DNA of 44,643 nt from Verrucomicrobiota bacterium. Lineage in GTDB: Bacteria > Auribacterota > JABMQX01 > JAFGEW01. The notes under the pieces were generated by a model that was given only the letters and a program-made list of their open reading frames with translations, did no database searches and had not been told where the DNA came from. The DNA lies in the NCBI GenBank assembly GCA_016931415.1, contig JAFGEW010000083.1:1-44643 (forward strand), given 5' to 3'. The position numbers and the translations under genes were made by a program. Positions within the stretch are counted from its first letter, which is position 1. Each line of letters starts with the position of its first letter. Shown here one piece after another: positions 1-44,643 of the stretch.

Positions 1-2748
1 AAGGTCAAGGTCAAGCTGACCGACTTCTTCGGCGAGCCGTTCGTCGGCTCCGTCGCCATGAGCGTCTACGACAAATCGGTCGAGTACATCTCGGGCGGGT
101 CGAACGTGCCCGAGATCCGCGAGTTCTTCTGGAAGTGGCGCCGCAGCCACTACCCACAGACCGAGACGAGCCTCGAGAAACGGTCGCAGTGTTACGCCCC
201 CCCCGGTGCGCTCAGCATGGGCACCCTCGGCGTTTTCGGCTACGTCGCCCTGGATTACCTGAACCGGGGCATCAACGGGGCTTCTCTGGAGCAGCAGCCC
301 CACGTTGGCTTGGCACGGGGCGGCAGCCTCCGTGATGACGAATCCGGGGGGAGGCTACTCATGGCCAAGAGCGCAGGTGTGGCTGGCGATCTTGGTGGAA
401 CGGTAGATGGTCGTGAGGCGATGCCCGGCGCCGCGCCAGGTGCCGTGGAGCCCGCGGGACCTGCCGAAGCGGCGGTGCGCACGAAGTTCGCCGATACGGC
501 ATTCTGGATCGCGACGTTGACGACGGACGCGACCGGCATGGCCGAGGTCGAGTTTGATATGCCCGAGAACCTCACGGGCTGGAAGATCCGCACGTGGGGC
601 ATGGGCCACGGCACGAAGGTTGGCGAGGGCACCGCGGAGGTTGTCACGTTCAAGAACCTGTTGCTGCGCATGCAGGCGCCGCGGTTCTTTGTCGAGAAGG
701 ACGAGGTCGTGCTCTCGGCCAACGTCCACAACTACCTCGAGACCGCCAAGGACGTGAGCGCCGTGCTCGAGCTGGATGGCAAGTGCCTCGCACTCCTCGG
801 CAAGGCGACACAGCAGGTCCACATCGAGGCGAACGGCGAACAGCGCGTTGATTGGCGCGTCAAAGTCCTCCGCGAGGGTGAGGCCGTCATCCGCATGAAG
901 GCGCTCACCGACGAGGAATCGGATGCGATGGAGATGCGGTTCCCCGTCTACGTGCACGGCATGCTCAAGACCGACTCGTTCAGCGGCATGCTACGGCCCG
1001 AGGAAGCAATCGGACGGTTCACGTTCACCGTGCCGAAGGAGCGGCGCATCGACGAGTCGCGCCTCGAGGTGCGTTACTCGCCGACGCTGGCCGGCGCGAT
1101 GGTGGACGCACTGCCGTACTTGGTCAACTACCCATACGGCTGCACGGAGCAGACGCTCAACCGCTTCCTGTCGACCGTGCTGACGCAGAAGGTCCTGCTC
1201 GAGATGGGCCTGGACCTCAAGGCGATCAAGGAGAAGCGCACCAACCTCAATGCGCAGGAGATCGGCGAGGACGTCGAGCGCGCCAAGCAGTGGCAGCGCT
1301 GGCCGTACGAGAACCCCGTCTTCGACGAGGAAGAGGTCGAGCGTATGGTCAAGAACGGCGTGCGCCGCCTCACCTCGATGCAGAACACCGACGGCGGCTG
1401 GAACTGGTTCAGCGGCTATGAGGGGCCATCCTCGGCCCACATGACCGCCACCGTCGTGCACGGCTTACAGCTCGCGCGGGCCAACGGCGTGGCCCTCGTC
1501 CCCGGCGTGCTTGAGAACGGTGTCGAATGGCTCAAGCGGTATCAGACGGCACGCGTTGAGGAGATACGCAAGCACCGCGACAACGGCGCGAAGGCCAACA
1601 ACCTCGATGCGCTCGTCTACATGGTGCTCGCCGACGCCGACGTCCAGGACGAGGCGATGCGCGAGTACCTCTACGAGGACCGCAACGGACTGGCCGTCTA
1701 TGCCAAGGCGATGTTCGCGCTGGCGCTGCACGTGCAGCGCCGGATCGAGCAGCGTGACATGCTCATCCGCAACATCGACCAGTATCTCGTCATGGACAGC
1801 GAGAACCAGACCGCCTACCTCAATCTCGGCAACGAGGGGTACTGGTGGTACTGGTACGGCAGCGAATACGAGGCGCACGCCTACTATCTCAAGCTGCTCT
1901 CGGCGACAGACCCCGAGAGCGACAAGGCGTCCTGGCTCGTCAAGTACCTGCTCAACAACCGCAAGCACGCCACGTACTGGAACAGCACGCGCGACACAGC
2001 GGTGTGCGTCGAGGCGTTCGCCGACTACCTGCGCGCCACGGGCGAGCTGAAGCCGGCGATGACGGTCGAGATCTTCCTCGACGGCACAAAGCACAAGGAA
2101 GTCGAGATCACGGCCGACAACCTGTTCACGTTCGACAACAAGCTCGTGCTCTTCGGCGATGCGATCGAGAGCGGCGAGCATACCGTCGAGATCCGCAAGA
2201 CGGGCACCGGCCCGTTGTACTTCAACGCGTACCAGACCAACTTCACGCTCGAGGACTTCATCACGAAGGCCGGGCTCGAGGTGCGCGTCAACCGGAAGGT
2301 CTACAAACTCGTGCCCGTGGACGAGACGATTAAGGTCGAGGGCGCGCACGGGCAGGCCCTCGACCAGAAGGTGGAGAAGTACGAGCGCGTCGAGATGGAC
2401 AACCTCGGCACGCTCAAGAGCGGCGACCTTGTCGAGATCGAGCTGACGATCGAGAGCAAAAACGATTACGAGTACATCGTGATCGAGGACATGAAGGCCG
2501 CGGGCTTCGAGCCGGTCGAGCTGCGCAGCGGGTACGGCCGGAATGAGATGCGCGCCTACATGGAGCTGCGCGACGAGCGGGTCGCGTTCTTCGTCGGCTG
2601 GCTCGCGCGCGGCACGCACAGCCTGTCGTACCGCGTGCGCGCGGAGATTCCGGGCAAGTTCAGCGCGCTCCCGGCGAAGATCTCGGCCATGTACGCGCCG
2701 GAGCTCAAGGGCAACTCGGACGAAATCAAACTCCAGATCGAGGACTAG
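1..2748 (+). CDS. alpha-2-macroglobulin family protein, C-terminal part (5' end outside window)
   Basis: The frame is open from base 1, so the gene begins upstream; 915 residues are visible. The segment around bases 481-660 reads as the A2M domain (FADTAFW, then TGWKIRTWGMGHGT). The thioester motif CTEQ is encoded at 1141-1152 (Cys at visible residue 381, Gln at 384), preceded by PYG as in bacterial A2Ms. It is followed by the alpha/alpha-toroid thioester domain (MQNTDGGWNWF, WWYWYGSEYEAHAY) and a C-terminal macroglobulin domain ending near residue 915. Bacterial A2Ms are secreted or lipid-anchored periplasmic protease traps that link covalently to attacking proteases through the thioester. 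The signal peptide would lie outside the window. No pbpC, the classic partner, is visible. The family call is firm; the physiological target is unknown. Confidence 0.93.
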   Translation, partial: KVKVKLTDFFGEPFVGSVAMSVYDKSVEYISGGSNVPEIREFFWKWRRSHYPQTETSLEKRSQCYAPPGALSMGTLGVFGYVALDYLNRGINGASLEQQPHVGLARGGSLRDDESGGRLLMAKSAGVAGDLGGTVDGREAMPGAAPGAVEPAGPAEAAVRTKFADTAFWIATLTTDATGMAEVEFDMPENLTGWKIRTWGMGHGTKVGEGTAEVVTFKNLLLRMQAPRFFVEKDEVVLSANVHNYLETAKDVSAVLELDGKCLALLGKATQQVHIEANGEQRVDWRVKVLREGEAVIRMKALTDEESDAMEMRFPVYVHGMLKTDSFSGMLRPEEAIGRFTFTVPKERRIDESRLEVRYSPTLAGAMVDALPYLVNYPYGCTEQTLNRFLSTVLTQKVLLEMGLDLKAIKEKRTNLNAQEIGEDVERAKQWQRWPYENPVFDEEEVERMVKNGVRRLTSMQNTDGGWNWFSGYEGPSSAHMTATVVHGLQLARANGVALVPGVLENGVEWLKRYQTARVEEIRKHRDNGAKANNLDALVYMVLADADVQDEAMREYLYEDRNGLAVYAKAMFALALHVQRRIEQRDMLIRNIDQYLVMDSENQTAYLNLGNEGYWWYWYGSEYEAHAYYLKLLSATDPESDKASWLVKYLLNNRKHATYWNSTRDTAVCVEAFADYLRATGELKPAMTVEIFLDGTKHKEVEITADNLFTFDNKLVLFGDAIESGEHTVEIRKTGTGPLYFNAYQTNFTLEDFITKAGLEVRVNRKVYKLVPVDETIKVEGAHGQALDQKVEKYERVEMDNLGTLKSGDLVEIELTIESKNDYEYIVIEDMKAAGFEPVELRSGYGRNEMRAYMELRDERVAFFVGWLARGTHSLSYRVRAEIPGKFSALPAKISAMYAPELKGNSDEIKLQIED

Positions 2749-2801
2749 CCGCCATCGGGCGAGGACAACGCCGGTTCCGATCAAGGGTGGCAGAGACCGT
2801 C

Positions 2802-2829
2802 GTGCGGGGACATCCCGATGTCCCCGCAC
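2802..2829. terminator. perfect 12-bp hairpin downstream of the A2M gene
   Basis: Bases 2802-2813 pair perfectly with 2818-2829 around a CCCG tetraloop. It lies 54 bases after the A2M stop and between convergent genes. There is no T-run after the stem on either strand, so it is a probable intrinsic-type or mRNA-end hairpin rather than a canonical terminator. Confidence 0.55.
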
Positions 2830-2879
2830 ACCTCTATGGGCGAGCGCCGTCCAGGAGCTTCGCCACTACATTCGGTATC

Positions 2880-2905
2880 GAGGCCTCGCCGTGCGGCGAG
2901 GCCTC
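2880..2905 (-). terminator. perfect 11-bp hairpin directly after the pgl stop codon
   Basis: Bases 2880-2890 pair with 2895-2905 around a GTGC loop. On the minus strand the stem begins four bases after the pgl TAA (2912-2910), the expected place for the zwf-pgl transcript end. No T-tract follows, so termination strength is uncertain. Confidence 0.6.
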
Positions 2906-2909
2906 AATC

Positions 2910-3671
2910 TTATTGCTCCATCGTCTCGATCCCGTGAAAGGCCGCTGTCTCATCGACAAACCAGACAAGCTCGCCCCGAGGCTTCACGAGCGAAGCCGGA
3001 TACGGCGCGCTGTGCACCGGGGCGCCGCGCAGGACGGCGCGCAGCACCTCGCGCTTGCCATGGCCCGCGACGACAAACCAGACGCGCCTCGCCGCGTTGA
3101 GCACCGGGAGCGTAAGCGTCACACGCGGCACCCGTGGATCCACGGCGGCGATCGTGACGTCAACCACCCACCGCCTCTGTTCGCGGAGCGCCGCACCGCC
3201 CACAAAGAGCGACGCCGTGTGCCCGTCTTTGCCGAGGCCGAGCAAGACGAGATCGAAGCACGGCAGTTCGCGCGAACCGGGGCGCAGGTCGAAGACCTCG
3301 CCGAGCACGCGTTCGTAGCCGGCTGCGGCGGCTTCCGGTCCGCGCTCGCCCTCGATGCGGTGTACGTTCGACGCCGGGACCGGCACCCGGTCGAGCAGCG
3401 TATCGCGCGCCAGCCCGTAGTTGCTGCGCGGGTCGTCGGGGTTGACGCACCGCTCGTCGCCCCACAGCAGAACGACGTTGGGCCAGTCGATGCAGTCGGC
3501 GACCCCGGGGGCCGCCAGGCGCTCGTAAAGCGTGCGCGGTGTCGAGCCGCCCGAGAGCGCCACGACGAAGCGTCCTCGTGCGGCGATCGCCTCGCGCGCC
3601 GCCTCGACGAACTGCGCGGCGGCCGCCTTGGACAATGCGGACAGGCTGTCGAACTTCCGAATCGTCTTCAT
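2910..3671 (-). CDS. pgl: 6-phosphogluconolactonase (Pgl/DevB type)
   Basis: The 253-residue protein hydrolyses 6-phosphogluconolactone to 6-phosphogluconate, the second step of the oxidative pentose phosphate pathway, in the cytosol. It has the NagB/Pgl-family motif SGGSTP at residues 40-45 and a later GLGKDGHTASLF motif; the length is normal for DevB-type enzymes. The frame stays open upstream to 3803, but the ATG at 3671 is preceded by a GGGGGAG ribosome binding site and overlaps the zwf stop as TGATG, which fixes this start by translational coupling. The upstream neighbour zwf makes its substrate. No gnd or edd gene follows in the window. Confidence 0.93.
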   Translation of the reverse strand: MKTIRKFDSLSALSKAAAAQFVEAAREAIAARGRFVVALSGGSTPRTLYERLAAPGVADCIDWPNVVLLWGDERCVNPDDPRSNYGLARDTLLDRVPVPASNVHRIEGERGPEAAAAGYERVLGEVFDLRPGSRELPCFDLVLLGLGKDGHTASLFVGGAALREQRRWVVDVTIAAVDPRVPRVTLTLPVLNAARRVWFVVAGHGKREVLRAVLRGAPVHSAPYPASLVKPRGELVWFVDETAAFHGIETMEQ

Positions 3672-5143
3672 CAGCACTCCCCCACCTCGCTGCACCCGAC
3701 GCGCCACGCCCGCCCGTCGCGCGCCATGAACTCGGCGGACGCCGCCGGCCCCCAGCTTTTCTGCCTGTACGTGAGGAGCGGCCGCGCCCCGGGCGCCGCC
3801 CACGCCGCGATGACGGGATCCATAAGCCGCCAGCTCGCCTCGATAGCGTCGCTGCGTGTGAACAGCGAGGCGTCGCCGTTGATTATGTCGAGAAGCAGCC
3901 GCTCGTAGGCGTCGGGCAGCGGCGTGTCGCCGAAGAAGTCAGGGTACTCGAAGTCCATGAACACGCTCCGCGTCTCCTGCGGCGAATCCGGCCTCTTCGC
4001 CTCGAAACGCAGGTGAATGCCCTCATTGGGCTGGATGCGCAGGGCGATTGCGTTCTGCGTGATGCTCTCGCCGGGCCGCAGCGCGAACATGAGGTGCGGC
4101 GGCTCCCGGAACACGACAATGATCTCGGTCGTCTTGGTCGCCATCGCCTTCCCCGACCGGAGGTAGAACGGCACCCCCTTCCAGCGCCGGTTGCCGATGC
4201 AAAGCTTCATCGCCGCGAACGTCGGCGTGTGCGAGCCGGGCGCGACACGTTCCTCGTCGAGGTAGCCCTCGTACTGCGCGCAGAGCGTGCTGTCGACATC
4301 GATCGGCCGGATCGCGGAGAACACCTTGACCCGCTCATCGCGGATCGCGTCGGCGTCCAGGGAGGCGGGTGGCTCCATCGCCACAAGCGCGAGGAGCTGC
4401 ATGACGTGGTTCTGGAACATGTCGCGCAGCACGCCGGCCTGATCGTAGTAGCCGCCGCGGCGCCCCACCGTGGCGCTCTCGGCCACGGTGATCTGCACGT
4501 GGTCCACGTAGCGGCGGTCCCAGACCGGCTCGAAGATCGTGTTGCCGAAGCGGAAGAACAGCACGTTCTGCGCCGTCTCTTTGCCGAGGTAATGGTCAAT
4601 GCGGTAGGTCTGCTGCTCGTCGAACACGGCGTGGATCGTGCGGTTGAGCGTTTGGGCCGAAGCGAGATCGCGCCCGAACGGCTTCTCGACCACGAGGCGG
4701 CGCCAGCCGTCCTCCTCGGCCGCCATGCCGTGCGCGCCGAGCTGCTCGACGACCGGTCCGAAGAGCTCCGGCGACGTCGCGAGGTAGTAGATCCGGTTCG
4801 CCCGGCCGCCCTCGAGCTGCGCCAGCGCCGCATCGAGCCGCCCACAGCCGTCGCACGACTCGAGATCGCCTTGCACGTAGGAGAGGCGCTGGGCGAATGC
4901 CGCCCACAGCGCTGCGTCGAACGACTCGCCCGATGCGGCCTTGGCCCCTTCGAGCAGGTGCGTGCGGAACGACTCGTTGTCGTATGGCCGCCGCGCGAAG
5001 CCGACGATGCGCACCCGCCCGGGCAGCCGCCCCTTGCGTGCCAGGGCATACAGCGCGGGCACAAGCTTTCGCTGTGTCAGATCGCCCGAGGCCCCGAAGA
5101 TCACGAGCGAAACGGGACGCTCCTCCAGCCGGTCATCCGCCAT
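3671..5143 (-). CDS. zwf: glucose-6-phosphate 1-dehydrogenase
   Basis: The 490-residue cytosolic enzyme oxidises glucose 6-phosphate to 6-phosphogluconolactone with reduction of NAD(P)+. The N-terminal nucleotide-binding motif GASGDLTQRK is at residues 17-26, EKPFG at 153-157 and the substrate-binding signature RIDHYLGKE at 181-189, all as in the Zwf family. Length matches bacterial enzymes (about 480-510). A GGTGAGGG stretch lies about 10 bases before the ATG. The stop overlaps the pgl start by one base, so the two are one transcriptional and translational unit. Confidence 0.96.
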   Translation of the reverse strand: MADDRLEERPVSLVIFGASGDLTQRKLVPALYALARKGRLPGRVRIVGFARRPYDNESFRTHLLEGAKAASGESFDAALWAAFAQRLSYVQGDLESCDGCGRLDAALAQLEGGRANRIYYLATSPELFGPVVEQLGAHGMAAEEDGWRRLVVEKPFGRDLASAQTLNRTIHAVFDEQQTYRIDHYLGKETAQNVLFFRFGNTIFEPVWDRRYVDHVQITVAESATVGRRGGYYDQAGVLRDMFQNHVMQLLALVAMEPPASLDADAIRDERVKVFSAIRPIDVDSTLCAQYEGYLDEERVAPGSHTPTFAAMKLCIGNRRWKGVPFYLRSGKAMATKTTEIIVVFREPPHLMFALRPGESITQNAIALRIQPNEGIHLRFEAKRPDSPQETRSVFMDFEYPDFFGDTPLPDAYERLLLDIINGDASLFTRSDAIEASWRLMDPVIAAWAAPGARPLLTYRQKSWGPAASAEFMARDGRAWRVGCSEVGEC

Positions 5144-5246
5144 GCCCGTGTGTCCCTCACCTGATGTCGCCGCCGATCATCGTACCTGGCCACCCATCCC
5201 TACAACTTACGGCAAGGCCGAGCCGGTTCCACCGCCCCCGCAATCG

Positions 5247-5831
5247 CTATGAGCGCGAACCGAAGTAGAAACCGATCGCGGCCGACAGGGCGAACGCGGC
5301 GTCCACATACTCGTCATGCCGGCCGGCCACGATGAGCGCCATGAGAACGGCAGTCACCACCAGCACCAGCACGCCTTTGACATGATTGACGAGCGTGAAG
5401 AACGCTGTCGGCCGGAACGCGGGGAACAGCCGGGTATACACGTAGCCGAGGAGCAGGCCGGCAATCATGCCGAAGAAACGCAGATACTCGCTGCACCACA
5501 ACCGCCCTTGCGCGCACAGGACGATGCCGCTCGCCAGGAATCCAACGAAAAGGAATCCGCGTACGAGGCCGCTCGGAAGACCGAGCGGCGCCCGGCGTCC
5601 GAGAGCCTCGTCGCTCAGCGTGCACCTGTGCCGCGCCGTCGTCGAGCGCAAGCCGTAGTAGTAGCCGATGATTGTCAGCATGAGACTCAGCAGCGACGAA
5701 GGGACCGCGGCGCCTGTGAAGATGAACACCCAGCACGTCGCCGAGACGAAGGCTGTCACGAGCGCCCGAATGCTGCCATGCGGCAGGCCGAGCGGCTCGA
5801 TCTCATCATCCGGCTCGTTTTCAACCAGCAC
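5247..5831 (-). CDS. multi-pass membrane protein of unknown function
   Basis: About 194 residues. After a short acidic N-terminus it has five to six hydrophobic helices; an Arg/Thr-rich cytosolic loop (LRSTTARHRC) follows the second. I do not recognise a family. The frame is also open to a GTG at 5876, but that codon has no ribosome binding site and coincides with the start point predicted from the -35/-10 pair at 5883-5911. The GTG at 5831 (VLVENEPDDE) has GGGAG about 10 bases upstream and is preferred. It lies on the same strand as, and downstream of, the large VWA operon and may be read through from it, but the candidate promoter suggests it has its own transcript. Confidence 0.7.
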   Translation of the reverse strand: MLVENEPDDEIEPLGLPHGSIRALVTAFVSATCWVFIFTGAAVPSSLLSLMLTIIGYYYGLRSTTARHRCTLSDEALGRRAPLGLPSGLVRGFLFVGFLASGIVLCAQGRLWCSEYLRFFGMIAGLLLGYVYTRLFPAFRPTAFFTLVNHVKGVLVLVVTAVLMALIVAGRHDEYVDAAFALSAAIGFYFGSRS

Positions 5832-5882
5832 GATGCGCCCACTCCCAGGTAACGGCCGGTCCGAGACACCCAACACACGACT

Positions 5883-5911
5883 ATGATACGACCGGGCGGG
5901 CCGGACTTCAA
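5883..5911 (-). promoter_or_regulatory. sigma70-like promoter for the small membrane protein
   Basis: On the minus strand, TTGAAG (5911-5906), a 17-base spacer and TATCAT (5888-5883). The predicted start point is near 5876, about 45 bases before the GTG at 5831. It is based on sequence similarity alone. Confidence 0.5.
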
Positions 5912-5959
5912 CGGGTGTTCATCAAGGCCGGCTTGGCGGCTCACGAGCTTCATGCGCCG

Positions 5960-8779
5960 CTAACGGCGCGTACGGTCTCTGGCGCGGCGGGAGGCGCGGC
6001 GGAGGGCGTCGGCCATGCCAGGCTGTTTCTCCTTCGGGGACGGGGCGAGCGGCTTCTTCTCGGCGGCCGGTGCAGCCTGCGGCGCGGCAGGGGCCGGTTT
6101 CTCAGCGGTGACGGACACGCGGCGCGAACGGCGGCGCCTGATATGCGGGAGCCGGGCCGGCGCATGGTCGGGCTCGGGCTCGGGCTCGGTCCGGCGCCGG
6201 CGCCACAGCACGGCGGGGCCCATCGACAGGATACCCGTGCGGCGCTCGAGCACTTCGACGAGCAGGACGATGAGCGCAAGGCCAATGAGCCAGTGGGCAA
6301 TCTCAACGTAGCGCATCGCCTTCGGCAGTTCGGCCCAGATCCCAGCCAGATCGATGCGTTCCTGCCCGCCGGTGGCACGCGCAAGGCGATCGAGCGTAAT
6401 CCGCCCAACGGCGATTTCCTGCGGCTGGAACTCGGGCGAGTACGGCAGACAGATGGGCGCCATCGCCACAGGCCCGGCACCGGGCACATCAACCGACGAG
6501 AGCGACGTCTCGCCGCCATGCAGAGGAACCTCGACGGCAAGCGTGTCAGCCGTCGTCCACTGCATCGTCACCGTCTCGTCGGCGGCGGGCGACTCGCCCG
6601 GCTTGCCTCGCAGCGTGCGCACGACGGGAAGCTCCGTGAGCGGTTCAGCCTCGCGTTCCGGGTCAAGGTGGAGCTCGATCACACAGACACCGCGCCTCAG
6701 CCGCTGCGTGAGCAGCATGTTGCCCGGCAGCGCGTGGGGATCGCCCGCCGTCCAGCGCACCATGCTCGAGTAGAAATCGCCGACGATCGGCCAGCGGGCC
6801 ATCTCGCCCGTGTATTTGCCGTCGGCCTCTCCCGTGTAGCACAGCACCCGGCCGATGCCGGCGTGCCACGACGCAACGAGGGGCGCCTTGTAGCGATCCG
6901 TCGTGGCGACGGCGAGATTGGCCCTCGGCCGGAGGTAGCACAGATTGTAGCCGCCCACGCCGGGCATCGTTTCAAACGAGCGACCTGTCAGCGTCTTGAG
7001 CCCCGCTGTGATCCGCACGGGCGTGCTCTTGCCGACAAACGCGCTGCGGGCCACGACAATCGTATCCTGCGCGAACAGCCTTGGCAGCGTCGTGGCATCC
7101 TGCGTGAAGTAGCATCGGCCGCCACCGCGCTGCGCGATGTCCTTGAGCAGGCCGGCATCGCAGTCGTGCTCGGTACCGAGACCGATCACGCTCACGGTCG
7201 TGCGCGCTTCGCGCAGCGCTCGGATGAGGTCAACGTACAGGCCGGGCTCCTCGGAATCGGCGGCATCGGCAAACAGGATGATGTGGCGCGTCTCGGCCTT
7301 TGCTTTGAGGATCATCTCAGACGCGGCTTTCAGCGCCTCGAAGATGAAGATGCCGCCGCCCATGGAAGCGATCTTGAGGATGCGGCTCTGGATCGCCGCC
7401 TTGTCGGCCACAGGCCCGAACCTGCAGATGACGTGCGGCGCGCTGTCGACGGCGATGCAGCCGAACTCGTCCGACGGCCCGAGCATCCGGAGCGCCTCGG
7501 CCGTGCCGCGGTTGGCCAGATCCATCTTCGTCCGGCCCCCGCCTACGGGCGCCATCATGCTGCCCGAGCGGTCGAGGGCGACCACGATGGCGAGCGGAAG
7601 GCCGCGATGCTCCAGCCGCAGCTCCATCGTCACCGGCATGATCGCCTCGAGAGGGGACTGGTAGTAGCCGCCCGGCCCGTACGCGTTCATGCCTCCGGTG
7701 AGCATGAGTCCCGAACCGGTTTCCTTGACCCACGCGGCGAGCGTCTCCATGCCGCGTTCGCCGATCGCCTGCGCCGGGACGTTCTCGAGCATGACGGCCG
7801 AGTAGTTCGACAGCTCCTCGAGCGTCCACACCTGCGTCGCCAGGTCACCGTGCTTCATATCGAGCCCACCGTCCTGCAACAGCTTCGGCAGGCCCGAATC
7901 CGGGCTGCCGGAAACACAGAGCACCGGCCGAGGTCCGCTCACACCGACGAGGATCTTGGCCACGTTGTTCTCCGGCATGGGATCGTCCCCGTTACCGGCG
8001 ACACTGAACCGGTAGGCGTTCGTGCCCGATTCGGCGGCCGTGTCGCGGAAGACGAGACGACTCAGCCCCGACGGCACGTCGCGCGTGCCGGCAGCGAGTG
8101 CTGTCGTCCCATGTTCGAGCCGGTAGGTGATCGATTGCGGCACGGGCGAGTAGATCCACGCGGTCATCGTAAACGACTCGCCGGGCGAGACGCTGTTCGG
8201 CACATCCAGTCGCACGATGGCCACGTCGCCCGCCGTCGAACGTTCGAGCAGGCGGTAGTCGATGCCGATGCCGCGTGCCGCGGCACGCGACGCAGTGCTC
8301 GCCGGATCGGTCGTCGTCCATCGGCCGTCGGACAGCACGAGGATCCGGCCGGGCGCCTTGGGCGGCAGCAAAGCCACGGCCAGGTCGAGCGCCTCGGCCA
8401 GATCGGAACCGTCCTGCATGATCTGCGTCGTGAAGCCAGGGAATCTGCCCCGTTCGGGCGCCCGCTCGATAACGGCCGAGTCGCCGAACGAGACGACGGC
8501 AAGCCGGTCCTCGCCGGCCATGCCGTTATGGATGAGATTAATGGTCTCGGCCATGATCTCGTCGCTGCCGGGCGGCATTGATAGGCTCCGGTCGGCCACA
8601 ACGACGATCGTCCCCTCGCGGCTCGGGAGCTTCACGGCCGGTGAGCTCATCGCCACCACAATGAGCGCAATCACGATCAGACGCAACGCCTGGAGCAGAC
8701 GCGACGGCAGCCGCCACACCTGCACAGCAATCGCCAGCGGGATCGCCAGAACCAGCCAGACTGGATACTCGAGTACCAC
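5960..8779 (-). CDS. large membrane protein with two VWA domains and a glutamine-amidotransferase-like domain
   Basis: The 939-residue protein starts at a GTG with GAGG about 10 bases upstream. It has N-terminal transmembrane helices (about 5-25 and 30-48) and a first VWA domain with the metal-site motif DRSLS at 63-67. A beta-rich segment follows, then a DUF1355/ThuA-like amidotransferase fold (about 280-390; GSGLMLTGG, NAYGPGGYY). A second VWA domain with ALDRSGSMM lies near residue 405. A late transmembrane helix (about 820-842) precedes a Pro/Ala/Lys/Arg-rich cytosolic tail. This architecture is common in planctomycete-type MoxR/Bat clusters; VWA domains bind metal-dependent protein ligands, and MoxR AAA ATPases remodel VWA proteins. 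It is the last clear member of the 23134-to-5960 operon, 10 bases after the BatA-type gene. The exact role is unknown. Confidence 0.85.
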   Translation of the reverse strand: MVLEYPVWLVLAIPLAIAVQVWRLPSRLLQALRLIVIALIVVAMSSPAVKLPSREGTIVVVADRSLSMPPGSDEIMAETINLIHNGMAGEDRLAVVSFGDSAVIERAPERGRFPGFTTQIMQDGSDLAEALDLAVALLPPKAPGRILVLSDGRWTTTDPASTASRAAARGIGIDYRLLERSTAGDVAIVRLDVPNSVSPGESFTMTAWIYSPVPQSITYRLEHGTTALAAGTRDVPSGLSRLVFRDTAAESGTNAYRFSVAGNGDDPMPENNVAKILVGVSGPRPVLCVSGSPDSGLPKLLQDGGLDMKHGDLATQVWTLEELSNYSAVMLENVPAQAIGERGMETLAAWVKETGSGLMLTGGMNAYGPGGYYQSPLEAIMPVTMELRLEHRGLPLAIVVALDRSGSMMAPVGGGRTKMDLANRGTAEALRMLGPSDEFGCIAVDSAPHVICRFGPVADKAAIQSRILKIASMGGGIFIFEALKAASEMILKAKAETRHIILFADAADSEEPGLYVDLIRALREARTTVSVIGLGTEHDCDAGLLKDIAQRGGGRCYFTQDATTLPRLFAQDTIVVARSAFVGKSTPVRITAGLKTLTGRSFETMPGVGGYNLCYLRPRANLAVATTDRYKAPLVASWHAGIGRVLCYTGEADGKYTGEMARWPIVGDFYSSMVRWTAGDPHALPGNMLLTQRLRRGVCVIELHLDPEREAEPLTELPVVRTLRGKPGESPAADETVTMQWTTADTLAVEVPLHGGETSLSSVDVPGAGPVAMAPICLPYSPEFQPQEIAVGRITLDRLARATGGQERIDLAGIWAELPKAMRYVEIAHWLIGLALIVLLVEVLERRTGILSMGPAVLWRRRRTEPEPEPDHAPARLPHIRRRRSRRVSVTAEKPAPAAPQAAPAAEKKPLAPSPKEKQPGMADALRRASRRARDRTRR

Positions 8780-8789
8780 GTGTTGTTCC

Positions 8790-10535
8790 TCAACTCCGCC
8801 GCGTTGCCATCACCGTATGTGTAACGAGCGCCCCGAGCGCGAGCAGGAGAAACACCCAAGCGATGCTTCGGTACTCCCAGCGCATCGTGCCGGCCGTCGC
8901 CCATTGCCCCCACTCGCCTGAGTCGGCGGCCATCAAGTCCGATTCCTCCTTGTGCAGCGCGTTCGCCGCGAACGGGTATCGCTCGTCGCCGGCCACGACG
9001 CTGTAGAGGCCGGTCGCGGTCGCCTCGACCGTGAGCATCTTGCCGTGCACGGGCCACTCGCGAGCTGTGCCGTCGGGCGCTGTCACCTGCGCCGCCTCGA
9101 CGTTCGCGTCGATTCTCAATCCCGCCCGCATGCCAAGCCGCAGGTTGGGACGCCGCAGGCCGGGCTGGCCGGCCGCACGCCACTCGACGAGGTTCCAGAG
9201 CAGGATAGGCCAGTTCACGCTCTCGGTCAGTGTCGAAAGATCGGGCCGCAGCCGGATGCGCACATCGTGGCGGCTCGCCAGGTCTTCCGTGTCGCTCACA
9301 AGCGGCGTGTTGCCTGCGCTGATGACCGGCAGGCCGGCCAGTTCTTCGCTCTTGCCAGCGCCCCAGACGATACCCTCGAGCGAGAGCCCTTCGGTGAGGG
9401 GGTGCGTGCGGTCAAGCACGAACGGGCCGAGGTACGACTCCGCCTCCTCCTCGGCGATGAGACGCACCGTCCACATCGCCTCGCCGCGCGAGAGCGGCCC
9501 CGCCCCATCGGTCACGAGAAGGTCAACGCCGCCGCTGACGAAGCGGACGAGGCCGGTCGCCTCGAGCGCTTTTTCGACGAGATCGGAGAGCGCCGCGTCG
9601 CCGATGTTCAACTGCACGCGCACAGGACGCGTCGTCTCCGGCACAAGCACGATGCTGTTGTCGATGGCCAACGCGTCACCGTTCAGCGACGCCCGCAGCG
9701 GCGCGTCATTGGCGTCGAACTCGAGCACGAGGCGGCGTGTCTCGCCCGGTGCGAGCGCGAGGCGCGATTGACTTGGCTGTCCGGAACCGGGGGCGCCTTC
9801 GAGCGTGAGCGTCGTCTCGACGCTTCCCGGCGAGAGGTTGGCGATCTCCAGAAGAACGCGCTCGCGCTGCTCGATCCTCGAGCGCACGGCGTTGACGAAC
9901 GCCACGTTGGGCCTCGCCTCGCCGAAGGCCCACCATTGCACCCGCTCGCCCGGCTCCGCGGCGAAGGGCCTGTCGGTAACAATCAGGATGCGCGCCCGCT
10001 CGCCGCCAACCTCGGACGCCAGCGTCACAGCGGCATCGATGCAGTCGCCCGGCGCGTGACAGGTCCAGTCCTTGAGGATCGCCGTCATATCGCCTGACGA
10101 GCGGACGGCCTCGCCGAGATTCTGCGGCGTCTGTCCGGCTAAGATGAAGCGCACCGAGTAGTACGGCGTTCGGCGCACTTCCTTGCGGATCGCGGCGATC
10201 GCCCGTGCCCTCGGTGAATCAGCGCCACCGGCGAGCATCGAGTACGAATCGTCAAGCACGACGACGAGCGGGCGCGCCGTGCTCCGGACGTGCATGAGCG
10301 GCCGCCCCGCCGCGATGGCGAGAAGGACGATGGCGGCCAGCTCGAGGAAGAACAGCAGCGGAAGCTGGATGCGCCGCATGCGCGTACCGCCTTCGCGTGC
10401 CTGCTTCTGGTCCACCCAGAGGATGAGGCTCGACACCGTGCGGCGGCGAAACCGGTTGCGCAGCCAGTAGATGGCCGCCAACGCCGGCACCCCGGCCAGC
10501 GCGAGCAATCCCCATGGCAATCCGAACGGAAACAT
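8790..10535 (-). CDS. BatA-type membrane protein with VWA domain
   Basis: About 581 residues. It starts with the BatA-type N-terminal region: one helix at 4-24 (LAGVPALAAIYWLRNRF), a short basic loop, and a second helix at about 57-77 (LPLLFFLELAAIVLLAIAAGR). Then comes a VWA domain whose metal-site motif is DDSYS (95-99). The middle reads as an amidotransferase-like/beta domain, and the C-terminus carries a third helix (WVFLLLALGALVTHTVM). A TTG at 10538 is possible, but the adjacent ATG at 10535 has AAGGTGG at the right spacing. It lies 18 bases after DUF58 and 10 before the double-VWA gene, so it is co-transcribed. It probably forms a membrane complex with its VWA neighbours acted on by the MoxR ATPase. 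Confidence 0.85.
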   Translation of the reverse strand: MFPFGLPWGLLALAGVPALAAIYWLRNRFRRRTVSSLILWVDQKQAREGGTRMRRIQLPLLFFLELAAIVLLAIAAGRPLMHVRSTARPLVVVLDDSYSMLAGGADSPRARAIAAIRKEVRRTPYYSVRFILAGQTPQNLGEAVRSSGDMTAILKDWTCHAPGDCIDAAVTLASEVGGERARILIVTDRPFAAEPGERVQWWAFGEARPNVAFVNAVRSRIEQRERVLLEIANLSPGSVETTLTLEGAPGSGQPSQSRLALAPGETRRLVLEFDANDAPLRASLNGDALAIDNSIVLVPETTRPVRVQLNIGDAALSDLVEKALEATGLVRFVSGGVDLLVTDGAGPLSRGEAMWTVRLIAEEEAESYLGPFVLDRTHPLTEGLSLEGIVWGAGKSEELAGLPVISAGNTPLVSDTEDLASRHDVRIRLRPDLSTLTESVNWPILLWNLVEWRAAGQPGLRRPNLRLGMRAGLRIDANVEAAQVTAPDGTAREWPVHGKMLTVEATATGLYSVVAGDERYPFAANALHKEESDLMAADSGEWGQWATAGTMRWEYRSIAWVFLLLALGALVTHTVMATRRS

Positions 10536-10553
10536 CAAACCACCTTGAGCATC

Positions 10554-11435
10554 TCACGCCACCTTCAGCACTTCGGCCGCGACGAGGGCGTCAAGCTGCC
10601 AGCCGCCGAGGACATCCTCGGCCACGAGGGTCGTCATCAGCGCGCCGACCTGACGGCAACCGCGGTGCCAGTTCTCCTGGTGGCGGGCGAACGCTTCGCG
10701 GTAGCGCTTCTGCGCCACGGCGTCGAGAAACACCTCCATCATCTCGTCGGACTCGGAATCCACGAGGCGGATGTTGCCGCGTTCGGGCGGCTCGGCATCG
10801 GCCTTCGCGACCACCTGCACCACAACGACGGCTGACGCGCCTTCGGCGAGGCGCTGCAGTGTGTGCAGCGGGTCATCGAGCCAGAACAGGTCGCTGAGAA
10901 ACACGCGGATCGCGCGCGGTCTCCACGCGGGCGAAAGGCGGCGGAACGATTCCGTCACATTGTCGCGATGATCGAACTCGATCCCTTCCCACACCGACGG
11001 GCGGTCGGTGCCGTTGCCGATCTTCTCGCATCCGCCGCGCGCGAGCCAGCCGCAGTGCGAGTAGCCCGCGTTCGAGGCTGCCGCGGCGAACATGGCGGCC
11101 AAGCCGAGCGTCGCGCGCGCCTTGTCCGTCTCGTCGAGCGCCATCGAGCGCGAGCCGTCGATCAGGATGTCGAGGTGCGGGCTCACCTCCTCGCGGTAGA
11201 GCTTCACCGTGAGCCGGTCGCTGCGCGCGTAGGCGCTCCAGTCGATGCGGCGCAGGTCGTCGCCCGGCTGATACTCGCGGTGATCCATAAACTCGAGCGA
11301 GCTACCGGGCCGGTTGCTCAGATGCCCGCCACTCGCCCCGAACGGCGCATTCGGCGGCACCGAGAGCGCATAGCGCATGCCCGCCCGCTCGCCGTCCATC
11401 AAGTATGTCCGGTACGCTTCATTCATAGACCACAT
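10554..11435 (-). CDS. DUF58 domain protein (VWA-like)
   Basis: The 293-residue protein carries the DUF58 signature in order: SNRPGSSLEF, REYQPGDDLRRIDW, then a VWA-like strand with the metal-site motif DGSRSM. There is no transmembrane segment. DUF58 proteins are nearly always paired with MoxR AAA ATPases, and the MoxR gene lies upstream in this operon. The start overlaps the preceding permease gene: ATG codons at 11435 and 11426 give 17- or 8-base overlaps; neither has a strong ribosome binding site, which fits translational coupling. A second DUF58 gene lies at 43758. Confidence 0.88.
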   Translation of the reverse strand: MWSMNEAYRTYLMDGERAGMRYALSVPPNAPFGASGGHLSNRPGSSLEFMDHREYQPGDDLRRIDWSAYARSDRLTVKLYREEVSPHLDILIDGSRSMALDETDKARATLGLAAMFAAAASNAGYSHCGWLARGGCEKIGNGTDRPSVWEGIEFDHRDNVTESFRRLSPAWRPRAIRVFLSDLFWLDDPLHTLQRLAEGASAVVVVQVVAKADAEPPERGNIRLVDSESDEMMEVFLDAVAQKRYREAFARHQENWHRGCRQVGALMTTLVAEDVLGGWQLDALVAAEVLKVA

Positions 11436-12993
11436 GCCCCAGGTCTACACGCCGTGCAAGGTCGAGACGACGAAAGCTCCGCATCCGGTCCGCCAGCCAA
11501 GGCACAGCGCCGACCGATACGACCGCGGCCCAGACGACGGCGCACGTGTAGCCAATGTCGCGCACTTCTCCGTGCCACGCGCTGAGAATGAGCGGCGTCA
11601 TGTACTGCGCTGTGACGAACTCGATGGAGCGCTTGTACTCCGTCAGGATGAACGCGTACGCAAATGCTCCAACCACAAACGCTGCAGCGCCAACACCGAG
11701 CCCGAACACCCACGTGAACTGATGGCGCACTGTCGAGAACCACCACCGCCGCACGAGCGCGCCGGTCATCATGTAGGCGTGAAAGAACAGGACGCAGCCG
11801 ACAATACTCGAGATGGGGCTTGGCGGGAGGTCGTAGTAGCCCCCGCGATGAACACTCCCGAAGCGCACGGCCGTCCACGGATCCTTACCCCACAAGGCAC
11901 CGAAGGCCAGTGTGACGCCCAGCATCAGGCTGCACCACACGACGCCGCCCGCCGAGCCGCTGTAGAGCAGGAACGCGAAGCGACGACGCCAACGGCCCCT
12001 GGGGATTGTGCGCACGATGCGCGGCGCAAGCACGTCCCGCTCGCTCACTGCCACGGCGAGCCCGACGATGAGCAGGAGACACCAGACGATCATCCAGGTG
12101 TGTACCGGCCCGGGCTGCTCCAGGATAAGACTCCACGCGGCCATGGCACCGAGCGAGATGGGCCACATGGCCGTCATGTACGCGCGCACCGGCAGCGCTC
12201 GATTGGCCGTACGATGCAGCGATACGGCGAGCGAAAGCACGAAGAAGAAACCGAACGCGAGCAGGCCCAGCACGACGATGGCCGAGACGATCGCCACGAA
12301 CTGTCCTGTGGTCAAGTCGTACCGGGCGATGCCCCAGCTCACATACTCGATGGCCACGGAGATCATACCGAACGCGCCCAGGAACGCAGCCCCGATGCTG
12401 ACGAGTTGGACGAACGGCGTGAACAGCTTCGGGGCGGGCAGACGGACTGACACAAGAAACACGACGATCTGCGTCACGACGGCCGTGCCGATGAAACCGC
12501 CCACGAGCAGAAGCAGAATGATCGACAGATCGACGCCCCGCAGCATGTAGGTGAAGATGAGAAACGGTGCGGTCGCGCCGAATATGAGGCCGACAAGCGC
12601 AAGCGCTGACGAGACTCTGCCCCAAACGACAGTGGCCGGCCGGATTGGTGTGATGCCGGTGAGATCGGTGTCGCTCGCGTAGAGTTCGACCGTGCGGCGC
12701 ATGGCGATGTACACGGGACCGGCCAGCATGCTTCCGCCGATCAAGATGCCGTAGAGGATCGTGAACGCGCGCCGTCCGAGCAGTTCCGTCTCGTCCCACT
12801 CGCCCCGGTCCAGCACGATGACGGCAAGCGTGATAAGCTGGCCGAAGAGGAAGACAAGCAGGAGCCCGCTGACGTACCGCGCATTCACGGCCTGGCGTAG
12901 CTCCTTGACGGCGATCGGATTGAGCGCGTCGCCGAGCCACACGGCGACCGCCCGCACTCGCCCCGCAATGCGCTGTGTGAGACTGCTTGTCAT
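11419..12993 (-). CDS. ABC-2-type permease paralogue 4 of 4
   Basis: About 524 residues with roughly 12 hydrophobic helices. It has the N-terminal motif NPIAVKELR (residues 25-33) shared by all four tandem membrane proteins, followed by a first helix and a periplasmic loop. Other shared blocks are APFLIFTYMLRGVDLS, NRALPVRAYMTAMW and LYSGSAGGVVW. The frame extends to 13032, but the ATG at 12993 has GAGGCGG about six bases upstream. Expected role: membrane half of the ABC exporter whose ATPase is at 17727-18656. It is 64 bases from paralogue 3 and overlaps DUF58. The substrate is unknown. Confidence 0.82.
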   Translation of the reverse strand: MTSSLTQRIAGRVRAVAVWLGDALNPIAVKELRQAVNARYVSGLLLVFLFGQLITLAVIVLDRGEWDETELLGRRAFTILYGILIGGSMLAGPVYIAMRRTVELYASDTDLTGITPIRPATVVWGRVSSALALVGLIFGATAPFLIFTYMLRGVDLSIILLLLVGGFIGTAVVTQIVVFLVSVRLPAPKLFTPFVQLVSIGAAFLGAFGMISVAIEYVSWGIARYDLTTGQFVAIVSAIVVLGLLAFGFFFVLSLAVSLHRTANRALPVRAYMTAMWPISLGAMAAWSLILEQPGPVHTWMIVWCLLLIVGLAVAVSERDVLAPRIVRTIPRGRWRRRFAFLLYSGSAGGVVWCSLMLGVTLAFGALWGKDPWTAVRFGSVHRGGYYDLPPSPISSIVGCVLFFHAYMMTGALVRRWWFSTVRHQFTWVFGLGVGAAAFVVGAFAYAFILTEYKRSIEFVTAQYMTPLILSAWHGEVRDIGYTCAVVWAAVVSVGAVPWLADRMRSFRRLDLARRVDLGHVVYE

Positions 12994-13057
12994 CACGACC
13001 GCCTCGCAGCCACGGCAGCGCCGCGTGCGCAAGTCTCCGTGCTGTAGTCAATGCCGC

Positions 13058-14653
13058 TCATGCGGGGCTCGCGTCCGGCGGGTCGGCAACGGCGGCCGCT
13101 TCGTGCGCCGCCTGAAAGTGCGCACGCCGTTCCCGGCGCCCGTGCCGCCCAAAGGCCCGCATTCGCTCGACAAGCCAGAAAACGTTGTAGAACAGCATGA
13201 GGCCGCCCCAGAACGTGGCACACCTGATCGTAAGAACACGAGTGGTCACGTAGTGCTCGGTCAATCCGACAGGTGTCAGAACGTACCACATACCGAGCCA
13301 CGTCTCCCCGCCCGAGCCGTACTCCGACGTGGTCAGCGCCCCGATGACGGGCAGGACGAACACGACCGCGATGATCACGGCGAGGACCGTCCACGTGAAT
13401 GATTCGCGCGCCTTGGGCCAGAATCGCTGCCGGATCAGCAATGCGGTCAGTGCATAGGCAGTCGCCTGCAGCGCGAGCCCCTTCGAGATCGTCAGGTAGT
13501 CAACAAAAAGCAGGATGCTGCTGGGATCCGGGCCATACCAGATGCGGCCGACGTGCACACAGAGCGACCCGGCCGCAATCGTCATTCCCATCATGATAAG
13601 CGTCCACGTCACGCCATTCGCCGCGCCGCTGAAAAACGGGAACGCCACAAGGCGCGCCAACCCGCTGCGCGGAATCTGGCGCAGCACGCGCGGCCCGTAC
13701 GTATCGCGCTCGCCGACGGCCACCCACATCGCGATGGTGAGAAGGCAGACGTTGGCGAACACCCAGATGACCACGGCGTTCAGATCATGACGGCGGAGGC
13801 TCTCAACGACCACCGCGGCAAACGTCAGCACCCACATCGCCGAGATGTAGAGGCGCACCGGCAGCGCGCGGTTGGCCGCACGCGGGCTGACCAACGCAAC
13901 GGACAGCACGAAGAACAGGCCCGCGACAAGGAGACTGGAGAGGACCAAGGTCACGGCGAGCATCAAGAACTCGCTCCCGGGACGGACACCATCAAGCCCC
14001 CCCTCCGTCATCCCGGAGGCAAGAGCGATGAGTCCTACGATCGCCTGGAACGCCCAGCCGACCGCGAACAGACCGAACAAGGCCGACACGTTGCGCGGCA
14101 CACGCAGGCAGGCGAAGAAGATGAACATCTGCATGACAACCGCGCTCGCCAGCAGCGCCAACAACAGCAGGAAGAGCACCGACGACAAGTCGATGCCGCG
14201 AAGCAGGCACGCAAAGACCAGAAACGGCGCGCACGCGCTGTGGATGAACACGACTAAGGCAAGGCCGGACGAGAGCAGACCCCAGACCACCGACCGTGCA
14301 CGCATGGCCGTCATCCGGAACAAGTCCTCGGCCTGCCGCGCGCGGTCGAGCGCCATCCGGCTCGCGACCTGGATCGGCAGCAGCAGCACGCTCGTGACGA
14401 CCAGGCTGCCATAGAGGATGAGAAACGCCTGCCGGCCCGCGTCGGCCGAGAAGTCGCTCGCGTCCCGCCCCAGAACGGACACGCCCATCACGACAAGCGC
14501 ACCGACGAGCAACAACAGCAGGATGCCCGGCAGCGTCTGCGTCTGGAACGATCGCCGCAGCTCCTTGACGGCGATCGGATTGAACCGGTCGTCGAGCCGC
14601 GCGAAGGACCGCGCAGCGCCGCTCAGGGCATTCTGGAAGCGTCTCGAGCTCAC
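13058..14653 (-). CDS. ABC-2-type permease paralogue 3 of 4
   Basis: About 531 residues, polytopic. The motif NPIAVKELR is at residues 25-33 after LDDRF, with the same downstream blocks as its neighbours (APFLVFACLLRGIDLS, NRALPVRLYISAMW, FFSGAANGVTW). The frame stays open far upstream to 15526, but that region is the antisense of paralogue 2. The true start is the GTG at 14653, which overlaps the stop of paralogue 2 as GTGA and has GGAGGAGCT immediately before it. The four-base overlap shows translational coupling. Confidence 0.82.
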   Translation of the reverse strand: MSSRRFQNALSGAARSFARLDDRFNPIAVKELRRSFQTQTLPGILLLLLVGALVVMGVSVLGRDASDFSADAGRQAFLILYGSLVVTSVLLLPIQVASRMALDRARQAEDLFRMTAMRARSVVWGLLSSGLALVVFIHSACAPFLVFACLLRGIDLSSVLFLLLLALLASAVVMQMFIFFACLRVPRNVSALFGLFAVGWAFQAIVGLIALASGMTEGGLDGVRPGSEFLMLAVTLVLSSLLVAGLFFVLSVALVSPRAANRALPVRLYISAMWVLTFAAVVVESLRRHDLNAVVIWVFANVCLLTIAMWVAVGERDTYGPRVLRQIPRSGLARLVAFPFFSGAANGVTWTLIMMGMTIAAGSLCVHVGRIWYGPDPSSILLFVDYLTISKGLALQATAYALTALLIRQRFWPKARESFTWTVLAVIIAVVFVLPVIGALTTSEYGSGGETWLGMWYVLTPVGLTEHYVTTRVLTIRCATFWGGLMLFYNVFWLVERMRAFGRHGRRERRAHFQAAHEAAAVADPPDASPA

Positions 14654-16152
14654 AGCTCCTCCATCGAGGATTGTCGAGGGCGTGGCGGCAGCGGAGCGAC
14701 AGGAGGAGGCACGAGCGGCGCCCCGGGTGGTAGCGGCGGACGGTCTGGGCTGCCAAGCGAAGGATAGCCAGACACCGGCGGCCAGGAACGGCGCAGATCC
14801 TGAACCCCGTCGGCCGGGATCCTGCGAAAGCCGATCGCTCCCGGCGAATAGGAGCACGCACACTCCCCGAACCATTCCAGGTTGCCCGCTCCGACGGCCA
14901 CTGCCCAGATCAGCGACAGCAGAACATAGGGGCCGGGCCCCATCACAAGTATGAGCGGCAGTGTAACGAGCCAGATCGCTGCGCCGAGAACGCCCGTTCT
15001 GCCCTGGTGGAATCCGCCCCAGGTGGTGCTCCGGCGAATAATCAGGGCTGTCATGGCAGCGCCGAAGACCCCCACCCAGAGGACGGTCATTGAGAGCAAC
15101 ACGGCACCGACCGACCAAGACTCCCGGACTCCCGCGCAGGCCACAACGATGGCGTTGGCGACGCCCATGATGCATGCCCACGCCACGCCGTTCGCCGGCC
15201 CCGTCGAGAGCAGAAACATCACACGGCGCCGGAGACCGCCAAGCGGCATTGACCGCAGAACACGGCGGCTCGTGCGAGCAGGCTCGGAGACGGCCACGAG
15301 CAACGCAATACAGAGCGACTGCGTGCTCAGAACGCCCCAGATCGCAACGGCGGTCCACCCGGCAACGCAGGCCAACACACCCGTGACGAACCACGCCACC
15401 GTGACGAAAAGCCGGATCGGCAGCGCCCAGTTCGATGCCGTGGGACTGACCACGGCCATCGTCCACACGAAGAAATGGCCCACCGCCGCAAGAATGAGCG
15501 CGACAACGAAGAGCCGAACGGCCCATTCCCTGTCGGCCGAAAGCTCAAAGCCGAGCCAGAACCACCCGGCCATGTAGTACATCGCCGGAAACGCGAAGAG
15601 CCCGAGCACTCCCTTCAAGGCAGCATGCGCGCGGACCGAGCCGACGAAGATCGCCGCCTGGATCGCGAGCACGCTGACCAGGAACCCGGCGAGCAGCGCC
15701 CACAGCACCATGTCCAGTCCGATCCCGCGCAGCAGATACGTGAACACCAGAAACGGCGCCGACACACTGTAGATGAGCAACGCAATGACCACGCCGCTCA
15801 GCAGCTTGCCCGCCACAATCGAGCGGGCCGCGAGTGGCATCGTCGCGAGCAGACCGGTCGATGCCGCGGCCCGATCCTGGGCCGCCCGCACCCCGCAGTA
15901 GATCGGCACAAAGACCGCGCACGCGATCATCAGCGCGCTGTAGAGATAGCGGAAGACGTGGCGGCCGGCCTCCAAGGGTGCCGTCTCCCGTGCACCAGGC
16001 AGTGCGAGGACCATCACCACCAGCTCGCCAACAAGCACAAAACCGAGCATCCCGAGCAGCCCGTGCGTGCGCACGGCTTGACGCAGCTCTTTGACCGCGA
16101 TCGGATTGAGCCGATCGTCAAGCCGGTCGAGGATGTCGGCCACGGTGCTCAC
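14650..16152 (-). CDS. ABC-2-type permease paralogue 2 of 4, with proline-rich tail
   Basis: 500 residues, GTG start with GGAG about 9 bases upstream. NPIAVKELR is at residues 16-24 after RLDDRL. It is polytopic, with the shared blocks APFLVFTYLLRGIGLD, NWALPIRLFVTVAW and LLSTGPANGVAW. Unlike its paralogues it ends in a soluble Pro-rich tail (PPLPPGAPLVPPPVAP), which could be a docking segment. The stop overlaps the start of paralogue 3. It is 30 bases from paralogue 1. Confidence 0.82.
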   Translation of the reverse strand: MSTVADILDRLDDRLNPIAVKELRQAVRTHGLLGMLGFVLVGELVVMVLALPGARETAPLEAGRHVFRYLYSALMIACAVFVPIYCGVRAAQDRAAASTGLLATMPLAARSIVAGKLLSGVVIALLIYSVSAPFLVFTYLLRGIGLDMVLWALLAGFLVSVLAIQAAIFVGSVRAHAALKGVLGLFAFPAMYYMAGWFWLGFELSADREWAVRLFVVALILAAVGHFFVWTMAVVSPTASNWALPIRLFVTVAWFVTGVLACVAGWTAVAIWGVLSTQSLCIALLVAVSEPARTSRRVLRSMPLGGLRRRVMFLLSTGPANGVAWACIMGVANAIVVACAGVRESWSVGAVLLSMTVLWVGVFGAAMTALIIRRSTTWGGFHQGRTGVLGAAIWLVTLPLILVMGPGPYVLLSLIWAVAVGAGNLEWFGECACSYSPGAIGFRRIPADGVQDLRRSWPPVSGYPSLGSPDRPPLPPGAPLVPPPVAPLPPRPRQSSMEEL

Positions 16153-16182
16153 GTCACTTCACTCCACCACCGAACGCCCCGC

Positions 16183-17730
16183 TCACGAAGGCTCGGCCTC
16201 CGCCTCGACGGGCGCCTCCACAACAGCCGGACTCGCATCGACCGCCTGCCCATGTGCAGCGGCATGCCGGATCCGGGCAAGCGGCTTGAAGGCACCCACC
16301 TGCCGCCACAGCCGCGGCAGCGCGAACATGAACGCGGCTGTCGCCCACAGCAGCGAGAACGTCAGCGCCACAGCGCGATAGTCCTCGTCAAAAACAAGCA
16401 TCGGCGTCCCGAGCGCCCACAAGGACGATGTCCCCCGGTCGCCGAACGGGTCCAACTCGAACAGATGAGCGCCGAGGGGGGGCAGAAACGCCAGCGCCGC
16501 TATGCACAATGCCAGCATCCACGTCTGCCCCGTGTTCGTCCGCCGGAATAAGCTGCGCTGTAGAAGATAGCCTGTCATCGCGTAGGCGAGGGCATATGTC
16601 GCCATGCCGAGCAGTTCCTGCGTCGCCTCATCCAGCTCGACTGCAGGATACCTCATCATGTAAGTGGTTGTGCGCAGGTGGTGCCAGGCAAGCAACGTCA
16701 ACGCGATCATGAGGCACGACCAGACAAGGCCACCGGCCGAACCGGTGTAGAACACGAACGCGAACGGGCGAAGCAACGGTGAGCGTGGGATCGCGCGGGC
16801 GACGCGCGGCCCGACCTGGTCCCGTTCGCTCACGGCGACGAGCAATCCGCAGGAAAGCACGAAGACACAGAAGGTCGCCCACGCACGCGCCAGATGGAAC
16901 AGACCAAGTGTGAAGTAGACAGCGAGCGCCGTGAGCAGCCAGGCGATCGTCACGTACACCCGAACAGGCAAGATGCGGTTGGCCGATGGCGGACTCATAA
17001 GCGTCACCGACGCGAGGAACAAGAAAACCGTGACCATCAGTGCGAACGTAGCCAGAACACTACACACCTCCCAGACTTCGCGCATCATCAGCCCCCCACC
17101 GTAGTCGATGAAGGCGCGCGCCAAGCGCACGACATACAAGAGCACGACAAACGTCACACCAAGCCAGACCAGCCCGAGCAGGCCGCGCAGCAGGTTGCTC
17201 GCCGGCACGCACGCGAGAAAGACCGTGCATGCGAGTGAGAGCGCGCTCAGCGCAAGACCAACGCCGAGCAGGAGAAAGATGACCGACATGTCGATACCGC
17301 GGAGCAGGTACGTCAGTGTCAGGAACGGCGCACACGCGCTATAGATGAGCACGATGAGGATTAGGCCAGCCGAGAACTTGCCCCAGACGATCGCACGCGG
17401 TCGCAGCGCCGTGGCGAACAACAGATCGGCATGCGCGCCGCTGCGCTCGGCCATGAGCCGCCCGCCGCAGTAGGCCGGCACAAGCCCCACGCACGTGCCA
17501 AGCAGAATCCCGTATAGCACGATGAACACGCCGCCGCCGATCCCTTCGGAGTCATAGCCGTACTGCCCGCGGTCGGAGGCGAGCGCCATCGTCGTCACGA
17601 GCAACCCGAGCAGAAACAGCAGCAGCAGCCCCGCGATCAGCCGCGCCTGCACGGCTTGGCGCAGCTCCTTGACTGCGATCGGGTTGACCCAATCGTCGAG
17701 CTTGCGGGCGATGGCGCCGACTGCTCTCAC
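16183..17730 (-). CDS. ABC-2-type permease paralogue 1 of 4
   Basis: About 515 residues, polytopic. NPIAVKELR is at residues 16-24 after KLDDWV, followed by a membrane helix (IAGLLLLFLLGLLVTTMAL) and the shared blocks APFLTLTYLLRGIDMS, NRILPVRVYVTIAW and FYTGSAGGLVW. The C-terminal tail is acidic (VVEAPVEAEAEPS). The GTG start at 17730 overlaps the ATPase stop as GTGA and has a GGGGGAGG ribosome binding site inside the ATPase gene, so a longer upstream extension is rejected. Direct coupling to the ATPase makes this the core permease of the exporter. Confidence 0.84.
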   Translation of the reverse strand: MRAVGAIARKLDDWVNPIAVKELRQAVQARLIAGLLLLFLLGLLVTTMALASDRGQYGYDSEGIGGGVFIVLYGILLGTCVGLVPAYCGGRLMAERSGAHADLLFATALRPRAIVWGKFSAGLILIVLIYSACAPFLTLTYLLRGIDMSVIFLLLGVGLALSALSLACTVFLACVPASNLLRGLLGLVWLGVTFVVLLYVVRLARAFIDYGGGLMMREVWEVCSVLATFALMVTVFLFLASVTLMSPPSANRILPVRVYVTIAWLLTALAVYFTLGLFHLARAWATFCVFVLSCGLLVAVSERDQVGPRVARAIPRSPLLRPFAFVFYTGSAGGLVWSCLMIALTLLAWHHLRTTTYMMRYPAVELDEATQELLGMATYALAYAMTGYLLQRSLFRRTNTGQTWMLALCIAALAFLPPLGAHLFELDPFGDRGTSSLWALGTPMLVFDEDYRAVALTFSLLWATAAFMFALPRLWRQVGAFKPLARIRHAAAHGQAVDASPAVVEAPVEAEAEPS

Positions 17731-18656
17731 TGCACCTCCCCCTTGGTGACCTTCATGAAGATGTCCTCGAGGTCGTCGCGGTGGTGGGTGAACTCGGCAA
17801 TCTGGAAGCCTTTCTGCACGACGGTGCCGAGCAGTGCGGCCGCGGCGTCCTCGGCGCCGTCGAGCTCGATCTCGACCTCCTCGCCGGCGATGCGCGCGTT
17901 CTCGACGTGTGGCATCTGGAGCAACTCCTTGAACAGCTCGTCGAGGCGGTTCACGGGCCGGATGCGCACCATGCGCCGGGAGCTCGCCTGCACGTGCAGC
18001 TCGGAGAGCTTGCCCGAGCCGAGGATCTTGCCCTGCTCGATGATGACCGCGCCGTGGCACATTTCGGAGAGCTCGGTCAGGATGTGCGAGCTGATGAGAA
18101 TCGCCTTCTGCTGCGCGGCGAGCACCTTGAGCAGCTCGCGCAGCTCCACGCGTGCGCGCGGATCGAGCCCCGCGGCCGGTTCGTCGAGCACGAGCACGGG
18201 CGGATCGTGCACAAGCGCCCGGGCCAGGTTGACGCGCTGCTTCATCCCCTTCGAGAGCGCCTTGAGAAACTTCTCGCGCAGCCCTGTGAGCTTTGTGAAT
18301 CCCTCGACGCCCTCGACGACCTCACGCCGCTCGACGCCCTTGATGCCGTAGGCACGTGCGAAGAAGTCGAGGTACTCGTGCACGGTCATGTCGCTGTGTG
18401 TCGGCAGCGTGTCGGGCACGAAGCCGATCAGGCGCCGCGCCTTCTCCGGGTCCTCGGTCACCGAGATGCCGTTCAGGAAGGCCTCGCCCGACGTCGGCTC
18501 GTCCAGCGTGGCCAGGATGCGCATTGTCGTCGTCTTGCCTGCGCCGTTCGGGCCGACGAAGCCGAAGACCTGGCCCGACTCGAACGAGAACGAGATGTCG
18601 TCAACGGCCTTCGTCTTGCCGAAGTAGCGTCTCAGGTTGCGGACCTCAACCCTCAT
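17727..18656 (-). CDS. ABC transporter ATP-binding protein (ABC-2 exporter type)
   Basis: The 309-residue nucleotide-binding subunit has Walker A GPNGAGKT at 35-42, the LSKGMKQ signature at 134-140, Walker B VLVLDEP at 154-160 and an H-loop in ISSHILTEL. The last ~90 residues form the C-terminal domain typical of gliding/NosF/CcmA-like exporters. It powers the membrane proteins encoded directly downstream, the first of which overlaps it by four bases. Its own start overlaps the end of the upstream gene by 11 bases. In similar clusters this ATPase accompanies gliding/polysaccharide-type amidotransferase-like membrane proteins; the substrate here cannot be read from sequence. Confidence 0.95.
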   Translation of the reverse strand: MRVEVRNLRRYFGKTKAVDDISFSFESGQVFGFVGPNGAGKTTTMRILATLDEPTSGEAFLNGISVTEDPEKARRLIGFVPDTLPTHSDMTVHEYLDFFARAYGIKGVERREVVEGVEGFTKLTGLREKFLKALSKGMKQRVNLARALVHDPPVLVLDEPAAGLDPRARVELRELLKVLAAQQKAILISSHILTELSEMCHGAVIIEQGKILGSGKLSELHVQASSRRMVRIRPVNRLDELFKELLQMPHVENARIAGEEVEIELDGAEDAAAALLGTVVQKGFQIAEFTHHRDDLEDIFMKVTKGEVQ

Positions 18657-20517
18657 CGGAGTCCTCCCCGAGAATGCCGTAGATCACGGACTTGTAGTCC
18701 TTCGTCTTTGCGTTGCGCAGGCCGGGCTCGATGAACACCAAGTCGTCAACCACAGCGATGTAGCAGCCGGGCATGAGAACCTGGGCAGGCGCGCTCTCGA
18801 ACGAAACCATGCTCGGGAGCCAGTCCTGAACGTACGCCTTCCTGAGACCTTCGACGGGCAAGCCCCGGACAATCCTCTGCGACGGCGCCAGCCGTGCTTG
18901 GGCCCCGGCGGCGATGTCGCTTCCCGAGTAGATCGTGCCATCCGGGGCCGCATACCAGAGTCGGCGGATGTCGGCGCCCAGACCGTTGACAACGACAGGC
19001 GTGCCGTCGGTCTCCATACTCACAGTGAGCCGTTCGCGCCGCATCTCACTCGCCCGCACGATGAAGTGCACCGGCACACGCGCGCTCACCCAGCCGTTGG
19101 CCAGATGCTGGTCCTCGGTCCAGTCGATGTCGCGCGGGCGGCCGCGGCCCCGGTCATACGAGCGGTAGCCGTAGCCGTAACCTCCCCCGCCCTCGCCGAT
19201 CTGTGGCGTCAACTCGGTGTCGGCGCTGAAGTGCAGCCCGTCTCGCGGCGTGACCGGCGAGTAGAAAGCCGCCCAGCCGACCGTCGTGGCGCGGTGCGAA
19301 GCTTGGTCGAGAACCGTCAGCGTCGCGATCCGCGCCCGGCCGCTCCAGCCCTCGGCGACGGCCGCGTAGACAGTCACAGCCGTGCATGTCAGCAGCGAGA
19401 TCGCCGGCACGGTCCAGAGCAGCCAGATGCGCCGCTTCATCCGGCTGAGCACGATCAGGTTGACCGGCCCGATGGCGACGACGAACAGCACCATGAGCAC
19501 CATGAGACCCTTGACCGGCGTGCGCAATCCCTCGACGACGGGGAAGTGGTCGTTGGCTCCCTCGACGCTCTCCATCGAGCGGAACGGCTCGTACGTCTCG
19601 GACACGGCGTCGCGAAGCACGCGCCACTTGTCGCTGCTCCATCCTCGCGCCGACTGATCGGGGTCCGTCACGAGCATCACGCCAAACCCGGCAAAGGTGA
19701 CGGTCCAGTCGCCCTGCACCGTTGTGCGCGCGCGCCACGTTTCCGGCATGTCGGCGGGCCCGAGCACCGCAAGCGTGCCGCCACACTCGACATACTGCCG
19801 GAGAGCGGCCTTGACCGGCGCCGGCGCATCGCGCCACTCGCTGCCGCTCATGACCACAGCGTCGCAGGCCGAGTGCCCGAGCCAGCTTGTGCTCCACTCC
19901 GCCACGGGCGACTCGGCGCGCGGAAACTGGGCGTCGTTCGTGGAGCCGCCATAGTAGGATGAGCGCCCAGAAGACCGCCCACCCGTCTCGAACGCGGGGC
20001 GCGCCTCGTTCTCGAAGTCGCCCGGGGCGCCCCGGCTCACCAGCACCATCGTGCTCTCGTCATAGGCCGAGCCGTAGCCGCCCCAGCCGCCGATGCGCCG
20101 GGAAATCCCCTCGATCGGCACCTGCTCGCGTTGGCGCCTCCCATCAATCGAAACGCCTAACCCGTATCCATCGCACGGCAGCGCCGGCTGGAACAGCGAC
20201 ACCCTCGTCGCCGAGGCCGGCCCGACGCTCACCGTGCGCGTCATCCGCCGGATCGAGTCGCCCCCGCCGACCGAGGCCTCAGGGAGACGCAGCGCGACGG
20301 TATGACTCTTGTTCGGCGAGGTGTTCGATATCGTGACCTCGTACTCGAGGTAGCCATGGGCCCACCGGATGTCGGCGGGCTGGCGCGCGCTGATCGTGAC
20401 GTCGCCGTACTGTGTTGTCGCGCCCGCGCGCGGCGACACGAAGGCCGCTCCGCACAGCGCGCCCACGACGACGACGAGCCGGAACAGCGCCGGCAGGGAT
20501 CGGGTGTCGTTACGCAT
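18646..20517 (-). CDS. exported membrane protein with amidotransferase-like domain
   Basis: 623 residues. There is an N-terminal signal sequence (LFRLVVVVGALCGAAFVSP, cleavage likely near residue 33), then a periplasmic beta-rich region. A ThuA/DUF4159-like amidotransferase fold lies around 215-300 (CDAVVMSGSEW, CGGTLAVLG). Two transmembrane helices (about 335-357 and 365-388) follow, and another Gly/Tyr-rich soluble domain. GAGGTGAGCG precedes the ATG; the start overlaps the MoxR stop by eight bases and the end overlaps the ABC ATPase gene by 11. It is likely a periplasmic partner of the ABC exporter or of the VWA complex. I do not recognise a named family. Confidence 0.78.
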   Translation of the reverse strand: MRNDTRSLPALFRLVVVVGALCGAAFVSPRAGATTQYGDVTISARQPADIRWAHGYLEYEVTISNTSPNKSHTVALRLPEASVGGGDSIRRMTRTVSVGPASATRVSLFQPALPCDGYGLGVSIDGRRQREQVPIEGISRRIGGWGGYGSAYDESTMVLVSRGAPGDFENEARPAFETGGRSSGRSSYYGGSTNDAQFPRAESPVAEWSTSWLGHSACDAVVMSGSEWRDAPAPVKAALRQYVECGGTLAVLGPADMPETWRARTTVQGDWTVTFAGFGVMLVTDPDQSARGWSSDKWRVLRDAVSETYEPFRSMESVEGANDHFPVVEGLRTPVKGLMVLMVLFVVAIGPVNLIVLSRMKRRIWLLWTVPAISLLTCTAVTVYAAVAEGWSGRARIATLTVLDQASHRATTVGWAAFYSPVTPRDGLHFSADTELTPQIGEGGGGYGYGYRSYDRGRGRPRDIDWTEDQHLANGWVSARVPVHFIVRASEMRRERLTVSMETDGTPVVVNGLGADIRRLWYAAPDGTIYSGSDIAAGAQARLAPSQRIVRGLPVEGLRKAYVQDWLPSMVSFESAPAQVLMPGCYIAVVDDLVFIEPGLRNAKTKDYKSVIYGILGEDSDEG

Positions 20518-21568
20518 CGCTCACCTCTGCGATCTCGAATTCCTTCGGCAGGTTCAGCCCCGCTTCGTCGATCTCGGCCAACAGCCCGTCCACGACGCGG
20601 AAGGCATCGACGCGGTCGAAGCGCGCCTTGTAGTTGAGCACGATCCGGTGATTGAGCACGGCAGGCGCGACAACCTTCACGTCGCCAAAACCGACCGCCG
20701 GGCGCGCGGCAAGCAGCGCGTGCGCTCGCGCCGCCTCGGCCATGGCGATGGCCGCCCGTGGCGATGCGCCGTAAGCGACGTAAGCGCGCACGTCGTCGGT
20801 CGCCTCGGCGCTCGTGCCGTGCGTGGCGGCCACGAGGCGCGAGATGTAGCGCGACACCGGCTTGGGCAGAAACACGCGGTCCATCACGGCGAAAACCCGG
20901 TTAAGCTCCTCGGCCGTCATCGTCCAGGTCGGGGTCGGCGGCTCGCCCCGGCGCCGGGTCGAGATGATGTTGTCGAGCACGTCGACGGGCACATCGGTCA
21001 CCACAAGCTTGAAGAGGAAGCGGTCGAGCTGCGCCTCGGGCAGCGGGTAGGTGCCCTCGAGCTCGATCGGATTCTGCGACGCGAGCACGAAGAACGGCTC
21101 GGGCAGCATGCGCGTCGTGCCGAGCAGCGTCACCGACCGTTCCTGCATCGCCTCGAGCAGGGCCGACTGCGTCTTGGGCGAGGCGCGGTTGATCTCGTCG
21201 GCAAGCAGGATGTTGGTGAACACCGGCCCCGGCTGGAACGTCATCTCGCGCCCACCGTCGCCGCGCTCCTGCAGGATGTGCGTGCCCAGGATGTCGCCCG
21301 GCATGAGGTCGGGCGTGAACTGCACCCGGTTGAACCCGAGGTTCATAAGCTGCCCGAGCGCCTTGACGAGCGCCGTCTTGCCGACGCCGGGCACGCCCTC
21401 AAGCAGGATGTGGCCGCGGCTCAGAATGCCTGCGACCACCATGCGGTGCAGAGCCGGCCGACCGAGCAGGATACGGTCGAGCTGCTCGAGGACCCGGTCC
21501 GTCAATCCGACAGCGGACCGGATCTCATCAGGCTGCAGGACGGTGTCAGGCTGATCACTCGTTCCCAT
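20510..21568 (-). CDS. MoxR family AAA+ ATPase
   Basis: The 352-residue cytosolic ATPase has Walker A GVPGVGKT at 58-65, Walker B LLADEINRA at 121-129 followed by SPKTQSALLEAMQE, sensor motif SQNPIE and the C-terminal lid domain. MoxR ATPases act as chaperones that remodel or activate VWA-domain proteins, and this operon encodes DUF58 and two large VWA membrane proteins downstream, which fits. The ATG has GGAGGAG five bases upstream. A 108-base gap separates it from the preceding coiled-coil gene; I see no clear promoter there. Confidence 0.95.
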   Translation of the reverse strand: MGTSDQPDTVLQPDEIRSAVGLTDRVLEQLDRILLGRPALHRMVVAGILSRGHILLEGVPGVGKTALVKALGQLMNLGFNRVQFTPDLMPGDILGTHILQERGDGGREMTFQPGPVFTNILLADEINRASPKTQSALLEAMQERSVTLLGTTRMLPEPFFVLASQNPIELEGTYPLPEAQLDRFLFKLVVTDVPVDVLDNIISTRRRGEPPTPTWTMTAEELNRVFAVMDRVFLPKPVSRYISRLVAATHGTSAEATDDVRAYVAYGASPRAAIAMAEAARAHALLAARPAVGFGDVKVVAPAVLNHRIVLNYKARFDRVDAFRVVDGLLAEIDEAGLNLPKEFEIAEVSDA

Positions 21569-21676
21569 AGCTCCTCCAAACCCTGTGCGGCGGCGATGCA
21601 GACGGGACGCCCAAGCTGACTGAAAGTCATCCGCCCGCCGCCTGGTCCATCAAGTGCAGACGTGAAGAGACAAGCG

Positions 21677-23134
21677 CTAGTCGCGCGCAAAATACCTTCG
21701 CACCGTGCCCCGGTGCCGGGGCAGGACAGTCTCGGTGTGCGCCGAGCCGCGCCCAGGCGTGGCCGCGGCGCCTTCGAGCGCGCCTGGCGTCGAGGATTCG
21801 CCTGCGCCCGCCCGCGGCGCGCCCTTACTGACCGCTTCGAGCATACTGCTCTTCAACGCGGCGAGATCGCTCGGCGGGAGGACCTGGGGGTCATATTCGA
21901 ATCCCTCCTCGCCGGTCTCGTCCTTCCACGTGAGCGGCGCCGGTCCGGGGCCGCGCGAGACACCACCTGAGCCCCCCTCCGTGCCGCCGCCGGGCTCCGT
22001 CCCGTCCGGGCCGAAGCCGTCACAGCCTTGCGACCGCGCCCACTGGTCCATCATGTCGCCGATGGAAGTGTTCCCGGCGTTCTCTCGAAGAAAGTCGGCA
22101 AGGCCCTGCATGTCGCACTGCCCGACTTGGCTGTTCAGGTCGAGTTGCTCCGCCGTGATAAGGCCTTTGTCGGCCAGCTTCTGGAGCTGCTGCGCGATGT
22201 CGCCTTTGGCCTCGCGAAGGCACTGGGCCAACTCCTCGAGTTGCTCGGACGTGAGCTGCTTCGACTCGGCGAGCTTCTGGAGATCCTTGCGCTCGAGCCG
22301 GCGTTTGACCAGCTCGTTCTCTTGCGCCGCCTCGTCGACCATCTCCGAGAGCTCCTCCATGGCCGCCGTCGCCAATTCAGGCGAGATCGCCTCCCCAGCC
22401 TCGGTCAGCGCGTCGGCCAGAGCCTCCGCCTTGGTCAGCTTCTCGGTATCCTGGATCGCCTCTTCTGCCGCCTCGGCCGCCGCCCGCTCAGGCACCTCCT
22501 TCAGGTGATCCAGGGCTTCCCACGTCTTTACCGGATCGCGCCCCGAGGCTTCGTTGCGCAGCTCGTCGAGTTTCTGTGTGAGCTCGCACGCCTTTGCCTC
22601 GTCGAGGATCCTCTCTTCCTTGAGCGTCTCGATCTGGGCTTTGAGCGCATTGATCTCCTCACCAATCTCGAGCACGTTCGGCGGCAAGGGCGCCGCAAAT
22701 CGCTGAGGGATGACAAACCCGACGAGCACAAACACCACGGCGGCCGCGAGCAGCAGCCACGGACGATCGTCACGCCAACGAACGGCCGGCTGGACGAGGC
22801 GGCAAATCCGCGGCCGCCACGCCCCGAGTCCAGTCTCGGCCTCGGCCATGAGGAGGCCTTCACACCCGCTGGTCTTGTCGAGAAGGGCCCGCACGCTGGT
22901 GGGTGACGGAACACGCCGCCGCGCCAAAAGATGGGCTACACCGAGCGCCGGCACGATGCCTGCCAATCCCCACAACAGCGGCCCCCGCGCCATACGGAAC
23001 GCGGACCGCATCACAAGAACACACGTCCCCCATGCCAATGCCCAGGCAGTCAGACACGCCAGCAAGCGCCTGAGGAATAGCAGCCCAGCCACCCTATACG
23101 TGAACGAGCGAATGATCCGTTCATGCGCGTCCAT
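21677..23134 (-). CDS. membrane-anchored coiled-coil protein, first gene of the MoxR/ABC operon
   Basis: 485 residues. Three hydrophobic helices (about 15-35, 51-70 and 126-145) are followed by a long heptad-rich charged region (about 155-350; EINALKAQIETLKEE) predicted to be coiled coil. Then come a Gly-rich low-complexity stretch and a basic end, LPRHRGTVRRYFARD. The same arrangement, ending in a VRRYF-like tail, is common in proteins preceding MoxR genes in related clusters (DUF4175-like); that assignment is from memory of the architecture. The start has GGAGGTG about five bases upstream. Probably a scaffold in the inner membrane for the VWA/MoxR complex. Confidence 0.75.
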   Translation of the reverse strand: MDAHERIIRSFTYRVAGLLFLRRLLACLTAWALAWGTCVLVMRSAFRMARGPLLWGLAGIVPALGVAHLLARRRVPSPTSVRALLDKTSGCEGLLMAEAETGLGAWRPRICRLVQPAVRWRDDRPWLLLAAAVVFVLVGFVIPQRFAAPLPPNVLEIGEEINALKAQIETLKEERILDEAKACELTQKLDELRNEASGRDPVKTWEALDHLKEVPERAAAEAAEEAIQDTEKLTKAEALADALTEAGEAISPELATAAMEELSEMVDEAAQENELVKRRLERKDLQKLAESKQLTSEQLEELAQCLREAKGDIAQQLQKLADKGLITAEQLDLNSQVGQCDMQGLADFLRENAGNTSIGDMMDQWARSQGCDGFGPDGTEPGGGTEGGSGGVSRGPGPAPLTWKDETGEEGFEYDPQVLPPSDLAALKSSMLEAVSKGAPRAGAGESSTPGALEGAAATPGRGSAHTETVLPRHRGTVRRYFARD

Positions 23135-23284
23135 CCGGCACCTCCGCAGCCTACCCTCCTCCGGCAGGCCAGCCTTGCTCCGGCAGCGCGGCCCTGCGCT
23201 CGCAGGGCGACAGCGAGGCCATCACTTGCCCGGCCAAACAGGACGGGGCGGCAGGCCTCAAGTCTTGGCCGCAACCACACTTAT

Positions 23285-23314
23285 ATTGTCGCCCCGGTTC
23301 GGCCAGGATGTCAA
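23285..23314 (-). promoter_or_regulatory. sigma70-like promoter of the MoxR/VWA/ABC operon
   Basis: On the minus strand, a perfect TTGACA (23314-23309), an 18-base spacer and GACAAT (23290-23285). The predicted start is near 23278, leaving a leader of about 145 bases before the ATG at 23134. Confidence 0.6.
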
Positions 23315-23361
23315 GGGGCGACGTAAGCCGCGTGACCGCGTGAAATAAGTGTCTTTACGCC

Positions 23362-23390
23362 TTGACGCGAATCTTCGCTGTCATGATAGA
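23362..23390 (+). promoter_or_regulatory. candidate promoter of the ubiquitin-like operon
   Basis: TTGACG (23362-23367), a 17-base spacer and GATAGA (23385-23390). The -35 is good and the -10 is weak. It implies a leader of about 270 bases; a nearer promoter could have been missed. Confidence 0.38.
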
Positions 23391-23667
23391 CTTTGTGAGG
23401 GTCGTTCTGGGCGCAGTAGGCCTTGGAAGTGGCAGCAGGCTGTGAGCCCGTCTCCAGAACCGGCGTTGGTTACAGCCCGTCGCCGGCCATGTGTCCCCAG
23501 CGCCCGCGATGGGCTCTGCTGGGCCCGTTCAGAGAGAGGTCATGGTGCTGTCAGCGTGTGGAACAGGGCTGTGTGATCTCCTGTCTCGACGGCTCCTCCG
23601 TCAGCGTGAAGGGACCGGCCCAGACCGCCGCTAGGGAACATTCACACGTATCGGAGAAAGGTCATCA

Positions 23668-24069
23668 ATGGACTGCAGAAACCATCCTGGAGTACCGGCC
23701 CTGGATCGTTGCGCCGGGTGCGCCGAGGCGTTCTGCGGCAATTGCCTCGTCGAGCTGCACGGCCGCAGGTACTGCGGCTCATGCAAGACCATGGCCGTGC
23801 AGGCCCCGCCGCCCATAGACGCGGCCATGATTCCCTGCAAGGAAGCCAGTGACGCGCTGAAGTACGCCATCATTGGCATCTTCTGTCTCGGAATCATCCT
23901 TGGCCCCGTGGCGATCTCGAAGGCCCTTCAAGCGAGGAAGATGATGGAGACCAATCCGCGTCTCTCCGGATCGGGCAAAGCCTCGGCCGCCATCTTCATC
24001 GGGATCGTGGCGATCATCCTGTGGGCTTTCGGCGTCTACTACAGAGTCTCAACGCTCGACCAGCGGTGA
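23668..24069 (+). CDS. B-box-like zinc-finger membrane protein
   Basis: 133 residues. The N-terminal 40 residues form a B-box-like zinc finger: C3, H6, C15, C18, C23, C26, H31, C36, C39, with the CxxHP start and final YCGSC typical of bacterial versions. Two transmembrane helices follow (about 66-86 and 107-125) with a short cytosolic loop (LQARKMMETNPRLSGSGKA) as in small DUF4190-like proteins. GGAGAAAGGT precedes the ATG. It is the first gene of the ubiquitin-like operon and is 11 bases from a second B-box protein. In eukaryotes B-boxes accompany RING domains in TRIM-type E3s; a similar adaptor role here is inference. Confidence 0.75.
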   Translation: MDCRNHPGVPALDRCAGCAEAFCGNCLVELHGRRYCGSCKTMAVQAPPPIDAAMIPCKEASDALKYAIIGIFCLGIILGPVAISKALQARKMMETNPRLSGSGKASAAIFIGIVAIILWAFGVYYRVSTLDQR

Positions 24070-24080
24070 GGTTGCCGGAA

Positions 24081-24854
24081 ATGGAGATGCTGTGTCCAGA
24101 ATGCCGTGGACCGTTGACGACGGAGGACGGTAAGAGCGCCCGTTGCACCCTGCACGGCGGCGAGTATCGGATTCTTTTCCAGAAACACGCCGCCCCGCTG
24201 GTGCACGGCCCGACTGCTACAGCTCAGTCTTGTCCGCGCCACCCCGGCAACTTGGCTGAGCACACCTGCGCCGCGTGCGGTGCGCTTGTCTGCTCAGTCT
24301 GCGCCTTCCCTCAAGCCAACGCCACGTATCTGTGCCCGAGCTGTGTTGGCCGGACGGCTCCCGCGCTGCTAGGGCGCGCGGTACCTCAGCAGCAGTTCCA
24401 TGCGGCAATGTGCGTCATGCATCCGACAGTCCCGGCTATGGCGCGGTGCAGCATGTGCGGCGCCCCGATCTGTTCGACATGCGACTTCCAATTCCCGGGC
24501 ATGGTCCATGTCTGCCCGAAGTGCGTTCTGAATCCCAAATCGCGGTTGTCCCCAAAGCGAAGAAGCCCCTTGGCCGTATCGTACGTGCTCGCCATCTGGT
24601 GCACGCTCGGGCTGGCCGTGCTCTTCAGCGGCCTGCTCGCAGAACAAGTGGAGACGGAGAAGGACCTCCAGGCCCTCGGGGTGGTCATATGGTGGCTGAT
24701 CATGGTACCTTCCTTGATCGGGACGGCCTTGAGCGTCAGCACGTTCGATCGCCGCCTCGGCAACCCGCCTTCCGTATGGGTTGCGGCAATCTGGAACGGC
24801 TTGATACTCGGAGCACTCGCCATCACGACAATCATCGGAAACCTGACCCGATAG
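24081..24854 (+). CDS. membrane protein with zinc ribbon and two B-box-like zinc fingers
   Basis: 257 residues from the ATG at 24081, which has GAGG about 10 bases upstream; the frame also opens at 24021 but that would overlap the previous gene. An N-terminal zinc-ribbon-like segment (C5, C8, C22, H25) is followed by a B-box-like finger from C51 to C88 (CPRHP, CAAC, CSVC, CPSC) and a second from C111 to C148 (CVMHP, CSMC, CSTC, CPKC). Three transmembrane helices follow from about residue 165. The tandem fingers look like a duplication of the unit in the previous gene. Such fingers bind protein partners; here they would face the cytosol beside the membrane. Confidence 0.72.
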   Translation: MEMLCPECRGPLTTEDGKSARCTLHGGEYRILFQKHAAPLVHGPTATAQSCPRHPGNLAEHTCAACGALVCSVCAFPQANATYLCPSCVGRTAPALLGRAVPQQQFHAAMCVMHPTVPAMARCSMCGAPICSTCDFQFPGMVHVCPKCVLNPKSRLSPKRRSPLAVSYVLAIWCTLGLAVLFSGLLAEQVETEKDLQALGVVIWWLIMVPSLIGTALSVSTFDRRLGNPPSVWVAAIWNGLILGALAITTIIGNLTR

Positions 24855-24926
24855 AGGGGGCAGGCGTGATCACCGGCCACTCGGCCGGGCATCACGCGGA
24901 CTCCGCACCGTGGAGAATGAAACGGA

Positions 24927-25199
24927 ATGGCTCTTAAGATCTCGGCGAATTCAGCATTCACCCATCGCTACCTGAAACTCCGCTCATGGGGCGTCACCTT
25001 CCGTGAGACGGCCGCCTTTGGCGGCGTCCACAAGTTTCCGTTCAGTCAGATCGAGTACATTCTCATGTCCCCTAAGGCGGTCCTTTCGTTCCAGGTGGGA
25101 CAGGAGGTGTTCAGCATCCCGACGAAGCCGAAGAAAAAGAAACACATCGAGACAATCGAGGCTCTCCTGCGCGAGGTTTCGCGTGCAGCCGGAAGGTAA
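24927..25199 (+). CDS. small PH-like/GRAM-like protein
   Basis: 90 residues, soluble, predicted mostly beta with a C-terminal helix (ETIEALLREVSRA) after a basic patch (PTKPKKKK). The pattern GVTFRE...FPFSQIEYILMS...LSFQVGQEVFSI resembles bacterial PH-like domains, in which strands are followed by one terminal helix. GGAG lies about 9 bases before the ATG. It sits between the B-box membrane proteins and the Ubl gene with gaps of about 73 bases on each side. Lipid or protein binding at the membrane is a reasonable inference, not shown. Confidence 0.62.
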   Translation: MALKISANSAFTHRYLKLRSWGVTFRETAAFGGVHKFPFSQIEYILMSPKAVLSFQVGQEVFSIPTKPKKKKHIETIEALLREVSRAAGR

Positions 25200-25273
25200 G
25201 GGGTGCCGCATCGCCAGGCTGTACAGAAATCGAGGACCTGGCTCATCCGCCCCAGAATCTGTGGAGACCGCTC

Positions 25274-25561
25274 ATGGCAATGATCCTCCTGCGAGTATTG
25301 GATGTCTCGGGCAGCCGGGCCTACGACGTCGAGGCGCCTGACGACGTCCCGGTAAACCGGTTGCTCGTGCTCCTCGTCGAGCGCATGAACCTGCCCCTCA
25401 ACAGCCCCGACGGACAAATCATGAGCTACAAGCTCCATCACCGCCGTAACGGCACACAACTTCTCGACAGCCAGACGCTGGCCGAATCCAACGTTCGGCA
25501 TGGTGACGAGCTGCGCCTGCACCCTGAGATTACCGCCGGCGGCCATTCCAGGGAGCCCTGA
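25274..25561 (+). CDS. ubiquitin-like protein with Gly-Gly and a cleavable-looking tail
   Basis: 95 residues. Residues 2-83 have a beta-grasp profile resembling YukD/EsaB-type ubiquitin-like proteins: strand ILLRVLDVSG, strand AYDVEAPDDV, helix PVNRLLVLLVERMNL, strand MSYKLHHRR, NGTQLLDSQTLAESNVRHGD and a final strand ELRLHP. It ends ITAGG then HSREP, so Gly89-Gly90 is followed by five residues. Ubiquitin precursors have the same layout and must be trimmed before E1 can adenylate the terminal Gly. The next gene encodes an E1 two bases after this stop, and a JAMM protease follows. GGAG lies about 8 bases before the ATG. An unconjugated YukD-like role is less likely in this context. Confidence 0.85.
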   Translation: MAMILLRVLDVSGSRAYDVEAPDDVPVNRLLVLLVERMNLPLNSPDGQIMSYKLHHRRNGTQLLDSQTLAESNVRHGDELRLHPEITAGGHSREP

Positions 25562-25563
25562 GC

Positions 25564-26730
25564 GTGGCGCGTGAGCCGGCTATCTCGCTGAATGAGGGCC
25601 GCTTTGCCCGGCTCGAGGCAATCGAGTGGTGGAACCAGCCGCTGCTCAAGGCCGCCTGTGTGCTCGTCGTCGGCGCCGGGGCCTTGGGCAACGAGGTCAT
25701 CAAGAACCTTGCCCTCCTTGGCGTGGGCCGTCTCGTCATCGTCGACATGGACCGCGTCGAGCTGAGCAACCTGAGCCGGTCGGTGCTGTTCTCCGAGGCC
25801 GACGAGGGCCTGCCGAAGGCGGAATGCGCGGCTCGAAGAGCGAGGGACATCTACCCCGGACTGGACGCGATCCCCCTTGTCGGCAACGTCCTGGCGGACG
25901 TCGGGCTGGGCTTCTTCAGGTCGGCACAAGTGGTCGTTGGCGCGCTCGATAACCGGGAGGCCCGTGTCTTTGTCAACAGCGTCTGCGCGCGGGTCGGCCG
26001 CCCCTTGATCGACGGCGGCATCGAGGTGCTCAACGGCATCGTGCGAGGCTTCGCGCCTCCGACGACAGCATGCTACGAATGCACCATGAGCCAGACCGAT
26101 TGGGACCTACTCAACAAGCGGCGCTCGTGCTCGCTGCTTGCCCGGCGCGCTCTCAATGAAGGCGGCACGCCCACCACGCCGACGACCGCCTCGGTCGTCG
26201 GCGCGCTCCAGGCCCAGGAAGTCGTCAAGCATCTCCACGGCATGGATGCGCTGCTCGGTCGAGGGTTCATCTTCGAGGGCTTGGGCCACACGTCGTATAC
26301 GGTGAGCTATCCGATCCTCCCCGAGTGCGGTTGGCACGAGCAGCCTGCTCCCATAGAGGCGATGGCCGATCTCGACTCGGGTACACCGCTCCGGCTCATC
26401 TGGAACCGGGCGGCCGAGCGGCTGGGCGGCATCGAGGCCCTTGACTTGGCCCGCGAGATCGTCGAGCGGCTCGAATGCCCGTCGTGCAGGCGGAGCGAGC
26501 GGGTTCTCCAGCCGGCCGAACGGCTCCGCGAAGACCAGCTCGTCTGCCCGGGCTGCGGCCAGGAGTGCGCGCCGGTTTTCATCCATTCACTCGGCGAAGC
26601 CTCCGAGTTACTTGATCTGTCGGCACGCGCGATCGGACTGCCCGAGTGGGACATTGTATGGGCGAGGCGGGATACCAGATGCCTCGGCATCGAACTGGCA
26701 GGCGACAGCCCGGCACAACGCAGGACTTGA
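25564..26730 (+). CDS. E1-like ubiquitin-activating enzyme (ThiF/MoeB/UBA fold) with zinc-ribbon C-terminus
   Basis: 388 residues, GTG start two bases after the Ubl stop. The adenylation domain has GAGALG at 37-42, the DMDRVELSNLSR block (Asp61, Asp63, Arg72), Lys85 and ALDN at 128-131: all core ATP-binding residues of the E1 family. CYEC at 170-173 begins a zinc site, but only one further Cys (C255) stands where MoeB/UBA5 have a second CxxC. Cys189 (KRRSCSLL), 14 residues before TPTTPTTAS, lies where UBA5-type E1s keep the catalytic Cys and is the best thioester candidate. A C-terminal module with CPSC (305-308) and CPGCGQEC (328-335) forms a four-Cys ribbon, possibly for E2 or Ubl docking. 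It would adenylate the Ubl Gly-Gly end and pass it to the E2 at 29993. Confidence 0.9.
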   Translation: MAREPAISLNEGRFARLEAIEWWNQPLLKAACVLVVGAGALGNEVIKNLALLGVGRLVIVDMDRVELSNLSRSVLFSEADEGLPKAECAARRARDIYPGLDAIPLVGNVLADVGLGFFRSAQVVVGALDNREARVFVNSVCARVGRPLIDGGIEVLNGIVRGFAPPTTACYECTMSQTDWDLLNKRRSCSLLARRALNEGGTPTTPTTASVVGALQAQEVVKHLHGMDALLGRGFIFEGLGHTSYTVSYPILPECGWHEQPAPIEAMADLDSGTPLRLIWNRAAERLGGIEALDLAREIVERLECPSCRRSERVLQPAERLREDQLVCPGCGQECAPVFIHSLGEASELLDLSARAIGLPEWDIVWARRDTRCLGIELAGDSPAQRRT

Positions 26731-26764
26731 CGCCTATCTGGAACGGGGAGGCGGTGTAGAGCGG

Positions 26765-27910
26765 ATGGCAAGGCACAAGAACCGGGGTAACAACAGACCA
26801 GCAAAGAAGAATGCCGGCGCTCCGTCTGACGACGCGGACAGAGATCCAAATGCTGAAGGCGCGGCTCCGGACGAGTCTGAAGAGCTAACCGTGTGCAGTT
26901 GGACGGACGTCAAGGGCGCGGTGCGACAAACGTTCCCTGGACCTCGCGATGCGGATGTCCCATTCCGTGTCGCGTTCGACCGGCGGCCCCATGCCGAGTT
27001 CATCGGCCACGCCAAGGAGTCGCTCGACACCGAAGTGTGCGGCGTGCTCGTCGGCGACCTGTGCAAAGACGATGAAGGGCTCTTCGCCCATGTGCGCGAG
27101 ATTATCCGGGGCGAAGCGGCACGCGAAGGCGGCGGCCACGTCACGTTTACACACGAGACGTGGGAGCAGATCCACAAGCGGCTTGAAACCGACTTCCCGC
27201 AGATGCAGATCGTGGGGTGGTACCACTCGCATCCCGGCTTCGGTGTCGAGTTCTCCAAGATGGACCTGTTCATCCAGGAGAACTTCTTCGCCGCCCCGGG
27301 CCAGCTCGCCCTCGTCATGGACCCGCTCAGCGGCAAGGAAGCCATGTGTGTCAGCGGGCCGGACGGCCTGGTAAGGATCTCGCGCTTCTGGATCGAAGGC
27401 CGCGAACAGCGTTGCGAGCTCCCAACCGAAGAGGCCAAGCACAAGACTCCGAACGGCTCGGTCAGCTCGAACGACAGTGACAAGGCGCTCGAGGCCCTTC
27501 AACGCAAGCTCAACCAACTCATCCAGACGCTCGACGAGCAATATGCGGGCATCTACCGGCTCGTTCTCAGTCTCGGCATGATTATCGCCGTTGCCGTCAT
27601 CGCATGGATCGGCTTCGGCATCTACCGCAGCATCTTCGCACCGCAGGAGGAGCCGCCCCGACTGCGGCAGTACGTACCTGTCGCGATCCAGGTCGGCGAC
27701 GAGACCGTGATGGTGGGCGTGGGCATCGTTGACTGGAAGGTGCCGCCTGAGCTTGATCCCGCGCTTGAGCTCAAGGAGCTGAAAGCCCGGATGGACAAGA
27801 AGAAGGCTTCCACCCAGAAGCAGGATGGGACCACGCCCAGGGAACAGAGAGAGGCCCCGTCCCAGGAAGGGCCCCGGGAATCCAACGGGGAAACGACGAC
27901 GGACCAGTGA
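26765..27910 (+). CDS. membrane-anchored JAMM/JAB (MPN+) isopeptidase
   Basis: 381 residues from the ATG at 26765; the frame extends upstream but overlaps the E1 gene. A disordered basic/acidic N-terminus of about 50 residues is followed by a JAB domain (about 67-210) with the full zinc motif: Glu90 (EVCGVL), H154-S-H156-P, Ser164 and Asp167. A coiled stretch (ALEALQRKLNQLIQTLDEQ) leads to a transmembrane helix at about 255-277, then a small domain and a charged tail. The protease side and the N-terminus are probably cytosolic. Family knowledge: JAMM proteases cut isopeptide bonds or Ubl precursors; here it could remove the HSREP tail of the Ubl and deconjugate products. Confidence 0.92.
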   Translation: MARHKNRGNNRPAKKNAGAPSDDADRDPNAEGAAPDESEELTVCSWTDVKGAVRQTFPGPRDADVPFRVAFDRRPHAEFIGHAKESLDTEVCGVLVGDLCKDDEGLFAHVREIIRGEAAREGGGHVTFTHETWEQIHKRLETDFPQMQIVGWYHSHPGFGVEFSKMDLFIQENFFAAPGQLALVMDPLSGKEAMCVSGPDGLVRISRFWIEGREQRCELPTEEAKHKTPNGSVSSNDSDKALEALQRKLNQLIQTLDEQYAGIYRLVLSLGMIIAVAVIAWIGFGIYRSIFAPQEEPPRLRQYVPVAIQVGDETVMVGVGIVDWKVPPELDPALELKELKARMDKKKASTQKQDGTTPREQREAPSQEGPRESNGETTTDQ

Positions 27911-27926
27911 GACAGGAGTCGAAGCG

Positions 27927-29297
27927 ATGATCCGCATCTCGCGCCAGGAGGCGATGGGTGCCCACGTAGACGATCTTCTCAATCGCCAGATGAGCCTACG
28001 CGGTGAAATGGGCGTTCGAGCGGACCGCGGCCGGAAATGGTACTACCAGAACTGGTTCGTCTTCATGGTGGCTGGCGCGCTCGCCGCCGTAGCCGCTTGG
28101 GCCATCATCGAGCCGATCTTCGACGACTACGCCTACGTGCAGGGCACGATCGAGAGCGTCAGCGAGACGGCCGATCTCCCCGAAGGCCTCGAGTGGAGCT
28201 TCGAGGGCGTGTCTTCAATTCGAGTCAAGGACCTCGACATCGTGCTCGGCCCAGGAACCAAGGAGTTGCAGGCCGACGGCAACAGGCAACCGTTCGATCT
28301 CGCCTCGCTTCGACCCGGTCAGGAGGTCGGCCTCTACCTCCTGACCGATCAGATCGTTGGCGAGTACAGCGCCCTGACCGTGCACATAGGCGTCGTCGTG
28401 GTTCTCTCCCCGCCGGCCGACCCGCCTAAGAAGGCTTCGCTCTCTCTCGAGGAGCAGCAGAGAAGGAAGATGGCCGGCGGTCTTCTCCTGTTCCCGCTCG
28501 TCGCCAGCTTCGTCGGCTTGGGGATCGGCAGCATAGACGGTATCGTGTGCCGCGCCTACCGGCGCGCCCTGCTTTCGGGACTGCTCGGGCTGTTGATCGG
28601 CTTCTTCGGCGGATTCGTCACCAACATCATCGCCAACATGGTCTACAGCCCTCTGGCCGGGCTGGCGATGCGCCAGGCCGAGCCGCAATTCATCACCACC
28701 GTGAGTTCCTTGAGCGCCCTGGGTTTTCTTCTCCAGATGGCCAGTCGAGGCATCAGTTGGGCGTTGGCCGGCGTGGCGATGGGTTTGGCCCAGGGCATCG
28801 CGTTGCGCTCGAAGCGCCTGCTGCTCTATGGGTTCATTGGCGGTGTCGTCGGGGGTTTGATTGGGGGGCTGTTTTTCGATCCGATCGATGTCCTTGCAGG
28901 CTCGGAAGGAACGAGCGGCCACTGGAGCCGCGTCATCGGCCTAGCCGTTATCGGCGCATGCGTGGGTGCCATGATCGGGATCGTCGAGCTGCTCGCCCGT
29001 GATGCCTGGCTGCGGATGACGGCCGGTCCGCTCGCCGGCAAGGAGTTCCTCATCTTCAAGGACATCATGAAGATCGGCTCGTCGCCGAGATCGGACATCT
29101 ACCTTTTCAACGACGACACCGTGACTCAGCACCACGCCACAATCCGCGCCGTCAGCGACCGCTGCGAGATTGAGGCCGTACACGAGGCTTGGCCCGTCTT
29201 CCTCAATGGCCGGGTTATCAGGCATGCCCGGTTGCGCCACGGCGATCAGATCACGCTTGGCCGCACCATGTTCGTATTCCAGGAACAGAGGGGTTAG
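27927..29297 (+). CDS. multi-pass membrane protein with C-terminal FHA domain
   Basis: 456 residues from the ATG at 27927, with AGGAG eight bases upstream. A soluble N-terminus of 38 residues is followed by a helix (about 43-62), an extracytoplasmic beta region (70-160), then about six helices rich in Gly (about 172-346; SGLLGLLIGFFGGFVTN, GFIGGVVGGLIGGLFF). A cytosolic FHA domain spans about 365-456: KIGSSPRSD at 382-390, QHHATI (401-406) and FLNGRVI. FHA domains bind phosphothreonine peptides, so this subunit may recruit kinase-modified substrates or partners to the membrane. Three bases separate it from the RING gene. No kinase gene is in the window. Confidence 0.88.
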   Translation: MIRISRQEAMGAHVDDLLNRQMSLRGEMGVRADRGRKWYYQNWFVFMVAGALAAVAAWAIIEPIFDDYAYVQGTIESVSETADLPEGLEWSFEGVSSIRVKDLDIVLGPGTKELQADGNRQPFDLASLRPGQEVGLYLLTDQIVGEYSALTVHIGVVVVLSPPADPPKKASLSLEEQQRRKMAGGLLLFPLVASFVGLGIGSIDGIVCRAYRRALLSGLLGLLIGFFGGFVTNIIANMVYSPLAGLAMRQAEPQFITTVSSLSALGFLLQMASRGISWALAGVAMGLAQGIALRSKRLLLYGFIGGVVGGLIGGLFFDPIDVLAGSEGTSGHWSRVIGLAVIGACVGAMIGIVELLARDAWLRMTAGPLAGKEFLIFKDIMKIGSSPRSDIYLFNDDTVTQHHATIRAVSDRCEIEAVHEAWPVFLNGRVIRHARLRHGDQITLGRTMFVFQEQRG

Positions 29298-29300
29298 CAC

Positions 29301-29903
29301 ATGGATCAGAGCCCACCGGAGGCGCCGGCGCCCACCGCGGTACCGACCTGCGCCATCTGCCTGTGCCCGGCGCAGCCGGAGGAGTCCCTCGTCCAGTGCG
29401 GCTCGTGCAGCGCCATCTACCACGCCGATTGTTGGCAGGCAAACGGCGGGTGTGCCATCTACGGCTGTCCCCAGGTCCCACCGACGGAGGCGTTGACGTC
29501 CGTCGAGGTCCCGACGTCGTACTGGGGCATGGAGCACAAGAGATGCCCGGCGTGCGGCAGCACCATCCTTGCCGCCGCGATGCGATGCAGGCATTGCGGC
29601 AACACGTTCGACTCCGCACGGCCGGAGCATCCCACGGAATTCTCCGTGCGACGGGAACGGCAGAAACGGCTTCCTGCAACACGGAAGCAGGTCGTGTGGT
29701 TGTTCATATGCAGCGCCATTCCCTTTCTGGCGCCTTTTGCAGCCGTGTTCGGGTTGATATGGTACGTGCGCCACCGCACCGACCTGAAGGCACTTCCCAC
29801 TATGTACTCGGCGCTAGCCAAGGTCGCGCTTGCCGTCGCCATGGGCCAGACGGCCTTCGGGATTTGTGTCGCCATGCTTTGGAACGCCGCTCGATCCGGG
29901 TGA
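29301..29903 (+). CDS. membrane-anchored RING-like zinc protein (candidate E3)
   Basis: 200 residues. The N-terminal treble-clef site has C17, C20, C33, C36, H41, C44, C51, C56 in a C-x2-C, C-x2-C, H-x2-CW, C-x4-C pattern, matching prokaryotic RING families (HADCW...GGC..GC). A second four-Cys ribbon follows at C82, C85, C96, C99. Two hydrophobic segments (about 131-155 and 165-195) anchor it with both zinc modules likely cytosolic. The start is three bases after the FHA gene and the E2 gene follows, so the E3-like assignment rests on fold plus context. Bacterial RING-like domains of this kind also occur away from conjugation genes, so activity must be shown. Confidence 0.82.
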   Translation: MDQSPPEAPAPTAVPTCAICLCPAQPEESLVQCGSCSAIYHADCWQANGGCAIYGCPQVPPTEALTSVEVPTSYWGMEHKRCPACGSTILAAAMRCRHCGNTFDSARPEHPTEFSVRRERQKRLPATRKQVVWLFICSAIPFLAPFAAVFGLIWYVRHRTDLKALPTMYSALAKVALAVAMGQTAFGICVAMLWNAARSG

Positions 29904-29992
29904 TCGCAGAGACAAAGGGACACACATGACCGGCGCTTCGCGCGAACGGCCAAGCCGACGCCGGAAAGCACACAACGGGAGAACACGAGCAG

Positions 29993-30457
29993 ATGACCCC
30001 GCGACTCCGTAGACTGGATGCCGACTACAGGCAGGTCTACACGCTACTGGCCGATCACCCGTATATCCGCCTCATCGGCGCGGAGGGGAATCCCCCAGAG
30101 AAGTATGCCTTCGAGTTCCACGTCACGGGCCTCGTCCCGCAACAGGATGACTCGCTCGTGATGGCACGCGCTCATCGGGCCGAGGTCTTCCTGCCGCTCG
30201 ACTATCCGCGCCGTCCCCCGTTCTGCCGCATGACGACCCCCGTCTTCCACCCGAACATAGATCCCACGAAGATCTGTATCGGCGATCACTGGTCGGCAGG
30301 CCAGTCGCTGCCCCAGCTCATCGTGCGCATCGCTGAGATGATATGCTACCAGAGCTACAACGTGAAAAGCCCGCTCAACGCAAAGGCCGCCGCTTGGGCC
30401 GAACAGAACCTGTCTGTCCTGCCCCTGGAGAAGGCCGACCTTGGAGTGGGGCTGTGA
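29993..30457 (+). CDS. E2-like ubiquitin-conjugating enzyme (UBC fold)
   Basis: 154 residues, nearly the exact length of a minimal eukaryotic E2. In order: an N-terminal helix (RRLDADYRQVYTLL), the beta meander with FLPLDYPRRPPFCRM (the YP.xPP hallmark), HPN at 86-88, and seven residues later the candidate catalytic Cys95 in TKICIGDHW. Then come W100-S101, the crossover helix (LPQLIVRIAEMICY) and the SPLN turn at 126-129 before the last helix. All landmark positions of active E2s are present, including the HPN Asn needed for isopeptide transfer, so it is unlikely to be an inactive variant. GGGAG lies about 12 bases upstream. Its stop overlaps the DUF2752 gene. Confidence 0.92.
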   Translation: MTPRLRRLDADYRQVYTLLADHPYIRLIGAEGNPPEKYAFEFHVTGLVPQQDDSLVMARAHRAEVFLPLDYPRRPPFCRMTTPVFHPNIDPTKICIGDHWSAGQSLPQLIVRIAEMICYQSYNVKSPLNAKAAAWAEQNLSVLPLEKADLGVGL

Positions 30458-30840
30458 TCGACCGCCGCGCCAGGCTGTGGCGTCTCACGTTGGGCCTCCT
30501 GCTCCTCGCCGCTTTCCCTGCGGCATGGCTCATCAGGCGTCTCGTCGGAGAGACCAGTATCTCGCCTTGCGTCTTCCGCACTGTGACCGGCAGGCCATGC
30601 CCGTTCTGTGGACTCACGCGCGCCTTCGCTAACGCTGTCGAGTGTAATTGGCGCGCCGCGTTCAGCGCTCATCCGCTCTGGTGGCTTGCGGCAACCGTCG
30701 TGGCTGGTGCCGGTCTCATCTGCCTCCTCGATGCAGCAAGGAACACCAACAACCTCCAGCGTCTAACCCGGTTCTGGAACGCCTACGGCTGGCATCTCAT
30801 CGTTGTTCTCATCATCGTTGCCGTGCTCTCGCTTCTCTGA
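30454..30840 (+). CDS. DUF2752 membrane protein
   Basis: About 128 residues. The GTG at 30454 overlaps the E2 stop as GTGA with GGAG upstream; longer upstream versions lie inside the E2 gene. It has the DUF2752 signature CPFCGLTRAF in an extracytoplasmic or membrane-edge loop, flanked by about four hydrophobic helices (LGLLLLAAFPAAWLI, WWLAATVVAGAGLICLL, LIVVLIIVAVLSLL). The biochemical function of DUF2752 is not known. Coupled translation with the E2 indicates that it belongs to the pathway. Last gene of the operon; no strong hairpin follows the stop. Confidence 0.85.
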   Translation: MIDRRARLWRLTLGLLLLAAFPAAWLIRRLVGETSISPCVFRTVTGRPCPFCGLTRAFANAVECNWRAAFSAHPLWWLAATVVAGAGLICLLDAARNTNNLQRLTRFWNAYGWHLIVVLIIVAVLSLL

Positions 30841-31049
30841 CCCGGCTCTCGCCACTCCACGCCGATCACCCATGCTCCCCTGCCGCCAAGCCGCCGCGGA
30901 TCTCCACACAGCCACGATCGAGCCCAACTTGCCGCCCACGACGGCCGGCCAATTCGACCCGACCCTTTTTTTCGTTGTTCCAGATGCCGGGCGCGCACGT
31001 GCAATCACGTCAGGACAGGGATCCACAGAAAACGCGTGAGAAGAGGAAG

Positions 31050-31123
31050 TACGCCCGGAAGGAATCGAACCTTCAACCAACGGATTAAGAGTCCGCTGCT
31101 CTACCTGGTTGAGCTACGGGCGC
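31050..31123 (-). tRNA. tRNA-Lys (anticodon CTT)
   Basis: The minus strand folds as a 74-nt cloverleaf without encoded CCA: acceptor GCGCCCG/CGGGCGT (with one G-U pair at position 1), D-arm GCTC..GAGC with GG in the loop, anticodon arm GCGGA/TCCGT around loop CTCTTAA (anticodon CTT), five-base variable loop and T-arm GAAGG-TTCGATT-CCTTC. Its 3' end faces the ubiquitin-like operon about 210 bases away. Confidence 0.96.
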
Positions 31124-31324
31124 CCTGAACGTTCCGCAGCGCCCTGTCGGCTCGGGGAAACCAAACCGGGGGCGCACGTTGAGCGGCTTTGATAGCATCC
31201 AACCCGTGGAACGTCAACCGGGAAAATCACCGTCGTGCGCAGGTCGTGAGCTGGAGCGCCCGGACCCCGTGTGGTAGAGTCGCCGCGAGTTGCGGACAGG
31301 ACGAACACGGAGACGGACTCTTCC

Positions 31325-32380
31325 ATGGACAGGTTGCTCATTCTGCTCGTCGCGGGTGCGTTCATCATCGGGGCCGCGCCCTGTTGGGCCGTGGAAAACG
31401 GCACGGCGGCCCACGAGGAGCTGAGCACGGCGCGCCTCGTCGAGTTGCTGCGCGACAAGGACCCCGGGCGCGTGTCGTTCGCGCTCTATCAGCTCGCTGC
31501 GCGCTCGGCGGCGCCGGGTGGAAGCGTCGTGAGGCTCTGCGGGCATACGGACCCCTACGTGCGGCGCGCGGCCTTCACCGCGCTTGTCTCGCTCGACGAG
31601 GCGCCGAACGAGAACCTGATCAAGCGCGGCCTGCGCGATCGCGATCCAGGCGTGAGGCGCGCGGCGCTCGGGCCCGCGATGGCTCTGGGACCGGACGAGG
31701 CGGTCGCGCTCTTCATCGCCGCCCTCAACGACGCGCACCCGGCCGTCCGCGAGCTGGCCGCCTTCGGCCTCGCCCGGCTCGGCGGCACGGATGCCGTCAA
31801 CGCGATCATCAAGGTGCTCGGCGACCCGAGCCGCCGTGTGCGGCGCGCCGCCGTCATCGCGCTCGGCGCGCTCGGCGACCGCGATGCGCTCGAACCGCTC
31901 CGCACGCTCCAGTCCGCCCCGGAGAAGGGCGTCGACACGAAGCTTGAGGCCGTCGTGGGGAGGATCCTCGATCAGGGCCACAACTTCGACTACGAGTTCC
32001 TCACGCTCCCCACGCTCGTCACGCGCTTCAGCGCCGATACCGGCCTGCCGACGTTCGTCACCGACGAAGCGCTCAGGCAGACGGCCCTCGCCGCGCAGGA
32101 TCCAGACAATCTCGACGGCCTCAAGGTCTCGATGTGGCACGTCAAGGTGCGCACGCTGCTCGACGACATGACCAAGGCCGCCGGGCTCACGTGGATCGTC
32201 GAAGGCCGCTGGATCATCATCACCGTGCGCGCCTACGCCATCCACGACACACCCATCGAGCTCGAGATCGCCGGCGCGCTCCGGCGCCTCGGCGACGCCT
32301 CCGCCGAGGCCGCGCTCCGCCGCTACGCCAACGACTCCGCATGGAAGGCCCGCGCTGAAGCGCTGCTGAGAAGCGACTAG
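31325..32380 (+). CDS. secreted HEAT-repeat protein with STN-like C-terminal segment
   Basis: 351 residues from the ATG at 31325, chosen because it begins a clean signal peptide (MDRLLILLVAGAFIIGAAPCWA). Residues about 30-215 are HEAT/armadillo-like helical repeats (ALGDRDALEPLRTL, GLRDRDPGVRRAALG). The C-terminal part (about 285-335) reads LDGLKVSMWHVKVRTLLDD, then AAGLTWIVEGRWIIIT, the pattern of a secretin/TonB short N-terminal (STN) domain. A periplasmic scaffold is likely; its partner is not in the window. The ribosome binding site is weak. Confidence 0.75.
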   Translation: MDRLLILLVAGAFIIGAAPCWAVENGTAAHEELSTARLVELLRDKDPGRVSFALYQLAARSAAPGGSVVRLCGHTDPYVRRAAFTALVSLDEAPNENLIKRGLRDRDPGVRRAALGPAMALGPDEAVALFIAALNDAHPAVRELAAFGLARLGGTDAVNAIIKVLGDPSRRVRRAAVIALGALGDRDALEPLRTLQSAPEKGVDTKLEAVVGRILDQGHNFDYEFLTLPTLVTRFSADTGLPTFVTDEALRQTALAAQDPDNLDGLKVSMWHVKVRTLLDDMTKAAGLTWIVEGRWIIITVRAYAIHDTPIELEIAGALRRLGDASAEAALRRYANDSAWKARAEALLRSD

Positions 32381-32466
32381 CCACGGATCGCACAGACGAA
32401 CACAGATCCCTCCGGCCGCCGATCTGTGCTCCGGCAGATCGGCGTTCATCAGTGTGATCTGTGGCT
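32379..32466. repeat. imperfect 30-nt inverted repeat between convergent genes
   Basis: Bases 32379-32408 and the reverse complement of 32437-32466 agree at about 24 of 30 positions (both start AGCCAC and end GATC). An inner 8-bp hairpin (32419-32426 with 32435-32442) competes with it. It starts within the TAG stop of the HEAT gene and ends six bases before the end of the RND gene. It could act as a bidirectional terminator; the left arm resembles a dispersed intergenic repeat I recall from several planctomycete and deltaproteobacterial genomes. Confidence 0.6.
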
Positions 32467-32471
32467 TTCTC

Positions 32472-35400
32472 CTACTCGCGTTCGTCGAGCGGGAGGACTT
32501 CGTGCACCGGGCGCGATTGGCTGAAGAAGCGCTTCGTGACGCGGAGGCGGATGTCGTCGAGCATCGCGTAGATGCACGGGATGAGCACAAGCGTCAGCAC
32601 GGTCGAGAACAGCAGCCCCCACGCGATCGCGCTTGCGAGCGGCCCCCACACCTGCGAGCGCCCGGTGATCCCAAACGCCATCGGCAGCAGCCCGCCGATC
32701 GTCGTGACCGACGTGAGAATGATGGGCCGCACACGAATCGCGCATGCCTGGAGAATCGACCGCCACCGCCCAAGGCCCGCGCGCCGGCTGCGGTTGACGA
32801 ACTCGACCAGCACGAGCGAATCGTTCACCACAACGCCCGCGAGCGCGATCACGCCCACCATCACCGGAATGCTGAAGATCGCGTTGCCCGTCACGACAAG
32901 GCTCACCAAGAGCCCAAAGATCACGCCGAAGCCCGCGAATGGAATGATCGACATGATCATAAGCGGCTGCACGTACGAGCGGAACTGCACGGCGAGGATG
33001 ATATAGATCAGCAGGACGCCAAAGCCGAACGCGCGGAAGAGCTCGCTCATCTGCTCATTCGTCTCCTGCGACTCGCCGCCGAACTTGACCGAGTAGCCCG
33101 GGTGCTGCGCCACGATCCGTTCGGCAATCGGCTCGAGTTTCTTGGCGATCTCGACGGGCGAAGCTGTCTTGTCAACGTCGGCGGTCACATTGATCGCCCG
33201 ACGCCGGTTGTAGTGGTGGAGACGGAAGGTGCCCGGCTCGACGCTCAGCGCCGCCACTTCCTTGAGTGGCACGAGTCCGCCACTCGTGCTCGGCACCTTG
33301 AGGTTCTCCAGGTTATCGAGCGTGCGACGCGCCCCCTCGATCGCGCGCACGCGAATGTCGATCTTCTCGTCGCGGTACTGGTACTGGCTGACGATGGCGC
33401 CCTCGAACGCCGCGTAGACGGTCGCTGCCGCCGCCTCGACGCTCACGCCGAGGAAGCTCGACTTCGCCTCATCGAAGCGGATGACCACCTCATCCTTGCC
33501 GCGCAGGTAGTTGTCGCGCACCTCGCTCACACTCGGGATCGCCGCGAGCTCTTCTTTGATCGCATCGGCGATCCGCTCGAGGGAGGCGAACTCAGGGCCC
33601 ATGACCTGGAGATCGACGTCGGCGCCCATCGGGGGCCCTTCGTGCGGGATCTCGATGAGCAGCTCCTCGATCCCAGGGATCCGCTCGACGCGGCCGCGGA
33701 AACGCTCAACGGTCGCCTCGAGGTCGCGGCTCTTCGGCTTGAGGTGCACGGCCACCGTACCGACGTGCGTCGCCTGTGTCTCCTGGTACTGCACCTGCAC
33801 CCAGCCGGCGAGCTGAAGCACGTCGTTGACTTCATCGCCCAGCTCGTCGCGCACGATGCGCTCGATGCGATCGAGCGTCTGGCGCGTCTCCTCGAGCCGG
33901 GTGCCGACGCCGCGCCACACCTTGATCTCGACCCGCTCGTGCTCGTCGCTCGCACCGAACATCTCGACCTTGATCAACCCGCTCCCGAGCATCACCCCAC
34001 CCCCGACGAGCAAGGCGAGCGCTGCGGCGATCGTCACGTAGCGCCACCGCAGGCACACGATCCCAACCCGCCGGTAGAATCGGCGGATCTGACCGATCAG
34101 GCGTGACCTGAAATCGTGGCGCCGGCTGATGCGCTGCGCCGCGTGCGCGGGAATCCGGCCAAACTCGGCGATATGGCACGGCAACATGAAGAACGCCTCG
34201 AACAGTGACGCCGCAAGCGCGGCAATCACCGTCTTGGGGATCACGCTCATGTACCGGCCGATGATCGTCGCCACCAGCATCATCGGCACGAACGCCGAGA
34301 TCGTCGTCCCCACCGCGGCCGTCACCGGCAGCGCCACCTCGGACGCCCCGACGATGGCCGCCTGCTTCGGCGCCATGCCGCGCTCGACGTAGCGGTAGAC
34401 GTTCTCGAGGATAATGATCGCGTCGTCGACAACCATGCCCAGCACGATAATGAGCGAGAACAGCGAGATCGTGTTGATCGTCGTGCCGGACACCTTCATG
34501 AAGATGAATGTGAGCAGGAACGTCGTCGGAATGCCGACGAACGCAAAAAGAGCGTTGCGAAACCCGATGAACAGGAACAACAGCACGAGCACAAGCGCCA
34601 TGCCGATCAGGCCGTTCTTGACCAGCATGCCAAGCTGGCTGCGAATCTCGCGTGCCGTGTCGTACACGGTGGTCAACTGCACCGCGCCGCGCGTCTCACG
34701 CCGGTACTGCTCGACGAGCTGCTTGATGCCGTCCACGGCGCGCACGACGTTGCCGTCCTTGCGCCGGTAGACGATGAGCACAAGCGCCGACTCGCCGTTG
34801 AGCTGCGCCTCGGCCGTCGCGTCCTCGTACCCCAGCTCACAGCGCCCGACATCGCCCAGCCGCACCGTGCTCCCGCCGGAACTTGAAAGCAGCACGAGGT
34901 CCTCGAACTCGCGCACACCCGCAAACTCGCCCTCGACGCGGATCAGCTCCTCCTTGCGCCCCACATCGAGCGTGCCGGCCGACACGTTGCGGTGCCGCTG
35001 CTGCACGGCGCGCCGTACGTCCGCAAACGTCAATCCGTGGGCGTTGAGCCGGTCCGGATCAACGAGCACGTGCACCTCGCGATCACGCGCGCCAAACAAC
35101 TCGACCTTGCCCACGTCGCGCACGAGCTTGATCCGGTCCTCGAGCGCGTCGGCATGCAGCTTGAGCTGCTCCTCGGTCATCGCCCCGCCGAGTACGACGA
35201 ACACGGCCGGCACCACGTCGGTCGTCAGCTTGAACACGAGTGGGATCTCGGCGCTGTCGGGCAGATCATTCTGCACCTGGTTGACCACGTTGCGCAGGTC
35301 CTGCACAACCGGGTCGATATCCCGGATGCTCTCGTCGTACTCGATGAAAATCGTCGAGATCCCCTCGCTGGACACCGACCGGATATTGTTGATGTCGGTG

Positions 35401-35621
35401 AGCTGGTCGAACTCGTCCTCAATGACCTGCGTGATCGACTCCTCGATCTCGTCGGGCGACTTGCCCGCGTCGAGCGTGACGACGAGCGCCGCCTGGAACG
35501 ACACATCCGGATCCTTGGCCCGCGGCAGAGTCGTGTACGTCCAGACACCGAGGATCACGATGAAGACCAACACGAGATGCACGAGCACCGGGTTGTTCAC
35601 GCTGAAGCGCGGCAGGTTCAT
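32472..35621 (-). CDS. RND-family efflux transporter permease (AcrB/CzcA-like)
   Basis: 1049 residues, the full length of an inner-membrane RND pump. The layout is the expected one: N-terminal helix (about 12-30), large periplasmic porter loop, helices 2-7 including GMVVDDAIIILENVYRY near residue 395 (the AcrB Asp-Asp proton relay position), a second porter loop and helices 8-12 with GVIALAGVVVNDSLVLVEF. It uses the proton gradient to export small molecules through the periplasmic adaptor encoded just upstream, whose stop overlaps this start by four bases. No outer-membrane TolC-like gene follows, so the channel must be encoded elsewhere. Substrate class cannot be told from sequence; drug-type is more likely than metal-type. 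Confidence 0.95.
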   Translation of the reverse strand: MNLPRFSVNNPVLVHLVLVFIVILGVWTYTTLPRAKDPDVSFQAALVVTLDAGKSPDEIEESITQVIEDEFDQLTDINNIRSVSSEGISTIFIEYDESIRDIDPVVQDLRNVVNQVQNDLPDSAEIPLVFKLTTDVVPAVFVVLGGAMTEEQLKLHADALEDRIKLVRDVGKVELFGARDREVHVLVDPDRLNAHGLTFADVRRAVQQRHRNVSAGTLDVGRKEELIRVEGEFAGVREFEDLVLLSSSGGSTVRLGDVGRCELGYEDATAEAQLNGESALVLIVYRRKDGNVVRAVDGIKQLVEQYRRETRGAVQLTTVYDTAREIRSQLGMLVKNGLIGMALVLVLLFLFIGFRNALFAFVGIPTTFLLTFIFMKVSGTTINTISLFSLIIVLGMVVDDAIIILENVYRYVERGMAPKQAAIVGASEVALPVTAAVGTTISAFVPMMLVATIIGRYMSVIPKTVIAALAASLFEAFFMLPCHIAEFGRIPAHAAQRISRRHDFRSRLIGQIRRFYRRVGIVCLRWRYVTIAAALALLVGGGVMLGSGLIKVEMFGASDEHERVEIKVWRGVGTRLEETRQTLDRIERIVRDELGDEVNDVLQLAGWVQVQYQETQATHVGTVAVHLKPKSRDLEATVERFRGRVERIPGIEELLIEIPHEGPPMGADVDLQVMGPEFASLERIADAIKEELAAIPSVSEVRDNYLRGKDEVVIRFDEAKSSFLGVSVEAAAATVYAAFEGAIVSQYQYRDEKIDIRVRAIEGARRTLDNLENLKVPSTSGGLVPLKEVAALSVEPGTFRLHHYNRRRAINVTADVDKTASPVEIAKKLEPIAERIVAQHPGYSVKFGGESQETNEQMSELFRAFGFGVLLIYIILAVQFRSYVQPLMIMSIIPFAGFGVIFGLLVSLVVTGNAIFSIPVMVGVIALAGVVVNDSLVLVEFVNRSRRAGLGRWRSILQACAIRVRPIILTSVTTIGGLLPMAFGITGRSQVWGPLASAIAWGLLFSTVLTLVLIPCIYAMLDDIRLRVTKRFFSQSRPVHEVLPLDERE

Positions 35622-36811
35622 TGGCGCTCCGTCTCGTCGCGTGACGCTTCCGCCTCGTCGCGAGACGCGCCCGGTGCGTCAAGACGCGGCGTTGAGAGAT
35701 GTGCGGGCTTGCCCTCGGCCCAGACAACCGTGCTGCCGGGACGTAGGCCTTCCTGCCCCGAGGTCACAACCTCGTCGCCCGCCTCGAGCCCCGCCGTCAC
35801 GATCATCTCATCGCCGCAACGCGCGCCGAGCATGAGCACGCGGAACGACGCGACGCCCCCGGTATCGACGATGAATACGCCCTTCGCCTGTTCCCAGTAC
35901 GTGAGCGCATCGATCGGCACGGTGATGGCGTTCCGCTCGGTCCGCAGCGTGAACGTCACCCGCGCCACCATGCCGATACCGAGCGCGCCGCCGGCGTTCT
36001 CCATCTCGAGCTCGATGGGGAAGCTGCGCGTCATCGCATCGGCCTTGATCGACTTGTAGATGACCCGTCCGGTGAACGCACGCCCCGGCAAGGCATCAAT
36101 GCTCACCGGACAGACAGCGCCCAACGCGACATGCGGCGAATCGCTCTCAGCAACACTCGTAACGATCTTGACCTTGTGCACGTCGGCCACCGTGGCGATC
36201 GGCGTCCCGGGCACGACAAGCTCGCCGACCTCGACAGGCCGCGCGATCACGGTGCCCTCGATCGGGCTGTAGACGATCGTGTCGTTGAAGAGCTTCTCCG
36301 CCAAGTCGTACTGCGCCTTGGCGACGTCGTAGGCGGCCTTCGCCTTGTCATACTCGCTCTGCACCGCGCTGCCCTGCTCGAACAGCCGCTCGGTCCGCTC
36401 GAACGTCGTCGTGGCATCCGACAGCGAAGCCGCCGCCTGCGCAAGCCGCAGCTTGTACTCCTCCTGTTCGAGCTCTGCCAACGGGAGAACGGTTGGAGTG
36501 TTGCCCTCGAGGTCTTCAGCCGCGGCGGGTCTTGGGTGGACGACGTCGCCTTTGTCGAAGTGGAGCTTGAGCACCTCGCCGCTCGTCCGGGCGCTGACGG
36601 TAACCTCTTTCCACGCCTCGACCGTGCCGAGGGTGGTGACCGTGAATGGTACGTCGCGCGCCACGGTTGTCTGCGTCACCACCGGCACGCGCAGCTCTGC
36701 GTCCGTGTCCGCATCCGCATCCGTGGTCGAGTCGCCACAGCCGCCGGTCAGGACCAGAGACACCAGCCCCACGATTAGAACCGAGTGATACCGCCTCTTC
36801 CTCGAACGCAT
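35618..36811 (-). CDS. RND periplasmic adaptor (membrane fusion) lipoprotein
   Basis: 397 residues from the ATG at 36811, which has AAGGAAGG at proper spacing; an in-frame GTG at 36862 is less likely. A lipoprotein signal ends at Cys25 (LTGGC). The barrel-lipoyl-coiled hairpin order is visible: ARTSGEVLKLHFDKGDVV, helical hairpin (about 130-195; LFEQGSAVQSEYDKAKAAYD), then YSPIEGTVIARPVEVGELV and a beta-barrel/membrane-proximal domain. The last residues contain the repeated ASRDEAEASRDETE. It links the RND pump to an outer-membrane channel. Confidence 0.93.
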   Translation of the reverse strand: MRSRKRRYHSVLIVGLVSLVLTGGCGDSTTDADADTDAELRVPVVTQTTVARDVPFTVTTLGTVEAWKEVTVSARTSGEVLKLHFDKGDVVHPRPAAAEDLEGNTPTVLPLAELEQEEYKLRLAQAAASLSDATTTFERTERLFEQGSAVQSEYDKAKAAYDVAKAQYDLAEKLFNDTIVYSPIEGTVIARPVEVGELVVPGTPIATVADVHKVKIVTSVAESDSPHVALGAVCPVSIDALPGRAFTGRVIYKSIKADAMTRSFPIELEMENAGGALGIGMVARVTFTLRTERNAITVPIDALTYWEQAKGVFIVDTGGVASFRVLMLGARCGDEMIVTAGLEAGDEVVTSGQEGLRPGSTVVWAEGKPAHLSTPRLDAPGASRDEAEASRDETERQ

Positions 36812-36872
36812 TGCGCGCCTTCCTTCCAGCCAAGAGCCTGCGGGTCCGGACCCGCCCTGCACAGTGCCGCTA

Positions 36873-36901
36873 CTGATAGCTCAGACGCCGCAGCCTTTCA
36901 A
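36873..36901 (-). promoter_or_regulatory. promoter of the RND efflux operon
   Basis: On the minus strand, TTGAAA (36901-36896), a 17-base spacer and TATCAG (36878-36873), giving a leader of about 55 bases to the ATG at 36811. It lies in the 199-base divergent gap shared with the DUF3160 gene. Confidence 0.55.
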
Positions 36902-37010
36902 GAGGCGGTCAAACACCACGAACACGAATCTGCATCCTTGCGAACGCGCTCCGGACAAGGTATCTCTCAAAGGGATCGGGTGCTGGCCCCTGACATGGAT
37001 GAGGCACATC

Positions 37011-39356
37011 ATGAACCGCCGGCTGGTCATCGTCGCCGTCCTGCTCGTGCTCTTCAGCTCTCTGGGCGCCTGCACAAGGCCAACGAGCGACGGCGAGCAG
37101 CCTGTCGAGGTCAAGACGCCAGACCGGGTTGCCGTCGAGATCGCCGCCCGCCTTGAACCGCCGTCGCGCCCAAAACCTGTTTTTTTCCTGTTCTACACGC
37201 CTCCCAAGCTCGACATCGAGGCGAAAATCCCACCCTATGAGCTGCCGCTGAAGCCTGAGGTCATCGCCAACTGGGCCGAGGCGAGCGATCATTTCAGGAA
37301 CCAGGGCACGGCCGAGTTGGTCCTCAAGAACGGCTTCGCCGTCGAGGAGGGCTGGGGCGAGCAGCTCGGCCTCATGGACACCGCCTACGACGAGTTGCCC
37401 CACGGCGTGCCGGCTTTCCTCACAGCCGACACTGTGCTCCACTTCCAGCACGTGCTCTACGACCAACTCTTCCGTGAGATCGAGCAAGCCTACCTGCTTG
37501 CCGACCTCCAGGCGATCACCGACACCGCGCTCGATTGGTTCACCCAGTCCTATAACGCGCACCAGGCGTCGGCCGGCGTATCGCCAAAGCAATCGGTCGC
37601 CGCACGGCGCGACCTCGCCTACTTCGCCGTCGCCGCCCGCCTGCTCGACCCGAAGGCCGCCATCCCCAAACACGTCGAGAAAGAGGTGCTCGCCGAGCTG
37701 CGCAATATCGATGCCGGAACGATCGCCGCCAGCCCGATCTTCATCTACCGCATCGACTACAGCCAGCTCAAGCCGCGCGGCCATTACACGTCGACCGCGG
37801 CGCTCGAACGCTACTTCCGCGCCATGATGTGGTACGCCCAGTGCGCGTTCCTTTTTCAGCCCGGCATCGTCGATGCCGGCACCGCCGACATCCAGACGAT
37901 CCAGGCCGTCCAGATCGGCGGCTTCCTCATGGCGAAAGGAAACGTGCTGGCGAAGTGGAAGCAGATCCACGCGGTCGTCGAGCTCTTCGCCGGAGCCATG
38001 GATGACGTCTCAGTCGCCGACGTCATCCGCATCAAGCAGGAACTTGACGCTGCCCTGGCCGCCGGCGCGATGGCTGGCGCGTCTCTGGGCGAATCGGCCT
38101 ACCTCGCCCGCCTCCGCGAACGGCTGAATGCCCTCCCACCGCCTCGAATCCACAACGCGGCCGGCCTGCCAGTCCGTGAGGGCGTCGTCACGCCGGAGCG
38201 CCGCAGGCAGTGGCTCAACGAGGCCCGTGGCATGCGCTTCTTCGGCCAGCGCTTCAGCCTCGATGGCCACGCCATGAGCGAACTCATAGGCCTACTCTAC
38301 AGCGGAACTGGAGAACCGTTCACTCTGACGCTCGGAACCGGTTTGCCCAAGCGCGGCTATCCGTCGCCGCTCGACGTAATGACGCTGCTGGGATCGACGC
38401 GCGCCGAGGACCTGCTCCGGGCCGCCGGCGATGCTGACTACGTCCACTACAACCCCGCCTTGGCGGGGCTCAAGGCCGAGTTCGCCGCATTGACGAGCGC
38501 CGACTGGCATGCCAGCCTGGCAAGCGCCCGGCTTGATCTGCTCAGGACGCTGCTCGCGCCCGTCCCGGAAGGCTACCCGTCGGCAATCAGAACACCCGCA
38601 TCGCATGAGCGCTCCCTGCGGACCGCCCTCGCATCGTGGGTCCAACTCAAGCACGACATGGTGCTCGCGCACAAACAGCCGTACCTCGGAACCGAGTCGC
38701 TCTCCGGCCCGTCGTGGGATTACGCCGAGCCGCTGCCACAGCTCTACGCCGAGGTCCGCGCCATGAATGGCGCTGTGCTCGTCGGCGCGCGCGTCATGTG
38801 TCCCGACCTGATTGATTGGCGCGAGGTTTGGACTCGACTGGTGAACGTGTTCGTACGCGCCGCCGGCTTCGACGCAATCCGGTACCAAGCCGACATGCGG
38901 GAACGACCGCCCTACCTGTACCAGATCATCAGATTCAACCGCTGGCTGGACCGCTTGATCGCCATCTCGGAGAAGGAGCTTCGGCATGAGCCGCTCGATG
39001 AGTATGACGCCTGGTTCTTCGGCAAGCTCGATAAGGACGTAGCCATCCTTCTCGGTGCCGCCCGGGAAGATGCGAAAGGCCCCGTCGTGGTCGACGTCGC
39101 GACGGAGCCGAACGAAGGCCGCGTGCTCGAAGTCGCCACCGGCCGCCTCGACTTGCTCTGGATCGTCATCCGGATGCCCGACGGCCAGAACGTCCTGTGC
39201 GCCGGGCCGGTCATGAGCTACTACGAGTTCAAGCAGCCGCTCGAAGCCCGCCTCACAAACCAAGAATGGCGCATCATGCTCGACACCGACGCGGCACCCG
39301 ACCCACCGATCTGGACCAAGTCCTTCCTCACTCGCGACTCGGAAGGCGGACGGTGA
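37011..39356 (+). CDS. DUF3160 lipoprotein
   Basis: 781 residues from the ATG at 37011, with GATGAGG seven bases upstream; the frame opens earlier but only this start gives a lipoprotein signal (MNRRLVIVAVLLVLFSSLGA, then Cys21). The DUF3160 hallmark lies near residues 130-165 (VPAFLTADTVLHFQHVLYDQL), with later family blocks (RFFGQRFSLDGHAMSELI, LDVMTLLGS, KHDMVLAHKQPY). The family is helical, secreted, common in Planctomycetes, Chloroflexi and deltaproteobacteria, and of unknown function. It is divergent from the RND operon. Confidence 0.9.
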   Translation: MNRRLVIVAVLLVLFSSLGACTRPTSDGEQPVEVKTPDRVAVEIAARLEPPSRPKPVFFLFYTPPKLDIEAKIPPYELPLKPEVIANWAEASDHFRNQGTAELVLKNGFAVEEGWGEQLGLMDTAYDELPHGVPAFLTADTVLHFQHVLYDQLFREIEQAYLLADLQAITDTALDWFTQSYNAHQASAGVSPKQSVAARRDLAYFAVAARLLDPKAAIPKHVEKEVLAELRNIDAGTIAASPIFIYRIDYSQLKPRGHYTSTAALERYFRAMMWYAQCAFLFQPGIVDAGTADIQTIQAVQIGGFLMAKGNVLAKWKQIHAVVELFAGAMDDVSVADVIRIKQELDAALAAGAMAGASLGESAYLARLRERLNALPPPRIHNAAGLPVREGVVTPERRRQWLNEARGMRFFGQRFSLDGHAMSELIGLLYSGTGEPFTLTLGTGLPKRGYPSPLDVMTLLGSTRAEDLLRAAGDADYVHYNPALAGLKAEFAALTSADWHASLASARLDLLRTLLAPVPEGYPSAIRTPASHERSLRTALASWVQLKHDMVLAHKQPYLGTESLSGPSWDYAEPLPQLYAEVRAMNGAVLVGARVMCPDLIDWREVWTRLVNVFVRAAGFDAIRYQADMRERPPYLYQIIRFNRWLDRLIAISEKELRHEPLDEYDAWFFGKLDKDVAILLGAAREDAKGPVVVDVATEPNEGRVLEVATGRLDLLWIVIRMPDGQNVLCAGPVMSYYEFKQPLEARLTNQEWRIMLDTDAAPDPPIWTKSFLTRDSEGGR

Positions 39357-39648
39357 CACGGGGTGAACCCGCAGGAACCCGAATCCAGGAGCACGGCGCC
39401 CATAGCACAACGTGCAGCCTCCAACTGGCCGCACGCCGCGTGCAGTGCAGTGGCCTGCCTCGTAGGGGACTCGCGGTGGACCTGCCACGCGTTCAGGCAG
39501 GCACACAGAGCGGCTCCGGGGTCTGCGCATCACGGGACACTTCGTGAAGGAATGCGCTCGATCAGCCTACGCTCCCCCGAAACCCGGGATGAAGCCCCCT
39601 ACCTGAGGTGCAACAGGTATGGCGTCCCGAATGGCGTGATAGGGCGCG

Positions 39649-39783
39649 CGCATACTTGTTTCGGTGTTGGATTTCCTCGAACTGGGACCGGGGCCGGTTC
39701 AGGAGCTGGCAGTTCTTGGGGCGTCGTTTGCGGGCGCGGGGTTCGAGCCGGACGGGTTTCCCTCTCGGCTGCACGTCGTTCAT
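39649..39783 (-). pseudogene. decayed C-terminus of an IS4-family-like transposase
   Basis: The minus-strand frame reads GKPVRLEPRARKRRPKN, then CQLLNRPRSQFEEIQHRN. This matches the common end of IS4-type transposases (R.EPR..KRRPK.Y.LL..PR). No start, catalytic DDE region or terminal inverted repeats are seen nearby, and the frame runs on beyond the usual stop. The rest of the 39357-39972 gap, about 480 bases, shows no gene. Confidence 0.5.
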
Positions 39784-39972
39784 CGAGCGCCTCGAGCGCC
39801 TGCTTGACTGGCCTTTGCAGCCCCGAAAACCGGGTCGAAGACCGATGAATATGGCGCAATAGGTGTGGTTGGTTGGTGTCCCCCGGTTTCAACCTACCTT
39901 CCACTGCCTGGTATACGAGGCGATCTCCGACCCGTAAGCCCTGTTGCCAACGACGGCACTGCTGAAGGATCC

Positions 39973-40875
39973 ATGAAAGAGAGTAGAACCATGGTTACCC
40001 GGATAGCTCTTCTGCTTGTGAGTGCATGCGTGATGACCTGGGGACGCTTGGCGTCGGCGGGTGAGATGACCGCCGCCGAAGAGGCGTTCCGCCGATGCTT
40101 CGTGAATCAGCCGCCTCCGGCCGAACTCGAGAGACGACTCGAGAAGACGTTGGCGCTCTACGAAGAGAGTGATGTCACCGACCATACCCGCCTCGCCCTC
40201 GCGACCGTGAGGCGACAGCTTGGCGAGACCAAATCGGCGGTTTCGATGCTGGAGCAGGTGGTCGATGATGGGGAGGCCACGGCGCTCTATCTGGACTACT
40301 TCCGGCGAGGCGGGCTAAGCGAGCAGGAAATGCCCGTGGTGCGAGACCTGTTTGACTACTACCGCACGGCGCCGGACCGCAGTTCCGATCACGCGTTGCT
40401 TGCGCTTGCGGCCATCTATGCCCAAGACAGCGAGTGGGACAAGGCCTGGGAGACACTCGAGCGGCTGCGTGACAAGTACCCGCATGGCGATCGAGTCGAG
40501 GAAGACAGCGTCTTCTTCGAGGTGCTCAGGAAGAAGCACGGCTCGGGCGAGGACGGGCAGATCCCCGCGCCGGTCGCCTCGGCGCTCGCCTACAGGCCGC
40601 GCCCTCACCTCCTTGGCCTGGAGTATCAGCTCGCGCTGACCCGATCGTGCGACGAGTTCTCGTCGATGCGTCCGGCAATCCTGGCCGCGATCGTCCGCGA
40701 CTACCGCACCGTCCTCGACCCGGAACGCGTGACCGGCTATGCTCAGGAAGGTCTCGACCTCCTCAGGCAGAAACGCGAACAAGGCAACAGACAACCCGAA
40801 GACCGGGTCCTCGAAGCGGTCTTCACGGAAGCCGTCGAGGAGAACACGCCAACGCCTGAGGACACTGGCGAGTAG
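39973..40875 (+). CDS. secreted helical-repeat (TPR-like) protein
   Basis: 300 residues. Two starts are possible: ATG 39973, with AAGGA three bases away, and ATG 39991, with GAGAG eight bases away; both lead into the signal peptide VTRIALLLVSACVMTWGRLASA. The mature part is alpha-helical with TPR-like pairs (HALLALAAIYAQDSEWDKAWETLERLRDKYP). The acidic tail ends EENTPTPEDTGE. No enzymatic motif is visible. It stands alone on the plus strand and ends at a perfect hairpin. Confidence 0.7.
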   Translation: MKESRTMVTRIALLLVSACVMTWGRLASAGEMTAAEEAFRRCFVNQPPPAELERRLEKTLALYEESDVTDHTRLALATVRRQLGETKSAVSMLEQVVDDGEATALYLDYFRRGGLSEQEMPVVRDLFDYYRTAPDRSSDHALLALAAIYAQDSEWDKAWETLERLRDKYPHGDRVEEDSVFFEVLRKKHGSGEDGQIPAPVASALAYRPRPHLLGLEYQLALTRSCDEFSSMRPAILAAIVRDYRTVLDPERVTGYAQEGLDLLRQKREQGNRQPEDRVLEAVFTEAVEENTPTPEDTGE

Positions 40876-40893
40876 GACGAGTCGGAGTGCAAA

Positions 40894-40933
40894 CGCGGGC
40901 GCTGCTCGACGTGTGTGCCGAGCAGCGCCCGCG
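40894..40933. terminator. perfect 15-bp hairpin between convergent genes
   Basis: Bases 40894-40908 pair with 40919-40933 around a 10-base loop. The stem is very GC-rich; on the minus strand TTT follows. Placed 18 bases after the plus-strand stop and 33 before the end of the minus-strand gene, it probably terminates both. Confidence 0.75.
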
Positions 40934-40966
40934 CTTCTCGTGTCGTCGGATGTCTGCCGCCGGTTC

Positions 40967-41599
40967 CTAATAGTGGCTCAGGCGGTAGACCTTGTAGGGG
41001 ACGACGATCCAGTCGTTCTCGAGCAAGGGATTCTGTGGGGCATTCGCAAGGTCCTCGAGCTTGCCATAGCGGATGAGCTCGACGCGGTCGGCGCCCTTGC
41101 GGTAGAGGCGCACGATGCCCTTTTCGGCCTTGCCGGTCAGCTTCCCGCCCGAGACGACAGCGTCGTAGAGCGTCAGGCCCTCGCGGTAAGCGCGGAACCC
41201 GCCCTCGGCCACCTCGCCGGAGATCAGGTAGAGACCGAGCTTGACGTGGACCTTGATGGTGCTCGGATCACCCGAAAACTCCTCGGTCCCGCCGTAGAGC
41301 GCGCGCACGGTCTGCGTGAACTCCTCGATCGTGCTCCCGGCCGCGCGCACATAGCCGACCAGCGCCAGCGCAACGTCGCCATCGGTGCGCACACGCCCGA
41401 TGCTGTTCGCCGTGGGGCACGTGTCGCAGATGATCTGCACAAAGTCGCCCGCTTGAATCACGGTGTTCGAATCGTCCACCGAAGCCGCCGCGTGCACCGC
41501 GTCGTTGGGGACAAAGACCGGGGTCGCAGCCCTTCTGGTCGCCCCACACCCGGCAGTCACGACGAGAGCGACACAACACAGAGCAATCATCCACTTCAT
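40967..41599 (-). CDS. polysaccharide-export (Wza-like) lipoprotein
   Basis: 210 residues from the ATG at 41599, with GGAGG upstream. The lipoprotein signal ends at Cys18 (VVTAGC). It has a Poly_export-type domain (QAGDFVQIICDTC, VRTDGDVALALVGYVRAAG) followed by one SLBB-like beta-grasp segment (YLISGEVAEGGF, LTLYDAVVSGGKL). It is much shorter than Wza (about 380), with one SLBB unit, like the minimal outer-membrane export proteins of planctomycetes. No polysaccharide polymerase or co-polymerase is nearby. The preceding TPR gene is 76 bases upstream, so they are probably co-transcribed. Confidence 0.85.
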   Translation of the reverse strand: MKWMIALCCVALVVTAGCGATRRAATPVFVPNDAVHAAASVDDSNTVIQAGDFVQIICDTCPTANSIGRVRTDGDVALALVGYVRAAGSTIEEFTQTVRALYGGTEEFSGDPSTIKVHVKLGLYLISGEVAEGGFRAYREGLTLYDAVVSGGKLTGKAEKGIVRLYRKGADRVELIRYGKLEDLANAPQNPLLENDWIVVPYKVYRLSHY

Positions 41600-41675
41600 G
41601 CCGGCACCTCCATACGCCACATGTATGATCCCATCCTGCACACGGCCCGGCGCAAGCGCAGACGCCCCGCCCGGT

Positions 41676-43106
41676 CTACTCGCCACCGCCCTGCTTCACC
41701 GCCTTGTAGAGCTTCTCGACGCGCTCGGCGATGTCGCGGAAGCCGATGTCCTCGGCGTAGATGACCTTGTAGTGCTTGAGCGATTCCTCGGCCTTGCCCA
41801 TGTCCTCGTAGGTACGCGCAAGGTTGTAGATCACGTCCTTCTTGACCGAGTCCATCATGTGCATCGTGCCGAGCGCCGTCTTGAACTGGTCAACGGCAAG
41901 GTCGAGCAGCCCCTTCTGGCGGAAGCACTCGCCGAGGTAGTTGAGCGACATCGCCTGCTTCTGCGCGTTGTTCTTCGACTGCTGAAACTGCTTGATCGCC
42001 TCGTCGGTCTGGCCGTCGAGCATCAGCGCGTAGCCGTACTCGAACCGCAGCGGCATGTTGCTCGGGTACTTGTGAACGCGCGCCGCAAGATCCTCGAGCA
42101 TGAAGCGCGTTTTATCGCGCCGGCGTTCCTCGACCTGCTGTTTGAGCGCGGCATCGCCCGGGTTGGCCCGGGCCGCGTCCTCGGCCTGCTCGATGAGATG
42201 GTCATGCTTCTTGACGAGCACGCGGTAGCGCAACTCCGGCAGGTCGGGGTCGCCCGGGTTGAGATCGATCGCGTTGTTGAAGGCCTCGACCGCTTCGTCG
42301 TAGCGGTGGGCTTCGAGGAACTCGTTCGCCAGCCGCTTGACCAAGTCCACCTTTTCCGGCTCGGCGGCGATGCGCCTCTTGTAGTCCTCGATGAGCGCGG
42401 TGCGGTCGTCCTCGGTCTTCTCGACACGCAGCCGTTTCTCGGTCAGCTTCGCCTCGGCCTCGTCCTTGAGGCTCGAGCGGAACGACGAGGTATCCTCCCA
42501 CTTGCCCTTGCTGATCGTGGCCAGCGCGGCGAGGTCGTGCAGCGCGTGCAGCGCGTCCTTGTCGCTGGGCTTCGTGCTGAGCACCTTCTGCCAAGCGACC
42601 TTCGCTTCCTCGATCTGGCCGTTGGCCCGGTACATCTCGCCCATGAGCCGCTGGGTCGCGTCGCTGTTGGGGCTGGCCTTGTAGACGTACTCCATCGAGT
42701 TGACGGCGACTTCCGGCATGTCGAGCTTGAGCGCGGCCTTGGCGTGCCCCTTGAGGGCCCCCGAGTTGGTCGGGTCGCGCTTGAGCACCCCTTCGTAGGC
42801 GCGCAGAGCGGCGTTCATGTTGCCGAAGCTCTCGTTCCAGAACGCCGCGAGCCAGTATGGAATGCTCAGCAAGGCGCCGCCCATCTTGCGCAGAATGGCC
42901 GGCGACTTGCCGTTCTCCCACTTCTGCATCTCCGTCTCGCGCAGCTTGGTGCGCGCCACGATGAAGGTCGGCGCCTGCTTGAGCGCCTCGAGAAACAGCG
43001 TGATCGCGTAGTCGTAGTTGTTCTTCTCGGCCGCTCCCAGGCCGCGCTCGTACAGGTCCACCGCTTTCTTCGGGACTGATACCTTCGCCTGGATGCCACC
43101 GGCCAT
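41676..43106 (-). CDS. tetratricopeptide-repeat protein
   Basis: 476 residues, cytosolic (no signal). The start has AGGAGG eight bases upstream, and the longer frame to 43148 lacks a site. TPR units recur across the protein: YDYAITLFLEALKQAP, GQIEEAKVAWQKVLSTKP, HRYDEAVEAFNNAIDLNP, GLLDLAVDQFKTAL, GKAEESLKHYKVI. A long charged coiled segment lies around 210-260. It is a protein-interaction scaffold of unknown partner, with a strong promoter directly upstream. Confidence 0.85.
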   Translation of the reverse strand: MAGGIQAKVSVPKKAVDLYERGLGAAEKNNYDYAITLFLEALKQAPTFIVARTKLRETEMQKWENGKSPAILRKMGGALLSIPYWLAAFWNESFGNMNAALRAYEGVLKRDPTNSGALKGHAKAALKLDMPEVAVNSMEYVYKASPNSDATQRLMGEMYRANGQIEEAKVAWQKVLSTKPSDKDALHALHDLAALATISKGKWEDTSSFRSSLKDEAEAKLTEKRLRVEKTEDDRTALIEDYKRRIAAEPEKVDLVKRLANEFLEAHRYDEAVEAFNNAIDLNPGDPDLPELRYRVLVKKHDHLIEQAEDAARANPGDAALKQQVEERRRDKTRFMLEDLAARVHKYPSNMPLRFEYGYALMLDGQTDEAIKQFQQSKNNAQKQAMSLNYLGECFRQKGLLDLAVDQFKTALGTMHMMDSVKKDVIYNLARTYEDMGKAEESLKHYKVIYAEDIGFRDIAERVEKLYKAVKQGGGE

Positions 43107-43190
43107 CTCATTGCCTCCTCGGGAACATTGACGCTGACTCAACACCATGACGCCGGCGTCCGAACGTCAAGGGCCGCGCGCCTACCCATG

Positions 43191-43219
43191 CTTATAGGTT
43201 TGATGGTCCGTCTTGTCAA
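43191..43219 (-). promoter_or_regulatory. strong sigma70-like promoter of the TPR gene
   Basis: On the minus strand, a perfect TTGACA (43219-43214), a 17-base spacer and TATAAG (43196-43191). The predicted leader is about 78 bases. Confidence 0.72.
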
Positions 43220-43281
43220 CTCACAGAACGGGCCCCCGGCAGGATAAGGCTGGGCCGATGCCAAGACGGAGAGGGTAGAAA

Positions 43282-43319
43282 ACAGGCGGCCCGCCGAGGG
43301 AATGAAGCGGGCCGCCTGT
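43282..43319 (-). terminator. perfect 13-bp hairpin, terminator-like on the minus strand
   Basis: Bases 43282-43294 pair with 43307-43319 around a 12-base loop. On the minus strand the stem ends in four Ts then CTACC. It lies upstream of the TPR promoter, so it would end a transcript starting further right, either a small RNA or antisense readthrough. Confidence 0.5.
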
Positions 43320-43594
43320 CCAGAGAGAAGGCTACGTCCGCCGCCTGCGCGGCGGGGGCCGCCGGAGCGGCACAAGCCGCCCGTGCGGTGAGAGGAGGAT
43401 CTCCAGTTTCGAGTCAAAGAGTCCGGGATGAATCGGACGAGCCATTATGGGCTGAACCTATTTCCCCTGCCTATCCGGCCGCTCCATAAACCATGCAGCT
43501 CCCGCTGCTATCGTCTCGTCCGTCCATCCTTTCGAGCCGGTTTCCCGACCCTCAATGACAGAAACGCCCTCCCCGTGCAGGATGGTTCCGCCCC

Positions 43595-43623
43595 TTGCCG
43601 TTTTTCGGCACCACCGCTAGAAT
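43595..43623 (+). promoter_or_regulatory. promoter of the right-hand DUF58 gene
   Basis: TTGCCG (43595-43600), a 17-base spacer and TAGAAT (43618-43623). The predicted leader to the ATG at 43758 is about 128 bases. Confidence 0.52.
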
Positions 43624-43757
43624 CGACCACCGAGACGCCCGACAGCCGCTGAGCTAACGTGCGAGGAGAGCCAAACTTACGGCCCGACGGCGGGACGAGG
43701 CAGACGAGACGCAAGAGCCGTCTCGCACCCCCGGCGAGGCGCCGCCAAGAGAGACCG

Positions 43758-44643
43758 ATGGCACACGTCGAGCAGTTCAAGTACTTCGATCCGCTCAACC
43801 TGAAGAAGCTGCGCAACATGAATCTGGTCGCGCGCTTCCTGGTCGAGGGCTTCATCTCCGGCCTGCACCGCAGCCCCCACCACGGCTTCAGCGTCGAGTT
43901 CGCCGAGTACCGCAAGTACATCCTCGGCGACGACGTGCGCCGCATCGACTGGAAGGTCTGGCCCAAGACCCACAAGCTCTACGTCAAGGAGTTCCACGAG
44001 GAGACCAACCTGCGCTGCACGATCCTGCTCGATGTGAGCGCCTCGATGGGCTACGGCACCGGCCCGGTCACAAAGCTCGAGTACGCCTCGTATCTGACCG
44101 CCGCGCTCGCCTACCTCATGGTCAAGCAGAACGACAGCGTCGGCCTGATCCTGTTCAGTGACGGCGTCTCGACCTTCATCCCGCCCAAATCCACGCCGTC
44201 GCACCTCAAGGTCATCCTCAAGAAACTCGAGGAGATCGAGCCGCAGCGCCGCACCGACGTCTCACGTGCCTTCCACGCGATCGCCGAGCGCCTCCAGCGC
44301 CGCGGCCTCATCATCGTGCTCAGCGACTTCTACGACGAGCCCGACCACGTCTTGAAAGCCCTCAAGCACTTCCGCCACAAGAAGCACGAAGTGCTCGCCT
44401 TCCACCTCTTCGACCACGCCGAGCTCGATTTCCCCTTCGACGGCGTCGTCCAGTTCAAGGACCTCGAAAGCGGCGACTCGGTCCAGCTCTACCCCCGCCA
44501 CCTGCGCGACGAGTACCTCGCCAAGCTCCACGACTTCATCCGCACCTACCAACGCCGCTGCTCCGACAGCGACATCGAATACATCCAGGCCGACACCCAG
44601 ATGCCCTACGACCTGCTGCTGGCGCAGTACTTGAGCAAGAGGA
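43758..44643 (+). CDS. DUF58 domain protein, second copy (3' end outside window)
   Basis: 295 codons are visible without a stop, so the gene runs off the edge, although DUF58 proteins are about this long and little can be missing. It has the family signature SVEFAEYRKYILGDDVRRIDW, then a VWA-like fold with the metal-site motif DVSASM and LIIVLSDFYDE. AAGAGAG lies just before the ATG. It differs clearly from the DUF58 protein at 10554-11435. Because DUF58 genes are typically part of MoxR/VWA clusters and this one has its own promoter, a second such cluster probably continues to the right. Confidence 0.92.
   Translation, partial: MAHVEQFKYFDPLNLKKLRNMNLVARFLVEGFISGLHRSPHHGFSVEFAEYRKYILGDDVRRIDWKVWPKTHKLYVKEFHEETNLRCTILLDVSASMGYGTGPVTKLEYASYLTAALAYLMVKQNDSVGLILFSDGVSTFIPPKSTPSHLKVILKKLEEIEPQRRTDVSRAFHAIAERLQRRGLIIVLSDFYDEPDHVLKALKHFRHKKHEVLAFHLFDHAELDFPFDGVVQFKDLESGDSVQLYPRHLRDEYLAKLHDFIRTYQRRCSDSDIEYIQADTQMPYDLLLAQYLSKR

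Follow-up and report, generated by a model that had tools for sequence, protein, structure and literature searches.

A ten-gene operon with ubiquitin-type enzymes and membrane proteins

The stretch of DNA analysed here, referred to as the window, is 44,643 nucleotides long, and its positions 23668-30840 are occupied by ten co-directional genes on the + strand (Table 1). The initial annotation had described them as same-strand, with several nearly touching or overlapping, and an ORF check agreed with it, coordinates included: the Ubl and E1 genes are separated by 2 bp and the FHA-TM and RING-TM genes by 3 bp, and the E2 and DUF2752 genes overlap by 4 bp, the start of the latter having been corrected to the GTG at 30454 within the overlap with the E2 stop. 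Promoter and terminator scans of the locus gave scores no better than those of shuffled sequences. A tRNA-Lys gene lies 209 bp downstream of the operon. Pfam searches of the tested flanking ORFs recognised no integrase and there is only a slight difference in GC content, and an island or prophage context was therefore rejected despite the nearby tRNA. Judged by their sequences, the ten genes look like a complete ubiquitin-style tagging and untagging kit, most of which would be membrane-anchored.

Table 1. Genes of the operon in their order along the window
Feature	Position	Strand	Description
BB1	23668..24069	+	133 aa; N-terminal B-box-like zinc finger and DUF4190/CD225-like membrane hairpin
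BB2	24081..24854	+	257 aa; 1-2 B-boxes, N-terminal CxxC ribbon, C-terminal TM helices
Small PH-like protein	24927..25199	+	90 aa; AlphaFold model
Ubl, YukD family	25274..25561	+	95 aa, single YukD domain; PF08817 49 bits
E1	25564..26730	+	388 aa, single ThiF/MoeB-type adenylation domain; PF00899 168 bits
JAMM/JAB isopeptidase	26765..27910	+	HxHx7SxxD, then one C-terminal TM helix; PF01398 43 bits
FHA-TM	27927..29297	+	TM helices and degenerate FHA; FHA Pfam 39.7 bits
RING-TM	29301..29903	+	C4HC3 RING (Prok-RING_1), zinc ribbon, two TM helices
E2	29993..30457	+	154 aa, HPN motif and Cys95 (HPNIDPTKICIGDHW); PF00179 (UQ_con) 50 bits
DUF2752 small membrane protein	30454..30840	+	128 aa, GTG start; PF10825 54 bits

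As proposed initially, the catalytic landmarks of the Ubl, E1, E2, RING and JAMM set are intact and membrane anchors are present, according to Pfam and motif alignments. The E1 contains a CxxC motif, Cys189 within an RRSC motif and a C-terminal zinc ribbon in the alignments, and the RxSC motif is intact in 30 of 32 FHA-class operons. Cys95 of the E2 lies in the catalytic stretch HPNIDPTKICIG, and HPN...C is intact in 24/25 FHA-class E2s; the nearest solved structures are eukaryotic E2s (E 1e-9), and no other E2 was found when 44 genomes belonging to its phylum were compared. The RING-TM protein matches PF14446 with 29.9 bits (cut-off 29.1) and UPF0547 with 27 bits, and its C4HC3 ligand pattern is found in 26 of 27 FHA-class operons. 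The JAMM motif is intact in 31/31 FHA-class operons, as it is in all 90 JABs scanned. The reading of a Gly-Gly end on the Ubl had to be revised. Its conserved C-terminus is LRL(H/Q)PEITAG followed by a variable tail (GHSREP in the window), and a C-terminal alignment shows an Ala-Gly end in 31 of 32 FHA-class operons and Gly-Gly in only six of the 32; to judge from the sequences, the second Gly of the window protein is incidental. As the conserved end is not Gly-Gly, diGly-type proteomics would miss conjugates.

In the AlphaFold model of the FHA-TM protein, TM1 is followed by a beta domain (residues 69-159), which is predicted to be extracytoplasmic, five more TM helices and a predicted cytoplasmic FHA domain (residues ~375-450). 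This orientation is suggested by hydrophobicity and by a moderate model (pLDDT 72). In Foldseek searches the FHA domain matches those of GarA and OdhI, but the pThr-binding Arg and Ser are missing: the alignment has IGSS and TQHH in the window against GR and SRRH in GarA, and relatives mostly carry G[SAC]S at the GR position. The loss of the GR arginine and the SxxH serine contradicts a phospho-reading FHA. One locus, L136, is an exception, in which a separate FHA-RING-TM protein has a canonical FHA domain. The FHA-TM protein is dedicated to the conjugation cascade. In 392 Planctomycetota genomes its strong matches, 14 in number, all adjoin a JAMM/JAB gene, as do three in 388 Verrucomicrobiota and two in 237 Myxococcota genomes, and these neighbourhoods include Ubl and E1 wherever the contig sequence is long enough.

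Homologues of BB2, which matches zf-B_box above the cut-off (28.3 bits), were found by phmmer in 14 loci. BB1 matches DUF4190 (29 bits) and B-box (16.8-20 bits) below the cut-offs, and its Cys and His residues are invariant in an alignment across 14 loci. The gene for the PH-like protein, which has no Pfam match, is present in the window and in seven other clade-A loci. Its AlphaFold model (pLDDT 89) consists of seven strands and a C-terminal helix (E7-H1 topology) and might tentatively be likened to a PH/FERM-F3 fold (best Foldseek E 5e-3, TM 0.5-0.7). The DUF2752 gene is optional, being located at the 3' end of L037, L044, L126, L127, L129 and L134 and inside L128.

Conservation of the operon across genomes

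The order BB1-BB2-(PH)-Ubl-E1-JAB-FHA-RING-E2 recurs in 14 further loci, some of which end at contig edges and one of which is degenerate, in genomes assigned to at least five phyla. Co-occurrence in relatives, which had been named beforehand as a check on the initial annotation, was thus found for the ordered set, and this indicates that the arrangement in the window is not due to chance. No flanking genes are common to the operon loci, and we conclude that the operon stands alone as a unit and is probably mobile. Many member loci are MAG contigs, so mis-binning may partly explain the spread over phyla, but the full operon is also carried on a complete chromosome (L043), which speaks against this. 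At least one carrier genome, that of Planctomycetes bacterium syqfu, is a complete chromosome without a metagenome-bin label; it has two such operons, and the function of the system may therefore be directly testable.

In the E1 tree, the E1s of FHA-class operons form a single clade with 100/100 support. This clade is wider than the ordered set of the window, and the membrane FHA protein is always paired with the cascade in it. The genome of a Gemmatimonadota copy has no E2 anywhere, suggesting that some copies may be decaying or non-conjugating. In seven sister operons, a RING is fused through DUF4190-like helices to a trypsin/HtrA-like protease that bears the serine motif GNSGG.

Proposed function and alternative explanations

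We propose that the operon carries out reversible conjugation of the Ubl to lysines on the inner side of the cytoplasmic membrane, in response to the state of the envelope, and we consider this reading probable. To achieve this, the YukD-type Ubl would be adenylated by the E1 at its terminal -PEITAG glycine, held on Cys189 and handed over to Cys95 of the canonical E2. Transfer of the Ubl from there onto lysines of membrane-associated targets would be the task of the membrane-anchored C4HC3 RING protein, and the membrane-anchored JAMM protein would remove conjugates and trim tailed Ubl precursors. With its putative extracytoplasmic beta domain, six helices and phosphate-independent FHA domain, the FHA-TM protein is the likely sensor and scaffold, which could transmit the state of the envelope to the JAMM and RING proteins, and the B-box/TM and PH-like proteins probably act as adaptors to targets or to the membrane. 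We infer tagging of membrane or envelope proteins as the role of the system, and the RING-TM-protease fusions of the sister operons support a function in the envelope, as does the FHA-RING-TM protein of L136, and make such tagging more likely. One might further speculate, though we regard this as doubtful, that these operons form a new signal-responsive, membrane-embedded class, in which either an extracytoplasmic sensor with a phosphate-independent FHA (clade A) or a RING-fused HtrA-like protease (sister class) couples the envelope state to Ubl conjugation of membrane proteins; such a class would be the counterpart in bacteria of membrane E3 ligases.

The patchy spread across phyla, the self-contained borders and the absence of the operon from the other 43 genomes of its phylum would also fit an anti-phage or stress defence module like Bil, CBASS-E1E2 or Bub, whose target for the Ubl at the membrane would be an invader or effector protein, and E1 and E2 enzymes are used for defence in Bil (PMC11354881) and type II CBASS (PMC10097602). 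However, PADLOC models match only as generic E1/JAB similarity, no neighbouring defence genes were recognised in the window, the operon lacks a killing effector, and the E2 has no match in viral contigs and a single one in plasmids, to a distant Crinalium E1/E2/JAB relative, which makes a defence function unlikely. Conjugates could instead be passed to a protease at the membrane, as the fusions in the seven sister operons might suggest, and proteasome-family PF00227 genes are present in most carrier genomes, including that of the window. The window operon itself is without a protease, though, and the PF00227 matches include HslV-type proteins, are also found in E. coli and B. subtilis and have no known link to the operon; if DUF4190 is CD225-like, the fused protease would moreover be outside and away from the conjugates. 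We therefore think it quite improbable that tagging serves proteolysis. The E1 has a ThiF/MoeB-like architecture and is the sole ThiF-family protein found in the genome, which would fit a sulfur-carrier or cofactor pathway operating without conjugation. This is highly improbable, since sulfur transfer has no use for a RING, an isopeptidase or an E2 with intact HPN-Cys, all of which are retained by relatives, and the solved chains closest to the E1 are UBA7, NEDD8 and SUMO E1s.

Ubiquitin-type tagging is best known from human cells, and the operon represents a genuine version of such a system, conserved but so far uncharacterised. Those bacterial systems for Ubl conjugation that have been characterised are, to our knowledge, defence pathways that are soluble and have no RING. 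If reversible conjugation at the membrane is indeed its function, RING-based, reversible tagging of membrane proteins would also occur in bacteria, and the operon would offer a compact natural system with which to compare eukaryotic membrane E3 ligases.

Comparison with known systems

Type VII secretion systems contain degenerate, membrane-linked FHA proteins, and their YukD/EccD proteins share the YukD-family fold with the operon's Ubl. Among the operon proteins and flanking ORFs tested, no match to an FtsK/EccC ATPase or WXG100 protein was obtained, and the operon's Ubl is the only YukD protein of its genome; membership of a type VII system thus gained no support, nor did the suggested control of a secretion process. 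The YukD protein of type VII secretion has been reported not to be conjugated (PMC1779556), whereas the Ubl described here is encoded with a full E1-E2-RING-JAMM set. Bil operons (BilABCD) also combine a Ubl, E1, E2 and JAB. However, two Ubl domains are present in BilA and an inactive and an active adenylation domain in BilD, and the four genes do not include a RING (PMC11354881), whereas the Ubl and E1 of the window have one YukD and one ThiF domain in 95 and 388 aa, respectively, and a RING is present. The operon is therefore not a Bil system, and the match of a BilD model to its E1 is short and scores no more than 22 bits. The E1-E2 fusions of type II CBASS/6A-E were discarded because E1 and E2 are separate genes here. 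The ubiquitylation operon of Caldiarchaeum subterraneum is similar in having a compact Ub/E1/E2/RING set with a JAMM protein, which matures Ub to a Gly-Gly end (PMC5654768). The main text of that study mentions no transmembrane parts, whereas the window operon has membrane anchors, FHA and B-box parts and a YukD-type Ubl with an Ala-Gly end.

Bacterial E1/E2/RING/JAB/Ubl operons of Planctomycetes and other phyla were predicted computationally in 2011, according to the account given in PMC4197634 (citing Burroughs, Iyer & Aravind, Mol Biosyst 7:2261). The window operon has the features of this class, namely a YukD Ubl gene adjoining the E1 gene, an E2 with HPN-Cys, a membrane-linked Prok-RING_1 and intact JAMM ligands. 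The Planctomycetota members of the 2011 class (clade B, e.g. L071 of Singulisphaera acidiphila and L052) share with it the YukD-type Ubl, the E2 HPN-Cys, the JAB and Prok-RING_1, and their E1s belong to the same subfamily, with about 44% identity. They differ in their gene order, Ubl-E2-(JAB)-E1-JAB-(E2)-RINGs, and lack the FHA-TM, B-box/TM and PH-like genes, and in the tree their E1s fall outside the clade of the FHA-class E1s. Since the core set was already predicted in 2011, the novelty claimed in the initial annotation does not extend to it; it lies in the FHA/B-box membrane subtype, which we set apart from the 2011 operons as they are described in the citing paper.

Gene content and spread of the operon

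Gene calls and Pfam searches bear out the ten genes read by the initial annotation, all of them in the same order. Eight have Pfam matches over the curated cut-off (B-box in gene 2, YukD, ThiF, JAB, FHA, Prok-RING_1, UQ_con and DUF2752), and gene 1 (BB1) has sub-threshold matches to B-box and DUF4190. Gene 3 is without a Pfam match; its confident AlphaFold model (pLDDT 89) has the seven strands and C-terminal helix of the PH/FERM-F3 layout, for which Foldseek gave weak agreement (best E 5e-3). The solved structures nearest to the E2 are eukaryotic E2s (E about 1e-9); those nearest to the E1 are adenylation domains from the UBA7, NEDD8 and SUMO E1s. This E1 is the sole ThiF-family protein found in its genome (98.9% complete), and thus a separate ThiF/MoeB was not detected there. 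The genes overlap or almost abut, a spacing that is as expected for one transcription unit; promoter and terminator patterns at the operon did not rise above shuffled-sequence level. Directly upstream, on the opposite strand, lies a Bat-type membrane cluster. The operon's final gene is followed after 209 bp by a tRNA gene, a possible insertion site; Pfam recognised no integrase among the flanking ORFs tested.

Relatives were sought in GTDB genomes with an alignment of the window E1 and the E1 of a Crinalium epipsammum plasmid. The best 80 of the 467 relatives fall in two tiers, the first comprising 14 E1s at 57-72% identity (L034-L047), whose loci keep the order BB1, BB2, PH-like (often), Ubl, E1, JAB, FHA-TM, RING-TM, E2 and DUF2752 (sometimes). 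Their carriers are labelled Verrucomicrobiota, Planctomycetota, Gemmatimonadota, Myxococcota/Deltaproteobacteria and Riflebacteria. L043 is a complete chromosome without a bin label (Planctomycetes bacterium syqfu, CP087563), and some labels may be wrong because many other carriers are MAG contigs. As no flanking gene family is common to more than two loci, the unit is bordered by BB1 and E2/DUF2752 and its surroundings are unrelated. An E2 is absent from all 43 remaining genomes in the window's phylum, and horizontal spread is the simplest reading. One gemmatimonadotal copy (L040, CP070666.1) keeps BB1-BB2-Ubl-E1-JAB, but FHA, RING and E2 do not follow, and its genome as a whole yielded no E2; the copy appears to be decaying or rewired.

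Membrane FHA proteins, searched around genomes picked as known carriers, were found at 14 strong places in 13/392 Planctomycetota genomes, and in 3/388 Verrucomicrobiota and 2/237 Myxococcota. A JAB gene adjoins the FHA gene in all 14 planctomycetotal places, Ubl and E1 are also there in the 12 of 12 with enough flanking sequence, and the new loci in the other two phyla have the identical gene set. In the E1 tree, FHA-class operons form one clade (31 rows, 100/100), as does the window's B-box clade (15 rows, 100/100); the exception, L081 (Nitrospirota), has a weaker FHA match and an E1 outside the FHA-class clade. Conserved co-occurrence in relatives, whose absence would have spoken against the initial annotation, is therefore clearly present. 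The window operon is well supported as a conserved unit, and its parts very probably form one cassette.

Features by position
Feature	Locus	Position	Strand	Remark
VWA, BatA, DUF58, MoxR-like genes and several large Pfam-less proteins	window	5960-23134	-	
tRNA-Lys(CTT)	window	31049-31123	-	
Distant E1, two small proteins (one weakly YukD-like), E2, JAB	L033, pCRI9333.03	7248-10725		mobilizable cyanobacterial plasmid
RING-DUF4190-like TM-protease fusion	L126	4924-6231	-	in Ubl operon just before E2
RING-DUF4190-like TM-protease fusion	L128	13598-14890	+	in Ubl operon just before E2
E2 with long Cys-rich, B-box-like C-terminal extension	L128	14887-15732	+	
Single protein with canonical phosphothreonine-type FHA (IGR...SRIHA), RING-like finger and TM helices	L136	8682-10043	+	adjoins degenerate FHA-TM gene

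Catalytic residues and the Ubl end

The catalytic landmarks of E1, E2 and JAMM noted at the outset are intact in nearly all FHA-class operons (E2 HPN...Cys in 24/25, E1 RxSC in 30/32, JAMM HxHx7SxxD in 31/31), as is the RING C4HC3 pattern (26/27). The Gly-Gly ascribed to the YukD-type Ubl did not hold up as the conserved end: a second Gly occurs in only 6/32. The conserved end is AG, which closes -PEITAG or -AEITAG in 31/32 operons of the FHA class; almost all operons outside the class have -PE(I/V)(V/T)AG. The Ubl stops exactly at AG in 7/32; the others carry variable tails, which the JAMM protein would need to trim. Trypsin is predicted to leave LHPEITAG on modified lysines, and diGly antibodies or searches would therefore miss conjugates.

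We propose that the Ubl would be activated by E1, carried by E2 and passed by RING-TM to lysines of membrane-associated targets, with JAMM-TM trimming the Ubl and reversing the tagging, FHA-TM acting as sensor and scaffold, and the B-box and PH-like proteins in recruitment. Ubl conjugation by such a cascade is very likely; a membrane or envelope role is plausible and somewhat favoured, and for FHA-TM a sensing role is guessed from its architecture.

Membrane partners

In the FHA-TM model, one helix is followed by a beta domain of extracytoplasmic size (residues 69-159) and then by another five helices, and the C-terminal domain matches the GarA/OdhI FHA by Foldseek; six helices would place the FHA domain in the cytoplasm, with the N-terminus. 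Where GarA has GR...SRRH, the window protein aligns IGSS...TQHH, and its relatives mostly have G(S/A/C)S without SxxH. As both phosphothreonine-reading residues are lost across the clade, it is more likely that the domain docks partners independently of phosphate. Since L136 and L043 come from one genome, syqfu has two Ubl operons of the FHA class.

The best hint of a connection between cytoplasmic tagging and the envelope in this class comes from seven sister loci (L126-L131, L134), in which one gene before E2 joins a RING to DUF4190-like helices and to a trypsin/HtrA-like protease whose GNSGG motif is intact. In L133 the protease is present and no RING was detected in it, and L048 and L144 have a membrane protease gene immediately upstream of the Ubl gene. 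BB1 of the window combines a B-box with helices of the same DUF4190 type, but lacks the protease. CD225 proteins have the N-terminus inside and the C-terminus outside; if DUF4190 shares this layout, the RING would lie inside and the protease outside.

Comparison with known systems

The function of the window operon is uncharacterised in the literature covered, and testing is likely feasible. Computational work published in 2011 described bacterial E1/E2/RING/JAB Ub-like operons, which are noted in Planctomycetes, Actinobacteria and Acidobacteria (Burroughs 2011, as cited in PMC4197634), and the window operon belongs to this class on every computed feature. The core was therefore already predicted, and any novelty would lie in the FHA-TM, B-box/TM and PH-like partners, which set the window operon apart from clade B, the planctomycetotal Ubl operons without them; gene order differs from clade B as well. 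FHA neighbours may already be depicted in Burroughs 2011; the consulted text of Iyer 2006 (PMC1779556) does not mention FHA and names a RING finger once in passing. In clade B loci such as L052, L053, L095 and L108, the YukD-type Ubl and the E1 are surrounded by two JAB genes, two E2 genes and as many as three RING genes. The Caldiarchaeum cascade has been reconstituted in vitro (PMC5654768). Bil operons differ from the window operon in Ubl and E1 and have no RING, whereas the window operon has one.
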